Origin: Leucocoprinus leucothites
Taxonomy: Eukaryota > Basidiomycota > Agaricomycetes > Agaricales > Agaricaceae
Length of the DNA: 64,000 nt
Direction: 5' to 3'
Assembly (NCBI GenBank): GCA_013368445.1
Contig: JAACJO010000004.1
Coordinates: forward strand, 1,054,001 to 1,118,000
The notes under the pieces were generated by a model. That model was not told the DNA's origin. It saw nothing but the letters and a program-made list of their open reading frames with translations, and searched no databases. Made by a program: the position numbers and the translations under genes. This document shows, piece after piece, positions 1-64,000 of the stretch (position 1 is the stretch's first letter; every line of letters starts with the position of its first letter).

Positions 1-7
1 AAGAGAT

Positions 8-1618
8 CTAGGGTAATGGAAGTGGACCAGGCTTGTCAGGATAAGCAGAATGGAAGTCAGAAAGAAGTTCAGTCACATGCATAAGTTTGGTAGCAGGTAA
101 CCACGAAGATTCTTCATCAGTATCTTCATATCCCAACCAGATGACCTTGTAAAGAAGTTTGCATGTGTGATGTTGATCAATCTTCAAGTCTACAATGCAG
201 GTGATCTCATACTCTGGCTCACCATCAATGACAATGGGAGCAGGAGCCAGTTCTGTGCAGTCAGCAAATGGATTGGGTGTGGTCAGCTCAAGCATGGAAA
301 CGTGGAAGACAGGATGAACAGCATGCATGGGAATCTAGAAAGTGAAGGGTGAACAAGTGAGAGCCAGGTTGAGCAATGATTTTGTATGGACTGAGATATT
401 TTCCGGAGAGCTTCTTGGATGGACAGTTAGTACAGAAAAATTGAGCTTTCACAAAAACTTTCTGGCCGACTTTGAACTCTGGGGCTGGTAACCAACATGC
501 ATCAGCAGATCATTGGTAGCATTCTTGAGCAGTGGCTATCTCAGCCTTGAGAGTCATATGTAATTCATCAAGGTTGACTGCAAAGTTGCGTGTGCAAGCT
601 GATGCTATATCATGGTCAGGATGGACTGTAATGTTAGGGTGATAACCCTTGTTGGTGAAGAAGGGCGAAATTCCAGTGGTAGTACTGGGTGCATTGTTAT
701 ATGCAAATTCTGCAAGTAGGAGGAGTTCGGACCAATTGTCCTACTAATAGTTGCAGTAAACCCAAAGGTACTGCTCTAGCATTTGGTTAGTTCATTCCAT
801 CTGTCCATCACCTTCAGGATGATAACCAGATGTGAAGTGAAGGTGCATGTCCAGAGCTGTGCTGAGGGAATGGAAGAAATGTGAGACGAACTCTGAACCA
901 CAATCAGAAGTGACATGAGAAGGAACACCATGCTTAGAGAATATGTAAATGACAAATAACTGTGCTAGTTCTGCTGAAGTGATAGTGTTGTGGGTCAGAA
1001 TGAATACAGCCTGTTTGGAGAGTTGGTCAATGATAACAAGGATAGTGTCAAAGCCAGATAAGGAAGGGGGTTTCTTGATGAAGTCCGTTGAAATTGAATT
1101 CCAAGGGCATTCAGGAATGGGAAGTTGCTTGAGGTTACCATATGGCTTATCATGTTGAGACTTGGATCACATGCAGGTAATGCAGGATTTACAGAAAGCC
1201 TTGACCTGAGATCAGATGTCAGGCCAGGTGTACTCGCATCAGATGAGTTCGAGGGTCTTGTTCTGACCAAAATGGCCAGAAAGGACATGATCATGTTTGT
1301 ATTGTAGAACTCTGAGTTGAAGGTTGTTGATGTCAGGTATGTAGATCCTGTTGTTGAGCTGAAGGAAACCAGTGGAATCAACTGACCAGCAGCCTTCAGG
1401 ATGAGTGGTATGAGCAGATGTGATCGGGTCTAAAGGAAGTGAGGCAAGGATATCAGAGTGAAGTTTCTTGAGATATAGTATGGTGGCAGTATGAAGGAAA
1501 GGAGTGGAAAAATAAGTAGCTCGAACTGAAGCTGATAACTGTTCATGCGAAAATACAGGATGGAAATTGTGAGGATTGACTGAAGTGTAGCCATTATTCC
1601 CCCCTTTAGGGTAGACAT
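8..1618 (-). pseudogene. Gypsy A integrase with C-terminal chromodomain
   Basis: In order: an integrase zinc region (HDHVLSGHFGQNKTLE, then CKSCITC), the catalytic core (STDFI for the first Asp, TSDCGSEF for the second, GQME for the Glu), and a C-terminal region ending in a chromodomain in the last 106 residues (EPEYEI, YKVIWLGYEDTDEESSWLP). The role would be cDNA insertion, with the chromodomain steering it to histone-marked chromatin. The frame carries stops, for example one before SQVKAFC and one after CITCM, so the protein is dead. The chromodomain segment itself is still open (8-328). Assignment to chromoviral gypsy is firm. Confidence 0.85.
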
Positions 1619-1622
1619 CCCA

Positions 1623-2880
1623 TCATCTAGTGAGAGTGTCAGGCCTGGTTCTGAGTTGGCCAGGTCGGAAACAGATAATGAGGTTGAACTGTGATATGAA
1701 CTCAGACCAATGAGCCTGTTGACAAGTTAGGATCTTCATAGTGCAGAAGTATTCCAGGTTCTTGTGATTGGTAACAATGTCAATAGGGAGTGGGGCTCCT
1801 TCAAGGTAATGCCACCAGGTGCAAAAAGCCTTGAAGATAGCAAGGAGCTCTTTGTCATGAGTGTCATAGTTTAACTCAGCCATGTTGAAGGTGTGGGAGT
1901 GGAACGCAATCGGGTGAACTTCATTGTCATCCACGACAATGGAAAGGATGGCAGCAAGTGCATAATCGGAAGCATCAGTCTCAATGATGATCTGAGTGTT
2001 GGGTATCCAGTGAGTGAGTATAGGAGCAGTGGTGAACACTTCTTTGAGGGAGTTAAAGGCTTCATGATATCATTCATCGAAATTCCACTTAGATGCTTTT
2101 TGGGTGAGGCACATAAGTGGGATGATGATATTGGAATGGTTGTAAATGAAGCATCAATAGAAATTGGTGAAACCAAGAAAAGACTGTATGTCTTTGACTT
2201 TCTTTGGTTCAGGCCACTCCTAGATGATTTTGATCTTGTCTTTCGACATTTTAAGACCAGCTGGTGAGAGGATATACCCAAGGTATTCAACAGAATCGGA
2301 ATGGAACTTGCATTTTTCTGCTTTAGCATATAGGCCATGCTTGTGGAGCCACTTGAGGACATCTTGAACATGTTTCTTGTGTGTGTCAAGGTCATCAGAG
2401 TAGATGAGGATATCATCATGATAAACTGTGACACATACATCGAGGAGGTCAGAAAAGATATTGTTCATGAACTGCTGGAAGGCTGCGGGTGCATTGGTGA
2501 GTCTGAAAGGCATAACCAGCCATTCAAAAGATCCATAGTGGGTCCTGAAAGCTGTTTTCCATTCATCTCCTTCAGCAATCCAAATGAGGTGATAAGCATG
2601 TCGAAGGTCTATCTTAGTGTAGATGCAGGCTTTGCAAGGAGAGTCGAGTAAGTCAGAAATGAGTGGGAGCAGGTAGCAATCCTTCTTGGTGATGCAATTA
2701 AGGCTGCAGAAATCGACACAAAGTCATAATGAACTGTCTTTCTTCTGAACAAAGAGAATGGGTGCACCATGAGGCAAGGAAGTGGGGCAGATAAATCTAA
2801 TAGATGGGTATTTGTCGATAAATTCATGGAGCAACTCAAGCTTGGATGGAGATAATGAATAGATAGTGCCAATAGGAGGT
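1623..2880 (-). pseudogene. Gypsy A reverse transcriptase and RNase H
   Basis: The RT fingers and palm read in order: [43 protein letters not shown], then the catalytic [12 protein letters not shown] (YxDD present). The thumb/connection and RNase H follow, with ETDASDYALAAIL (first Asp), HDKELLAI (Glu) and TNHKNLEYF, where gypsy RNase H usually has TDHKNLEYF. That Asp-to-Asn change is a G-to-A transition. Several stops and shifts separate the segments (open stretches at 2220-2513 and 1623-2039). The role would have been minus- and plus-strand cDNA synthesis. Confidence 0.87.
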
Positions 2881-3292
2881 TAAGCACCTTTTCAATATTG
2901 ATTTTGAGATCATAAGGGCGATGCAGCGCAAGGCTATCAGTGCGAGCTTTGCTGAACACATCAGCAAATTCATGATATTTGTCAGGCACTTTAGAAAGGT
3001 CAATTGACTCATCAGAAACCTGAGCCAAATTGGTGGAAGCAGATGGCGAGCTGAGATTGAGGTGGAAGTTTACTGAACCAGGAAGGCACAAAGCATGAAT
3101 ATATGCAGCAGTGTTGATGATAGAGACATGAGGAGCTGTTGCAATACCAGAAGTAGACATAGAAGTCCCAGAGGATGGTGAATTCAGAGGAGGAGTGTCA
3201 GCCATTGGGCTAGGAGTGGGTGACAATGTAGGAGCCACTATGGGAGTGGATGTGACATGGGCAGAAGGGGCAAGATTATCCTGCAAATGCAA

Positions 3293-3620
3293 TCAGAAAG
3301 ATATACTGCTTGAAACCCAGTCAATCAATGGATTGTAGTGGGTGAGCCAGTTATGTCCTAGTACCACAGAGCAGGAAGAATCAAGCCAAGTGACATAAAA
3401 GTCAATAGTCATAGATTCACTGGTAGAGAAAGTAACAGGAAGGTTCACAAGTTCAGTAATGTAACTATTCAACAATCCATCAAATAGGTGAAGCTCGATA
3501 GGAGGTAAAGGTGAGGTTGGAAGAGAGTGAGTGTGGACGAAATCAGAATCTATGAAGCAATGAGTCGAGCTGGAGTTGATGAGAGCACAAAATGGTGTCC
3601 ATTGAATATTATTGGATGAG
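3293..3620 (-). pseudogene. Gypsy A retropepsin-like protease
   Basis: An aspartyl protease fold is recognisable from ALINSSSTHCFIDSDF, where gypsy proteases have an IDSGSTHCFID-type active site, and from the flap and hydrophobic C-terminal signature VVLGHNWLTHYNPLIDW. The active-site D-S/T-G reads N-S-S here. Both changes (Asp to Asn, Gly to Ser) are explained by G-to-A on the coding strand, so the enzyme would be inactive. It lies between gag and RT, as expected for the family. Confidence 0.75.
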
Positions 3621-3724
3621 CAAATGAGAGAGGAAGTGAGAGAAGCAATAAGAGAATTTGGGTCAGAAAGAGCGGATGCATTGAGGCAGAGGAGACTCTC
3701 TGGTACACAGATGAGCTCAATGTG

Positions 3725-5534
3725 ACCTCCAGTCTGTGCAGAGTCCTGAGGGTTGCCCTCTATTTTTCTGGACTCTTTTCAGAGTTCTTAGGTGGAGCTG
3801 CTTCGACCTTGCAGATCTTAGCCCAATTTTGTTTTCTGTGGCAATTCTTGAACTTGTGGCCTTTGCCACTGCAGAATAGACAGAAATCTTTGTCAAGGCG
3901 TCATTTTTGCTCCTCGGGTGTCAGTTTGCCATTTTGGCTGAGTTTGCTTGAGAGGTCAAATTTCAGCGTAGGGTATTGGGTACTAGATGTAGATGGAGCA
4001 GGGGTGTTGGATTTGGTTAATGGAGCTTGTAACTGAGTGTGGTTGCTGTTGTTGTTACTGTTACTGTTCTTGCCTCAATTGTTGTTATTGTTGCCAGGTT
4101 GAGACTGGCCGCATGGTGGGTTTGGGTTGGAAGTATTGGAGGTCAAGGGTTTGTTGGGCTGCTTCCAACTGAGAGAATTGGCAGTGTCCTTCTCTGCAGC
4201 ATAGGCATGAACACATTCACAGTCATGCTCCCAGTAGCATCTATTGTAAACAATAGCCAAATGGTGCATTTCTTCAAAGGTAGTAGGTTTGCCCTGCTCA
4301 TGGGTACTGAGAGGGTCTTGGATGCAGTTTGGAAGTCCCTTGTAGTAACGATGGCAGAGGACCTCATCATTCCAACCAAGTTGAGATGTGTGTTTGAGGA
4401 ACTCGATGTTATAAGTGGCAATTTTATCACCTGGTTTCATACAAAGGGTATCAAGCATCTTGGCTACTTCTCCCTTTGGGTTGGCAATGCCAAAATGCAT
4501 ACAAAGCTCACAGACAAATGCATTCCAATTGTTGAACCAGTCATGGAAGACACCCTGTTCTTCCTGAGTAAGGCCGACTTTGAACCAGTCAAGTGTGACA
4601 CTGGTGAGGTAGGTCATGGCAAAATTGACTTTCTGATTGTCATGCTGAAACTGAGTGGGACTGGCTTGGAAATAAAGATGGCATTGGATTAGGTAAGTGT
4701 TGAGTTTCTTGGGGTCAGAACCACTAAAAGTGTCTGGGAGGTGAGCCTTGTTGACATGAGTCTAGTTGGCTTGTGCAGCCACTTGGTGATCAAGATTGTC
4801 AGCAAGCCTACCCAAGGCATCAGCTAGACGATCATTGTTGGGATCCTGTTGGGGAGCTCAGGGATGCAGTACCCATCAAGAAGGAAGAGGCTCATTATCA
4901 GAAGAGTGGAAAGGGTCCTCAGGATCATTGTCATCAGGGTTGCTAGGACCACTGGGAGAGCTGTTATAGACGGGTTCATTGTCTTTATCATTGCTGTTGT
5001 GATCCATAGACTGATTATCAGCAGAGTCTGGACCATCAGAGTCACCCAGTTCCGAAGGGTTGGATGGTTCTCTGTCAGATGGCAGACTGCCAGGTGGGGT
5101 AGGAGTTCTGGGAGGACAGGTATTTTGAATGTGACAAGGAGGCAGTGGAGGAGAACTAGCAGATCAAGGAGTTTCTGGGAGATTGGGATTAAGATGATGT
5201 GAACAACAAGCATGGATACTGATATGAGGACTATCATCAGTAAGATGAGAAGAGCCTAGGACAGGAGGAGGAGCATGAGAGCATTTCTGCTCTGGTTGTG
5301 CAACAGTGGAGGTCTTGCCCTTGATAGTGCAGGTGTTGACCATGATGACAGAAGTGCGAGTGCAACAGTAGAATCTGAGTCTGATAATACTGTTAAGCAT
5401 GCAAACACTACAGATGGGGAACTGACATCTAGGACTGGATAGACAGAGGTGGGACAGAGGTAAGGCAGGAGCTGGTCGCTCAATGCAGGAGCAGGTTGTG
5501 GCCTCAACTTATGTGTTGTGCCGACTACTGACAC
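3725..5534 (-). pseudogene. Gypsy A gag with zinc knuckle
   Basis: The clearest part is 4075-4617, a Retrotrans_gag-type capsid segment (WFKVGLTQEEQGVFHDWFNN, EVAKMLDTLCMKPGDKIATY, YYKGLPNCIQDPL). It is followed by an Asn/Pro-rich linker and one knuckle, CLFCSGKGHKFKNC (CX2CX4HX4C), near 3830-3870. The N-terminal third (about 4824-5534) is low-complexity, Ser/Pro-rich and frame-broken. The gag protein would form the cytoplasmic particle and package RNA. The start codon cannot be fixed because the 5' part is degraded. Confidence 0.75.
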
Positions 5535-5845
5535 TTGACCCAGATTTCAGACAAGGAAAAAGAGCAGAGGATGAATAGAGAGCAGAGAGAACACTAGCGT
5601 ATCACTAAGTTGATTATCAGACTGAGGAATTCAAGTACAAAGTCATGCTACTTATATACAATGTGGAATATAGGATTGGATAAGAAAGTAAATGGAGAAA
5701 TAATTAAAGTGGAGTCTGCAAATTTTACAAGGCTAGAAGATATAAAATTTACTATTAAACAGTTGTCAGAAAATTTGACAAGGCGGTATGAATTAATAAA
5801 ATAGAAGATGTCAGAATAAGTCCAAAGGTGAAAGACCAATAAAAA
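5535..5845 (-). other. A/T-rich leader, possible 5' LTR remnant of gypsy A
   Basis: There is no coding signal. On the minus strand it reads a TATA-like GTATATAAGTAGC near 5650-5665, then a pyrimidine-rich stretch with CTCTCTGCTCTC just before gag, which is what the end of a 5' LTR plus leader could look like. No second LTR copy is in the window to compare, no TG/CA ends or primer-binding site are convincing, and the junction with the copia fragment at about 5845 is not sharp. The LTR reading is tentative. Confidence 0.35.
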
Positions 5846-6730
5846 CTGATGTAACTGATATGTGAAAGTAGATAGGAGTTCATGAAAGTAATACCAAGTT
5901 CAAACCGTCAGCTGTTCTTGAGGATTGGCTCATGACAGACTGGGAAAGCAAAATAGTATGGGCTTCAAGGTCCTGTTTGACCTGGACAGAGAGGAGGAAT
6001 GTAGTGGCTCCCAAATCGCACAATTTGAAGTGTTTCTGCAGCTCTAGCACTGTGGCATCCATGGTAGCATTATTCTTTGAAACAAGGGTGATATCATTGA
6101 TGAAAACAGGCACTATGACCTTGACTTCACCCTTGTAGTAGATGTAGATGGAACTGTCACTCTGGAGTTGTTTAAAGCCCAGGGAATCAAGTACAGTGTG
6201 TAGCTTCTTGTTCCACTACCTGGCTGATTGTTTGAGGCCATAGAGTGACTTGTGCAGCTTGCAAACGATGTTTGGGCCTCCCTGGTGATATCCTTCAGAC
6301 TGCCTCATGTAGATGTCCTCATCCAGCTCTCCATAGGTGAATGCAGAGGAGATATCCACAGATCACATTTTGAAGCCTTCCTTGGCTGCCAAAGCAATAA
6401 TAAGGTGCAGGGATGCAGGACGAAATGTAGGGGCAAAAACCTTGGTGTAGTCATAGCCAGGATGCTGGGAATAGCCCTTTGCAACAAGCCTAGAGCAATA
6501 GTGCTCAATAGACTGGTCTGGGTTGAGTTTCAACTTGAAAACCCAGCCAGGCTTGATGATTTTGGCCCCAGGAGGTAGCTCAACAAGCTCCCAGGTCCCA
6601 TTTGCAATTAGAGTCAAAATTTTGGTGTTGCAGGCTTCTCTCCACTTGTCAGCATCCGGGGCCTTCATAGCAACCTTGTAGTTGCGAGGGTCAGGCCCAG
6701 AAACACTTCCAGCAAACTCTACAACCTCAT
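5846..6730 (-). pseudogene. Copia reverse transcriptase (truncated)
   Basis: Recognised from WREACNTKILTLIANGTWELV, KPGWVFKLKLNPDQSIEHY, RLVAKGYSQHPGYDYTKVFAP, VDISSAFTYGELDEDIYM and KSLYGLKQSAR. The catalytic motif reads VFINDITLVS where copia RTs have a YVDD-type motif, so the first catalytic Asp is Asn (a G-to-A change). In-frame stops lie before SVDISSAF (TGA at an Arg position) and after KQSAR (TAG at a Gln position). The frame runs out about 20 codons past ILLSQS, before the RNase H domain. Confidence 0.85.
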
Positions 6731-6836
6731 AGTCAGCATCAACATAGTTTCCTTGCTCCTGGTCCTTTGGAGGGAAGAGCAGAGATTTCCCCAGTAGCCA
6801 GTAGGCTGTCCTGGGTGCTGGAGGTCGTGTGGAGCG

Positions 6837-8110
6837 TCACTGAGGCCGTGGGGGCTGCGCAAGCAGTGTAGGAACCTGAGGAGGCATTCTGGGAGGTGCT
6901 GGACCGATAGGAGTGGCATAGGAGATGTCAGAATCATCAGAGTCCGATGGGGAGTCACCAGATCGAAGAGGAACACTAGGACCAGCCTTGGGAGTCTCTG
7001 GAGCATCAGAGGGCTCTACAGATGGACTGGGAGGCAGGGATTGCTCCTCAGACTTGGGAGAGTGACTGGGAGACTCTGGAGGCTGCTGGGGCCGAGCTGG
7101 TGCTCTAGGTGGCTCAGGAGGCTCAGATCGACGTTCTGGACGCTGGTCAACATCACCCCCTTCATCTGAGAGCGGTGGAAAGCCAGAGGATGGAGGAAGT
7201 GGAGGAAAAGGTGGAGAAAAGCTACTTGAAGATTGAGGAGGTGCTGGAGGTCCAGGGGGCGCAAAAGACGGCACATCGTCGCGTTTGGAGCCTGTGAGAC
7301 ATGGAAAGTACCTCTCATCAAAGTCAGCTCGCTCAGAAATGCGAATTTGGCAAGTGGTGGGGTTGTAAAAGAGCCAGCCCTTGTAGCCAGCTGGATAACC
7401 AATAAAAACGCATTTTTCGACATGAGGCTGTAAGGAATTGCGCTTATCTCGCTGTATATGCACATAGGCAGTGCACCCCCATACCCTGAGGTGGGAAACG
7501 TCCGGTTTGCGCTTGAAAAATGCCTGGAAGGGTGTAGTGTTGGGGAGAGGAGCTGTAGGAAGTCTATTCCACACATGGACCATAGAAGCAATACAGTGGC
7601 CCCAGAATGAGGGAGGGAGTCCAGACTCTGCTAACATGGCTGTAATGCGTTCCCCCATAGTCCTGTTGGCTCTCTCAGCTAGGCCGTTCTGCTAGGGCCT
7701 GTTGCGAGTGGAATGATACCTTTCAATGCCACAGTCCTTGGTAAACTGCAAAAATGCGTTGGACATGTATTCACCACCTTTATCATCCTGTAGAGCGCAA
7801 ATTTTCACTCCTAGCTGGTTCTCTGCCCAAGCCTTGTACTCCTTGAATGCTTCAAAGGCTTCTGACTTGGCCCTAAGCAGGTAGACAGCTCGAAAACATG
7901 TAGAATTGTCAATAAACGTCCTCCAGTACTTGTAGCCACTGTGGGTAGGCACTGGGAGCGGTCCATGGAGGTCTGAGTGTACCAACTCAAGTGAGGAGCG
8001 ATTGTGGTTGGCTGAGGGCAGGAAAGGAAGGGAGTGCATGTTTCCAGCAAGGCAGGGCTCACAAACTATGTCAGGCTGAGCTGAGGAGTCGATTTTAAGC
8101 CCAGTAACCA
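6837..8110 (-). pseudogene. Copia integrase with proline-rich tail
   Basis: Starts with GAG-pre-integrase (LSLWHRRFAHHNYADVKKMI, then CEPC) and goes into the integrase core: ELVHSDLHGPLPVPTHSG, DDKGGEYMSNAFLQF, then the GERITAMLAESGLPPSFWG block typical of copia. A TAG interrupts between RNRP and QNG at 7689-7691, where copia integrases read QQNG, a C-to-T change. After the core comes RVWGCTAYVHI and FIGYPAGYKGWLFYNP, then a long Pro/Ser/Glu-rich linker to RT. It would integrate cDNA in the nucleus, but this copy is broken. Confidence 0.87.
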
Positions 8111-9335
8111 GTTCCTGCTGTATCATCTTCTTCACATCAGCATAATTATGGTGTGCAAAGCGACGGTGCCAGAGTGAGAGGTCAGCAGGAAGTGTGGAGA
8201 TGCTAAAAGCGGTCTCAGAAGCAATGGTAGTGCCATTGAGGATAGCAGAGTTGGTGGAATCAATGGAGGCAGTGAAGAGAGTCTCTCCCTTGAGTCTAAA
8301 GGCCATAGAGTGCGAAGAAATGGATATATTGAACCCCTTATTTCGTGTGAGGTATAGACAAGACAGGAGATTACTCCGGAGGTCCGGAACATACAGTACA
8401 CATGAAAACTCGACCGCTCCAGCCATTTTTCGGCCCATAACAGGCTGAAAGACCACTAAACCCATCCCAGCTGAATATATGACAGAGTTGTCTGCTAATC
8501 TGATTGGTATGCGACAGGGGGTATATTTCTTGAACCAATGACGGTGTGGGGTCATATGTGACGTAGCACCTGTGTCTGCAATCCAATGGAAGTCAGCATC
8601 GAGCTGGAGGGGTGGGGAAGAGGCTGGGGAAGTGGGGGAAGCAATAGGAGTGGAGGGGGAGCTTGTACCTGCATTTCTAGCGAATTCTGTGACTCTGCTC
8701 GCTTCTCCGGATGCTGGAAGGGCAGGGGAGCCATCAGAGTCCTCCTGGGCCTTGTTGGCACGGTTTCCATGTCGTTTGGACCGGGGGGGAGCATTCTGAG
8801 TGTCCTCTTGGGCCTTGAGATGATCCTTGTCCTTTCTCCAGCATTTGGCCTCTGTATGGCCGGCTTTGTGACACCAGCTACATGGATCGGTCGATTTCGC
8901 CATTTTGAGGCCTCTGGAGGCGGCAGAAAGTGCAGAGGAGGAAGAGGGAAGGTCTATGGCCCTTCTGCGATGTTGGGTGTCCTCAGTGACAAAGGTCTGA
9001 TGCACAGCAGCCTTGTTAAGTTTGTCCTTGAGGAGGAGAGAGGAAATGAAAGAGGAGTACTCCTCAGTGGGCAGGGCTTGGATCTAAAGCCATAGAAGCG
9101 AGCTCCTCATCCAGGCCTTTGAGGTCAAAGTCATCAGAGCAAAGATTTTGGATCTGCTTCATGCTCTCCTCAACCCTGTTGATGAGGGACTGCAGGGACT
9201 CATCCTCAGCCTTCCTGATGTTGAAGAAGTTGTCATAGGCATTAAAACAAGTGCCAGGATGCCTCTGGAGGTGCACAGCTTGCAAATCTGTCCACATCTT
9301 GACAGGATCATCCCTATCAGTGAAGTGAACCCTCA
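8111..9335 (-). pseudogene. Copia gag and protease region
   Basis: The gag part reads HFTDRDDPVKMWTDLQAVHL and LQSLINRVEESMKQIQ (UBN2-like copia gag). A one-base frameshift near 9080-9090 separates it from SSFISSLLLKDK and the rest. The knuckle is CSWCHKAGHTEAKC (CX2CX4HX4C). The protease follows with WIADTGATSHMT, whose D-T-G triad is intact. The gag N-terminus is missing because G1 sequence starts at about 9336. The stretch 7692-9005 is one long open frame, the least damaged part of this element. Confidence 0.85.
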
Positions 9336-9418
9336 TCCCTCCTTGACCTCTTACCACCACTATCTATTCATTGGTGTGAAGTTAGACATCTAGTGTACAC
9401 CGTTCCTACCTATCTAAC

Positions 9419-11316
9419 ATGGGCAGACGTAAATCTAAAGCTATCGCTCGCGAAATCGTGAACATGGACCTCAACTCTGACATCGCGTCCAGTGATGATG
9501 AACTCGACATGATCAAAGAGGCCCCCAGGCCCTCCACCTCTACCCAGCTGGTCCACACAATGGCAGATTTCAAGGCTCTGGCCGCTTCCATGAGGGCTGA
9601 CATTCAGTTGCCCTCACCCCTTCCCTCGGTGCCTACTGACATTCTGTCACTGGCGCCTACTACTCAGCCTCCAGTGACCTTTGGTCCCAAGGCCCCTCTT
9701 GTTGCTGGTGGTACTACGTACTACCCAGTCCCCACTCCTCCCCCGATTGTGCCATCCACCCCATCGTTCTCCACCAGGACCATGCCTGGAGATGATGCCA
9801 TGGCCAAGTGAGCTTTCAACAGCCTCAAGAAGTTCTTGCACTTCATGCGAGAGCTTCCTGATGATTCCCTCCTTGACGAGGATTATGCCAAGGCATGTGC
9901 TAGCTATCTTGCCAGTGCCATCTATGAATTCGAGATGAGCGGGCATGGGAGTGCATGCATTTCCATGGGCAAACAGTGGGCCAGCTGTGGCTGGACCACC
10001 TTTTGCTCCTTCATGCAGGGCTTCACCCAGTTCAATGAGCTGGAAGCCTCCCCTAAAGACACACGCATCGTCCATGAGGCAACCCATGGATCTGCTGACA
10101 AAGTGGAACCACGTGACATTGACATGGGCTCCCCCAAGGTGCCCAAGCAAACGCCCAAGGCCCCGTGGCCTGCCCTGGCCCATCCCCCCATACCACCCAA
10201 GCAAGTGCCCCCTAAGGTGCACGCTAATGGCCTCCCTCGAGCACCCACAAAGGTACCCATCCCCACTTCTGCTCTGGCACCTCGTCAGCACTCGTTTGCA
10301 AAAGCTGCTGGTTCTGGTGCTTCGGCACCACCCATGTCGCTCATCAAGCTGGCACAGGCAAACCCCTCCCTTGACCCTGATCATGTTGCTGCAATGCATC
10401 AGGCTGCCACTGCCACTGCCGGCTCTGCCAAGAAGCTGCACATGACTACCGCCAGGCCCACCTGCTGCCAACTGTTCCTTGATTTCACTGGGGATGCCAG
10501 TGAGATCACCTATCTCCACCACAAGGCCATGCGCCTCCTCAATAACGCCCTCTTGTGTGCAAAGTCTTCCTTGTGCATTGAGAATATCACCAAGGCATAC
10601 AGCACTATCGCGCTGTATACCTCCGCCATACCCTCAGACTCCAACATCACTGTCATTGAGTCTGCTATCCCCTCCATCTTCACTGCCCCATTCCAGCTGA
10701 AGATGTGCCACCCCAGGTCAAGGTCTTATCTTAAAATCCTCGACATCCCCTTCCAGTGAATGGTGTCCGTATTATGCCAGTTCAGATCACCAATTGCATG
10801 TGACTGTCTCCATTCAGGGACACTTTCGCCAACATTTCATCCGTGTGCATTATGTGCAACTCCCCCAAGGCCAACACTGCAACCATTTGGTTTGACCTAT
10901 GGGACTCTCAGTCAGGAGCTGGCGCCAAGAAGCTCCTCAACAAGTACCTTGACTTCAACGGTATGCAGGCCATCATCAAGCCCACCTGTGCCCACCCTGG
11001 TGTCCCTCAGTGCCAGTGCTGCTGATGCTTTGGTCACTCTACCCCCACCTGCCACAACCGTGCACTCAGGTGTTCCCAGTGTGGTGGCCCTCACTGTAGT
11101 GAGAACCATCACTCCACATTGTCGTGCTATAAGGGGAGTCTGAAGGCAAACCCCCCCATCCTGCCCACACCTGCCGGGGAGCCCTGTCCCCACATCTCAT
11201 GTATCAACTGCAAGGGTGACTATGCAGCTGATGATCGAAAGTGCCTGTTCTGGCGCCACCGGTTTGACTGTGATTGGCTCAGCTATCACAAGGAGGACAA
11301 TAGGAGGCCCTGGTAG
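9419..11316 (+). pseudogene. G1 ORF1 (gag-like, three zinc knuckles)
   Basis: Begins MGRRKSKAIAREIVNMDL, passes an acidic/Pro-rich N-terminal region, a helical segment (RELPDDSLLDEDYAKACASY), a Pro-rich linker, then a conserved C-terminal half with KLHMTTARPT, WFDLWDSQSGAGAKKLLNKY and three Cys/His motifs (CQCC-GH-C, CSQCGGPH, CINCKGDY). The protein would bind element RNA. Damage: TGA at 9809, a one-base loss near 10757 (PFQ instead of PFHMNG) and TGA at 11023 in place of Trp. It is homologous to LINE ORF1 in the C-terminal half. No RT follows. Confidence 0.85.
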
Positions 11317-11560
11317 TAGGTCGTGTACCTGCTTCAATGCATCTTCCAACCCCGTTGGTACATCACTAGGGCCACACATGCATGTAAGCTTACTGTTAGA
11401 GGTCTGTGAGTTGGACTTTAGTTTCATTTCTTTGTTACTATGCCACGTCTCTTTGCTGTTGAGTAGTGTACTATATTTGGACAGGACTTTATCTATTTTT
11501 GTCTTTGTAGTATTTGGTTTAGGTAGTGGTACTTAGGCCCTGTATTATGTTGGCAGGCAT

Positions 11561-11578
11561 GGACTGCAACCAGGCACC
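11561..11578 (+). promoter_or_regulatory. Conserved 3' tail hairpin of G1
   Basis: The 18-nt block has the plan GG-AC-TGC-N6-GCA-CC, here with loop AACCAG. TGC pairs with GCA and GG with CC around an AC bulge. The same plan occurs at the 3' end of the LINEs and of the beta retroposons. It is the best candidate for a shared RT recognition element; the function is inferred. Confidence 0.6.
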
Positions 11579-11617
11579 ACATAATAAATCATTGATTTTT
11601 TTAAAAAAAAAAAAAAA

Positions 11618-11712
11618 GACCAGTGGATGCTGTTCAAGAATGTTGAGGACAGTGATCAAAAGCATGGGAAGAAAGCTTCCAGTTGGTGGTATGAGATCAA
11701 GAAGCAATGCAG
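11618..11712. other. Unassigned 95 bp between G1 and L0
   Basis: This short piece follows the G1 poly(A) and precedes recognisable LINE ORF1 sequence. I see no coding potential and no match to the other repeats in the window. It may be original host DNA or a fragment of another element. Confidence 0.4.
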
Positions 11713-11855
11713 ACACCCTTGGGATTAGCTTTTGATAGCTGAGCCTGGCCATCAGGTGAAGGGCATCTAACTGAGTACTCAAAGTTACCATTCCCATTCC
11801 TTGGAGTCACATGATTGGAAGATGGAGAGGGAGCCTGGGAGATGTGGATAGGGCT
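11713..11855 (-). mobile_element. LINE fragment L0, piece 1 (ORF1 middle)
   Basis: Matches the ORF1 middle of the full LINEs (compare 16990-17400): GGCTGAGCCTGGCCATC and the following region up to GAGCCTGGGAGATGTGG. It is the oldest LINE here. L1, G2 and L2 are all inserted in it, so the rest of L0 lies at 18859-18868, 21172-22056 and 31328-31834. Its 3' part (ORF2) is absent to the left. Confidence 0.8.
11841..11855. repeat. Target-site duplication of L1, left copy
   Basis: GATGTGGATAGGGCT, 15 bp, repeated exactly at 18844-18858 on the other side of L1. It shows L1 inserted as a unit into L0. Confidence 0.92.
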
Positions 11856-11892
11856 TTTTTTTTTTTAAAAAAAATCAGTGAATTTATATAGC

Positions 11893-11910
11893 GGTGCTCG
11901 ATCGCAGTCC
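11893..11910 (-). promoter_or_regulatory. Conserved 3' tail hairpin of L1
   Basis: Minus strand GGACTGCGATCGAGCACC: same GG-AC-TGC-N6-GCA-CC plan as in the ORF1-only units, loop GATCGA. L2 (31258-31275) has loop GATTGA and L5 has AATTGA. The stem is kept while the loop changes. Confidence 0.6.
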
Positions 11911-12053
11911 GCTTTCAACTAAATATTACAAACAGATGGTACACTACAGCAAGCTGGGGTACACAAAGCGGTCGAAGACCGCTTAAGACAAAGACTATAT
12001 ACGATTAGTCCAGTAAAATAGAAAGGACTCGAGAGAGACTGTAGAACAAGGTG

Positions 12054-15000
12054 TTATACACAGAGATCAGACTCAAAAGAAAAGAAAAGAGATGAGATGA
12101 AAGAATATAGTTCACCTTCATTTGGTTCGGCGGGCACAGGAGCTTGAGGTGGCGGTGAACGTGTGTCATGATTGGTGAAGGCAAAAGCAGCCAGGTTCTT
12201 TTTCAAGAACTTGACAAGGAACTCATATTGAGGGAAAGCGCATTGCACCCATTGAGTGCGAACAGGATAGAGGGAGCAATAGCACAAGATATGATGTCAT
12301 GATTCCAGGCGATGGCCACAACGACATGATTTGGGTTCGAGGGGGAAAAACCTCTCGCGATAAGTTCCAATAGGAGCATGATTGAGGATGGCACGAGTCA
12401 TACATGCACATAGTGATGGCGATTCATTGGCTAAGGGAAGCCAGGTGCCCCCTTTGACATAAGTGGGGGTGAGGAATTTGCGATTCTTTTTTGAAAGAAG
12501 GAAACTGCTGCCGCGGTACTTCTTCTTCCAGAAAGTGGACTCCCAGGATTTCTGGCAGTCATTGGTGATTTTGCGTCGCAAGAAATCAAGAGTGGCACCT
12601 AAACAAGGGGGGGCGTGTATGTGTGTGGAGGTGATGTTATTGTGGACTTTAAGGTGGGGCTTCCAGCGCCATTTGGAAGGGATGTCCCAGAAGTCAATAG
12701 AACGAGAAGGTTTGGCCATGAGCCAGTTGGATAAGAGTCAGCAGACTTGGATAGAGTGTGATTGGCTCGAGTGTATAGAGGGATCGACTGCTAGCTTGGC
12801 TGCTGGGAGACAGTTGGTGATGAGGATGATATGGTCACAATGAAGGGAAATGGCCTTAGCGATGCCAATATGAATGGAAAAGAGTTCAGTGTCAGTAGAT
12901 GATGCCCGACCACTAGCCTGTTTTGCATGGGACACTTGCTGTCCGCCACGATATAGATGTGCCACCGAAATCGCCTGAAGGGAACCTACAAGTGGGACAG
13001 AAGCATCAGTAACAACCAAAATACAGTTATGATCAGAAGAGGAAGAGGAGAAAACAGAATCAAGAGACAATACATGTTTGTACATTTCATGTTTATCCGA
13101 GCGATTGCAGGGGTGAAAGTGAATAGAATTGGGAAAGATGTCTATAAGACGAGACCCAGGCTTTGATTCAGGAGCGAATGGAGAAAAGGAGTCAGAAAGA
13201 TGAGAAAGAGAACTATCTACATCAATAAGAGGGCCTTTGACTTTAGCTTTTTTGGCCAGAGTGAGAAAGCGAAGTGATTGGGAATGAGGGGAGGAGTTAA
13301 GAGAGAAACCGTCAGATAAAAGAGAACATAACGCATGGTTAGAGGGTAGAGTAGAGACTCGGTACAACGAACAAATAGCTAATTTACGAAGATGGAGGTG
13401 GATTGGAATAAGTCCAGCAATACTTTCAGCACCACCTGATGGGGAAGTACGGAAGGCACCTGTGATCCAGAGAGCCGCGCGTCTTTGCATAGAAGATAAT
13501 GACTTGAGAAGCGCCTTGTTACGAGTGCCTTCAAAGTACCAAAGTCAGAATCCATATGTAGCCATGGGGACAATGCATGACCTATAGAGCAGACGTTTCT
13601 GTAGAGGGAGGAGGCCTCGGGTGGAGTTGCCCAGCATACCCATGGCTTTCACTGTGAATAATGCTTTGGTAGAATAATATCGGACGTGTTCTTGAAACAA
13701 GAGTCGGCGATCGAAGTAGAAGCCAAGGTAGTGCCATACTCGTTTGGGATGTAGGAGGGGTCCGCCGACGTCAGATAAGTCAAGGGGAGGATTAGAGCCA
13801 TTGTGACGTTGGGAGAAGTGAAAGATCTCAGATTTGTCATGTTCAACGACAAGCCCGAGATCAGTGCAGATGGAGTTAATGATGGAGTAGGCTGATTTGA
13901 GGGAAGAAATAGTGTCAGTGTAGTTCTTCACTTGAGATATGCAAAGCCCATCGTCAACAAAGGATAGAAGGGAAGAGGGAATGGATTGTAAACGAGCACG
14001 TTGATCGAACATGAACATGAGGGGCGCTAGATAGAGCGCGGATAGAATGGGTGATAAAGTGGAACCTTGCCCTATGCCAACATCTGCGTCATGGGCATCA
14101 GATAGGAAAGTGTTCCACATGAACTGCGTGGATCGACCTATGAGGTAGTGTGAGAAGAAGTTGACAAGTTCTGGGGCAAACCCCTGTCGTTGTAGAATGT
14201 TAGTAAGGATTTTGTGGTTCAGGGAGGGGAAGAATTGGGCAATATCGAAAGCACAGACACTGGTAATCATACCTTTAGCCCATCCAGCCCGAATAATATG
14301 AGTGAGGAATACTCCTGCATCTTCAGTAGATCATTGGATAACTCCGCCCATTTGGTTAGGGTGGAGGACATCTAGAGAAACCGCTTCATACTGCATGCGG
14401 CGAGCAATCATTTTTTCGATTAATTTACCTAAAGTGTTTAGTAGAACAATGGGACAAAACACTTTCAGTGTATCATAGGCCGGTTTATTTGGCTTGGGAA
14501 TGATGATAGAGACCGAGTCCTTGAAGTGACTTGGCCAGTGAGAGAGACATACACATGCATTAGCAATGAGTATTATGTTTTTGAGGCATTCGTTGTGGGC
14601 GACGATGGACTTTAAATGTTTCCAGGAGACGTGATCAGGCCCGGGTGCTGAAGAGTTAGCACATGAAGAGAGGGATTCGGTGAGTTTAAGGACAGAGAAG
14701 TTTGCCCAGGAACGGGGGGGAAGGGATTTCATTTCATTCAGAATGTTAGAGCTTACCGGTCGACCGGATGCTGAGTTATATGATGAATGGAGTGCATTCC
14801 ATAGGTCCGGAAGATCATTGCAGGGTCGTCCTTGATAATGGATACCCTCAATGGCAGGGAGTTTGCATTGTTTTACCCATTCCATAAGGTCCCAGGGTCC
14901 TTTGTTGGTCGATGCAATTTCATGAATGCGTGCATCAAAGAAAGAACGCTTAGCAGCTCGAGTAGCTGCTCTAAACGCCCGCCAGTCTTTACGATCCTTT

Positions 15001-16007
15001 GTTCTTCTGTAGGTAAGAAGAGTTTCAGAACAGTGGAGGTTCCACCATTCCTTTGACCGGTTAGTAATCCATACAATTTTAGAGTTCGTATTCCAAGATT
15101 CATTAAAGATTCGAGAAATGGAGTCAGAGATATTGTTCAGACAAGAGGTAGAGTGAATGTCCGAACAGTCAAGGGCCGCTAGATGCTCAGAGACTTGGAA
15201 AGTGAAAGCTGTCTCTTCATCGCTATCTTTCGGTAGTACACGTTTTTTATAATTAATATAATCTGGGCAGATTGGAAGGTCCATAATCAATGGTGCATGA
15301 TCCGATGGAAGCCTCGAATTAACATCAATAATATGGGGGGTGGAATTGTTAGCACAAAAAATGAGATCGATAACTGAGTTGTCATGACTTTCAATGGAAG
15401 AAAAATGAGTAGGGGATATTATGGTCGGTGAAGACCTTGTAAGATTGAAGCCGTCCGCCAACTCCATTAGAGTTATTGCAGACATAGGGACGTAAGTAGC
15501 TGAAGGGTCCCATTCTGGAGATCGACAATTAAAATCACCTCCCATATAAATAATATTAGGGATGTCGATGAAGTTTGTTGAAAGGAAATTAATTGCCGAT
15601 GAAGACGAATCAGAGTATATGTTAAGCAAGTGAATATAATTACCCTGGTTGAATAAACCCAAGATTTGTATGTCATAATGGTTGACCCACTCTTGTCGAA
15701 GAATAGGTCTCATGCGAAGTAGGCATCTGTGAACATAAGTCAGAGTACGGGGTCGGGGGTTGTTAGGCTTAGTAGGGCGAACCATACACAGCCGCTCAGG
15801 GTGAATAGGAGCACCTATGACATCATCCCCTTCAGGGTTAGTCATAGAGGGTGCTTTTCGAATATGATTCCATGGAGGTTCCTGTAGAAAAATGATATCG
15901 AAGTCCAGCTTCTTGGACTCAAGTATAGTATCGACCAGGGCATAAGAGCGTCCCACGTTTTGCGAATAGATATGAACAGAAGAGATAGGTTTGTTCTTAC
16001 CAGACAT
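12054..16007 (-). pseudogene. L1 ORF2: APE endonuclease, RT, RNase H, terminal zinc motif
   Basis: A 1317-codon frame with no indel, broken only by four TGA codons (near 14328, 13545, 12738 and 12297), each at a position where an Arg codon is inferred. Endonuclease: N17, QE 42-43, Y131, GGDFN with D158/N160, D214, SDH 235-237. RT: FDIAQFFPSLNH (D588), GQGSTLSP (about 646), FVDD at 683-686. RNase H: VVTDAS (D1001), TDTELF (E1041), LITNCLP where the third acid is Asn1065 (Asp in L2 and L4). C-terminus: CRCG at 1228-1231, then HHILCYC. It would nick target DNA and reverse-transcribe element RNA in place. Confidence 0.93.
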
Positions 16008-16009
16008 AT

Positions 16010-18805
16010 TTAAACAGCAACTCCGCCACCGGAGCGATTGGAATTGGCGTGAACGGCACGTGCAGTGCGTGATTCGGCGGCTTTGTTGGAATGCCAGGTT
16101 CGGTCAAACCTGTTCCTCCAGAATGGACATTTGGTGTCATTTGCGTGATGATTGCCTTTGCAGTTCAGGCATTTGAAGTTCTCAAGGTGAGGACATGGGA
16201 TGCCATCAGGAGTGGCATCGCAAGGGGGATTGGATTTGGGGTTGGCCTTACAACACCAGGCCATAGATCGATGGTTCTCAACACAGTGAGGGCCACCACA
16301 AATTTGACAGCGTGCGCTGAGGGCACGACACACATGAGTGGGGTGACCCCAACACCAGCAGTTCCTACACTGTGCAATACCAGGGTGCATACTAGTAGCA
16401 CGAATGGTTCCGATGTGACGGCCGAAGTTAATAGTACGGTTGACCAACCTCTTGGCCTTGGTACCATTTTGGGAGTCCCAGATGTTGAACCACACGACAG
16501 CAGTGTCTGACTTTGGGGAGGCTTTCATGACGCGAGGACGGGTGGCAAGGATAATGTTTTCAAACAATGATGATTGTCCGAGAGCTTGTTCAACAAATGC
16601 TGGAGAGAGAGGGTTAGAAGAATTGGCTACCCAGTAAGGGACGCCGACGATTTTAAGGAACGATTTGGATTGTGGGAGATGGGGCTCAATAGGGATGGCG
16701 TCTCCTAATTGCCAGGCTTTTTTAAGCCAGGATTTGATGGTTTCAAGGTCAGCGGGAGAAGTGACACCTGAGGTAGCAATCAATATGCCATTGTATGATT
16801 CGCGGACTGATTCGACACGAAGTTTGGACTGAGCGGCAGTAAGCCCGCGATTACAGAATTTGGCTGCCTTATTAAAGTCTTTGATCCAGTCAGCGATGAT
16901 ATTTCCCTCGAACGGGATAAGGACTTGACGACGGGTGGGTCCGTGCGTAGTCATTTTAGGTTTAGCATGTGGGGCACTTGTGGTTGAGGGTTTGGACGCT
17001 TGAGATTGGGCGTTTCCAAAACCTGCCTTGTACATGGCAAGAACTTTGTCATATGATAATTCAGGGAAGGCAAGTATCATCTCTCGCATCTTGACCCCGT
17101 CAATGTTAGAGGAGGAGTTGGAAGAGGAAGTCACCTGCTGGGCACCCCGTCGGACGGCATCAGCGAACGACACATTCTTCTTGTTGAAATGTTCCATAAG
17201 GGGTTTGGTGGATGCCTTACGGTCAGGAGGGGGAATGGGGGGCGGCATATCAGAGGCGCCCTTGGGATTAGGTTTCGATGACTGAGTCTGGCCATCAGAA
17301 GAAGGGCGCCCAACTGAGCGCTCGAAATTTCCATTCCCGTTCCTAGGAATCATGTGACTGGAAGGTGGAGGAGGGGCCCAGGAAACATGAATAGGACCGG
17401 CAGACTTAGAAGATGTAATGTCATTCTTTGTCTGTAGGGAGCCTGACACGGACGAAACGTCACGTGCCTTACCAGAAGACATAACGTCATTCTGGGGGAG
17501 GGGAAGGGTGCCCTCAGCAGGAGGGGGTTGGTCGATGTTCATACATTCGTCATCAATCCGAACCGTGGGGTTAGTTTGCCTGACAACAATGCCAGGTGGA
17601 AATATGGGGGTAGGGATGGTAGACAGAGAAGGTTTACATACCTTTTTTCCCTTCCCTTTACTCTTAGGGGGGGGACGAGTCAGTCATGGGGATGTCGGGA
17701 GGCGGGCCGTAGTAGTGCCTCAGCACGTCAACTATGGTGAGTCTGCTTTCACCATTAATGGGCAAGCGGTCCCAGCCTGTTTCAAACATAGTTGTGAGAA
17801 GGCAATAGATTGGTTCCCCCATTTGGGGAACCCTTGGGTCTTTCATACCAGGCCTTAAGCCCAGCGCAGCACGATGCTTAAAGAAGTTAGTAGCATATTT
17901 AAGTGCTTCAAGCGCTTTGTAGGTAGCTTCACTGATGATAACAGTTTCTTCAGTGGCAGTGTTTGATGGATCCTTAAGATCCGGGAGATGTGGCTGTACA
18001 GGCCTAGGCTCCTGTGGCTGTGCAGTGATGTCACTAGTGACATCATGTGTGACGTCAGGTGTGACATCATTGGTGTTAGAAGAACTGGCAAAGAAGGTAG
18101 CCGGAGTGCCGGTTGGCACAGCATTTGCTGACTCAGCAGATCCGTGGATCGCATGAGGCAGCCTTGAGGTGGGTGGGGTCCAAAGAACCGATTGGTAGGT
18201 TCCCCATTGTAGAATACCCCATCCTCTCGGTCACTCCATGCGTCCCCGCGAGAGTCCAAGTTAAGAGGATCCAGTGGTTGAAGCTCACCTACAAATCCCT
18301 CCCCAAATGGGCGGAAAGGAATAGGTGACTTGAAACCATCATATGCGCTCATCGACGCAGTTCTTGAGATGGCCTTGGGAGTAGTGTCCAATCCTCAATG
18401 AACATCACGAGTGTGAGCTCGCTTAGTACGTGACGAGGGAGGAGGGGGAGTTCTAAGGGAGGAATGTGATGCTGCATGGGAGAGTACAGCAGGAGCGAGT
18501 ATAGGAGAGGGAGGGGTTGAGGGTTCAGACGAATCAGATTCACTCTCACCACTTTCTTCCTCGTCAGAGCCAGCCCTAGATGGGGCGGTAGACTTGACAT
18601 CATCGTGTACAGAGTGTCTCGTCGATTTGATAGAAAGAGCGGGCAAAATGGAGCGATCGTGCTTGTAGGTAGAGACACATGTTTCAGTGTCAATGATGTT
18701 GATTGGGTCCGAAGATGGCGGAGGGGTACCCTTAAGGTCCACCCAGTGCGATGGTGTAGTCATAATGGTATAATTCATAGTCAGTATGTATGTAGACACC
18801 TTCAA
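16010..18805 (-). pseudogene. L1 ORF1 (gag-like)
   Basis: N-terminus MKVSTYILTMN with TPSHWVDLKGTP, an acidic Ser/Glu tract (GSDEEESGESESDSSEP), then GLDTTPKAISRTASMSAYDGF, a DVT repeat tract, a helical region (MGEPIYCLLTTMFETGWDRLP) and a 510-residue open C-terminal half with QVLIPFEGNIIADWIKDFNK, VVWFNIWDSQNGTKAKRLVN and three knuckles: CRNCWCWGHPTHVC, CQICGGPHCVENH, CLNCKGNHHANDTKC. The stop is TAA two bases before the ORF2 ATG. Breaks: a TGA near 18393, a one-G loss near 18178 and a shift in a G-run near 17675. The role is RNA binding and RNP formation. Confidence 0.9.
18026..18069 (-). repeat. 12-nt tandem repeat with TGACGTCA-like cores (L1 ORF1)
   Basis: Four units, each an 8-nt TGAYRTCA core plus a 4-nt spacer, coding a DVT-type repeat in ORF1. 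Unit number differs among copies: one in L0, three in L4, four in L1 and L2, six in L5. One core here is the perfect palindrome TGACGTCA. Confidence 0.8.
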
Positions 18806-18853
18806 AGAAATCGATGATGGTGGTAAGAGGGAAAGGAGGAATGGATGTGGATA

Positions 18854-18868
18854 GGGCTGGCAGGCTTA
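18854..18868. repeat. Target-site duplication of G2, left copy
   Basis: GGGCTGGCAGGCTTA, 15 bp, repeated exactly at 21157-21171. It overlaps the right L1 duplication by five bases, so L1 and G2 entered L0 almost at the same spot. Confidence 0.92.
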
Positions 18869-21156
18869 TTTTTTTTAAAAAAAAAAACAAATCAATGATT
18901 TATTATGCGGTGCCCGGTTGCAGTCTGCACTTGCCAACATAATACAGGGCCTAAGTACCGCTACCTAAACCAAATACTACAAAGACAAGAATAGATAAAG
19001 TCCTGTCTGAATATAGTACACTACTCAATGGCAAAGAGATGTGGCATAGTAACAAAGAAATGAAACTAAAGTCCAACTCACAGACCTCTAACAGTAAGCT
19101 TACATGTGTGTGTGGCCCTAGCGATGTACTGACAGGGTTGGAAGATGCATTGAAGCAGGTACATGACCTACTACTAGGGCCTCCTATTGTCCTCCTTGTG
19201 ATGGCTGAGCCAATCATGGTCAAACTGGTGGTGCCAGAATGGGCACTTTTGATCATCAGCTGCATGGTTGCCCTTGCAGTTGATACATGAGATGTGGGGA
19301 CAGGGCTCCCTGGTGGGTGTGGGCAGGATAGGGGGGTTTGTCTTTGGACTCCCCTTACAGCACGACAATGTGGAGTGATGGTTCTCACTATGGTGAGGAC
19401 CACCACACTGGGAACACCTGAGTGCATGGTTGCAACAGGTGGGAGTAGAGTGACCAAAGTGCCAGCAGCACTGGTACTGAGGAACACCGGGGTGGGCACG
19501 GGTGGGCTTGATGACAGCCTGCATACCGTTGAAGTCAAGGTACTTGTTGAGGAGCTTCTTGGCACCAGCTCCTGACTGAGAGTCCCATAGGTCAAACCAG
19601 ATGGTTGCGGTGTTGGCCTTGGGGGAGTTGTGCATAATGTGTATGGATGAAATGTTGGCAAAAGTGTCCTTGAATGGAGACAGTTGCATGTGATCAGTGA
19701 TCTGAACTGGCATAACATGGACGCAGTTCATGTGGAAGGGGACATTGAGGATCTTAAGATAAGACCTTGACCTGGGGTGGCATGTCTTCAGCTCGAACAG
19801 GGCAATGAAGATGGAGGGGATAGCAGACTCAATAACAGTGATGTTGGAGTCTGAGGGTATGGTGGAGGTGTACAGTGCGATAGTGCTGTATGCCTTGGTG
19901 ATATTCTCAATGTGCAAGGAAGACTTTGCATGCGAGAGGGCGTCATTGAGAAGGCACATGGCCTTGTGGTGGAGATAGGTGATCTTACTAGCATCCCCAG
20001 TGAAATCAAGGAACAGTTGGCAGCGGGTGGGCCCAGTGGTGGTCATGCGTGGCTTCTTGGCAGAGCCGGCAGTGGCAGTGGCAGCCTGATGCATCATGGC
20101 GATACAATCAGGGTCAAGGGAGGGGTTTGCCTGTGCCAGCTTGATGAGCGACACAGGCAGCGCTGAAGCGCCAGAATGAGTGGCTTCTGCAAACAAGTGC
20201 TGATGAGGCACTGGAGCAGAGGTGGGGATGGGTGCCTTAATGGGCGCTCGAGGGGGGCCACTAGCGCATGCCTTAGGGGGTGCTTGCTTGGGCAGTACAG
20301 GGGGATGGGCTGGGGCAGGCCGTGGTGCCTTGGGCATTTGCTTGTGCACCTTGGGGGAGCCCATGTCAATGTCACATGGTTCCGCTTTGTCAGCAGATCC
20401 ATGGGTTGCCTCATGGACGACGCATGTGTCTTTAGGGGAGGCTTCCAGCTCATTGAACCAGGTGAAGCCCTGCATGAAGGAGCGAAAGGTGGTCCAGCCA
20501 TGGCTGGCCCACTGTTCACCCATGGAAATGCATGCATTCCTGTGCCCGCTCATCTCAAATTCATAGATGGCACTGGCAAGATAGCTAGCACACACCTTGG
20601 CATAGTCCTCGTCGAGGAGGGAATCATCAGGAAGCTCTTGCACTTCATGCAAGAACTTCTTGAGGCCATTGAAAGCCCACTTGGCCGCGGCATCATCTCC
20701 AGGCACGGTCCCAGTGGAGGACGATGGGGTGGATGGTGCAATCGGGGGAGGAGTGGGGACTGGGTAGTACGTGGTACCACCAGCGACGAGAGGAGCCTTG
20801 GGACCAAAGGTCACCAGAGGCTGAGTAGTAGGCACCAGCAATGGAACATCAGTGGGCACCAAGGGGAGGGGTGAGGGTGACTGAATGTCAGCCCTGATAG
20901 AGGCGGCCAGAGCCTTGAAATCCGCCATTGTGCAGGTCAGCTAGGTGGAGGTGGAGGGCCTTGGGGCCTCTTCAATCATATTGAGCTCGTCATCACCGGA
21001 CACGATGTCAGAGTCAAGGTCCATGTTCACAATCTTGCAACTAATAGCTTTAGACTTTCACCTACCCATGTTTCACTAGTGTAGACAATGTAGTATTGTG
21101 CTCAAACTAAGACACCAACTCAAGAGATGGTGGTGGTAAGAGGACAAGAAGGGATG
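18869..21156 (-). mobile_element. ORF1-only retroposon G2 (alpha), full length
   Basis: A 2288 bp unit bounded by a perfect 15 bp duplication in L0. On the minus strand: 5' end CATCCCTTCTTGTCCTCTTA, ORF1, 3' UTR, tail hairpin (loop AACCGG), ATCATTGATTT and a T/A-run. No ORF2 and no endonuclease or RT sequence lies inside. This is one of the clearest proofs that the ORF1-only unit itself transposed. Confidence 0.92.
19174..21069 (-). pseudogene. G2 ORF1, nearly intact alpha gag
   Basis: A 632-codon frame with no indels. Only two early stops interrupt it (codon 4, MGR-stop-KSKA, and one just before LTCTMADFKAL); the last 584 codons are open. Features: Pro-rich N-terminal third, RELPDDSLLDEDYAKVCASY-type helical region, a second Pro/Ala linker, RSRSYLKILNVPFHMN, IWFDLWDSQSGAGAKKLLNK (about 491-509) and three Cys/His motifs (about 532-609). 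In the first motif the leading Cys is Tyr (PQYQCCWHFGH). It is homologous to LINE ORF1 but clearly diverged. It is predicted to package its own RNA. Confidence 0.9.
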
Positions 21157-22056
21157 GGGCTGGCAGGCTTAGAAGATGTGATATCATTCTTTGCCTTTTG
21201 GGAGCCTGACATAGATGAGACATCATGTGCCTTACCAGAAGATGAGATGTCATTCTGGGGGGGAGGAAGGATGCCCTCTCTGGGAGGGGCTTAGTCAATG
21301 TTCATAGTGTCATCATTGATGCAAGCTGTAGAGTTAGTTTTCCCAACAGTAATGCTAGGCAGGAATAGAGGGGTAGAAATAATAGATGGGGAGGGTTTAC
21401 ATGCCTTCTTGCTCTTGCCCTTACCCTTTGGAGGGGGGGAAGAGTCCATCATGGGAATATTGGTGGGGAGGCTAAGATATTGTCTCAGTGCCTCAATGAT
21501 TATGAGGCTGCTTTTGCCATTGATAGGCAAGTAGTCCCAGCCTGATTCAAACATAGTTGTAAGTAAACAATAGAATAGTTCCTCTGTTTGGGGAAACCTT
21601 GGGTCTTTTTCTCCAGGTCATAGACCCAGAGCAGCGTGATATTTGAAGAAATTTGTAACATATTTATGTGCCTCAAGCACTTTAAATGCAGCTTCACCAA
21701 CCATCAAGGTTTCTTCAGTGGCTGTGTTTGATGGATCCTCCAGAAGTTGTGGCTGTGTAGACCTAGATTCCTGTGGCTGTGCAGTGATGTCATTAGTATC
21801 AGATGATCCAGTAAAGAAGGTAGCTGGAGTGCTGGTTGGCACAGCATTTGCTAACTCAGCAGATCCATGGATTGCATGAGGCAGCCTTAAGGTAGGTGGG
21901 GTCCAAATAGACAAGTGTCTGGTTCCCCATTGCTGAATACCCCTTCCTCTTGGTTGTTGTCCCACGTGTCCCTGCAAGAGTTCAAGTTCAGAGGATCAGG
22001 TTGATTGAGCTCACCTAGGAAACCCTCACCATAAGGATGGAAGAGGATAGGTGACT
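21157..22056 (-). mobile_element. LINE fragment L0, piece 2 (ORF1)
   Basis: Continues L0 after G2 (unique sequence from 21172). Minus-strand ORF1 remnants are recognisable: MNID, KKACKPSPSIISTPLFLP, MMDSSPPPKGK, MFESGWDYLPINGKSSL and TNFFKYHAALGL. It carries several stops and shifts and few CpG, in keeping with an old copy. It ends at the L2 insertion point, where GGATAGGTGACT is duplicated. Confidence 0.85.
22045..22056. repeat. Target-site duplication of L2, left copy
   Basis: GGATAGGTGACT, 12 bp, repeated at 31316-31327 after the L2 poly(A). The flanking L0 sequence continues there with TGAAGCCATCATATG. Confidence 0.88.
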
Positions 22057-22076
22057 CATTCTCCTTTCCCTCTAAC

Positions 22077-22102
22077 CGCCATCATCAATTTCTTTGATGG
22101 TG
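22077..22102 (+). promoter_or_regulatory. 5' terminal hairpin of L2
   Basis: CGCCATCA and TGATGGTG can pair over eight positions (one G-T) with a ten-base loop. L5 has the perfect CACCATCA/TGATGGTG version. The ORF1-only units keep a shorter CACCA/TGGTG pair at the same place although the loop differs. Role unknown; an internal promoter or RNA packaging signal is possible. Confidence 0.5.
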
Positions 22103-22830
22103 TCTACATACATATTATGTACAAATACCATTGAAATGATTACACCATCACACTGGGTGGACCTTAAGGGTACCCCATTGCCATTCTTGGACCCAATGAA
22201 CATTGTCAACACTGAAACACATGTCTCGACTAGCAAGTGCAACTGCTCAAAATTGCCTGTACTTTCTATCAAATTGACTAGGCACTCTGTCTATGATGAT
22301 GCCAAGTCTGCTGCCTCATCTAGAGCTGGCTCTAAAGAAGAGGAGAGTGGTGAGAGTAATCCTGATTCATCTAATAACTCAAATCCCCCCTCCCCCATAA
22401 CCATTCCTGTTGTGCTATTGTGTGCAGTATTGCACTCATCCCTCAGAACTTCCCCTCCTCCTTCATTGCATGCCAAGCGAGCTTGTGCTCATGAATCTCG
22501 CTGAGGCCTGGACACCACCCCTAAAGCCATCTCAAGAATGGCATCTATGAGTGCATATGACAGCTTTAAATCACCTATTCCCTTCTGCCCTTTTGGTGAG
22601 GGATTCCTAGGTGAGCTCAAACAACCTGCTCCTTTGAACTTGAACTCTCACAGGGACATGTGGAGTGACCAAGAGGATGGGATACTCAGTAATGGGGTAC
22701 CTACCACTTGGTTCTTTGGACCCCCACCTACCTCAAGGCTGCCTCATGCAATCCATGGATCTGCTGAGTCAGCAAATGCTGTGCTGACCAGCACTCCAGC
22801 TACCTTCTTTGCTAGTTCATCTGATACTAA

Positions 22831-22874
22831 TGACATCACACCTGACATCACACATGATGTCACTGGTGATGTCA
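22831..22874 (+). repeat. 12-nt tandem repeat with TGACATCA cores (L2 ORF1)
   Basis: Four units with cores TGACATCA, TGACATCA, TGATGTCA and TGATGTCA, each with a 4-nt spacer. It is the same array as in L1, L4 and L5. Confidence 0.8.
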
Positions 22875-23570
22875 CTACACAGCTGCAGGAATCTAGGCCT
22901 GCACAGCCACATCTCCTGGATCTTAAGGATCCATCAAACACAGCTACTGAAGAAACTGTGATTGTTGGTGAAGCTGCTTTTAAAGCACTCAAGGCACTCA
23001 AATACATTACTAATTTCTTTAAACACTGCATCGCTCTTAGATTAAGGCCTGGAGTTAAGGACCCGAGGGTTCCCCAAATGGGAGAGCCAATTTATTGTTT
23101 ACTCACTACTATGTTTGAATCAGGCTGGGATCATTTGCCTATTAATAGTGAAAACAGTCTCATGATCATTGAAGTGCTGAGACAATATCTCAGCCCTCCC
23201 ACTGACATCCCCATGACAGACTCTTCCCCCCCCTCCAAAGGGTAAGGGCAAGGGAAGGAAGGCACGTAATCCCTCTCCGTCTTTCATCCCCACCCCTCTA
23301 TTCCCACCTGGTATTTTTGTTGGGCATACTAATTCCACAGCACGCATCAACAATGATAACATGAACATTAACAAAGCCCCTCCCATAGAGGGCACCCTTC
23401 CTCCCCCCAGAATGACCTTTCATCTTCTGGTATAGCACATGACATTTCATCTGTGTCAGGCTCCCAAAAGGCAAAAAATGACATTATGTCTTCTAAGCCT
23501 GCTGGCCCTATCCGTGTCTCCCAGGCTCCCCCTCCACCTTCCAATCACATGACTCCAAGGAATGGGAATG

Positions 23571-23587
23571 GAAATCTCGAGTGCTCA
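23571..23587. repeat. Target-site duplication of G3, left copy
   Basis: GAAATCTCGAGTGCTCA; the right copy at 25836-25852 reads GAAATCTCAAGTGCTCA. It is 17 bp with a single G-to-A difference at a CpG, which arose after insertion. Confidence 0.93.
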
Positions 23588-23671
23588 TCCCTCCTTGACC
23601 TCTTACCACCACCATCAAAAGTTGGTGTTTGATTAGACATCTAGTTTCACATTGTATTCTACCGATTCTAC

Positions 23672-25497
23672 ATGGGTAAACAAAAGTCTAAAGCTAAACA
23701 GGCTGTACACCAAACAACTGAGTCTGCCAACACCTCCAATGATGAGCTCAACATTGCCAAGATGTCCAAGGACAAACATCTTGACCCATACAACAACCCA
23801 TGCAATGTCTGTGGCTTCTCGGGACCTTGGTCCTCCATCCCCCCCCGAGGCTGACCTTGAGTCGCCTCCTTGCCCAGTGCCTGGTGATGTTTCATCCCTC
23901 ACACCTACTACTCAACCTCCGGTGGCTTTGAGCCCTGCAGGTCCCTCCTCTGCCATTCCTAGTGGCTCCATTGCACCCTGGGCTGGCCCCTCTGCTCCCT
24001 CTTCCATTGGACCTGACCTGGAGGAGGAGGCCCTCACCGCCTATGAAGGTCTTTGTCAATTTGGGAGATGGCTCTCAAATCTTGATCCCACTGCCATCAT
24101 GACTGACATGGCCTGATGCTCGTTTGCTCTCTACATCTGTGGGAGCATGTAGGAATTCAGGAAGAGGGGCTGGGCCAATACCCAGCTCACTCCAATGTTT
24201 CAGAAGCAGGGGTGGCCTATGGTTGACTCCTTCCTTCACTCTGGGGGCTTTTTGACTGGCCCTAATCAACCACATGGCAACCACGAGTTGTCCCACAGAT
24301 CTGCTAACAAAGCAGGTCCATGTGACATCAGCATGGGTGACCCCAAAGTTCCCAAACAACCACCTCCAGATCGTTGGCCCGTCCCAGCCTATCCACCTTT
24401 ACTGCCCAAGCAAGTGCCTCCCAAAGCATGCGCTAGTGGCCCTCCTCAAGCTAGGGTTAGGTCTGATGGCCAAGCCCAGCAAGCACCCGCCAAGGTGCCT
24501 CCTCCCTCCACCTTGGTCAAGAAGTCCTTCGCCAAGGCGGCCTGTCAGCTCACTAGGGTTGTGTCACTAATCAAGCTGGTGCAGTCCCACCCCAATCTTG
24601 ATCCGGACCACATCACTGCTATGCATTAGGCTGCCCAAGCCGCCACTCCCGCCACCCAGAAGCCACGTATGACAACTGCGGGCCCCACCCACTGCTAACT
24701 CTTCCTCGACTTCACTGGCAGTGCTGATGAAGTCACCTATCTTCATCACAAGGCCGTGCGCCTTCTCAATGACTCCCTCTCCCACACCAAGTCAATCTTG
24801 TGTGTGGAGAATATCACCAAGGCATACAGCACAATTGTGCTGCACACCTCCTCCATTCCCTCTGACACCGATTGTGATGTCATTGAGGCCTCCATCCCAT
24901 TTGTCTTCTCTGCCCCCTTTGCGATCAAGATGCGCCGCCCCAGGTTGAGGTCCTACCTCAAGGTCCTCGACGTCCCTTACTTTGTGAATGGTGTCCGCAT
25001 CACACTGAATCATGTGACCGACCACATGCAATTGTCTGCCTTCAAGGACATTTTTGCAGATGTTTCCTCCATGTGCATCATATGCAACTCCTCCAGGGCC
25101 AATACTGCCACCATCTGGTTCGACCTCTGGGACTCCCAATCAGGAGCGAGTGCCAAGAAGCTCCTGAGCAAGTACCTCCACTTTGAGGACATTCAGTCTG
25201 TAATCCAGGCTGCACATGCTCACCTAGGCAGTCCTTAGTATCAGTGTTGCTGGCACTGGGGGCATTCTACCTCATCGTACTGAGAACCACCACTCTCACT
25301 CGAGCTGTTGTAAGGGGAGTCCAAAGGCGAATCCTCCCATTCTGCCCACTGCTGCTGGGGATCTCTGTCCCCACATCAAGTGCGTCAACTGCGCCAAGTC
25401 GCATGCAGCTGACAATCACAAGTGCCCATTCTGGCGACACCAGTTTGACTGGCTTTGGCTTAAAAACCATTGCTGTGATGCTGCTTGATCACATCTG
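23672..25497 (+). pseudogene. G3 ORF1 (beta gag)
   Basis: Starts MGKQKSKAKQAVHQTTESAN, then a short acidic/Asn region and GPWSSIP, where extra C in a C-run shifts the frame near 23840. Further on are LEEEALTAYEGLCQFGRWLS, a Pro-rich linker, VEN-ITKAYSTIVLHTSSIP, RLRSYLKVLDVPYFVNGV, IWFDLWDSQSGASAKKLLSK and degraded knuckles. The frame ends near FWRHQFDWLWLKNHCCDAA, with TGA at 25486-25488 replacing the Trp codon seen in G5. It is homologous to alpha gag and to LINE ORF1 from the KPRMTT motif onward. Confidence 0.82.
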
Positions 25498-25757
25498 TAG
25501 GGTTCTCTTCCCTGCAGGTCATATTGTCCACCCCCGCGCTGGGTGTGGTGGGCCCTGGAGATCCATGCCATGCACCTTCCATCCACTGGTGAATCAGAAC
25601 AGCCTGACTTATGTTGTAGTATGCTCTCATTTCGAACTATGTACCACTGCATGAAGATGTCATTTGTACTAGGTGGACTTTGGACTCATATTTATACCTA
25701 GCTATGTAGATGTGTAGTTGGTAGTGGTACTTTCTGCATGTTGTAGTAGTTGGGCAC

Positions 25758-25775
25758 GGACTGCTATCATGCACT
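25758..25775 (+). promoter_or_regulatory. Conserved 3' tail hairpin of G3
   Basis: GGACTGCTATCATGCACT: GG-AC-TGC-N6-GCA-CY with loop TATCAT. It is followed by GCATTATAAATT, matching the TATATAAATT of the LINE tail. Confidence 0.6.
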
Positions 25776-27156
25776 GCATTATAAATTGGCAACCCCTCTG
25801 GGGTCACATTTGAATTAAAAAAAAAAAAAAAAAAAGAAATCTCAAGTGCTCAGTTGGGCACCCTTCTTCTGATAGCCAGGCTTAGCCATCAAAACCTAAC
25901 CCTAAGGGCGCCTCTGAAATGCCACCCCCCATTCCCCCTCCTGACTGTAAGGCATCCACCAAACCCCTTACAGAACACTTCAACAAAAAGAATGTGTCAT
26001 TTGCTGAAGCTGCCCAACGGGGTGTCCAGCCAGTGGCTCCTTCTTCCACTTCTCCTTCTATCAATGGGGTTAAGATGTGAGAAATGATACTCGCCTTCCC
26101 TGAACACTAGTATGACAAAGTCCTTGCTATGTACAAGACAGGTTTTGGTGGTGCCCAACCTCAAGCACCCAAACCTTCGACTTCAAGCACTCAACACACT
26201 AAACCAAAAATGACAATGCATGGGCCCACCCGTTGCCAAGTCCTCATTCCCTTTGAGGGAAACATTATTGCCAACTGCATCAAAGACTTCAATAAAGTGG
26301 CTGAATTTTGTAACCATGGCCTTACTGCTGCCCAATCCAAACTTCGCATCAAATCTGTTCATGAATCATATAACAGAATATCCATTGCCACTTCAGGCAT
26401 CACCACTCCCACTGATCTTGACACCATCAAATCCTGGCTGAAAAAAGCCTGGCAACTCAGAGACACTATCCCCATTGAGCCCTGTCTTCCACAATCCAAA
26501 TCATTCTGTAAAATCATTAGTGTCCCATACTGGGTAGCCAATTTCTCTAACCCTCTCTCCCCTGCTTTCATTGAGCAGGCCCTCGGTCAATCATCCCTCT
26601 TCAAAAATGACATCCTTGCCGCTTGCCCTCGCATCATGAAGGCTTCCCCCAAGTCGGACATAGCTGTCATATGGTTCAATATCTGGGACTCCCAAAATGG
26701 TACTAAGGCCAAGACATTGGTCAACTGTACTATCAACTTTGGCTGACACGTTGGCACCATCCCCACTACTAGTATGTACCCTGGTGTTGTGCAATGCAGG
26801 AACTGTTGGCAGTGGGGCTACCCCACTCATGCATGCCATGCCCTTGGCACTCACTGTCAAATATGTGGTAGTCCTCATTGTGTTGAGAATCATCATTCTA
26901 TGGCCTGGTGTTGCAAGGCCAATCCTAAATCTAACCCCCCTCGTGATGCTACCCCTAAGGGCATCCCATGCCCTCACCTTGAGAACTTTAAATGTCTTAA
27001 CTGCAAAGGTAATCACCATGCTAATGACACTAAATGCCCATTCTGGAGAAACAGGTTTGATTGCACCTGGCACTCTAACAAAGCTGCCAAGTCATGTACT
27101 GCACGTGCTGTCCAGGCCAACACCAATTGCTCCAGTGGCAGAGTTGCTATTTAAAT

Positions 27157-30100
27157 ATGTCTGGTAAGAACAATGTTATTTCTTCTGTTCATATCTATTT
27201 GCAAAACATGGGGTGCTCTTATGCCCTGGTTGATACTATCCTTGAGTCCAAGAAGCTGGACTTCGACATTATTTTTCTATAAGAACCCCTATGGAATCAC
27301 ATCTGCAAGGCACCTTCTATGACTAACCCTGAAGGGAATGATGTTGTAGGTGCCCCTATTCATCCCAAGTGGCTGTGTATGGTTCACCCTACTAAGCCTA
27401 ATGACCCCTGTCCCCATACTTTGACTTATATTTACAGATGTCTACTTCGTATGAGATCCATCCTTCGACAGGATTGGGTCAATCACTACAATATTCAAAT
27501 TCTGGGTTTATTCAACCAGGGTAATTATATTCATTTTCTCAATATATATTCTGACTCATCATCATTGGCAATCACTTTCCTATCAACAAACTTCATTGAC
27601 ATCCCTAATATTGTATATACAGTATGGGAGGTGACTTCAATTGTCACTCTCCAGAATGGGATCCCTTGGCCTCCCATCTCCCTCGCTCTGCCATAACTCT
27701 ATGGAGTTAGTGGATTGTTTCAATCTCACCAGGTCCACACTGACTGTTTTCTCCCCAACCCATTTTTCTTCTATAGAAGAGCATGACAATTCTGTTATCA
27801 ATCTCATCTTTTGCGCTAACGATTCTACCCCCCATGTTATTGATGTGAACTCAAGACTGCCTTTGGACCATGCTCCCTTACTTATTGACCTCCTGATTCA
27901 TCCAGATCATATTAATTATAAAAAATGTGTACTACCAAAGGATAGCGATGAAGAGACCACTTTCATTTCTCAGGTCTCAGAGCATCTAGCAGCTATTGAT
28001 TGTTTGAACATTCACTCCACTTCTTGCTTGGACAATATCTCCGATTCCATCTCCAGTATATTTTCTGATTCATGGAACACAAACTCTGAAACTGTATGGA
28101 TTACTAACCAGTTGAAAGAATGGTGGAATCTCCACTGTTCTGAGACTTTACTTACTTACAGGAGAACCAAGGACCAAAAGGACTGGTGAGTGTTCAGAGC
28201 AGCTACTTGAGCCACCAAACATTCTTTCTTTGACAAGCATATTCATGAGATTGCTTTGACCAACAAATGACCCTGGGACCTCATGGAGTGGGTCAAACAA
28301 TGAAAACTCCCTGCCATTGAGGGTATTCATTATCAAGGTCACCCCTGTAATGACCTTCCAGATTTGTGGAATGCACTCCACTCATCATATAACTCTGCGT
28401 CGGGCCAACCAGTAAGCCCTCATATTCTGAATGAAATGAAAACTCTCCCTCCCTGTTCCTGGGCTGACTTCTCAGCTCTGGAACTCACTGAATCCCTTTT
28501 GTCCTGTGCTAACTCTTCAGCACCTGGACCTGATCATATTTCTTGGAAACACTTAAAGTCTATTGTTGCCCACAACGACTGCCTCAAGAACATCATTCTC
28601 ATTGCTAATGTGTGTGTATGTCTATCTCACTGGCCAAGTCACTTCAAAGACTCAGTCTCTATCATCATTCCCAAGCTGAATAAACTGGCCTATGATACTC
28701 CTAAAGCATTTCATCCTATTGTCCTACTAAACACTTTAGGTAAACTAATTGAAAAGATGATTGCACACCACATGCAATTTGAAGCAGTCTCTTCAGGAGC
28801 TATCCACCCAAATCAAATGGGTGGGGTTATTCAATGCTCCACTGACGATGCAGGTGTTTTCCTTACTCACATCATTTGGACTGGATGGGCCAAAGGTATG
28901 ATCACTAGTGTTTGCACTTTTGACATTGCCCAATTCTTCCCTTCTCTAAATCACAATATTCTCACTGATATCCTACAATGCCAGGGGTTCACCTTAGAAC
29001 TCGTTAATTTCTTTTCCCACTACCTTATAGGACGCTCTACTCAGTTCATGTGGAATACTTTCTTGTTGGATGCCTATAATGCAGATGTTGGTGTTGGGCA
29101 AGGATCTGCACTTTCCCCCATTCTCTCAGTGCTTTATTTAGCACCTCTCATGTTCATGTTCGACCAATGCCCTTGTCTTCAATCTATTCCCTCCTCCCTC
29201 CTATCCTTTGTTGATGATGGGCTTTGTATATCTCAAGCAAAGAACTATACTGATACCATCTCTTCCCTTAAAACAGCATACTCCATCATCACTTCCATCT
29301 GCACTGACCTTGGACTAGTCATCAAACACAACAAATCAGAGGTCTTCCACTTCTCATGTTGACATAATGATAAAAACCCCCCACTTGACTTATCTGACAT
29401 TAGTGGTCCCATCCTCTCTCCAAAATACTTCTGGAGATACCTCAGCTTCTACTTCGATCACCAACTCTTGTTCCAAGAGCACATTCAATACTACTCTACC
29501 AAAGCATTGTCAATAGTGAAAGCTATGGGCATGCTAGGTAACTCAACCCATGGTCTCCTCCCACTTCAAAAGCAACTTCTGTATAGGTCATGTGTTGTCC
29601 CTGTGGCAACATATCACTTTTGCCTGTGGTACTTTGAGGGTGCCCATAACAAGGCACTTCTCAAATACTTATCCTCTATGTAAAGGCACACAGCTCTTTG
29701 GTTCACTGGTGCCTTCCACACTTCTCCATCTGGTGGTGCTGAAAGTATTGCTGGACTCATTCCCATTTACCTTCACCTTTGTAAATTAGCCATTCATTCT
29801 TTGTTTTGAGTTGCTACTTTACCCTCTAATCATGCATTACATTCTCTTCTATCAGATTGTTTCTCTCTTGACTCTTCCCCTCATCCTCAATCACTTTGCC
29901 TTCTCACTCCAGCCAAAAAAGCTAAAGTCAAAGGCCCTATTATTGATGTAGATAGTTCTCTTCCTCTTCTTTCAGATTCCTTCTATCCCTTCGCTCCTGA
30001 ATCCAAGCCTGGGTCTCGTCTCATGCATATCTTTTCTGATTCCATTCATTTTCATCCTTGTAATCATTTGGACAAACATGAAATGTACAATCATGTATCG

Positions 30101-31114
30101 TCTCTCAATGGGGTTTTTTCTTCTTCTTCTTCTGATTGTACTTGTATCTCAGTTGTTACTGATGCTTCTGTTCCTCTTGTAGGTTCCCTTCAGGCAGTTT
30201 TGGCAGCACATTTATATCATGGTGGACAACAAGTGTCCTATGCAAAACAGGCAAGTGGCCGGGCATCTGCAACAGACACTGAACTCTACTCCATTTGCAT
30301 TGGCATCACCAAAGCCATCTCCCTCCAGTGTGATAAAATCATTCTCATCACCGATTGTCTCCCAGCAGCCAAGCTGGCAGTTGACCCTTCTATTCACTCA
30401 AGCCAGACACACTCTATCCATGTCTGCCAACTTCTATCCAACTGGCTTGCAGCCAAACCATCTTGATCCATTGACTTTTGGGATGTCCCATCTAAGTGGC
30501 ATTGGAAGCCCCACCTCAAAGTCCACAATGACATCACTACCACACACATCCACACCCCTCCCCACACAGGTGCTACTCTCAACTTCTTGCAATGCAAAGC
30601 CACCAATGATTGCCAGAAATCCTGGGAGTCTACATTCTGGAAGAAGAAATACTGCAGCAATGGTTTCCTTCTTTCAAAAAAGAATCACAAGTTCCTTATC
30701 CCCACTTATGTCAAGGGAGGCACTTGGCTTCCTCTGGCTAACGAGTCTCCATCATTATGTGCTCACATGACTCAAGCTATCCTAAACCATGCTCCAATTG
30801 GAGCTTATTATGAGAGATTCTTCCCCCTCAAGCCCAATTCCTGTCAGTGTGGCCATCACCTGGAAACATGACACCACATTTTGTGCTATTGCCCACTCTA
30901 TCCCATCTGCACCCAGTGGGTACAATGTGCCTTCCCTCAGTATGAGTTTCTCATCAAATTCTTGAAAAAGAACCTGGCTACTTTTGCCTTCACTAATCAT
31001 GACATGCATCCACTGCCACTTCAAGCTCCTGTGCCTGCCGAACCAAATGAAGGTGAACTATATTCTTTCATCTCCTCTCTTCTCTTCTCTCTCAAGTCCG
31101 ATCTCTGTGTATAA
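27157..31114 (+). pseudogene. L2 ORF2: endonuclease, RT, RNase H
   Basis: Begins MSGKNNVISSVHIYLQNMGC. Compared with L1, L4 and L5 it carries a 5 bp insertion near 27620 (in place of the GGDFN codons) and a one-base loss near 27701, giving 3958 bp instead of 3954. Downstream the frame is readable to DLCV-stop. RT shows FDIAQFFPSLNH, GQGSALSP and SFVDDGLC. RNase H shows VVTDASVP, TDTELYSI and LITDCLP, so all three acids are kept. The Cys/His tail is CQCGHHLET then HHILCYC, interrupted by TGA near 30869. Arg-to-His and Arg-to-Cys changes are frequent. Confidence 0.9.
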
Positions 31115-31315
31115 CACCTCATTTTATAGTCTCTCCCAAGTCTTCTCTATTTCACTGGACTAATCATATATAGTCTTTGTCTTAAGCAGTCTTCAACCAC
31201 TTTGTGTACCCTGGCTTGCCGTAGCATACCATCTGTTTGTATTATTTAGTTGAAAGTGGACTGTGATTGAGCACCACTATATAAATTCATTGATTTAAAA
31301 AAAAAAAAAAAAAGG

Positions 31316-31834
31316 GGATAGGTGACTTGAAGCCATCATATGCACTCATGGATGCAGTTCTTGAGATGGCTTTGGGAGTGGTGTCCAAACCTCAATGGGC
31401 TTCATGAGCACAAGCTTGCCTAGCACATGATGAAGGAGGAGGGGGAGTCCTAAGAGATGAGTGTAAAGCCACATGCAATAATGCAGCAGATACAATTATG
31501 GGGGAGGGGGGGTCGAGTTGTCAGATGAATCCGAATCACTCTCACCACTTTCTTCCTCATCTGAGCCAGCTCTGGAGGAGGTGGCAGACTTGGCATCATC
31601 ATAGACCAAATGCCTAGTCGATTTGATTCAAGTGCAGGCAAATATGAGTGGTTGCACTTGCTGGATAAGACATGTGTTTCAGTGTCAGCAATGTTCATAG
31701 GGTCCAAAGACAGCAGTGGGGTACCCTTAAGCTCCACCCAATGTGATGGTGTAGTCATTTCAATAGTATTCATAGTCAATATATATGTAGACACCATCAA
31801 AGAAATCAATGATGGTAGTTAGAGGGAAAGGAGC
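31316..31834 (-). mobile_element. LINE fragment L0, piece 3 (5' end)
   Basis: The L0 5' end: minus-strand remnants of MVSTYILTMNTIEMTTPSHW and VELKGTPLLSLDPMNIADTE, the acidic tract and GLDTTPKAI-type sequence, finishing in the family 5' terminus near 31834 (AGAGGGAAAGGAG on the plus strand). No duplication marks this end; it abuts the LB endonuclease fragment directly. Confidence 0.83.
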
Positions 31835-32585
31835 TTCGGTGATGGTTCTCTCCCTGTTCTCCAAGGGTGAGCCACTCAATCTTATGTACATCTATTCAGA
31901 CAACATGCACACAGCTATCAACCTCCTTGCTAGGAATGTTGACGCCCTTCCTGCCTTCATTTACATAAGTGGTGACTTTAACTCTCACTCATCAGTGTGG
32001 GATCCAGCCATGGATCACCACTGAACTTCTGCTATCTTGCTTCTTGAGACAGTGTCTGATCTTGGTGTGAAATAGGCTAGGCCCATCAATGCCACCAACA
32101 CCCATGTTCCACACAACATGGATCTTGAGGGCTCTGTGATTGATCTGATGTTCACACAGGCCCCCAATTCAGATCTTAACCTCCCCAGGTTGGATCACTC
32201 ACAGAAGGGACCACTGGACCATGTTCCAATGGTGTTATCCCTTCCTATTGTGGCCTCTAATATTAGGGTCATGTACACTGTCCTGCCAAGGGAGAGCAAT
32301 GAGGAAGCCGCTTTCCTGATGGAGGTTGGATGTCTCTTCCTAGATCTTGATACATCAGATCTATTGACCCCTGATCAGATTGAAGCTGTGGTCTCGGCCA
32401 TGGTGGACATCTTTGTTCAGATGTGAACCACCCATGCCAAGACAATCACTATCACAAATCGGTCCAAATCATGGTAGACTGATAAGTGCTCTGCAGCCAA
32501 GGCCCAGTACCAGAAAACTGGTGCCAGGGCTGAATGGACTGTATTCCACCATGCCACTAGGCAGGCTAAGCGGGACTTAAATGCT
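31835..32585 (+). pseudogene. LB: endonuclease fragment of a second LINE lineage
   Basis: One frame reads LFSKGEPLNLMYIYSDNMHT, FIYISGDFNSHSSVWDPAMD, GSVIDLMFTQ, GPLDHVPMVLSLPI, LPRESNEEAAFLMEV and ITNRSKSW. These line up with L1 ORF2 residues about 118-330 (GDFN, D-L-I-F, S-DH-P, LPKDSDEE, ITNRSKEWW), but with clearly different sequence throughout, so this is a diverged paralogous LINE. Stops occur after DHH, GVK, VQM and KSW. Only this endonuclease/linker piece is present; RT and both ends are missing. It is a candidate relative of the autonomous partner of the ORF1-only units. Confidence 0.8.
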
Positions 32586-32596
32586 TGCCAGTCTTT

Positions 32597-33612
32597 TCAT
32601 TCTTTGGTTCTCCTGTAAGTAAGTAAAGTCTCAGAGCAGTGGAGAGTCCACCATTCTTTCAACTGGTTAGTAATCCATACAATTTTAGAGTTCATGTTCC
32701 AAGAATCAGTAAGTATATGAGAAATGGAGTTGGAAATATTATCCAGACAAGAAGTGGAGTGAATGTTCAAACAATCAAGAGCCACCAGATGCTCTGAGAC
32801 CTTAGAAATAAAGGTGGCCTCTTCATCACTATCCTTAGGCAGTACACATTTTCTGTAGTTAATATAATCTGGGCAAATCGGGAGATCAATGAGCAAAGGT
32901 GTGTGATCCAAGGGAAGTCTTGAATTCACATCAATGGTATGGGAAGTGGAATCGTTAGCACAAAAAATGAGATCGATAACTGAATTGTCATGTCCTTCAA
33001 TGGAAGAGAAATGGGTAGGAGAAATCATAGTCAGTGTGGACCTTATGAGATTAAAACTATCCACTAGCTCCATTAGAGTTATGGCAGACTGAGGGAGATG
33101 GGGAGCAAGGGGATCCCATTCAGGAGAGTGACAGTTGAAGTTGCCTCCCATGTAAACAATGTTAGGAATGTTGACAAAATTTGTCAAAAGAAAAGTAATT
33201 ACTGAGGATGACAAATCAGAATATATGTTCAGGAAAGGGATATAGTTACTCTGATTGAATAGTCCGAGAATTTGGATATCATGATGATTGACCCAATCCT
33301 GTCGAAGGATGGGTCTCATATGGAGAAGGCATCTGTGAATGTAAGTCAAAGTATGGGGGTGGGGTCTTTGGACTTGGTAGGGCAAACCATACACAGCCAT
33401 TTGGGATGAATAGGGGCACCTACAACATCATTCCCTTCAGAGTTAGTTATAGAGGGTGCCTTTCGGATGTGATTCCATGGAGGTTCCTGTAGAAAAATGA
33501 TGTTGAAGTCCAACTTCTTGGACTCAAGGATAGTATCAACAAGGGCATAGGAGTGTCCCACATTTTGTGAATAGATATAAACAGAAGAAATAGTGTTGTT
33601 CTTACCAGGCAT
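32597..33612 (-). pseudogene. L3 ORF2, endonuclease half only
   Basis: Starts MPGKNNTISSVYIYSQNVGH two bases after the ORF1 stop. Endonuclease motifs: FLQEPPWNHI, IYSDLSSS, MGGNFNCHSPEWDP (D158 of GGDFN is Asn, a G-to-A change), VIDLIFCAND and LPLDHTPLL. A frameshift lies near 33350-33400 in a G-run. The frame ends at LLTYRRTKE at the LB junction. It cannot encode RT. Confidence 0.87.
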
Positions 33613-34624
33613 ATTTAGACAGCAACTCCACCACTGGAGTGATTGGTATTAGTGTGGACAGCACATGCAGTGCATGACTTGGCAGCTTTGTTAGAGTGCC
33701 AGGTGCAGTCGAACCTGTTTCTCCAAAATAGGCATTTAGTGTCATTTGCATGGTGGTCACCTTTACAGTTGAGATATTTAAAGTTCTTGAGATGAGGACA
33801 TAGGATGCTGTCAGGGGTGGCATCACAAGGGGGATTGAATTTGGGGTTGGCCTTACAACACCAGGCCATGGAGTGATGGTTCTCTACATGATGCAGACCA
33901 CCACATATTTGACAGCACACACCAAGAGCATGACATGCATGAGTGGGATGGCCCCACCACCAACAGTTTCTGCATTGTGCTACACTAGGATGTATACTGG
34001 TAGCATGGATAGCACCAATATGTCAACCAAAGTTGATAGTATGGTTGACCAATGTCTTGGCTTTAGTACCATTCTGCAAGTCCCAAATGTCAAACCATAC
34101 AATGGTGGTGTCAGACTTTGGGGAGGCTTTCATAACACAAGGTTGGGCAGCAAGAATGATATTTTTAAAGAGGGGGGATTGGCCAAGGTCTGCTCAATGA
34201 AAGTGGGGGAAAGAGGGTTGGATGAATTGGCTACCCAATATGGGACACCAATGATTTTGAGGAAAGATTTGGACTGTGGAAGATGGGGCTCAATAGGAAT
34301 AGTGTCTCCGAGTTGCCAGGCTTTTTTCAGCCAAGATTTAATAGTGTCAAGGTCAGTGGGAGTGGCAACACCTGATGTGGTAATAGATATGCCATTATAT
34401 GACTTGTGAACTGATTCAACACGAAGCTTGGATTGGGTAGCAGTGAGACCATGGTTACAAAATTCGGCTGCTTTGTTAAAGTCTTTGATGTGGTCAGCAA
34501 TGATATTACCCTTGAAAGGGATAAGGACTTGACAACAAGTGGGACCATGCATTGTCATTTTGGGCTTAGTGTGTTGAGCAATTGAGGTTGAAAGTTTGGG
34601 TGCCACCAAAACCTGCCTTGTACA

Positions 34625-34640
34625 TGGCAAGGACTTTGTC
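34625..34640. repeat. Target-site duplication of G4, left copy
   Basis: TGGCAAGGACTTTGTC, 16 bp, repeated exactly at 36927-36942 in L3 ORF1. Confidence 0.93.
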
Positions 34641-36926
34641 TTTTTTTTTTCTAAGTCAAATGTGAGCCCAGAGGGGTTGCCAATTTATAATGTGGTGTGC
34701 GATAGTAGTCCATGCCCAACTACTACAACATGCAGAAAGTACCGCTACCAACTACACATCTACATAGCTAGGTATAAATATGAGTCCGAAGTCTGCCTAG
34801 TACAAATGACATCTTCACACAGTGGTACATAGTTCGAAATGAGAGCATACTACAACACAAGTTGGGCTGTTCTGATTTGCCAGCAGATGGAAGGTGCACG
34901 GCATGGATCTCCAGGGCCCACCACACCCAGTGTGGGGGCAGACAATGCAACCTGCAGGGAAGAGAACCCTACAGATGTGATCGAGCGGCATCACAGCGAT
35001 GGTTTTCAAGCCAAAGCGGGTCAAACTGGTGTTGCCAGAATGGGCAATTGCAATCGTCAGCTGCATGTGACTTGGCACAGTTGATGCACTTGATGTGGGG
35101 ACAGGGATCCCCAGCGGTGGTGGGCAGAATGGGGGGATTCGCCTTTGGACTCCCCTTACAACAGCTCGAGTGAGAGCAGTGGTTCTTGGTACAGTGAGGA
35201 CTGCCACATGCAGCGCATCGCAATGCATGGGCATAGCACAATGAAGTAGAGTGCCCCCAGCACCAGCAATGCTGACACTGTGGACTGCCTGGGTGAGCAC
35301 ATGCAGCCTGGATCATGGACTGAATGCCCTCAAAGTGGAGGTACTTGCCTAGGAGCTTCTTGGCGCTTGCTCCTGATTGAGAGTCCCAAAGGTTGAACCA
35401 GACAGTGGCAGTGTCGGCCCTGGAGGAGTTGTGCATGATGTGCATAGAGGAAACATCTGCAAAAATGTCCTTGAAGGCGGACAATCACATGCAGTCGGTC
35501 ACGTGATTTGGTGTGATGCAGACACCATTCACAAAGTAAGGGACATTGAGGACCTTGAGGTAGGACCTTGACCTGGGGCAGCACGTCTTAATCGCGAAGG
35601 GGGTGGTAAAGATGGAGGGAATGGAGGACTCAATGATGTCACAATTGGCATCAGAGGGAACGGAGGAGGTGTGCAGCACAATTGTGCTGTATGCCTTGGT
35701 GATGTTCTCCACATGCAAGATCGACTTGGCATGGGAGAGGGAGTTGTTGAGAAGGTGCATGGCCTTGTGATGGAGATAGGTGACTTCATCGGCACTGCTG
35801 ACGAAGTCAAGGAAGAGTTGGCAGCGGGTAGGTCCCACAGTTGTCATGTGTGGCTTCCAGGTGGCCGGAGCGGCAGCTTGGGTGGCCTGATGCATAGTGG
35901 TGATGCAGTCAGAGTCGAGATCAGGGTGGGACTGCACCAACTTGATCAGTGACACAACCCCAGCAGGCTGACGGGCTGCCTTGGCAAAAGACTTCTTGAC
36001 TGAGGTGGGGGGAAAGGGCACCTTAGAGGGCGCTCACTGGGCTTGGCCATCAGACCTAACCCTAGCTTGAGGGGGGCCACTAGCGCACGCTTTGGGAGGC
36101 ACTTGCTTGGGCGGTAAGGGTGGATGGGCCGGAGCAGGCTGACAATCCAGGGGCAGTTGTTTGGGCACTTCAGGGTCACCCATGCTGATGTCACATAGAC
36201 TTGCTTTATCAGCGGATCTGTGGGACGACTTGTGGTCGCTGTGTGGTTGATTAGGGCTGGTCGAAAAGCCCCCAGAGTGAAGGAAGGAGTTGACCATAGG
36301 TCACCCCTGCTTCTGAAACATTGGAGTGAGCTAGGTATTGGCCCAGCCCCTCTTCCTGAATTCCCATATGCTCCCAACAACATAGAGAGCAAACAAGCGT
36401 TGGGCTGTGTCAGTCATGACAGCAGTGGGATCAAGATTCGAGAGCCATCTCCTGAATCGACAAAGACCTTCATAGGTGGCGAGGGCTTCCTCCTCCAGGT
36501 CAGGTCCAACAGAGAAGGGAGCAGAGGGGCCAGCCTGGGGTGCGATAGAGCCACTAGGAATGGCAGAGGAGGGACCTGCATGGCTCAAAGCCACCAGAGG
36601 TTGAGTAGTAGGCGTGAGGGACGAAACATCACCAGGCACTGGGTGAGGAGGCAACTCAAAGTCAGCCTCTGGGATTGAGGACCAAGGTCCCGAGAAGCTG
36701 CGGATGTTGTGCAGGTCATCATATGGGTTGAGATGTTCATCCTCGGACATCTTGGCAATGTTGAGCTCATCATCAGAGGCATTGGTGAACTCAGTTGTTT
36801 GGTGTACAGCCTGTTTAGCTTTGGACTTTCATTGACCCATGTAGAATAGGTAGAATACGATGTGTAACTAGATGTCTAATCAAACACCAACTTTCAATGG
36901 TGGTGGTAAGAGGTCAAGGAGGGGTT
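34641..36926 (-). mobile_element. ORF1-only retroposon G4 (beta), full length
   Basis: A 2286 bp unit with a perfect 16 bp duplication in L3. On the minus strand: CTCCTTGACCTCTTACCACC end, ORF1, 3' UTR with the tail hairpin (loop TATCGC), the CCCC hairpin and an A-rich end. It carries no RT or endonuclease. Confidence 0.92.
34969..36840 (-). pseudogene. G4 ORF1, full-length beta gag without indels
   Basis: A 624-codon frame from MGQ to DAARSHL-stop with no indel and five stops (codon 4, after KRGWANT, after MFQKQG, after DGQAQ, after VTDCM), each explained by one transition from Gln, Trp or Arg. Motifs: PDLEEEALATYEGLCRFRRW, SIWEFRKRGW, a Pro-rich linker, LFLDFVSSADEVTYLHHKAM, VWFNLWDSQSGASAKKLLGK, and Cys/His motifs CQHCWCWGHSTSLC, CAACGSPH, CINCAKSHAADDCNC. 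It is a useful reference for the beta protein. Confidence 0.9.
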
Positions 36927-37452
36927 TGGCAAGGACTTTGTCATAAGAGAGTTCAGGGAAGGTTAGTATCATTTCTTGCATCTTAACCCCATCAATGGTG
37001 GGAGAGGTAGAAGAGGAAGTTGCTGGCTGGACACCCTGTTGGGCAGCATCAGCAAACAACACATTCTTCTTGTTAAAGTGTTCTGTAAGGGGTTTGGTGG
37101 ATACCTTACAGTCAGGAGGGGGAATAGGGGGTGGCATGTCAGAGGTGCCCTTGGGGTTAGGTTTAGATGGCTGAGCCTGGCCATCAGATGAAGGGTGTCC
37201 AACTGAGCACTCAAAGTTGCTATTCCTGTTCTTAGGAGTCACATGATTGGAAGATGGAGGGGGAGCCTGGGAGACGTGGATAGGGCTGGCAGGCTTAGAA
37301 GACATAATGTCATTCTTTGCCTTTCAGGAGCCTGACACAGATGAGATGTCATGTGCCTTACCAGAAGACAAGATGTCATTCTGAAGGGGAGGAAGGGTGC
37401 TCTCTCTGGGAGGGGCTTGGTCGACATTCATGGTGTCATTGTTGATATGAGC

Positions 37453-38110
37453 TGTTATTATAGTGATGCCAGCCCAGTCCTAAGCTGGCGTGATAAGTAT
37501 CAACTTGATCTTATCAAAGGGGACTCCTTCTCAGTAAGCAACAAAGTCATTCACAAGTCAGAGTTATAATATGGCGATTATAAGTATAAAGACTTTTAGT
37601 AATTGAGATCTTAGAGCTTAAGTTCAATTTGACTTTGTGTAGATAAAGGCTCATATTGAGTCTCCACCTAACTAAGTAGAAACGATGTTTCTCCTTGGTA
37701 GATGTCAATGGCTTATATATGATACAAGTCTGTATCTATTATTAACTAGGGCTAAGGGCTTCTAATGAAAGAAGAGAAGCATACAGCTTCCTTAATGCTA
37801 ATTAAATTATATAAGATGTGATCTGTCAAAGAAGCTTTAGAAGTTCTTCTAAAGAAGTTCTTCTTTGATCATCTGACTAGATCACAAGATAGTCCAAATA
37901 TAGCACAGCTATATTTAATAATCATATGTCATCAAAAGGTAAACAAAACCAAACAAGTTATAACAAGACAAAGTAAATGAGTCAAAACAAACTAGAAAAA
38001 TAAAAGAACAAATAAGATAAAAACATAATTGTGATATTACTTAAGTAAAGCTAATATCAACTTCATATTGTATAGGAAACAAATGCTAGATATAATCAAT
38101 ATACATAACA
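37453..38110 (+). repeat. Solo LTR-like block inside L3
   Basis: 658 bp of A/T-rich DNA unlike its surroundings, with matched ends TGTTAT and ATAACA and a TATA-like TTATATAT near 37713. Its flanks (TGAGC on the left, GCTGT on the right) are not a duplication, and L3 sequence on the two sides is about 0.7 kb apart in the LINE. That fits recombination between two LTR insertions, or insertion plus deletion. The parent element (gypsy or copia) cannot be told from the LTR alone. Confidence 0.6.
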
Positions 38111-38570
38111 GCTGTGGTATCCAAACTTCAACGAGCTTCACAAGCATGAGCTTGCTTGGCACACAACAAGGGGGGAGGGAGAGTTCTGAGGGATGAGTGT
38201 GACACTGCATGCGATAGTGCAATGGGAATGGTTATGGGAGAGGGGGGGGTTGAGATATCAGACAAATCAGAATCACTCTCACCACTCTCCTCTTCTTCTG
38301 AGCCAGCCCTGGATAAGGCAGCAGACTTGGTATCATCATGGACAGAGTGCCTTGTTGATTTGATGGATAATACAGGTTGAAACTGAGTGGTTGCGCTTGC
38401 TGGATGAGACATATGTTTCAGTGTTGGCAATGTTCATAGGGTCCAAAGATGGCAGTGGGGTACCCTTAAGGTCCACCCAATGTGATGGTGTAGTCATTTC
38501 AATGGTATTTGCAGCCAATATGTATGTAGACACCATCAAAGGAATCAATGATGGTGGTTAGAGGGAAAGG

Positions 38571-38580
38571 AGGATGTGCC
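38571..38580. repeat. Target-site duplication of G5, left copy
   Basis: AGGATGTGCC; the right copy after the poly(A) at 40915-40924 reads the same, though its first A could belong to the tail (9-10 bp). It overlaps the 5' edge of L3, so G5 came after L3. Confidence 0.7.
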
Positions 38581-40916
38581 CTCCCCCATCCCTTCCTTGT
38601 CCTCTTACCACCACCATCAAAAGTTGGTTGTTGGTTTGAGGCACTTATATGTCATCTATCTACTGTAACATGGGTAGATGTAAGTCTAGAAACACCATGA
38701 ATCAGTTTGCATTGCTTGAAACCAAGTCTGCTGCCATATCCAACGATGAGCTCAACATTGCCGAGATGGCCAACGACGACCACCTCAACCCATATGATGA
38801 TCCCCACAATGTGCACGGGTTCCTTGGTCCTCCCTAGGATGACTTTCAGTCTCCTGGCCCCCTCCTATTGACATCTGGTGATGTTCCATCCCAGGCGCCT
38901 ACTACTCAACCTCTGGTGACTTCTGTCCCTAAGGCCCCCCTCAAGCCCTTCATGGCTGGTGGAACTACATTCTACCCTGTGGAGCAACCCCCCGCGCAGC
39001 CTGCCCCCCCATCAACCTCCTCTAAGGGAAAAAAGAAGACTCCAGCACAAAGAGGCCTTGCTGGATTACAACAGTTCCTCTCCTGGTTGGAGAAGTGTAC
39101 CGACTCTCGCTCCTCCATCACAGAGGAGGATGCTTCTGCAGCTGTCACATGCCTTGCTAAGGCAGCCTGCATCATTGTCAAAGAGCTGGAGCTTGATGGC
39201 GCCCCCATTACCTTGCATTTGCTCAACTCTTGCGGGTTGAATGACTTCAGGGATGTATTGTATGACCTCAGGCTCAAGTGCGGGATGCCTGAGGCTGGCC
39301 CTAAAGCAATGCGCATCATCCACAAGGTGACCCATGGATCCGCTGACTCAGTGGGTCCATGTGACATTGATATGGATTCCTCCAAGGCACCCACCATACT
39401 CCCTCCAGATTGTCGGCCCACCCCAGCCCACCCTCCTCTACTGCCCAAGCAAGTGCCCTCCAAAGTGCATGCTAGTGGCCCCCCCAAGCCCAGTTGCAGC
39501 CCAATGGCCTGGCCCAGTGAGTGCCCACTAAGGCACCTCCTCCCACCACCTCGGTCAAGAAGTCCTTTGCTGAGGTGGCCTGCACCCCCACCAGAGCTGT
39601 GTCGCTGATCAAGCTGCTGCAGTCCTACCCCACTCTTGAGCCTGAGCACATTGCTGCAATGCACCAGGCCGCCCAAGCTGCCACTCCTGCTACCCAGAAG
39701 CTGCACATGACAACCATGGGCCCCATCTGCCACCAACTCTTCCTCGACTTTGTTGGCAGTGCTGATGAAGTCACTTATCTTCATCACAAGGCCATGCACC
39801 TTCTCAACAATCCCTCTCCCGCGCCAAGTCGATCTTGCATGTGGAGAATATCACCAAGGTGTACAGCATGATCATGCTGCACACCTCCTCCGTTCCCTCT
39901 GATGCTGACTGTGATGTCATTGAGTCCTCCATTCCCTCTGTCTTCACTGCTCCCTTCGGGATCAAGACATGCTGCCCCAGGTCAAGGTCCTACCTCAAGG
40001 TCCTCAACGTCCCTTACTTAGTGAATGGTGTCTGCATTACACTGAATCACATGACCGACTGCATGCGATTGTCCACCTTCAAGGACATTTTCACAGATGT
40101 TTGCTCTGTGCACATTATGCACAATTCCTTCAGAGCCGACACTGCCACCATCTGGTTCAACCTCTGGGACTCTCAATCAGGAGCAAGCACCAAGAAGCTC
40201 CTGGGCAAGTACCTCCACTTCAAGGGCATTCAGTCCATGATCTGGGCTGCACATGCTCACCCAGGCAGTCCACAGTGTCAGCATTGCTGGCACTGGGGGC
40301 ATTCTACCCCATCATGCTGCACCCATGTGTTGCGATGTGCTGCTTGTAGCGGTCCTCATCATACTGAGAACCACTGCTCCCACTGGAGCTGTTGCAAGGG
40401 GAGTCCAAAGGCAAATCCCCCCATCCCGCCCACTGCCACTGGGGATCCCTGTTCCCACATCAAGTGCATCAACTGCACTAAGTCACATGCAGCTGACGAT
40501 TGCAAATGCCCATTCTGGCGACACTGGTTTGACTGGCTTTGGCTTAAACGCCATTGTTGTGATGCCGCTTGGTCGCATCTGTAGGGTTCTCTTCCCTGCA
40601 GGTTGTATTGTTCACCCCTGTGCTGTGCATGGTGGGTCCTGGAGGTCCATGCCATGCACTTTCATCTGCCAGCAAATCAGAACAATTTGATTTGTATAGT
40701 ATCTCTCTTTCATCTCAGACTATGTACCACTGCATGAAGATGTTGTATATACTAAGTGGACTTTGGACCCATATTTATACCTAGCTATGTAGATGTGTAG
40801 TTGGTAGCGGTACTTTCTGCATGTTGTAGTAGTTGGGCGCAGACTGCTACCACGCACTGTGTTATAAATTTGGACCCCTTCAGGGTCCACTGATAAAAAA
40901 AAAAAAAAAAAAAAAG
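38581..40916 (+). mobile_element. ORF1-only retroposon G5 (gamma, chimeric)
   Basis: A 2336 bp unit: CATCCCTTCCTTGTCCTCTT end, ORF1 at 38670-40584, 3' UTR, tail hairpin (loop TACCAC), a second perfect hairpin GGACCC-CTTCA-GGGTCC near 40871-40890, and poly(A). The N-terminal gag region is unlike beta and partly alpha-like (MAGGTTFYPV), while the C-terminal half and tail are beta. No ORF2. Confidence 0.88.
38670..40584 (+). pseudogene. G5 ORF1 (gamma gag)
   Basis: Starts MGRCKSRNTMNQFALLETKS, then NDELNIAEMANDDHLNPYDD (beta-like) and, after a stop, PLKPFMAGGTTFYPVEQPPA (alpha-like). A distinct helical segment GLQQFLSWLEKCTDSRSSI follows, then the common half: SYLKVLNVPYLVNGV, IWFNLWDSQSGASTKKLLGK, CQHCWHWGHSTPSC, CAACSGPH, CINCTKSHAADDCKC, ending HCCDAAWSHL. 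Frame changes near 39530 and 39830 break it. The intact terminal WSHL shows where beta/gamma ORF1 normally ends. Confidence 0.83.
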
Positions 40917-41116
40917 GATGTGCCTCCTCAAGGTCTTATCTCAAGATCCTTGACGTCCCCTTCCATGTGAACAGCATCCATATTATGCCAGTCCAGATCA
41001 CTGATTGCATGTGATTGTCTCTATTCAAGGACACTTTCACTAATGTTTCATCTGTGCACATCATGTGTAACTCCCCCAAGGCCAAGACTGCCACTATTTG
41101 GTTTGACCTATGGGAC
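40917..41116 (+). mobile_element. G6: alpha retroposon fragment
   Basis: 200 bp matching the alpha ORF1 region around RSYLKILDVPFHVN to IWFDLWD (compare 10705-10905). The G7 tail begins in the middle of the WFDLWDS codons on the right, and on the left G5 separates it from the L3 5' edge. Earlier and later parts of the element are not found nearby. Confidence 0.8.
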
Positions 41117-41576
41117 TTTTTTTTTTTTTTTTTTTTTAATCAGTGGACCCCTCTGGGGTCCAGATTTATAATGCAGTGCATGATAGCAGTCCACACCCAA
41201 CTATCTACAATAGGGAACTGATACTGCTACCAACTATGCAAGAGTAAACAATCAGGAATATATAATAGTCCTGTCCGAGACAATACACGAATCAACAGCA
41301 GAAGGGGGCTAGGCATGTGACAAAATACAAAGAAATGAAACATATACCGATATCAGTACATCTGAAGTGGCAGGCCTTGGGGTTTGTGAGGGCCCACCTG
41401 GCGACTGGCAATAGATGGGGGATGATGTGTTGATACTAGGGAGCTCCCCCTTAGGCCTGGGGCTGACCAGCAGGACCAGAATGACTTTGCAGCCAATTCC
41501 AATCAAACTGATGATGCTAGAACATGCATTTGTGGTCAGTAGCAGCATGTTCCTTGCCACAATTGACACACTTGAT

Positions 41577-41591
41577 GTGGGGACAGGGTTC
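41577..41591. repeat. Target-site duplication of L4, left copy
   Basis: GTGGGGACAGGGTTC, 15 bp, repeated exactly at 48547-48561. Confidence 0.92.
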
Positions 41592-41794
41592 TTTTTTTTT
41601 TTTTTAAAAAAAAAATCAATGAATTTATATAGTGGTGCTTGATCGCAGTCTGCTTTCAACTAAATATTACAAACAGACAGTACACTACAGCAAGCTGGGG
41701 TACACGAAGCGGTCAAAGACTGCTTGAGACAAAGACTATACACAATTAGTCCAGCAACATAGAAGAGACTCAAGAGAGACTATTGAACAAGGTG

Positions 41795-44700
41795 TCATAC
41801 ACAGAGATTGGACTCAAAAGAAAAGAGATGAGATGAAATGAAAGAATATAGTTCACCTTCATTTGGTTCGGCGGGCACAGGGGCTTGAGGCAGCGGTGGA
41901 TATGTGTCATGATTAGTGAAGGCAAAAGCAGCTGGGTTCTTTTTCAAGAACTTGACAAGGAACTCGTACTGAGGGAAGGCACATTGCATCCATTGGGTGT
42001 GGATGGGATAGAGGGGGCAATAGCATAGGATATGATGTCGTGTTTCCAGACGATGGCTACAATGACAGGATTTGGGCTTGAGGGGGAAAAACCTCTCACG
42101 ATAGGCTCCAATAGGAGCATGATTGAGAATAGCATGAGTCATGCATGCGCATAATGATGTGGACTTGTTGGCTAGGGGAATCCAGGTGCCCCCTTTAATG
42201 TAAGTAGGGATAAGGAACTTGCAGTTCTTCTTTGAGAGAAGGAAACCATTGCTGCGGTACTTCTTCTTCCAGAATGTGGACTCCCAGGATTTCTGGCAGT
42301 CATTGGTGGCTTTGCGTCGCAAGAAGTCGAAAGTGGCACCCATATGAGGAGGGGCATGTATGTGCGTGGTAGTGACGTCATTATGGACTTTGAGATGGGG
42401 CTTCCAGCGCTACTTGGAAGAGATGTCCCAGAAGTCAATGGAGCGAGATGGTTTGGCTGCAAGCCAGTCGGATAGAAGTCAACAGACTTGAATTGAGTGT
42501 GACTGGCTCGAGTGAATAGAGGGATCAACTGCCAGCTTGGCTGCTGGAAGACAGTCGGTGATGAGGATGATGTGATTGCACTGGAGGGATATGGCCTTGG
42601 CGATGCCAATATGGATGGAATATAGTTCAGCATCTGTGTAAGATGCCCAGCCGCTAGCCTGTTTTGCATGGGACACTTGGCATCCGCCACAATATAAATG
42701 TGCCACTGAAACTGCCTGAAGGGAACCTACAAGGGGAACAGAAGCGTCAGTAACAACTGATATACAATTTTGATTGGAAGAGGAAGAGGAGAAAACCGAA
42801 TCAAGAGACGATACATGTTTATACATCTCGTGTTTATCCAAGTGATTACAAGGGTGGAAGTGAATGGAATCAGAGAAGATGTCCATGAGACGAGAACCAG
42901 GTTTGGATTCAGGAGCAAAAGGAGAGAAAGAATTGGACAGATGAGGAAGAGAACTATCTACATCAATAAGAGGGCCTTTAATTTTAGCTTTATTGGCTGG
43001 AGTGAGAAGGCGAAGCGATTGGGGATGAGGGGAAGAATTAAGAGAGAAGCAATCAGATAAAAGGGAACGTAATGCATGATTAGAGGGTAGAGTAGAGATT
43101 CGGTATGATGAGCGAATAGCTAATTTACGAAGATGAAGATGGATAGGAATAAGTCCAGCAATGCTTTCGACGCTGCCAGAAGGGGAAGTATGGAAAGCAC
43201 CTGTGATCCAAAGAGCTGTGCGTCTCTGCATAGATGATAAGGACTTGAGGAGCACCTTGTTACAAGTGCCTTCGAAGTACCATAGTCGGAAGCCATACGT
43301 TGCCACTGGGACGATGCATGACCTATAGAGAAGTTGTTTCTGGAGAGGGAGAAGGCCTCGGGTGGAGTTACCTAGCATACCCATAGCTTTCACTGTGGAT
43401 AATGCTTTGGTAGAGTAGTATCGGACATGTTCTTGAAATGAGAGTCAGCAATCAAAGTAAAAACTGAGGTACCACCAGAAGTGTTTTGGGTGCAGGAGAG
43501 GGCCACCAACATCGGAAAGGTCAAGGGGAGGGTTAGAATGGTTATGACATCGGGAGAAGTGAAAGACCTCAGATTTGTCATGTTCAATGACAAGTCCAAG
43601 ATCAGTGCAAATGGAGTTAATGATGGAATAGGCTGATTTAAGGGAAGAAATAGTGTCAGTGTAGTTCTTCACTTGAGATATACAAAGCCCATCATCGACA
43701 AAAGAAAGAAGGGAAGAGGGAATAGATTGTAAACAAGCACATTGATCGAACATGAACATGAGGGGCACCAAATAGAGTGCGGAAAGTATGGGGGATAAAG
43801 CTGAACCTTGCCCTATGCCAACATCTGCATCATGGGCATCAGATATGAAAGTGTTCCACATGAATTGGGTGGATCGACCTATAAGGTAGTGAGAGAAGAA
43901 ATTCACAAGTTCTGGGGCGAACCCCTGGTGTTGTAAGATATTAGTAAGAATTTCATGGTTAAGGGAGGGGAAAAATTGGGTGATATCAAAGGCACAGACA
44001 CTAGTGATCAAACCTTTGGCCCATCCAGTCCAAATAATATGAGTAAGAAAGACACCTGCATCCTCAGTAGAGTGTTGAATAACTCCTCCCATCTGATTAG
44101 GGTGGAGAGCACCTGAGGATACTGCCTTGAATTGCATACGATGAGCGATCATCTTCTTGATAAGTTTTCCTAAAGTGTTTAGTAGTACAATGGGATGAAA
44201 CACTTTAGGAGCATCATAGGCCGGTTTGTTTGGCTTGGGGATGATGATAGAGACCAAGTCTTTGAAATGACTCGGCCAATGAGAGAGATGTACACACGCA
44301 TTAGCAATGAGTATAATATTTTGGAGGCATTTGTCATGGGTGACAATGGATTTGAGATGTTTCCAGGAGACGTGATCGGGTCCAGGTGCTGAAGAGTTAG
44401 TACAGGAAGTGAGAGATTCAGTGAGTTCAAGGGCGGAGAAATTCATCCAAGAATGGGGAGGGAGGGAATTCATTTCATTCAAAATTTCCGGACTTACTGG
44501 TCTCCCAGAAGTGGAATTGTATGATGAATGAAGCGCATTCCATAAGTCTGATAGGTCATTACAAGGTCGTCCTTGAAAGCAAATGCCCTCAATAGTGGGG
44601 AGTTTTTGTTGTTTGACCCATTCCATGAGGTCCCATGGTCGTTTGTTGGTTGACACAATTTCATGAATGCATTCATCAAAGAAAGAGGGTTTGGTGGCCC

Positions 44701-45748
44701 GAGTAGCCGCTCTGAACGCTCTCCAGTCTCTTCAATCTTTCATTCTTCTGTAAATGAGTAAGGTCTCAGAACAGTGGGGGTTCCACCATTCTTTCAACTG
44801 GTTAGTAATCCATACTACTTTAGAGTTTGTATTCCATGAATCAGATAATATGTGAGACAATGAATCAGAAATATCGTTCAAGTGTGAGGTGGAATGAATG
44901 TCCAAGCAATCAAGGGCTGCTAGATGCTCTGAGACCTGAGAAGTAAAAGCAGCCTCTTCGTCGCTGTCTTTAGGCAATACATGCTTTTTGTAACTAATAT
45001 AGTCCGGGCAGATTGGGAGATCAATGAGCAAAGGTGCATGATCCGAAGGCAGTCTTGAATTTGCATCGATGATGTGAGGAGTGGAATTGTTCGCACAAAA
45101 AATGAGATTGATAACCGAATTATCATGACTTTCAGTGGGAGAGAAATGGGTAGGAGAAAATGCAATCGGAATCGACCTAGTGAGATTGAAACAATCCACT
45201 AACTCTGTTAGAGTTATCACAGATTGAGGGATATGGGTAGCTGAGGGATCCCATTCTGGAGAATGATAATTGATGTCGCCTCCCATATATACCATATTGG
45301 GAATGTTGATGAAGTTAGTTGAAAGAAAGTTTATCACCGAAGATGACAAGTCAGAGTATATGTTTAAAAAATGAATATAATTACCCTGGTTGAATAGTCC
45401 TAAGACTTGGATATCACAGTGATTAACCCATTCCTGTCTAAGGATAGGTCTCATGCAAAGTAGTCGTCTGTGAATGTAAGTCAAAGTACAGGGCCAGAGA
45501 TCATTGGGCTTGGTAGGTCGGACCATACATAGCCACTCAGGGTGAATAGGAGCACCTATGACATCATCCCCTTCAGGGTTAGTCATAGAGGGTGCTTTAC
45601 GGATATGATTCCAAGGGGGTTCTTGTAGGAAAATGATGTCAAAGTCCAATTTCTTGGACTCGAGAATAGTGTCAGCCAGGACATAAGAACATCCCATGTT
45701 TTGCAAATAAATATGAACAGAAACAATAGCTTTGTTCTTACCAGACAT
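41795..45748 (-). pseudogene. L4 ORF2: endonuclease, RT, RNase H, zinc motif
   Basis: 1318 codons including stop, no indel, four premature stops: TGA near 44732 (after RRMKD), 43445 (after FYFDC) and 42479 (after SIQVC), and TAG near 42412 in place of Trp. Endonuclease motifs QEPPWN, GGDINYHSPEWDP (GGDFN altered) and SDHAPL. RT: FDITQFFPSLNH, GQGSALSP, SFVDDGLC. RNase H acids are all kept (VVTDAS, TDAELY, LITDCLP). The tail CHCSHRLETRHHILCYC retains the Arg that is a stop in L1. Overall it is one of the best-preserved LINE polymerases here. Confidence 0.93.
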
Positions 45749-45750
45749 AT

Positions 45751-48518
45751 TTAAGCTGCAGCTCCACCACCGGAGCGATTAGAGTTGGTGTGGACAGCAC
45801 GTGCAGTGCGTGACTCGGCAGCTTTGGTAGAATGCCAGGTCCAGTCAAACCTGTTTCTCCAGAAAGGACATTTAGTGTCATTAGCATGATAATTGCCTCT
45901 GTAGTTGAGGCATTTAAAGTTCTCAAGATGAGGACATGGGCTGCCATCAGGAGTGGCATCATGAGGAGGGTTTGATTTGGGGTTGGCCTTACAGCACCAG
46001 GCCATGGAACGATGATTCTCAATGCGATGAGGACCACCACAGATTTGACAGTGTGCGCCAAGGGCATGACACACATGGGTGGTGTGGCCCCACTGCCAGC
46101 AGTTTCTACATTGTGCAATACCAGGGTGCATGCTGGTAGCTCTGATAGTACCAACATGTCAGCCAAAATTTACAGTGCAGTTAACCAACATCTTGGCTTT
46201 AGTACCGTTTTGTGAATCCCAGATGTCAAACCATATGACAGTGGTGTCTGACTTGGGGGATGCCTTCATAACACGAGGGCGAGCAGCGAGGATGACATTT
46301 TTGAAGAGGGGTGATTGGCTGAGTGCCTGTTCAACGAAAGCAGGGGAGAGAGGGTTGGATGAATTGGCTACCCAATAAGGGACACCAACAATTTTGAGGA
46401 AGGATTTGGATTGCAGAAGGCAGGGCTCAACAGGAATAGCATCTCCTAATTGCCAGGCTTTTTTAAGCCAGGAATTGATGGTATCGAGGTCAGTAGGAGT
46501 GGCGACACCCGAGGTGGCAATGGAAATGCTGTTGTATGATTCACAGATGGACTCGATGCAGTGAGACCACGGTTACAGAATTCAGTCACTTTGTTAAAGT
46601 CTTTAATGCGATCTGGAATAATGTTTCCCTCGAACAGGATAAGAACTTGGCAACGAGTAGGTCCATGTGTTGTCATCTTGGGTTTAGCATGTTGAGTGCT
46701 TGTGGTCGACTGTTCAGGCACCTGAGGTTGGGCGCTACTGAAGCCTGCCTTGTACATGGCAAGGACTTTGTTGTATGATAATTCGGGGAAGGTGAGAATC
46801 ATTTCCCGCATTTTGACCCCATCGATGGCAGAGGATGAAGAGAAAGCCAAAGGCTGGACACCCCATCAGGTGGCATCAGTGAATGACATGTTCTTCTTAT
46901 TGAAATGTTCTGTAAGGGGTTTGGTGGATGCCTTATAGTCAGGAGGGGGAATGGGGGGCAGCATATCAGAGGTGCCCTTAGGGTTAGGTTTTGATGGCTG
47001 AGCCTGGCCATCAGAAGAAGGGTGCCCAACTGAGTGCTCAAAGTTTCCATTCCCGTTCCTTGGGGTCAGGAGATTGAAAGGTGGAGGAGGGGCCCATGAT
47101 ACGCGAATAGGACCAGTAGGCTTAGAAGATGAAACGTCATTCTTTGCCTTATGAGAGCCTAACACGGATGAAACATCACATGCTTTACCAGAAGACACAA
47201 AGTCATTCTGAGGGGGAAGAAGGGTGTCCTCATGCAGAGGGGCTTGATCGATGTTCATGTGATCGTTATTGATATGAGCTGTGGGGTTAGTTTGCCCAAC
47301 GACAATGCCAGGCAGGAATAGGGGGATAGGGATGAGAGACGGAGAAGGTTTACATGCCTTCTTACCCTTACTCTTACCCTTTGGAGGGGGGGAAGAGTCT
47401 GTCATGGGAATGTCAGAGGGAGGGCTAAGATATTGTCTCAGTGCCTCAATAATCATGAGCCTGCTTTCCCCATTGATGGGTAAGCGATCCCAGCCTGACT
47501 CGAACATAGTGGTGAGTAGACAGTAAATTAACTCCCCCATTTGGGGAGACCTTGGGTCTTTCTCGCTGGGCTGTAAGCCTAGTCCAATGCAATGCTTAAA
47601 GAAATTTGTAATGTATTTAAGTGCTTCCAGCACTTTGAAGGCAGCTTCACTGACAATGACAGTTTCTTTGGTGGCTGTGTTTGATGGATCCTTAAGATCC
47701 GGGAGTTGTGGCTGCACAGGCCTAGATTCCTGCGGCTGTGCAGTGACATCACCAGTGACATCAAGTGTGACATCATTAGTATCAGATGAACTGGCAAAGA
47801 AAGTAGCCAGAGTGCCAGATGGCATAGCATTTGCTGACTCAGCGGATCCATGGATGGGATGAGGCAGCCTTGAGGTGGGTGGGGGTCCAAAGAACCAAGT
47901 GGTAGGTTCCCCATTTCTGAGAATCCCATCCTCTTGGTCGCTCCATGCATCCCCGCAAAAGTTCAAGTTAAGAGGATCTGGAGGGTTTAACTCACCTATG
48001 AATCCCTTACTGAAGGGATGGAAGGGAATAGGCAATTTAAAGCCATCATATGCACTCATCGACGCTGTTCTTGAGATGGCTTTGGGTGTAGTATCCAGTC
48101 AACAAGCTTCATGAGCACGAGCTCACTTAGCACATGACAACGGTGGAGGGGGAGTTCTGAGAGATGAGTATGACACGGCATGTGAAAGTGCAGTGGGGGC
48201 GACGATAGGGGAAGAGGGAGTCGAGCTGTCAGATGAATCTGAATCACTCACACCACTTTCCTCTTCATCAGAGCCAGCCCTGGATGGGGCGGCAGACTTG
48301 GCATCATCACGAACAGAGTGCCTAGTCAATTTGATAGAGAGTGCAGGTGATATGGAGTAGTCATGCTTGTAGGTTAAGACACGTGTTTCAGTGTTGGCAA
48401 TGTTCATGGGGTCCGAAGATGGCAGAGGGGTACCCTTAAGGTCCACCAAATGCAATGGTGCAGTCATAACAGTAGTATTTGAAGTCAATGTAGCAGTAGA
48501 CACCATCAAAGAAATCAA
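45751..48518 (-). pseudogene. L4 ORF1
   Basis: From MVSTATLTSNTTVMTAPLHL through VDLKGTPLPSSDPMNIANTE, the acidic tract GSDEEESGVSDSDSSDS, MSAYDGFKLPIPFHPFSKGF, a three-unit DVT tract (47744-47775) and MGELIYCLLTTMFESGWDRL to the knuckles CRNCWQWGHTTHVC, CQICGGPHRIENH and CLNYRGNYHANDTKC (third motif has lost one Cys). A 397-codon stretch (46866-48059) is open. A deletion near 46560 removes about 20 codons after NRGLTA. It ends TAA at 45751-45753. Confidence 0.88.
47744..47775 (-). repeat. 12-nt tandem repeat with TGACATCA cores (L4 ORF1)
   Basis: Three units, all with core TGACATCA. This is the shortest array among the full LINEs. Confidence 0.8.
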
Positions 48519-48561
48519 TGATGGTGGTAAGAGGGAAAGGAGGATGGTGGGGACAGGGTTC

Positions 48562-50323
48562 CCTGGTGGGTGTGGTCAAGATGGGGGGGGTTTGCCTTCA
48601 GACTCCCCTTACAGCATGACAATGTGGAGCGATGATTCTCACTATGGTGAGGGCCACCACACTGGGAACACCTGAGCATGTGGTTGCAGCAGGTGGGAGT
48701 AGAGTGACTGAAGTGCCAGCAGCACTGGCACTGGGGAACACCGGGGTGGGCATGGGCAGGCTGGATGATAGCCTGCATACCATTGAAGTTGAGGTACTTG
48801 TTGAGGAGCTTCTTAGCGCCGGCTCCTGACTGAGAATCCCATAGGTCGAACCAGACAGTAGCAGTGTTGGCCTTGGGGGAGTTGTGCATGATGCATACAG
48901 ATGAGATGTCAGTGAAAGTGTCCTTGAACAGAGACAATCGCATGCGGTCAGTGATCTGAACTGGCATAATATGGATGCTGTTCATGTGGAAGGGGACATC
49001 AAGGATCTTGAGATAAGACCTCGACCTGGGGTGGTGCATCTTCAGCTTGAATAGGGCAGTGAAGACGGAGGGAATAGCAGACTCAACAACAGTGATGTCG
49101 GAGTCTGAGGGTATGGTGGAGGTGTACAGCGCAATAGTGCTGTATGCCTTGGTGATATTCTCAATGTGCAAAGAAGACTTGGCATGTGAGAGGGCATCGT
49201 TGAGAAGGCGCATGGCCTTGTGATGGAGATAAGTGATCTCACTGGCATTGCCAGTGAAATCAAGGAATAATTGATGGCGGGTGGGCCCAGCAGTGGTCAT
49301 GCATGGCTTCTTGGCAGAGCCAGCAGTGGTGGTGGTGGCCTGATGCATTGTGGCAATGTGATCAGGGTTGAGGGAGGGGTTTGCCTGTGCCAGCTTGATG
49401 AGTGACACTGGCAGTGCTGAAGTGCCAGAACAAGTGGCTTCCGCAAATGAGCACTGACAAGGCACTGGAGCAGAAGTGGGGATGGGTGCCTTCATGGGCA
49501 CTCAAGGGGGGCCACTAGTACACACCTTAGGGGGTGCTTGCTTGGGCGGTGCAGGGGGCTGGGCCGGAGCAGGCCGCGGTGCCTTGGGCATTTGCTTGGG
49601 CATCTTGGGGGAGCCCATGTTGATGTCACATGGTTCTGCTTTGTCAGCGGATCCATGGGTCACCTCATGGATGACATGTGTGTCTTTAGGGGAGGCTTCC
49701 GGCTCATTGAACCGAGCAAAGCCCTGCATGAAGGAGTGAAAGGTGGTCCAGCCATGGCTGGCCCACTGTTTGCCCATGGAAATGCCTGTACTCCCATGCC
49801 CGCTCATCTCGAATTCATAGACAGCACTAGCAAGATAGCTAGCACATGCCTTGGCATAGTCCTCATTGAGGAGGGAATCATCAGGGAGTTCTCGCATGAA
49901 GCGTGAGAACTTCTTGAGGCCATTGAAAGCCCGCTTGGCTGCAGCATTGGCTCCAGGCATGGTCCCAGTGGAGGACAATGGGATGGATGGTGCAATTGGG
50001 GGAGGAGTGGGAACTGGGTAGTACATGGTACCACCAGCAATGAGTGGGGCCTTGGGATCTAAGGTCACTGGAGGCTGAGTAGTAGGTGCCAGTGATAGAA
50101 TGTCAGTGGGCACTGAGGGAAGAGGTGAGGGCGACTGAATGTCAGCCCTTATGGAGGCAGCCAAAACCTTGAATTCTGCCATAGAGGGGCTGGGCTGGGT
50201 GGAGGTGGAGGGCCTGGGGGCCTCTTTGATTGTGTCGAGCTCGTCATTGCCAGATGTGATGTTGGAGTTGAGGTCTATGTTTGTGATCTCACAACTAATA
50301 GCTTTAGACTTTTGCCTACCCAT
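48562..50323 (-). pseudogene. G7 ORF1 (alpha gag), main part
   Basis: Starts MGRQKSKAISCEITNIDLNS and is open for 273 codons, then a TGA near 49501 (after VCTSGPP), then open to the L4 insertion: MKAPIPTSAPVPCQCSFAEA, RSRSYLKILDVPFHMNSI, VWFDLWDSQSGAGAKKLLNK, CQCCWHFSHSTPTC and CSQCGGPHHSENH. The last knuckle and C-terminus continue beyond L4 at 41591-41440 (IKCVNCGKEHAATDHKC, then TAG and HHQFDWNWLQ). The intact MGRQKSKA start shows what the stop at codon 4 of G2 used to be. Confidence 0.87.
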
Positions 50324-50410
50324 GTTTCACTAGTGTAGACAATGTAGTATTGTGCTCAAACTAAGACACCAACTCAAGAGATGGTGGTGGTAAGAGGACA
50401 AGAAGGGATG

Positions 50411-51970
50411 TTTCCAACCTGTCTTTACTAATGAACAACTTTCTACTTCTATTTGTGCTTTGTATCTTTATACACCTGTGCTGTGCACTGGTCTTATTAT
50501 GGACATTTCGCAACTTCACACAGACATTCTTTCCACTATTTCCACTGACAATTCTGTTTCTGATCATTTTGCTCATCCAGAGGGTTGCTGGTCCAAAGAC
50601 TCTGAGGGTTTCTTGTTACTTGATAGTAGAATATATGTTCCCAATACTAACAATCTTTGTTTGTGCATTTTGCAGTACTATCATGATCATGCACTCGCTG
50701 GCCATTTCAGTCAAAACAAAACTCTAGAACTTGTTCACCATGAGTATATGTGGCCAAATATCTGCAACCTTGTCAAGGATTACTGCAAAAGTTGTGTCAC
50801 CTGTTCAAGATCGAAAACTCGATGCCATCATCCCTATGGAACTCTCAAGCAACTTCCCATACCATTGCAACCTTGGGATTCAATTTCTATGGATTTCATT
50901 GAAAAACTCCCAAAGTCCTCAGGGTTTGACTCAATTCTGGTCATTGTGGATAGGCTAACCAAACAAGTGATTTTCATTCCAACTCACAATACCATTACTT
51001 CCACAGAACTCACTAAACTCTTCATCATTCATGTCTTCTCCAAACATGGTATCCCTACTAATGTTACCTCTGATCGCAGTTCAGAATTTGTTTTGCACTT
51101 TTTCCGATTGCTAGGAGAAGCTTTGGACATGAAGTTACACTTCACATCAGATTATCATCCTGAAGGTGATGGTCAGACTGAACAAACTAACCAAACTCTT
51201 GAACAGTACTTGCACATTTATTGCAACTACCAACAGAGTAATTGGTCCAACCTATTACCTATAGCTGAGTTCACTTTCAATAATTCTCCTTCCACTACCA
51301 CTGGTATCTCTCCATTCTTCACTAATAAAGGTTATCACCCTAATATCACAGTTCACCCTAAGAGAGATCTCACATCAGCTCATGCTCACGACTTCACTGT
51401 GGATTTAGATGAACTACATTTGACTCTCAAGTCGGAAATCACTCATGCCCAGTGTTGCTATCAGGCTAATGCTGATGATTGTCATCTTGTTGCACCTGCA
51501 TTTAAGATTGGTGATAAGGTCTTTGTCAAAGCGCAGTACTTCCACATGACAAGACCTTCGAAGAAACTCTCTGAAAAATACCTTGGACCCTATGAAATTA
51601 TTTCCCAACCAGGTTCACATTCTTTTACTCTTTGACTTCCTGACTCTATGCATGCTGTTCATCCTATATTCCATGTTTCCATGCTTGAACCCTTCACCCC
51701 CAGCTCCATTCCAAATCACGTTACATCACCACCACCTACAGTGGAGGTTGATGGAGAACCAGAATATGAAGTTGATTGCATCATTGATTCAAAGATTGAT
51801 TGATATTGATGTACTTGTAAACTCCTTTACAAAGCAGTATGGCTTGGTTACAAAGATACGGACAAAGCAGAGTCGTGGTTACCTGCAACAGAGCTTGAAC
51901 ATGCCATAGACCTAGTTTCCGACTTCTACCACATGTACCCCGATAAACCTGGACCTCTCTCTTCACTTTA
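50411..51970 (+). pseudogene. Gypsy B integrase and chromodomain
   Basis: A nearly intact integrase: HPEGCWSKDS, HDHALAGHFSQNKTLE and CKSCVTC (zinc domain), WDSISMDFIEKLP (first Asp), VTSDRSSEF (second Asp), DGQTEQTNQTLEQYL (Glu), FFTNKGYHPN, FKIGDKVFVKAQYF. It is open for 391 codons to TGA at about 51633 (Arg codon in other members), then MHAVHPIFHVSMLEP and a chromodomain (GEPEYEVDCIIDSKID, YKAVWLGYKDTDKAESWLPA) with two TGA codons. The N-terminal end is cut at 50411. Confidence 0.9.
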
Positions 51971-52271
51971 AAACTACTCACTATCATTTTCAATCTTTTA
52001 CAGACATTCTTTCACATATTTTTTGCAACATTCCTTTTCATTCCAAGTCGATATTCCCAGTCCTTAGCATCTCATTTCCGATTTCCTTTTCTTTCACACC
52101 ATACTCACTTCATTCCATCAAAATATCATTTATTACAAAACAAGAAAAACCAAAGAAAAAACATTCGAGTAGTATACATATATTCTTCACTAAAAGCAGT
52201 GACAACGACAATGACAGCTATCTTCATAGTCCTTTCTTTATAGTCCTTTTCCTTTCTACTCCCTTCTTCCC
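51971..52271. other. Non-coding stretch between pol and antisense ORF of gypsy B
   Basis: A/T- and pyrimidine-rich on the plus strand, no ORF. It separates the pol end from the convergent antisense ORF end, so it probably holds the terminator or poly(A) signals of the antisense transcript; AATAAA-like words are not clear enough to call. Confidence 0.4.
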
Positions 52272-53349
52272 TTATTTCTGATACCCATGTCCCACACCAT
52301 TCTTTGATCCCTGTGCCATCACTAGCTTTGCCTCCTTGATCACCACAAGCCTCTCAAGCATCCTTCCATGTACCTGTAACACCCTTGTAGTCTCCCTCGA
52401 TGCTGACACCTGCTCATCCAATGCACTAACCTGCTGTTGCAACATAACCCAATTCTGAAGTTGTGCCTGCATATTCTCCCTCATCGTGATCTCCAGGTTG
52501 TCCAATGCTGATGATAGTTGTGCAATTTCTCATGAAAGACTTTGGGAATGACCAGGAGCCTGTGATAGTTGGGGCAGAAGGGGCTGAGGAGACTTCATTG
52601 TGATTCTAGTAACATTGCCTCACAAATCTGCAAACGAACTTACCACCATCCTAGTGTCCTGTTCAGTGACAATTGTGGGTGACCTGATCTCTATCACTCC
52701 AAATGTATCATCATCCACCATGGGCAGGATTTCAGACAGATTCTACTGTGAAGAGGACGACAGTTGAGTGGACAGAGGTGGTGTGAAACTCAATCCCCAA
52801 TCACTGGAGCTCAATAGCAATGGTTGACTCATAGGAGGCGCTGTTATTTTTCGCTTTTTTGATGCTGTTGTTCTGATTGGCAACAAGCTCACTCCTTGGC
52901 TAGAGGCCTCCTTTTTTGGATCATCCTGCAGATCATAACACCCCTTCTTTGCTTGCACACAATAGGTACATTCCCCTAATCCACACTGTGACTTACACTC
53001 CTGCTGTCCAGCGATGCATTGCAAACACATCACATAACTCTTTTGGTAAGGTAGCCCATCAGTTGGGTTCTGCTGATGGGCACTGTTCTTCTTCCAAGCA
53101 AAGCTTGACGAGGCCCTACTCAACGTCGCAACAGGAATGGATACATAATCCATTACTTTGCGCAATCCTGATGTTGATGCCCTTGTTGGCACTCTTTCCT
53201 TACCCTTCAATGATATCTGTGACTCTTCCTCTTTATCATCAATGTCATCATTGCTTCGGACTATTTGTCATGATCTAGTGGTCCTTTGTGTCGCAGTAGG
53301 AGCTGGATTCATTATCGCACTCTTGCTGGGTTGACTCATTGTCATTCCT

Positions 53350-53364
53350 GATACTGTAGCCATC
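53350..53364. repeat. Target-site duplication of G8, left copy
   Basis: GATACTGTAGCCATC; the right copy at 63702-63716 reads GATACTGCAGCTATC. It is 15 bp with two C/T differences. It lies within the antisense ORF and links the two halves of gypsy B across 10.3 kb. Confidence 0.9.
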
Positions 53365-53556
53365 TTTTTTTTTATTTTTAAAAAAATCAATGATTTATTA
53401 TGTAGTGCCCGGTTACAGTCCATGCTCGCCAACATAATACAGGGCCTAAGTACTGCTACCCAAGCCAAACACTACAGAGACAAGAATAGATAAAGTCCTG
53501 TCCAAATATAGTACACTACTCAATGGCAAAGAAATGTGGCATAGTAACAAAGAAAT

Positions 53557-53569
53557 GAAACTAAAGTCC
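53557..53569. repeat. Target-site duplication of L5, left copy
   Basis: GAAACTAAAGTCC, 13 bp, repeated exactly at 60341-60353 in the G8 3' UTR. Confidence 0.9.
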
Positions 53570-53773
53570 TTTCTTTTTTTTTTAAAAAAAAATCAATGAA
53601 TTTATATAGCGGTGCTCAATTGCAGTCCGCTTTCAACTAAATAGTACAAACAGACGGTACACTACAGCAAGCTGGGGTACACAAAGTGGTCGGAGACTGC
53701 TTAAGACATAGACTATACACAATTAGTCCAGCAAAATAGAGAAGGCTCGAGAGAGAGACTATAGAATGAGGTG

Positions 53774-56700
53774 TCATACACAGAGATCGGACTCAAAAGA
53801 AAAGAGAAGAGAGGAGATGAGAGAGTATAGTTCACCTTCATTTGGTTCAGTGGGCACAGGAGCTTGAGGTGACAGTGGACATGTGTCGTGATTGGTGAAA
53901 GCAAAAGCAGCCGGGTTCTTTTTCAAGAACTCGATGAGGAACTCGTACTGAGGGAAGGTGCATTGTACCCATTGAGTGTGAATGGGATATAAAGGGCAGT
54001 AGCATAGAATATGATGCTGTGTTTCCAGATGATGGCCGCAACGACAGGATTTGGGCTCAAGGGGGAAGAATCTCTCATGATAAGCTCCAATTGGAGCGTG
54101 GTTGAGAATGGCATGGGTCATGCATGCACATAGTGATGGTGGCTTGTTAGCTAGAGGAAGCCAGGTGCCCCCTTTGACATAAGTGGGTATGAGGAACTTG
54201 TAGTTCTTTTTTGAAAGAAGGAAACCGTTGCTGCAGTACTTCTTCTTCCAGAATGTAGACTCCCAAGATTTCTGGCAGTCATTGGTGGCTTTGCGTCACA
54301 AGAAGTCAAGGGTAGCACCCATATGAGGAGGGGCATGGATGCGTGTGGTAGAGACATCATTATAGACTTTGAGGTGAGGCTTCCAACACCAGTTGGATGG
54401 GATGTCCCAGAAGTCGATGGATCGGGATGGTTTGGCAGCGAGCCAGTCTGATAGTAGTCGACAGACGTGGATAGAATGTGACTGGCTCAAGTGGATGGAT
54501 GGATCAACTGCTAGCTTGGCTGCTGGGAGACAGTTGGTGATGAGAATGATGTGATCACACTGGAGGGAGATGGCCTTGGTGATGCCAATATAAATGGAAT
54601 AGAGTTCAGCATCTGTAGAAGACACCCGGCTGCTTGCCTGCTTTGCATGGGACACTTGTTGTCTGCCATGATATAAATGTGCCACCAAAACTGCCTGAAG
54701 GGAACCTACAAGGGGAACAGAGGTGTCAGTAACAACTGATATACAATTTCGATTGGATGAAGAAGAGGAGAAAACCGAATCAAGAGACGATACATGTTTA
54801 TACATCTCATGTTTGTCCGAGTGATTACAAGGATGGAAGTGAACGGAATCAGAAAAGATGTCCATGAGGTGAGAACCAGGCTTGGATTCGAGAGCAAAAG
54901 GGGAGAAAGAATTGGAAAGATGAGAAAGAGAACTATCTACATCAATAAGAGGTCCTTTGATTTTAGCTTTATTGGCTGGAGTGAGAAGGCGAAGCGATTG
55001 GGGATGGGGGGAGGAATTAAGGGAGAAATGATCAGATAAAAGGGAACGTAACACATGATTAGAGGGTAAAGTAGAAACTTGGTACGATGAACAAATAGCT
55101 AGTTTACGAAGATGGAGGTGGATTGGGATAAGTCCAGCAATACTTTCAGTGCCACCAGAAGGAGAAGTGTGGAAAGCACCTGTGATCCAAAGGGCCGCGC
55201 ATCTCTGCATAGATGATAAGGACTTGAGAAGTACCTTGTTATGAGCGCCTTCAAAGTACTATAATCGGAAGCCATACATTGCCACTGGGACAATGCATGA
55301 CCTATAGAGAAGTCATTTCTGGAGAGGGAGAAGGCCTCGGGTGGAATTACCTAGCATACCCATAGCTTTCACTGTGGATAATGCTTTGGTGGAATAATAT
55401 CGAACGTGTTCTTGGAATGAAAGGTGACGATCGAAGTAAAAGCCTAAGTATCACCAGAAGCATTTTGGATGAAGGATGGGACCACCAATGTCAGATAAGT
55501 CAAGAGGGGGGTTTAAGTCGTTGTGGCATCGAGAGAAATGGAAGACCTCAGATTTGTCATGTTCAACGACTAACCCGAGGTTGGTACAGATGGAGTTAAT
55601 GATGGAATAGGCTGATTTGAGGGAAGAAATAGTATCAGTATAGTTCTTCGCTTGAGATATACAAAGCCCATCATCAACAAAGGATAGAAGGGCAGAGGGA
55701 ATGGATTGTAGTCAAGCTTGTTGATCAAACATGAACATGAGAGGCACTAAGTATAGCACCGAGAGTATAGGGGACAAAGCAGATCCTTGCCCTATGCCAA
55801 CATCCACATCATGAGCATCAGATAAGAAAGTATTCCACATGAATTGAGTCGATCGACCTATGAGGTAATGGGAGAAGAAGTTTATGAGTTCAGGGGGAAA
55901 TCCTTGGTGTTGCAGGATATCAGTGAGTATGATGTGGTTTAGAGAGGGGAAGAATTGGGCAATATCAAAGGGGCAAACACTAGTGATCATACCTTTGGCC
56001 CATCCAGCCCGAATGATGTGAGTGAGGAAGACACCCACGTCCTCAGTAGAGCATTGAATAACTCCACCCATTTGGTTTGGGTGGAGGATTTCTAGAGATA
56101 CAGCTTCAAACTGCATGCATCATGTGATTATCTTCTCGATTAGTTTTCCTAAAGTGTTTAGTAGAACAATGGGGCAAAAAGCTTTTGGAGTATCATAGAC
56201 CGGTTTATTTGGCTTGGGGATGATGATAGAGACTGAGTCTTTGAAGTGACTTGGCCAGTGAGAGAGACATATGCACACATTGGCGATGAGTAAGATGTTT
56301 TTGAGGCAATCGTTGTGGGCAACAATAGATTTAAGATGTTTCCAAGAGATGTGATCTGGGCCAGGCACTGATGAGTTAGCACAAGATGAGAGGGATTTGG
56401 TGAGTTTGAGCATGGAGAAGTTAGCCCAAGAATGGGGAGGGAGGGATTTTATTTCATTTAAAATACTGGGGCTTACCAGTTGTCCGGAGGCTGAGTTATA
56501 TGATGAATGAAGAGCATTCCATAAATCTGGGAGATCGTTACATGGTCATCCTTGATAATGAATGCCCTCAATGGCAGGGAGTTTTTGTTGTTTGACCTAT
56601 TCCATGAGATCCCAGGGTCACTTGTTGGTTGATGCAATTTCGTGAATATGTTTGTCAAAGAAAGAATGTTTGGCAGCTTGAGTAGCCACTCTGAATGCTT

Positions 56701-57727
56701 GCCAGTCTTTTTGGTCTTTCGTTCTTCTGTAAATGAGTAAGGTCTCAGAACAATGGGGGGACCACCATTCCTTTGACCGGTTAGTAATCCATACGGTTTT
56801 AGAGTTTGTATTCCATGATTCGGAGAAGATACAAGAGATGGAGTTGGAAATATTGTTCAAACAAGAGGTGGAATGAATGTTCAAACAATCAAGGGCCACT
56901 AGATGCTCTGAGACCTGAGAAATAAAAGTAGTCTCTTCATCGCTGTCTTTTGGCAATACCCATTTTTTATAATTAATATAATCTGGACAAATCAGGAGAT
57001 CAATAATCAACAGTGTGTGATCCGAGGGCAGTCTTGAATTCGCATCAATGACATGGGAAATGGAATTATTGGCACAGAATATGAGATCGATGACCGAATT
57101 GTCATGATTTCTCATAGGGGAGAAATGGGTTGGAGAGAAAGTGATTGGTAGTGAACTTGTGAGATTAAAACAATCCACTAGCTCCATTAGAGTTATGGCG
57201 GAATGAGGGATATAAGAGGCTGAAGGATCCCACTCTGGAGAGCGGCAATTGAAATCACCTCCCATGTACACAATATTGGGGATATCAACAAAGTTAGTTG
57301 AGAGAAAGTTGATCGCAGATGACGACGAATCAGAATATATGTTAAGGAAGTGAATATAGTTACCCTGGTTGAATAGGCCCAAGATTTGTATATCATGGTG
57401 ATTGACCCACTCTTGTTGAAGAATGGGTCTCATACATAGTAATCGTCTATGAACGTAAGTCAAAGTATGGGGTCTGGGGTCATTAGGCTTAGTAGGGCAA
57501 ACCATACACAGCCACTCGGGGTGAATAGGAGCACCTATGACATCATCCCCTTCAGGGTTAGTCATAGAGGGTGCTTTGTGGATGTGATTCCATGGGGGTT
57601 CCTGTAGAAAAAAGATGTCAAAGTCCAACTTCTTGGACTCGAGGATGGTATCAACCAGGGCATAAGAGCATCCCACGTTTTGCGAATAGATATGGACTGA
57701 AGAAATGGAATTATTCTTACCAGACAT
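53774..57727 (-). pseudogene. L5 ORF2: endonuclease, RT, RNase H, zinc motif
   Basis: Same 3954 bp length as L1 and L4. Endonuclease motifs: QNVGCSYALVD, FLQEPPWNHI, MGGDFNCRSPEWDP, VIDLIFCAN, LPSDHTLLI. RT: FDIAQFFPSLNH, GQGSALSP, SFVDDGLC. RNase H: VVTDTSVP, TDAELYSI, LITNCLP, so the third acid is Asn as in L1. The tail is CRCGHHLETQHHILCYC. It has more stops than L1 or L4 (for example near 56618, 56117, 55712 and at a Trp near 55260), all substitutions. The endonuclease half is open for about 369 codons from MSGKNN. Confidence 0.92.
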
Positions 57728-57729
57728 AT

Positions 57730-60216
57730 TTAAACTGCAACTCCACCACTGGAGTGATTGGTATTGGCGCAGACAGCATGTGCAGTGCATGACTCAGCAG
57801 CTTTGTTAGAGTGCCAGGTTCGGTCGAACCTGTTTCTCCAAAATGGACATTTAGTGTTGTTAGCATGATGGTTGTCTTTGCAATTAAGGCATTTGAAGTT
57901 TTCAAGATGAGGGCATGGGATGCCATCAGGAGTGGTGTCACGAGGGGGATTTGATTTAAGATTGGCCTTACAACACCAAGCCATGGAATGGTGGTTCTCA
58001 ATGCGATGTGGGCCACCACAAATTTGACAGTGAGTGCTGAGGGCATGACATGCATGAGTGGAGTGACCCCACCGCCAGCAATTCCTGCACTGTGCAACAC
58101 CAGGATGCATACTGGTGGCACAGATAGTACCGATATGTCGGCTGAAATTGATAGTGCAGTTGACCAATGTCTTGGCCTTGGTACTGTTCTGGGAGTCCCA
58201 AATGTCAAACCATACTACAGCTGTGTCCGATTTTGGGGAAGTTTTCATGATGCAAGGGTGGGTGGCAAGGATAACATTTTTGAAGAGTGATGATTGGCCA
58301 AGGGCCTGCTCAACGAAGGCAGGGGAGAGGGGGTTTGAAGAATTGGCTACCCAATAAGGGATGCCAATGATTTTGAGGAAGGATTTTGATTGTGGAAGAT
58401 GGGGCTCAATGGGGATAGTGTCTCCTAGTTGCCAGGCTTTTTTCAGCCAGGACTTGATGGTATCGAGGTCGGTGGGAGTGGTGACACCCAAGGTGGTGAT
58501 GGATATGCCATTGTACAATTCGCAGACAGACTCAATGTGAAGTTTGGATTGGGTGGCAGTGAGACCACAGTTACAGAATTCAGTCACTTTGTTGAAATCT
58601 TTAATGCAATCTGCAATAATGTTTCCCTCGAATGGGATAAGGACTTGGTGACAAGTAGGTCCATGTGTTGTCATCTTGGGTTTAGTGTGTTGAGCGCTTG
58701 TGGTTGAAGGTTCAGGTGCCTGAAGTTGGGTGCTACCAAAGCCTGCCTTGTACATGGCAAGGACTTTGTTGTACAATAATTTGGGGAAGGCAAGTATCAT
58801 TTCTCACATCTTGACCCTGTTGATGTTGGGGGGGTTGGAAGAGGAAGCTGCTGGCTAGACACTCTGTTGGGCGGCATCAGCAAACAACACATTCTTTTTG
58901 TTGAAATGTTCCATAAGGGGTTTGATGGATGCCTTATGGTCAGGAGGGGGGATAGGAGGTGGCATGTCAGAGGCGCCCTTAGGGTTAGGTTTTGATGGCT
59001 GAGCCTGGCCATCAGAAGAAGGGCGCCCAACTGAGTGCTCAAAGTTTCCATTCCCGTTCCTTGGAGTCATGTGTTTGGAAGGTGGAGGAGGGGCCTGGGA
59101 GACGCAAATAGGACCAGCAGGCTTAGAAGATGCAACATCGTTCTTTGCCTTTCGGGAGCCTGACATGGATGAAACATCACATGCCTTATCAGAAGACGAA
59201 ATGTCATTCTGGGGAAGAGGAAGGGTGCCCTCAACAGGAGGGGCTTGGTCGATGTTCATATGGTCATCATCAATACGAGCTGAAGGATTAGTTTGCCCAA
59301 CAACAATGCCAGGCAGAAATAGGGTGGTTGGGATGAGAGATGAGGAAGGTTTGCATACCTTCTTTCCCTTACCCTTACCCTTAGGGGGGGGAGAGGAATC
59401 TGTCATGGGGATATCGGAAGGAGGGCCAAAATAATGCCTCAGCACCTCGACAATCATGAGTCCACTTTCACCATTGATGGGTAAGCGATTCCAGCCTGAC
59501 TCAAACATAGTGGTGAGTAGACAATAAATTGGTTCCCCCATTTGGGGAACCCTCAGATCCTTCTCACTGGGCCATAAGCCCAGCGCAGCACGATGCTTGA
59601 AAAAGTTTGTAATGTATTTAAGCACCTCAAGTGCTTTGAAGGCAGCTTCACCGACGATAACAGTTCCTTCGGCGGCTGTGTTTGATGGATCCTTAAGATC
59701 CAGGAGGTGTGGCTGTGCAGGCCTAGACTCCTGCAGCTGTGCAGTGACATCACCAGTGACATCATGTGTGACATCAGGTATGACATCATATATGACGTCA
59801 GGTATGACATCATTAGTATCTGATGATCCAGCAAAGAAGGTAGCTGGAGTGCTGGTTGGCACAACACTTGCTGACTCAGCAGATCCATGGATCATGTGAG
59901 GCAGCCTTGAGGTGGGTGGGGGTCCAAAGAACCTATTAGTAGGTACCCCATTATCCATAATCCCATCCTCTTGGTCGCTCCACATGTCCCTGCGAGAGTT
60001 TAAATTCAAAGGATCAGGAGGCTGGAGCTCACCTACAAACCCCTCTCCAAATGGGCAGAAAGGAATAGGTGACTTGAAGCCATTATATGTGCTCATCAAT
60101 GCGGTTCTTAAGATGGCCTTGGGAGTGGTGTCCAGACCTCTACGAAATTCCCAAGCATGAGCTTGCTTGGCGCATGAAGAGGGAGGAGGGGGAGTTCTGA
60201 AAGATGAGTGTAACAA
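57730..60216 (-). pseudogene. L5 ORF1, long and almost open
   Basis: A 453-codon open stretch (58855-60216) and a 356-codon one (57730-58800) lie in the same frame, separated by two stops. It contains EFRRGLDTTPKAILRTALMS, an Arg position that is a stop in L1 and L2. A six-unit repeat tract, MGEPIYCLLTTMFESGWNRL, MPPPIPPPDHKASIKPLMEH, QVLIPFEGNIIADCIKDFNK, VWFDIWDSQNSTKAKTLVN and knuckles CRNCWRWGHSTHAC, CQICGGPHRIENH and CLNCKDNHHANNTKC follow. The acidic N-terminal tract is lost in the 0.2 kb deletion, so the native start is gone. Confidence 0.9.
59745..59812 (-). repeat. 12-nt tandem repeat with TGACATCA/TGACGTCA cores (L5 ORF1)
   Basis: Six units of 8-nt core plus 4-nt spacer; one core is the palindrome TGACGTCA. 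It is the largest array among the LINEs. Confidence 0.85.
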
Positions 60217-61766
60217 TGCATGTGATAGTGTAGCACCCAGTGCGATGGTGTAGTCATGTTGGTAGAATTTGTAGTCAATGTAGTATAAATCACCATCACA
60301 GAAATTGATGATGGTGGTTAGAGAGAAAGAAGGATTGAGGGAAACTAAAGTCCAACTTGCAGACCTCTAACAGTAAGCTTATATGTACGTGTGGCCCTAG
60401 CAACGTACCAACAGGGTTAGAAGATGCGTTGAAGCAGGTACATAACCTACTACTGGGGTCTCCTATTGTCCTCCTTGTGACAGCTAAGCCAGTCATGGTC
60501 GAACTGGTGGCGCCAGAATGGGCACTTTCGATCATCAGCTGCATGGCCACCCTTGCAGTTGATACATGAGATATGGGGACAGGGTTCCCCAGCAGGTGTG
60601 GGCAGGATGGAGGGGTTGGCCTTCAGACTCCCCTTACAGCACGATGATGTAGAGTGATGATTCTCACTACGGTGAGGACCACCACACTGGGAACACCTGA
60701 GCATGCAGTTGCAGCAGGTGGGGGTAGAGTGGCCAAAGTGCCAGCAGTGCTGGCACTGAGGGACACTGGGGTGGGCACAGGCAGGCTTGATGACAGCCTG
60801 CATACCATTGAAGTCAAGGTACTTGTTGAGGAGCTTCTTAGCACCGGCTCCTGACTGAGAATCCCATAGATCAAACCAGACAGTAGCAGTGTCAGCCTTG
60901 GGGGAGTTGCGCATGATGCACACAGATGAGACGTCAGCAAAAGTGTCCTTGAACAGAGACAATCACATGCGGTCAGTGATCTGAACTGGTGTAATACGGA
61001 CGCCATTCACATGGAAGGGGACATCAAGGATCTTGAGATAAGACCTTGACCTGGGGCAGTGCGTCTTCAGCTCAAATGGAGCAGTGAAGACAGAGAGAAT
61101 AGCAGACTCAACAACAGTGATGTCAGAGTCTGAGGGTATGGCAGAGGTGTACAGTGCAATAGTGCTGTATGCCTTGGTGATATTCTCAATGCACAAAGAA
61201 GACTTGGCATGTGAGAGGGCATCGTTGAGAAGGCGCATGGCCTTGTGATGGAGATAAGTGATCTCACTGGCATTGCCAGTGAAATCAAGGAACAATTGAT
61301 GGTGGGTGGGCCTGGTGGTGGTCATACATGGCTTCTTGGCAGAGCTAGTGGTGGTAGTGGCGGCCTGATGCATTGCAGCAATGTGATCAGGGTCAAGGGA
61401 GGGGTTTGCCTGTGCCAGCTTGATGAGTGACACAGGCGGCGCTGAAGCACCAGAATGGGCGGCTTCCACAAACAAGTGCTGACAAGGCACTGGAGCAGGA
61501 GAAGGGATGGGCACCTTTATGGGCGCTCAAGGGGGGCCACTAGCACATGCCTTAGGGGGCACTTGCTTGGGCAGTATGGAGGGCCAGGCTGGAGTGGGCC
61601 GCGGTGCCTTGGGTGTTTGCTTGGGCGTCTTGGGGGAGCCCATGTCAATGTCACATGGTTCTGCTTTGTCAGCGGATCGATGGGTTGCCTCATAGATGAC
61701 GCACATGTCTTTAGGGGAGGCTTCTGGCTCATTGAACTGAGCAATGCCCTGCATGAAGGAGCGAAA

Positions 61767-61779
61767 GGTGGTCCAGCCA
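61767..61779. repeat. Target-site duplication of G9, left copy
   Basis: GGTGGTCCAGCCA, 13 bp, repeated exactly at 63033-63045 after the G9 poly(A). Confidence 0.92.
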
Positions 61780-63032
61780 CAAAAATCCCTCCTTGACCTC
61801 TTACCACCACTGTTGAAAGTTGGTGTTTGATTAGACATCTAGTTACACATTGTATTCTACCTATTCTACATGGGTAAATGAAAGTCCAAAGCTAAACAGG
61901 CTGTACGCCAAACAACTGAGTCCGCAAGCTCAACATCACCAAGATTTCCGAGGACAAACATCTCAACCCATATGATGACCCACGCAACATCTGCGGCTTC
62001 TTGGGACCTCAGTCCTCAATCCCAGAGGCTGACTTTGAGTTGCCTCCTCACCCAGTGCCTGGTGACGTTTTGTCCCTCGCACCTATTACTCAACCTCCGG
62101 TGGCTTTGAGCCCCACAGGTCCCTCCACCACTCCTCCTAGCAGCTCCATCGCACCCCGGGCTGGCCCCTCTGCTCCCTCCTCTGTTGGACCTGACCTGGA
62201 GGAGGAGGCCCTTGCCACCTATGAAGGTCTTCGTTGATTGGGGAGATGGTTCTCAAATCTTGATCCTGCTGCTGTCATAACCGACACAGCCCAATGCTTG
62301 TATGCTCTCTATGTCATGGGGAGCATATGGGAATTCAGGAAGAGGGGCTGGGCTGATACCCAGCTCACTCCGATGTTTCAGAAGCAGGAGTGGCCTATGG
62401 TTGACTTCTTCCTTCACTCTGAGGGCTTTTCGACCGGCCCTAATCAACCACATGGTGACCACGAGTTGTCCCATGGATCCGCTGACAAAGCAGGTCCATG
62501 TGACATCAGCATAGGTGACCCTGAAAGGCGAATCCCCCTGTTCCACCCACTGCTGCTGGGGATCCCTGTCCCCACATCAAGTATGTCAACTGTGCCAAGT
62601 TGCATGCAGCTGACAATCGCAAGTGCCCATTCTGGCAACCCTGGTTTGACTGGCTTTGGCTTGAAAACCATCGCCGTGATGCCGCTTGGTCATGTCTGTA
62701 GGGTTCTCTTCCCTGCAGGTTGCATTGTCCACCCCCACACTGTGCGTGGTGGGCTCTGGAGATCCATGCTGTGCACCTTCCATCCGCTGGCAAATCAGAA
62801 CAGCCCAACTTGTATTGTAGTATGCTTTCATTTTGAACTATGTACCACTGCATGAAGATGTCATTTGTACTAGGCAGACTTTGGACTCGTATTTATACCT
62901 AGCTATGTAGATGTGTAGTTGGTAGTGGTACTATCTGCATGTTGTAGTAGTTGGGCACGGACTGCTATCGCACACTGCATTATAAATTGGCAACCCCTCC
63001 AGAGTCGCATTTGATTAAATTAAAAAAAAAAA
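61780..63032 (+). mobile_element. ORF1-only retroposon G9 (beta), internally deleted
   Basis: A 1253 bp unit with beta 5' and 3' ends, tail hairpin and poly(A), bounded by a perfect 13 bp duplication in G8 gag. About 1 kb of the gag middle is missing compared with G3; the joint near 62525 lies at an AAAG shared by both edges. Confidence 0.9.
61870..62701 (+). pseudogene. G9 ORF1 remnant
   Basis: MGK, stop, KSKAKQAVRQTTES, then a small deletion and frameshift, PEADFELPPHPVPGDVLSLA, PDLEEEALATYEGL, a stop, SIWEFRKRGWADTQLTPMFQ and HGSADKAGPCDISIGDPE. After the joint comes only the last knuckle region, LHAADNRKCPFWQ and the C-terminal WLWLENHRRDAAW. The middle RNA-binding part and two knuckles are absent, so no working gag is possible. 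Confidence 0.83.
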
Positions 63033-63896
63033 GGTGGTCCAGCCATGGCTGGCCCACTATTTGCCCATGGAAATGTGTGCACTCCTGTGCCCACTCATCT
63101 TGAATTCATAGATGGCACTAGCAAGATAGCTAGCACATGCCTTGGCATAGTCCTCATCAAGGAGGGAATCGTCAGGGAGTTCTCGCATGAAGTGCAAAAA
63201 CTCCTTGAGGCCATTGAAAGCCTGCTTGGCTGCAGCATCGTCTCCAGGCATGGTCCCAGTGGAGGACAACAGAGTGGATGGTGCAATCAGGGGAGGAGTG
63301 GGAACTGGGTAGTACGTGGTACTACCAGTGACAAGAGGGGCCTTGGGACCTAAGATCACTGGAGGCTGAGTAGTAGGTGCCAGCAACAGAATGTCAGTGG
63401 GCACTGAGGAGAGAGGTGAGGGTAACTGAATGTCAGCCCTCATGGAGGTGGCCAGAGCCTTGAATTCTGCCATAGAGCGGCTGGGATGGGTAGAGGTAGA
63501 GGGCCTGGGGGCCTCTTTGATTGTGTCAAGCTCGTCATCACCAGATGCAATGTCAGAGTCGAGGTCCATGTTCGTGATCTCGTGACTAATAGCTTTAGAC
63601 TTTTGCCTACCCATGTTTCACTAGTGTAGACAATGTAGTATTGTGCTCAAACTAAGACACCAACTCAAGAGATGGTGGTGGTAAGAGGACAAGAAGGGAT
63701 GGATACTGCAGCTATCACTAGCCATACATTCACTCCTTGTTTGGTGTTCCAACATTGAATTTTGGCCATGAGTTTGTCATTTGTCATTGCACTTAGGTCG
63801 GGGTTCTTCTTCGAGGAGCGGGGAGCCATGGTGGTAGGAGGCAAGATGATCTTGATAAGAGATCAAGGATTAGTAAGTCCTTGAGGGCTCAGTCCT

Positions 63897-63909
63897 AAAG
63901 GGGGAATAC
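63897..63909 (+). promoter_or_regulatory. Polypurine tract of gypsy B
   Basis: AAAGGGGGAATAC lies directly before the TGTCACGATC LTR start, the usual site for plus-strand primer formation by RNase H. It also fixes the element's direction as plus, opposite to the Zn2Cys6 ORF. Confidence 0.7.
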
Positions 63910-64000
63910 TGTCACGATCTGTGATTGCAACCTCTCCAATTTGATCTCCGACTATTCTTTCAATTTCTGATTCCCACAATTTTTCATTATCTACTATTTC
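63910..64000 (+). repeat. Start of gypsy B 3' LTR
   Basis: Begins TGTCACGATCTGTGATTGC, a TG start placed right after the polypurine tract. Only 91 bases are in the window, and no 5' LTR copy is present for comparison. Confidence 0.65.

What the first reader, a model, noticed from the sequence alone, without database searches (positions are those of the whole stretch)
18869..21156. ORF1-only retroposons (G1-G9): gag-encoding satellites that move as 2.3 kb units
Seen: nine related units in 64 kb, four of them full units of 2248-2336 bp (G2, G3, G4, G5). All have the same 5' end, one gag-like ORF homologous to LINE ORF1, a 3' UTR and poly(A), and no endonuclease, RT or remnant of either. Six have target duplications of 9-17 bp, so the unit itself was inserted by target-primed reverse transcription. 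They outnumber the six LINE copies. Known parallels: HeT-A (gag only, RT in trans) in Drosophila and HAL1 (ORF1 only) in mammals. Inference: an ORF1-encoding satellite of fungal LINEs, possibly undescribed.
Basis: partly seen in the sequence, partly recalled or inferred. Interest (0 to 1): 0.9.

Follow-up and report, generated by a model that had tools for sequence, protein, structure and literature searches.

The report
Mushroom retroposons carrying only ORF1
A mushroom genome carries a large, old family of 2.3-kb jumping elements that encode only an RNA-binding protein and no copying enzyme; their two ends match those of a neighbouring complete LINE element, which probably copies them.

Summary
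The host is Leucocoprinus leucothites. G3 (18869-21156, minus) is a complete 2.3-kb unit: one intact 584-aa ORF1, a 3' UTR, a T/A-run tail and an exact 15-bp target duplication. Of 62 listed genome places reaching the ORF1 C-terminus, one has a listed endonuclease start within 1 kb downstream, because that unit sits inside a LINE (both lists are capped). In a tree of 75 ORF1 C-termini all 52 G-type rows form one 100/100 clade with three subfamilies. ORF1 is under purifying selection: median dN/dS 0.15-0.31; eight pairs 0.02-0.27 with CpG-context changes removed; neutral simulations 0.26-1.75. New here: the units share about 30 nt at the 5' end and 40-60 nt at the 3' end with the co-resident LINE "L", and both make duplications of about 15 bp. 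Best reading: ORF1-only retrotransposons that make their own RNA-binding protein and borrow L's ORF2 enzyme. HAL1 and HeT-A are known parallels. The fungal case was not found in ten literature searches, but the undefined "HaTad" label in Agaricus bisporus may overlap.

The parts
18869..21156 (-). G3, complete ORF1-only unit, subfamily A
   Evidence: both ends, T/A-run tail, exact 15-bp duplication
19174..20928 (-). ORF1 of G3, 584 aa; predicted tandem RRM-like domains (about residues 292-483), then a Cys/His-rich C-terminus
   Evidence: one search shows the C-terminal residues
18869..18930 (-). 3' end of G3, similar to the 3' end of LINE L
21107..21156 (-). 5' end of G3 (CATCCCTTCTTGTCCTCTTACCACCACCAT...), similar to the 5' end of LINE L
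   Evidence: the alignment test used other A, B and C copies
9334..11610 (+). complete ORF1-only unit, subfamily A, ORF1 broken; no duplication seen
23586..25835 (+). complete ORF1-only unit, subfamily B, inserted in L ORF1 with a 15-bp duplication (1 mismatch)
34640..36927 (-). complete ORF1-only unit, subfamily B, inserted in L ORF1 with a 16-bp duplication
38587..40915 (+). complete ORF1-only unit, subfamily B, 10-bp duplication
48547..50410 (-). 5' 1.86 kb of an A-type unit; L4 lies at its 3' break
41117..41592 (-). C-type 3' end of an ORF1-only unit beyond the 3' end of L4
63030..63701 (-). 5' part of an A-type unit split by a B-like fragment and by LINE L5
60341..61779 (-). middle part of the same A-type unit
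53380..53569 (-). 3' part of the same A-type unit, beyond L5
11855..18850 (-). LINE L copy (ORF1, APE-type endonuclease, RT; its last part has no Pfam hit, but relatives carry RNase H), 15-bp duplication; proposed partner
22057..31313 (+). LINE L copy interrupted by the 23586 unit, 16-bp duplication (1 mismatch)
41592..48544 (-). LINE L copy (L4), 15-bp flanking repeat
53574..60337 (-). LINE L copy (L5) inserted in an A-type unit, 13-bp duplication

Best explanation
The 2.3-kb units are ORF1-only non-LTR retrotransposons. Each RNA encodes one ORF1 protein (two predicted RRM-like domains and a Cys/His-rich, zinc-knuckle-like C-terminus). This protein probably coats mainly the RNA that encoded it, which would explain why the frame is kept under selection. 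The unit encodes no endonuclease or RT. Its 3' end resembles that of the co-resident LINE L (a short hairpin and an ATAAAT...TTGATT end before the tail), so L's ORF2 protein most likely recognises it, nicks a target and copies it by target-primed reverse transcription, leaving the same duplication of about 15 bp. SHOWN: unit structure, duplications, no ORF2 in the places examined, shared ends, single clade, purifying selection. INFERRED: L as the enzyme donor, binding in cis, transcription from the shared 5' end.
For: Of 62 ORF1 places reaching the C-terminus, one has a listed endonuclease start nearby, and it is nested in L. In the tree, 40 of the 41 G-type rows that could be assessed have no endonuclease start within 600 bases downstream; the 41st is the same nested unit. 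Ten of 10 assessable L rows have one. Target duplications: 13 of 24 units against 1 of 120 controls, 10 of the 13 being 15 bp long; four L copies give 15, 16, 15 and 13 bp. Shared ends of L with A, B and C score 35-39 at the 5' end and 37-64 at the 3' end, above all 300 shuffles in each of seven L comparisons. The three 3' ends folded (L, a C copy, a copy with the second hairpin) form the bulged hairpin GCGG-AC-TGC-N6-GCA-CCGC in the minimum-energy structure, with a loop that differs between L and the units. Median dN/dS: AA 0.255, BB 0.305, CC 0.154, AB 0.237, AC 0.173, BC 0.192; eight chosen A and C pairs give 0.02-0.27 with CpG-context changes removed. L copies with long open frames exist on contig C28 (four rows with a 1,329-codon frame without a stop; a 930-codon ORF1 frame in L030).
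Against: No RNA or activity data. Eleven of 24 units show no clear duplication. Other, more divergent LINEs are present and their ends were not compared. All 25 sequences of the selection test were without stops in the compared stretch, a biased choice; single raw A pairs reach 0.45, which overlaps the simulated neutral ranges, and no B pair was in the CpG-removed set. A rare LINE with a G-type ORF1 plus ORF2 is not excluded: one search scored 75 of 1,230 first-look candidates and one search scored 150 of 321. The hairpin z-scores are modest (-2.1, -1.4, -3.1), the inner three pairs are missing from two of three centroids, and no A-type end was folded. Shuffles keep base composition only.
Confidence: 0.77

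Rival explanations
1. The units are occasional deletion products of full LINEs that were counted as a family; they have no life of their own.
For: LINEs do give internally deleted copies (recalled). L035 holds a 0.58-kb derivative of a C-type unit with both ends and an imperfect duplication.
Against: G-type ORF1 is only about 34% (G3) to 42% (a B copy) identical to L ORF1 in the aligned C-terminal part and forms its own clade on a long, fully supported branch. Of the rows listed, 20 and 25 span nearly the whole 2.3-kb query. ORF1 is under purifying selection.
Confidence: 0.04
2. A rare autonomous LINE with a G-type ORF1 plus ORF2 (like TAHRE for HeT-A) exists or existed; it is the parent and donor, and L is only a relative.
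For: HeT-A has such a relative, TAHRE (PMC5537684, passages). Candidate lists here are incomplete.
Against: None among 62 places or 41 assessable tree rows, the nested unit apart. L shares both ends with the units.
Confidence: 0.13
3. The units are processed retrocopies of a host gene that was domesticated from LINE ORF1.
For: One ORF, an A-rich tail and target duplications fit retrocopies.
Against: They start at a precise 5' end shared with L and end like L. There are three subfamilies. I saw no place among those listed that looks like a single-copy parent, but those lists are incomplete and no targeted search for such a gene was made.
Confidence: 0.04

Closest known systems
HAL1 (half-L1) of mammals
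   Same: Encodes only ORF1p and is a non-autonomous derivative of a LINE (PMC5753468, passages read).
   Different: HAL1s arose independently several times from L1 (same passages). Here one clade with three subfamilies differs strongly from the partner's ORF1, shares both ends with the partner, and keeps ORF1 under purifying selection. Whether HAL1 ORF1 was under selection was not looked up; the HAL1 paper itself is not held.
HeT-A of Drosophila
   Same: Gag-only non-LTR element; gag conservation suggests negative selection; the RT source is elsewhere and unsettled (PMC5537684, passages read).
   Different: HeT-A forms head-to-tail arrays at chromosome ends, apparently without nicking (same passages). 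These units lie in internal clusters, in both orientations, and often have target duplications.
SINE/LINE pairs with stringent 3'-end recognition (for example UnaL2, maize LINE1-1_ZM with ZmSINE2/3)
   Same: The non-autonomous element shares its last about 50 nt and a stem-loop with its LINE (PMC3747384, passages read).
   Different: SINEs are non-coding (recalled); these units encode a selected ORF1.
'HaTad' non-LTR families of Agaricus bisporus
   Same: Four families lie exclusively in the single large repeat cluster of each chromosome (PMC7473861, section 8 read); that this mushroom is also in Agaricaceae is recalled.
   Different: The text does not define HaTad or say which ORFs the families hold, so identity could not be tested.
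MarorLINE-6 of Marasmius oreades
   Same: LINE-type insertions; a family there (from the passages, apparently this one) is not predicted to encode RT and may use that of a related LINE (PMC9674265, passages).
   Different: No protein domains were found in those insertions (same passages).

Membership tests
HAL1-type (ORF1-only derivative of a LINE) | Encodes ORF1 and lacks ORF2 | tested here: met
   1 of 62 places has a listed endonuclease start nearby and it is a nested unit; 40 of 41 assessable rows without, the 41st being the same unit
HAL1-type (ORF1-only derivative of a LINE) | Belongs to the L1 lineage of mammals | tested here: not met
   Host is a fungus; the best named relatives of L's ORF2 are in Agaricales fungi
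HAL1-type (ORF1-only derivative of a LINE) | Close derivation from the co-resident LINE's ORF1 | tested here: not met
   ORF1 about 34-42% identical to L; separate 100/100 clade
HeT-A | Gag-only non-LTR element with selected gag | tested here: met
HeT-A | Head-to-tail arrays at chromosome ends | tested here: not met
   Units in both orientations, 13 of 24 with target duplications; listed places on the longer contigs form internal blocks
SINE/LINE pair of the stringent type | Shares a 3' end and stem-loop with a co-resident LINE | tested here: met
   hairpin support is modest
SINE/LINE pair of the stringent type | Short non-coding body | tested here: not met
   2.3-kb body with a selected ORF1
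SINE/LINE pair of the stringent type | Pol III promoter | not tested
   no promoter search was made
Autonomous APE-type LINE | Endonuclease and RT in the unit | tested here: not met
   L has them
HaTad of Agaricus bisporus | Sequence identity with the submitted library | not testable with these tools
   library not held; name undefined in the text read

The most novel reading that the evidence does not exclude
L and the ORF1-only units form a two-part system. The units are not only satellites: their ORF1 protein also guides or supports L RNPs, for example to the single repeat cluster per chromosome, as HeT-A Gag does for TART at telomeres, so that the centromere-like clusters are built jointly by both elements.
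Probability: 0.1. Interest if true: 0.85.

Novelty: new variant of a known kind. Interest (0 to 1): 0.62.

Why it matters
Protein-coding satellites of LINEs seem rare in print (HAL1, HeT-A). A large, diversified clade whose ORF1 has stayed under selection without its own enzyme would show that an ORF1 protein alone is worth keeping for an element that borrows RT. It makes two open questions directly testable in a fungus: does ORF1p act in cis on its own RNA, and does the LINE enzyme choose templates by their 3' end? The clusters also suggest a link to centromere-like repeat blocks in mushrooms.

Tried and rejected
Known ribozyme at the 5' end: Rfam search of L042, L033 and L030 at E up to 5 gave one weak snoRNA match and no ribozyme. 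Pfam gave no domain for the ORF1s of G3 or L at E up to 0.1. A PDB sequence search with a C-type ORF1 gave 0 matches. Homologues in other fungi: searches with the G3 and a B-type ORF1 each returned one protein, P0001, from the same species; about 8,000 candidates sharing most words were scored each time, so absence elsewhere is not shown. Cyclocybe proteins P0036 and P0037 end in an ORF1-like part but fall outside the G clade. The term 'HaTad' first matched the surname Hatada; a whole-word search with 'retrotransposon' found one paper. The idea that G units are always the upstream half of L (they often abut L's 5' end in the window) was dropped: flanking repeats show independent, nested insertions. 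No paper describing ORF1-only LINE satellites in fungi was seen in the listings of the ten literature searches, which cover only open PMC papers and of which I saw the top rows.

Full report
SETTING. The window is C4:1,054,001-1,118,000 of a 47.0-Mb, 110-contig assembly. LINE proteins of Leucocoprinus leucothites lie on contigs of 471,282 and 2,858,510 bases, the lengths of C28 and C4 here, so the host is this Agaricaceae mushroom.

OBSERVATION. G3 is a complete unit at 18869-21156 (-) with an intact 584-aa ORF1. The flanks carry an exact 15-bp repeat. Five uninterrupted units, two interrupted ones and fragments lie in the window. Duplications of 10-16 bp are visible for 5 of the 7 units with both ends. 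L and the units are nested in each other: units at 23586 and 34640 sit in L ORF1 with duplicated L sequence, and L5 sits in an A-type unit with duplicated unit sequence.

GENOME-WIDE. A DNA search with G3 gave 89 rows (40 of 513 candidates scored); 20 of them, G3 included, span nearly the whole query (from base 23 or earlier to 2284 or later) at 82-100% identity. A second subfamily (B) gave 99 rows (40 of 539 candidates scored); 25 of them, the query itself included, run from base 26 or earlier to 2264 or later. A protein search with ORF1 gave 79 rows from 75 of 1,230 candidates. I compared 78 of these rows (one 24-aa row left out) with 150 places of the L endonuclease start (150 of 321 candidates scored). 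Of the 62 rows that reach the ORF1 C-terminus, one has an endonuclease start within 1 kb downstream on the same strand, at 408 bases. This is L025, where the unit lies between L ORF1 residues about 484 and 481 and is flanked by the repeat GGACCTGGCACTCTA. So, within these capped lists, no place shows an ORF2 of its own; more divergent endonucleases were not in this comparison. Of ten further G-type 5' ends taken as a sample, all ten run into an ORF1 N-terminus; three (L041, L042, L044) have both ends at about 2.26 kb, one (L035) is a 0.58-kb deleted form, and the rest are truncated, interrupted or irregular. The G-type 5' pattern occurs 337 times and the L-type 112 times, controls 0. Recall of the two patterns differs (5 of 7 and 2 of 6 in the window), so the ratio is not reliable.

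CLADE. From window and loci I took 67 ORF1 C-terminal stretches. Two with more than 3 stops were dropped and 10 outside proteins added, giving 75 rows. All 52 G-type rows lie on one side of a 100/100 branch of length 0.58. They fall into A (24 rows), B (12) and C (16); the B-plus-C grouping is weaker (94/71). In this clade 40 rows have room downstream and no endonuclease start within 600 bases, 11 could not be judged, and 1 is the nested L025. Ten of 12 L rows have the endonuclease and 2 could not be judged. One divergent LINE (L020) also has it. The tool warned of long branches among the outside rows and that the bootstrap had not settled.

SELECTION. Pairwise dN/dS medians over 25 sequences without stops in the compared stretch are AA 0.255, BB 0.305, CC 0.154, AB 0.237, AC 0.173, BC 0.192, LL 0.088; single pairs within A reach 0.45. 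Between-subfamily dS is about 1.0-1.2. Simulated neutral change on four of these sequences gives 0.56-1.75 (uniform), 0.40-1.27 (transition-biased) and 0.26-1.52 (CpG decay only). Eight chosen A and C pairs with CpG-context changes removed give 0.02, 0.11, 0.27, 0.11, 0.08, 0.10, 0.10 and 0.11. The frame has therefore most likely been used during the spread of the clade. The choice of stop-free copies is a bias in favour of this result.

ENDS. L and the units start alike (L: CATCCTCCTTTCCCTCTAACCACCATCATCGA; C: CATCCCTCCTTGTCCTCTTACCACCACCATCGA) and end alike (L: GCGGACTGCGATCGAGCACCGCTATATAAATTCATTGATTT; C copy L041: GCGGACTGCTATCGCGCACCGCGTTATAAATTCATTGATTT). Local alignment scores are 35-39 at the 5' end and 37-64 at the 3' end; none of 300 shuffles reaches them in any of the seven L comparisons. 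The 3' sequence folds as a bulged hairpin in the three sequences folded, with different 6-nt loops in L and the units. B copies and most C copies carry a second hairpin (such as ACCCCTCCGGGGT) before the tail. Shared 3' ends with a stem-loop are the mark of stringent SINE/LINE pairs (PMC3747384, passages). Target duplications are 15, 16, 15 and 13 bp for four L copies, and 15 bp in 10 of the 13 units with a clear one, which fits one shared machinery. Eleven of the 24 units have none that scores 9 or more; several copies outside those 24, whose ends did not fit the strict pattern, do show repeats by eye (L010, L011, L017, L022, L025, L027, L028).

MECHANISM. Shown: bounded units, duplications, no ORF2 in the places examined, shared ends, one clade, selection. 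Inferred: L ORF2 acts in trans on the shared 3' end; ORF1p binds its own RNA. A frame under selection in an element without RT means that its protein helps the RNA that encodes it; conservation of HeT-A gag is read in a similar way (PMC5537684, passages).

CLUSTERS. On the longer contigs with known length, the ORF1 and endonuclease places listed fall in one block each, for example 130 kb of 3.76 Mb on C1, 159 kb of 3.15 Mb on C2, 225 kb of 2.86 Mb on C4 and 145 kb of 2.82 Mb on C5 (lists are capped, and some 5'-pattern places extend these blocks somewhat). Agaricus bisporus has one large repeat cluster of 110-280 kb per chromosome, likely the centromere, with four HaTad-type non-LTR families found only there (PMC7473861, section 8).

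NOVELTY. ORF1-only elements are known as HAL1 and HeT-A. A fungal, diversified, selected ORF1-only clade sharing its ends with a LINE was not seen in ten literature searches of open papers, which is a limited test. 'HaTad' could prove to be the same thing. Hence 'new variant of a known kind'.

CHANGE AT CHECKING. Confidence in the best explanation was lowered from 0.78 to 0.77, and the TAHRE-like rival raised from 0.12 to 0.13, because the capped lists had been stated too widely.

Noticed in passing
C1, C2, C4, C5, C6, C8, C13 of the genome (places): The listed places of L and of the ORF1-only units fall in one block of about 84-225 kb per long contig, like the putative centromeric repeat clusters of Agaricus bisporus.
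   Followed up: partly
contig C28, 73-341 kb: Copies here look less decayed than elsewhere: four LINE RT rows lie in 1,329-codon frames without stops and several ORF1-only frames have no stop.
   Followed up: partly
window 48547-50410 and 41117-41592: L4 has an A-type unit on its 5' side and a C-type unit on its 3' side, with the same 15 bp at both junctions; the switch of subfamily coincides with the LINE insertion. Unexplained.
   Followed up: partly
L041 2297-2340 and L042 2301-2362: C-type units carry two alternative 3' ends: one with a second hairpin and one with the L-type end, suggesting exchange of ends between families.
   Followed up: partly
L035 64-640: A 0.58-kb internally deleted derivative with both ends of a C-type unit and an imperfect duplication, SINE-like in size.
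   Followed up: no
L009 about 3001: The 5' end of an A-type unit abuts the 5' end of an L copy head to head with no clear duplication.
   Followed up: no
L015 5801-6112, L020 1467-2252, L019 1761-2522, window 31839-32579: Pieces of other, more divergent LINE families (35-49% to L ORF2) exist; their ends were not compared with the units.
   Followed up: no
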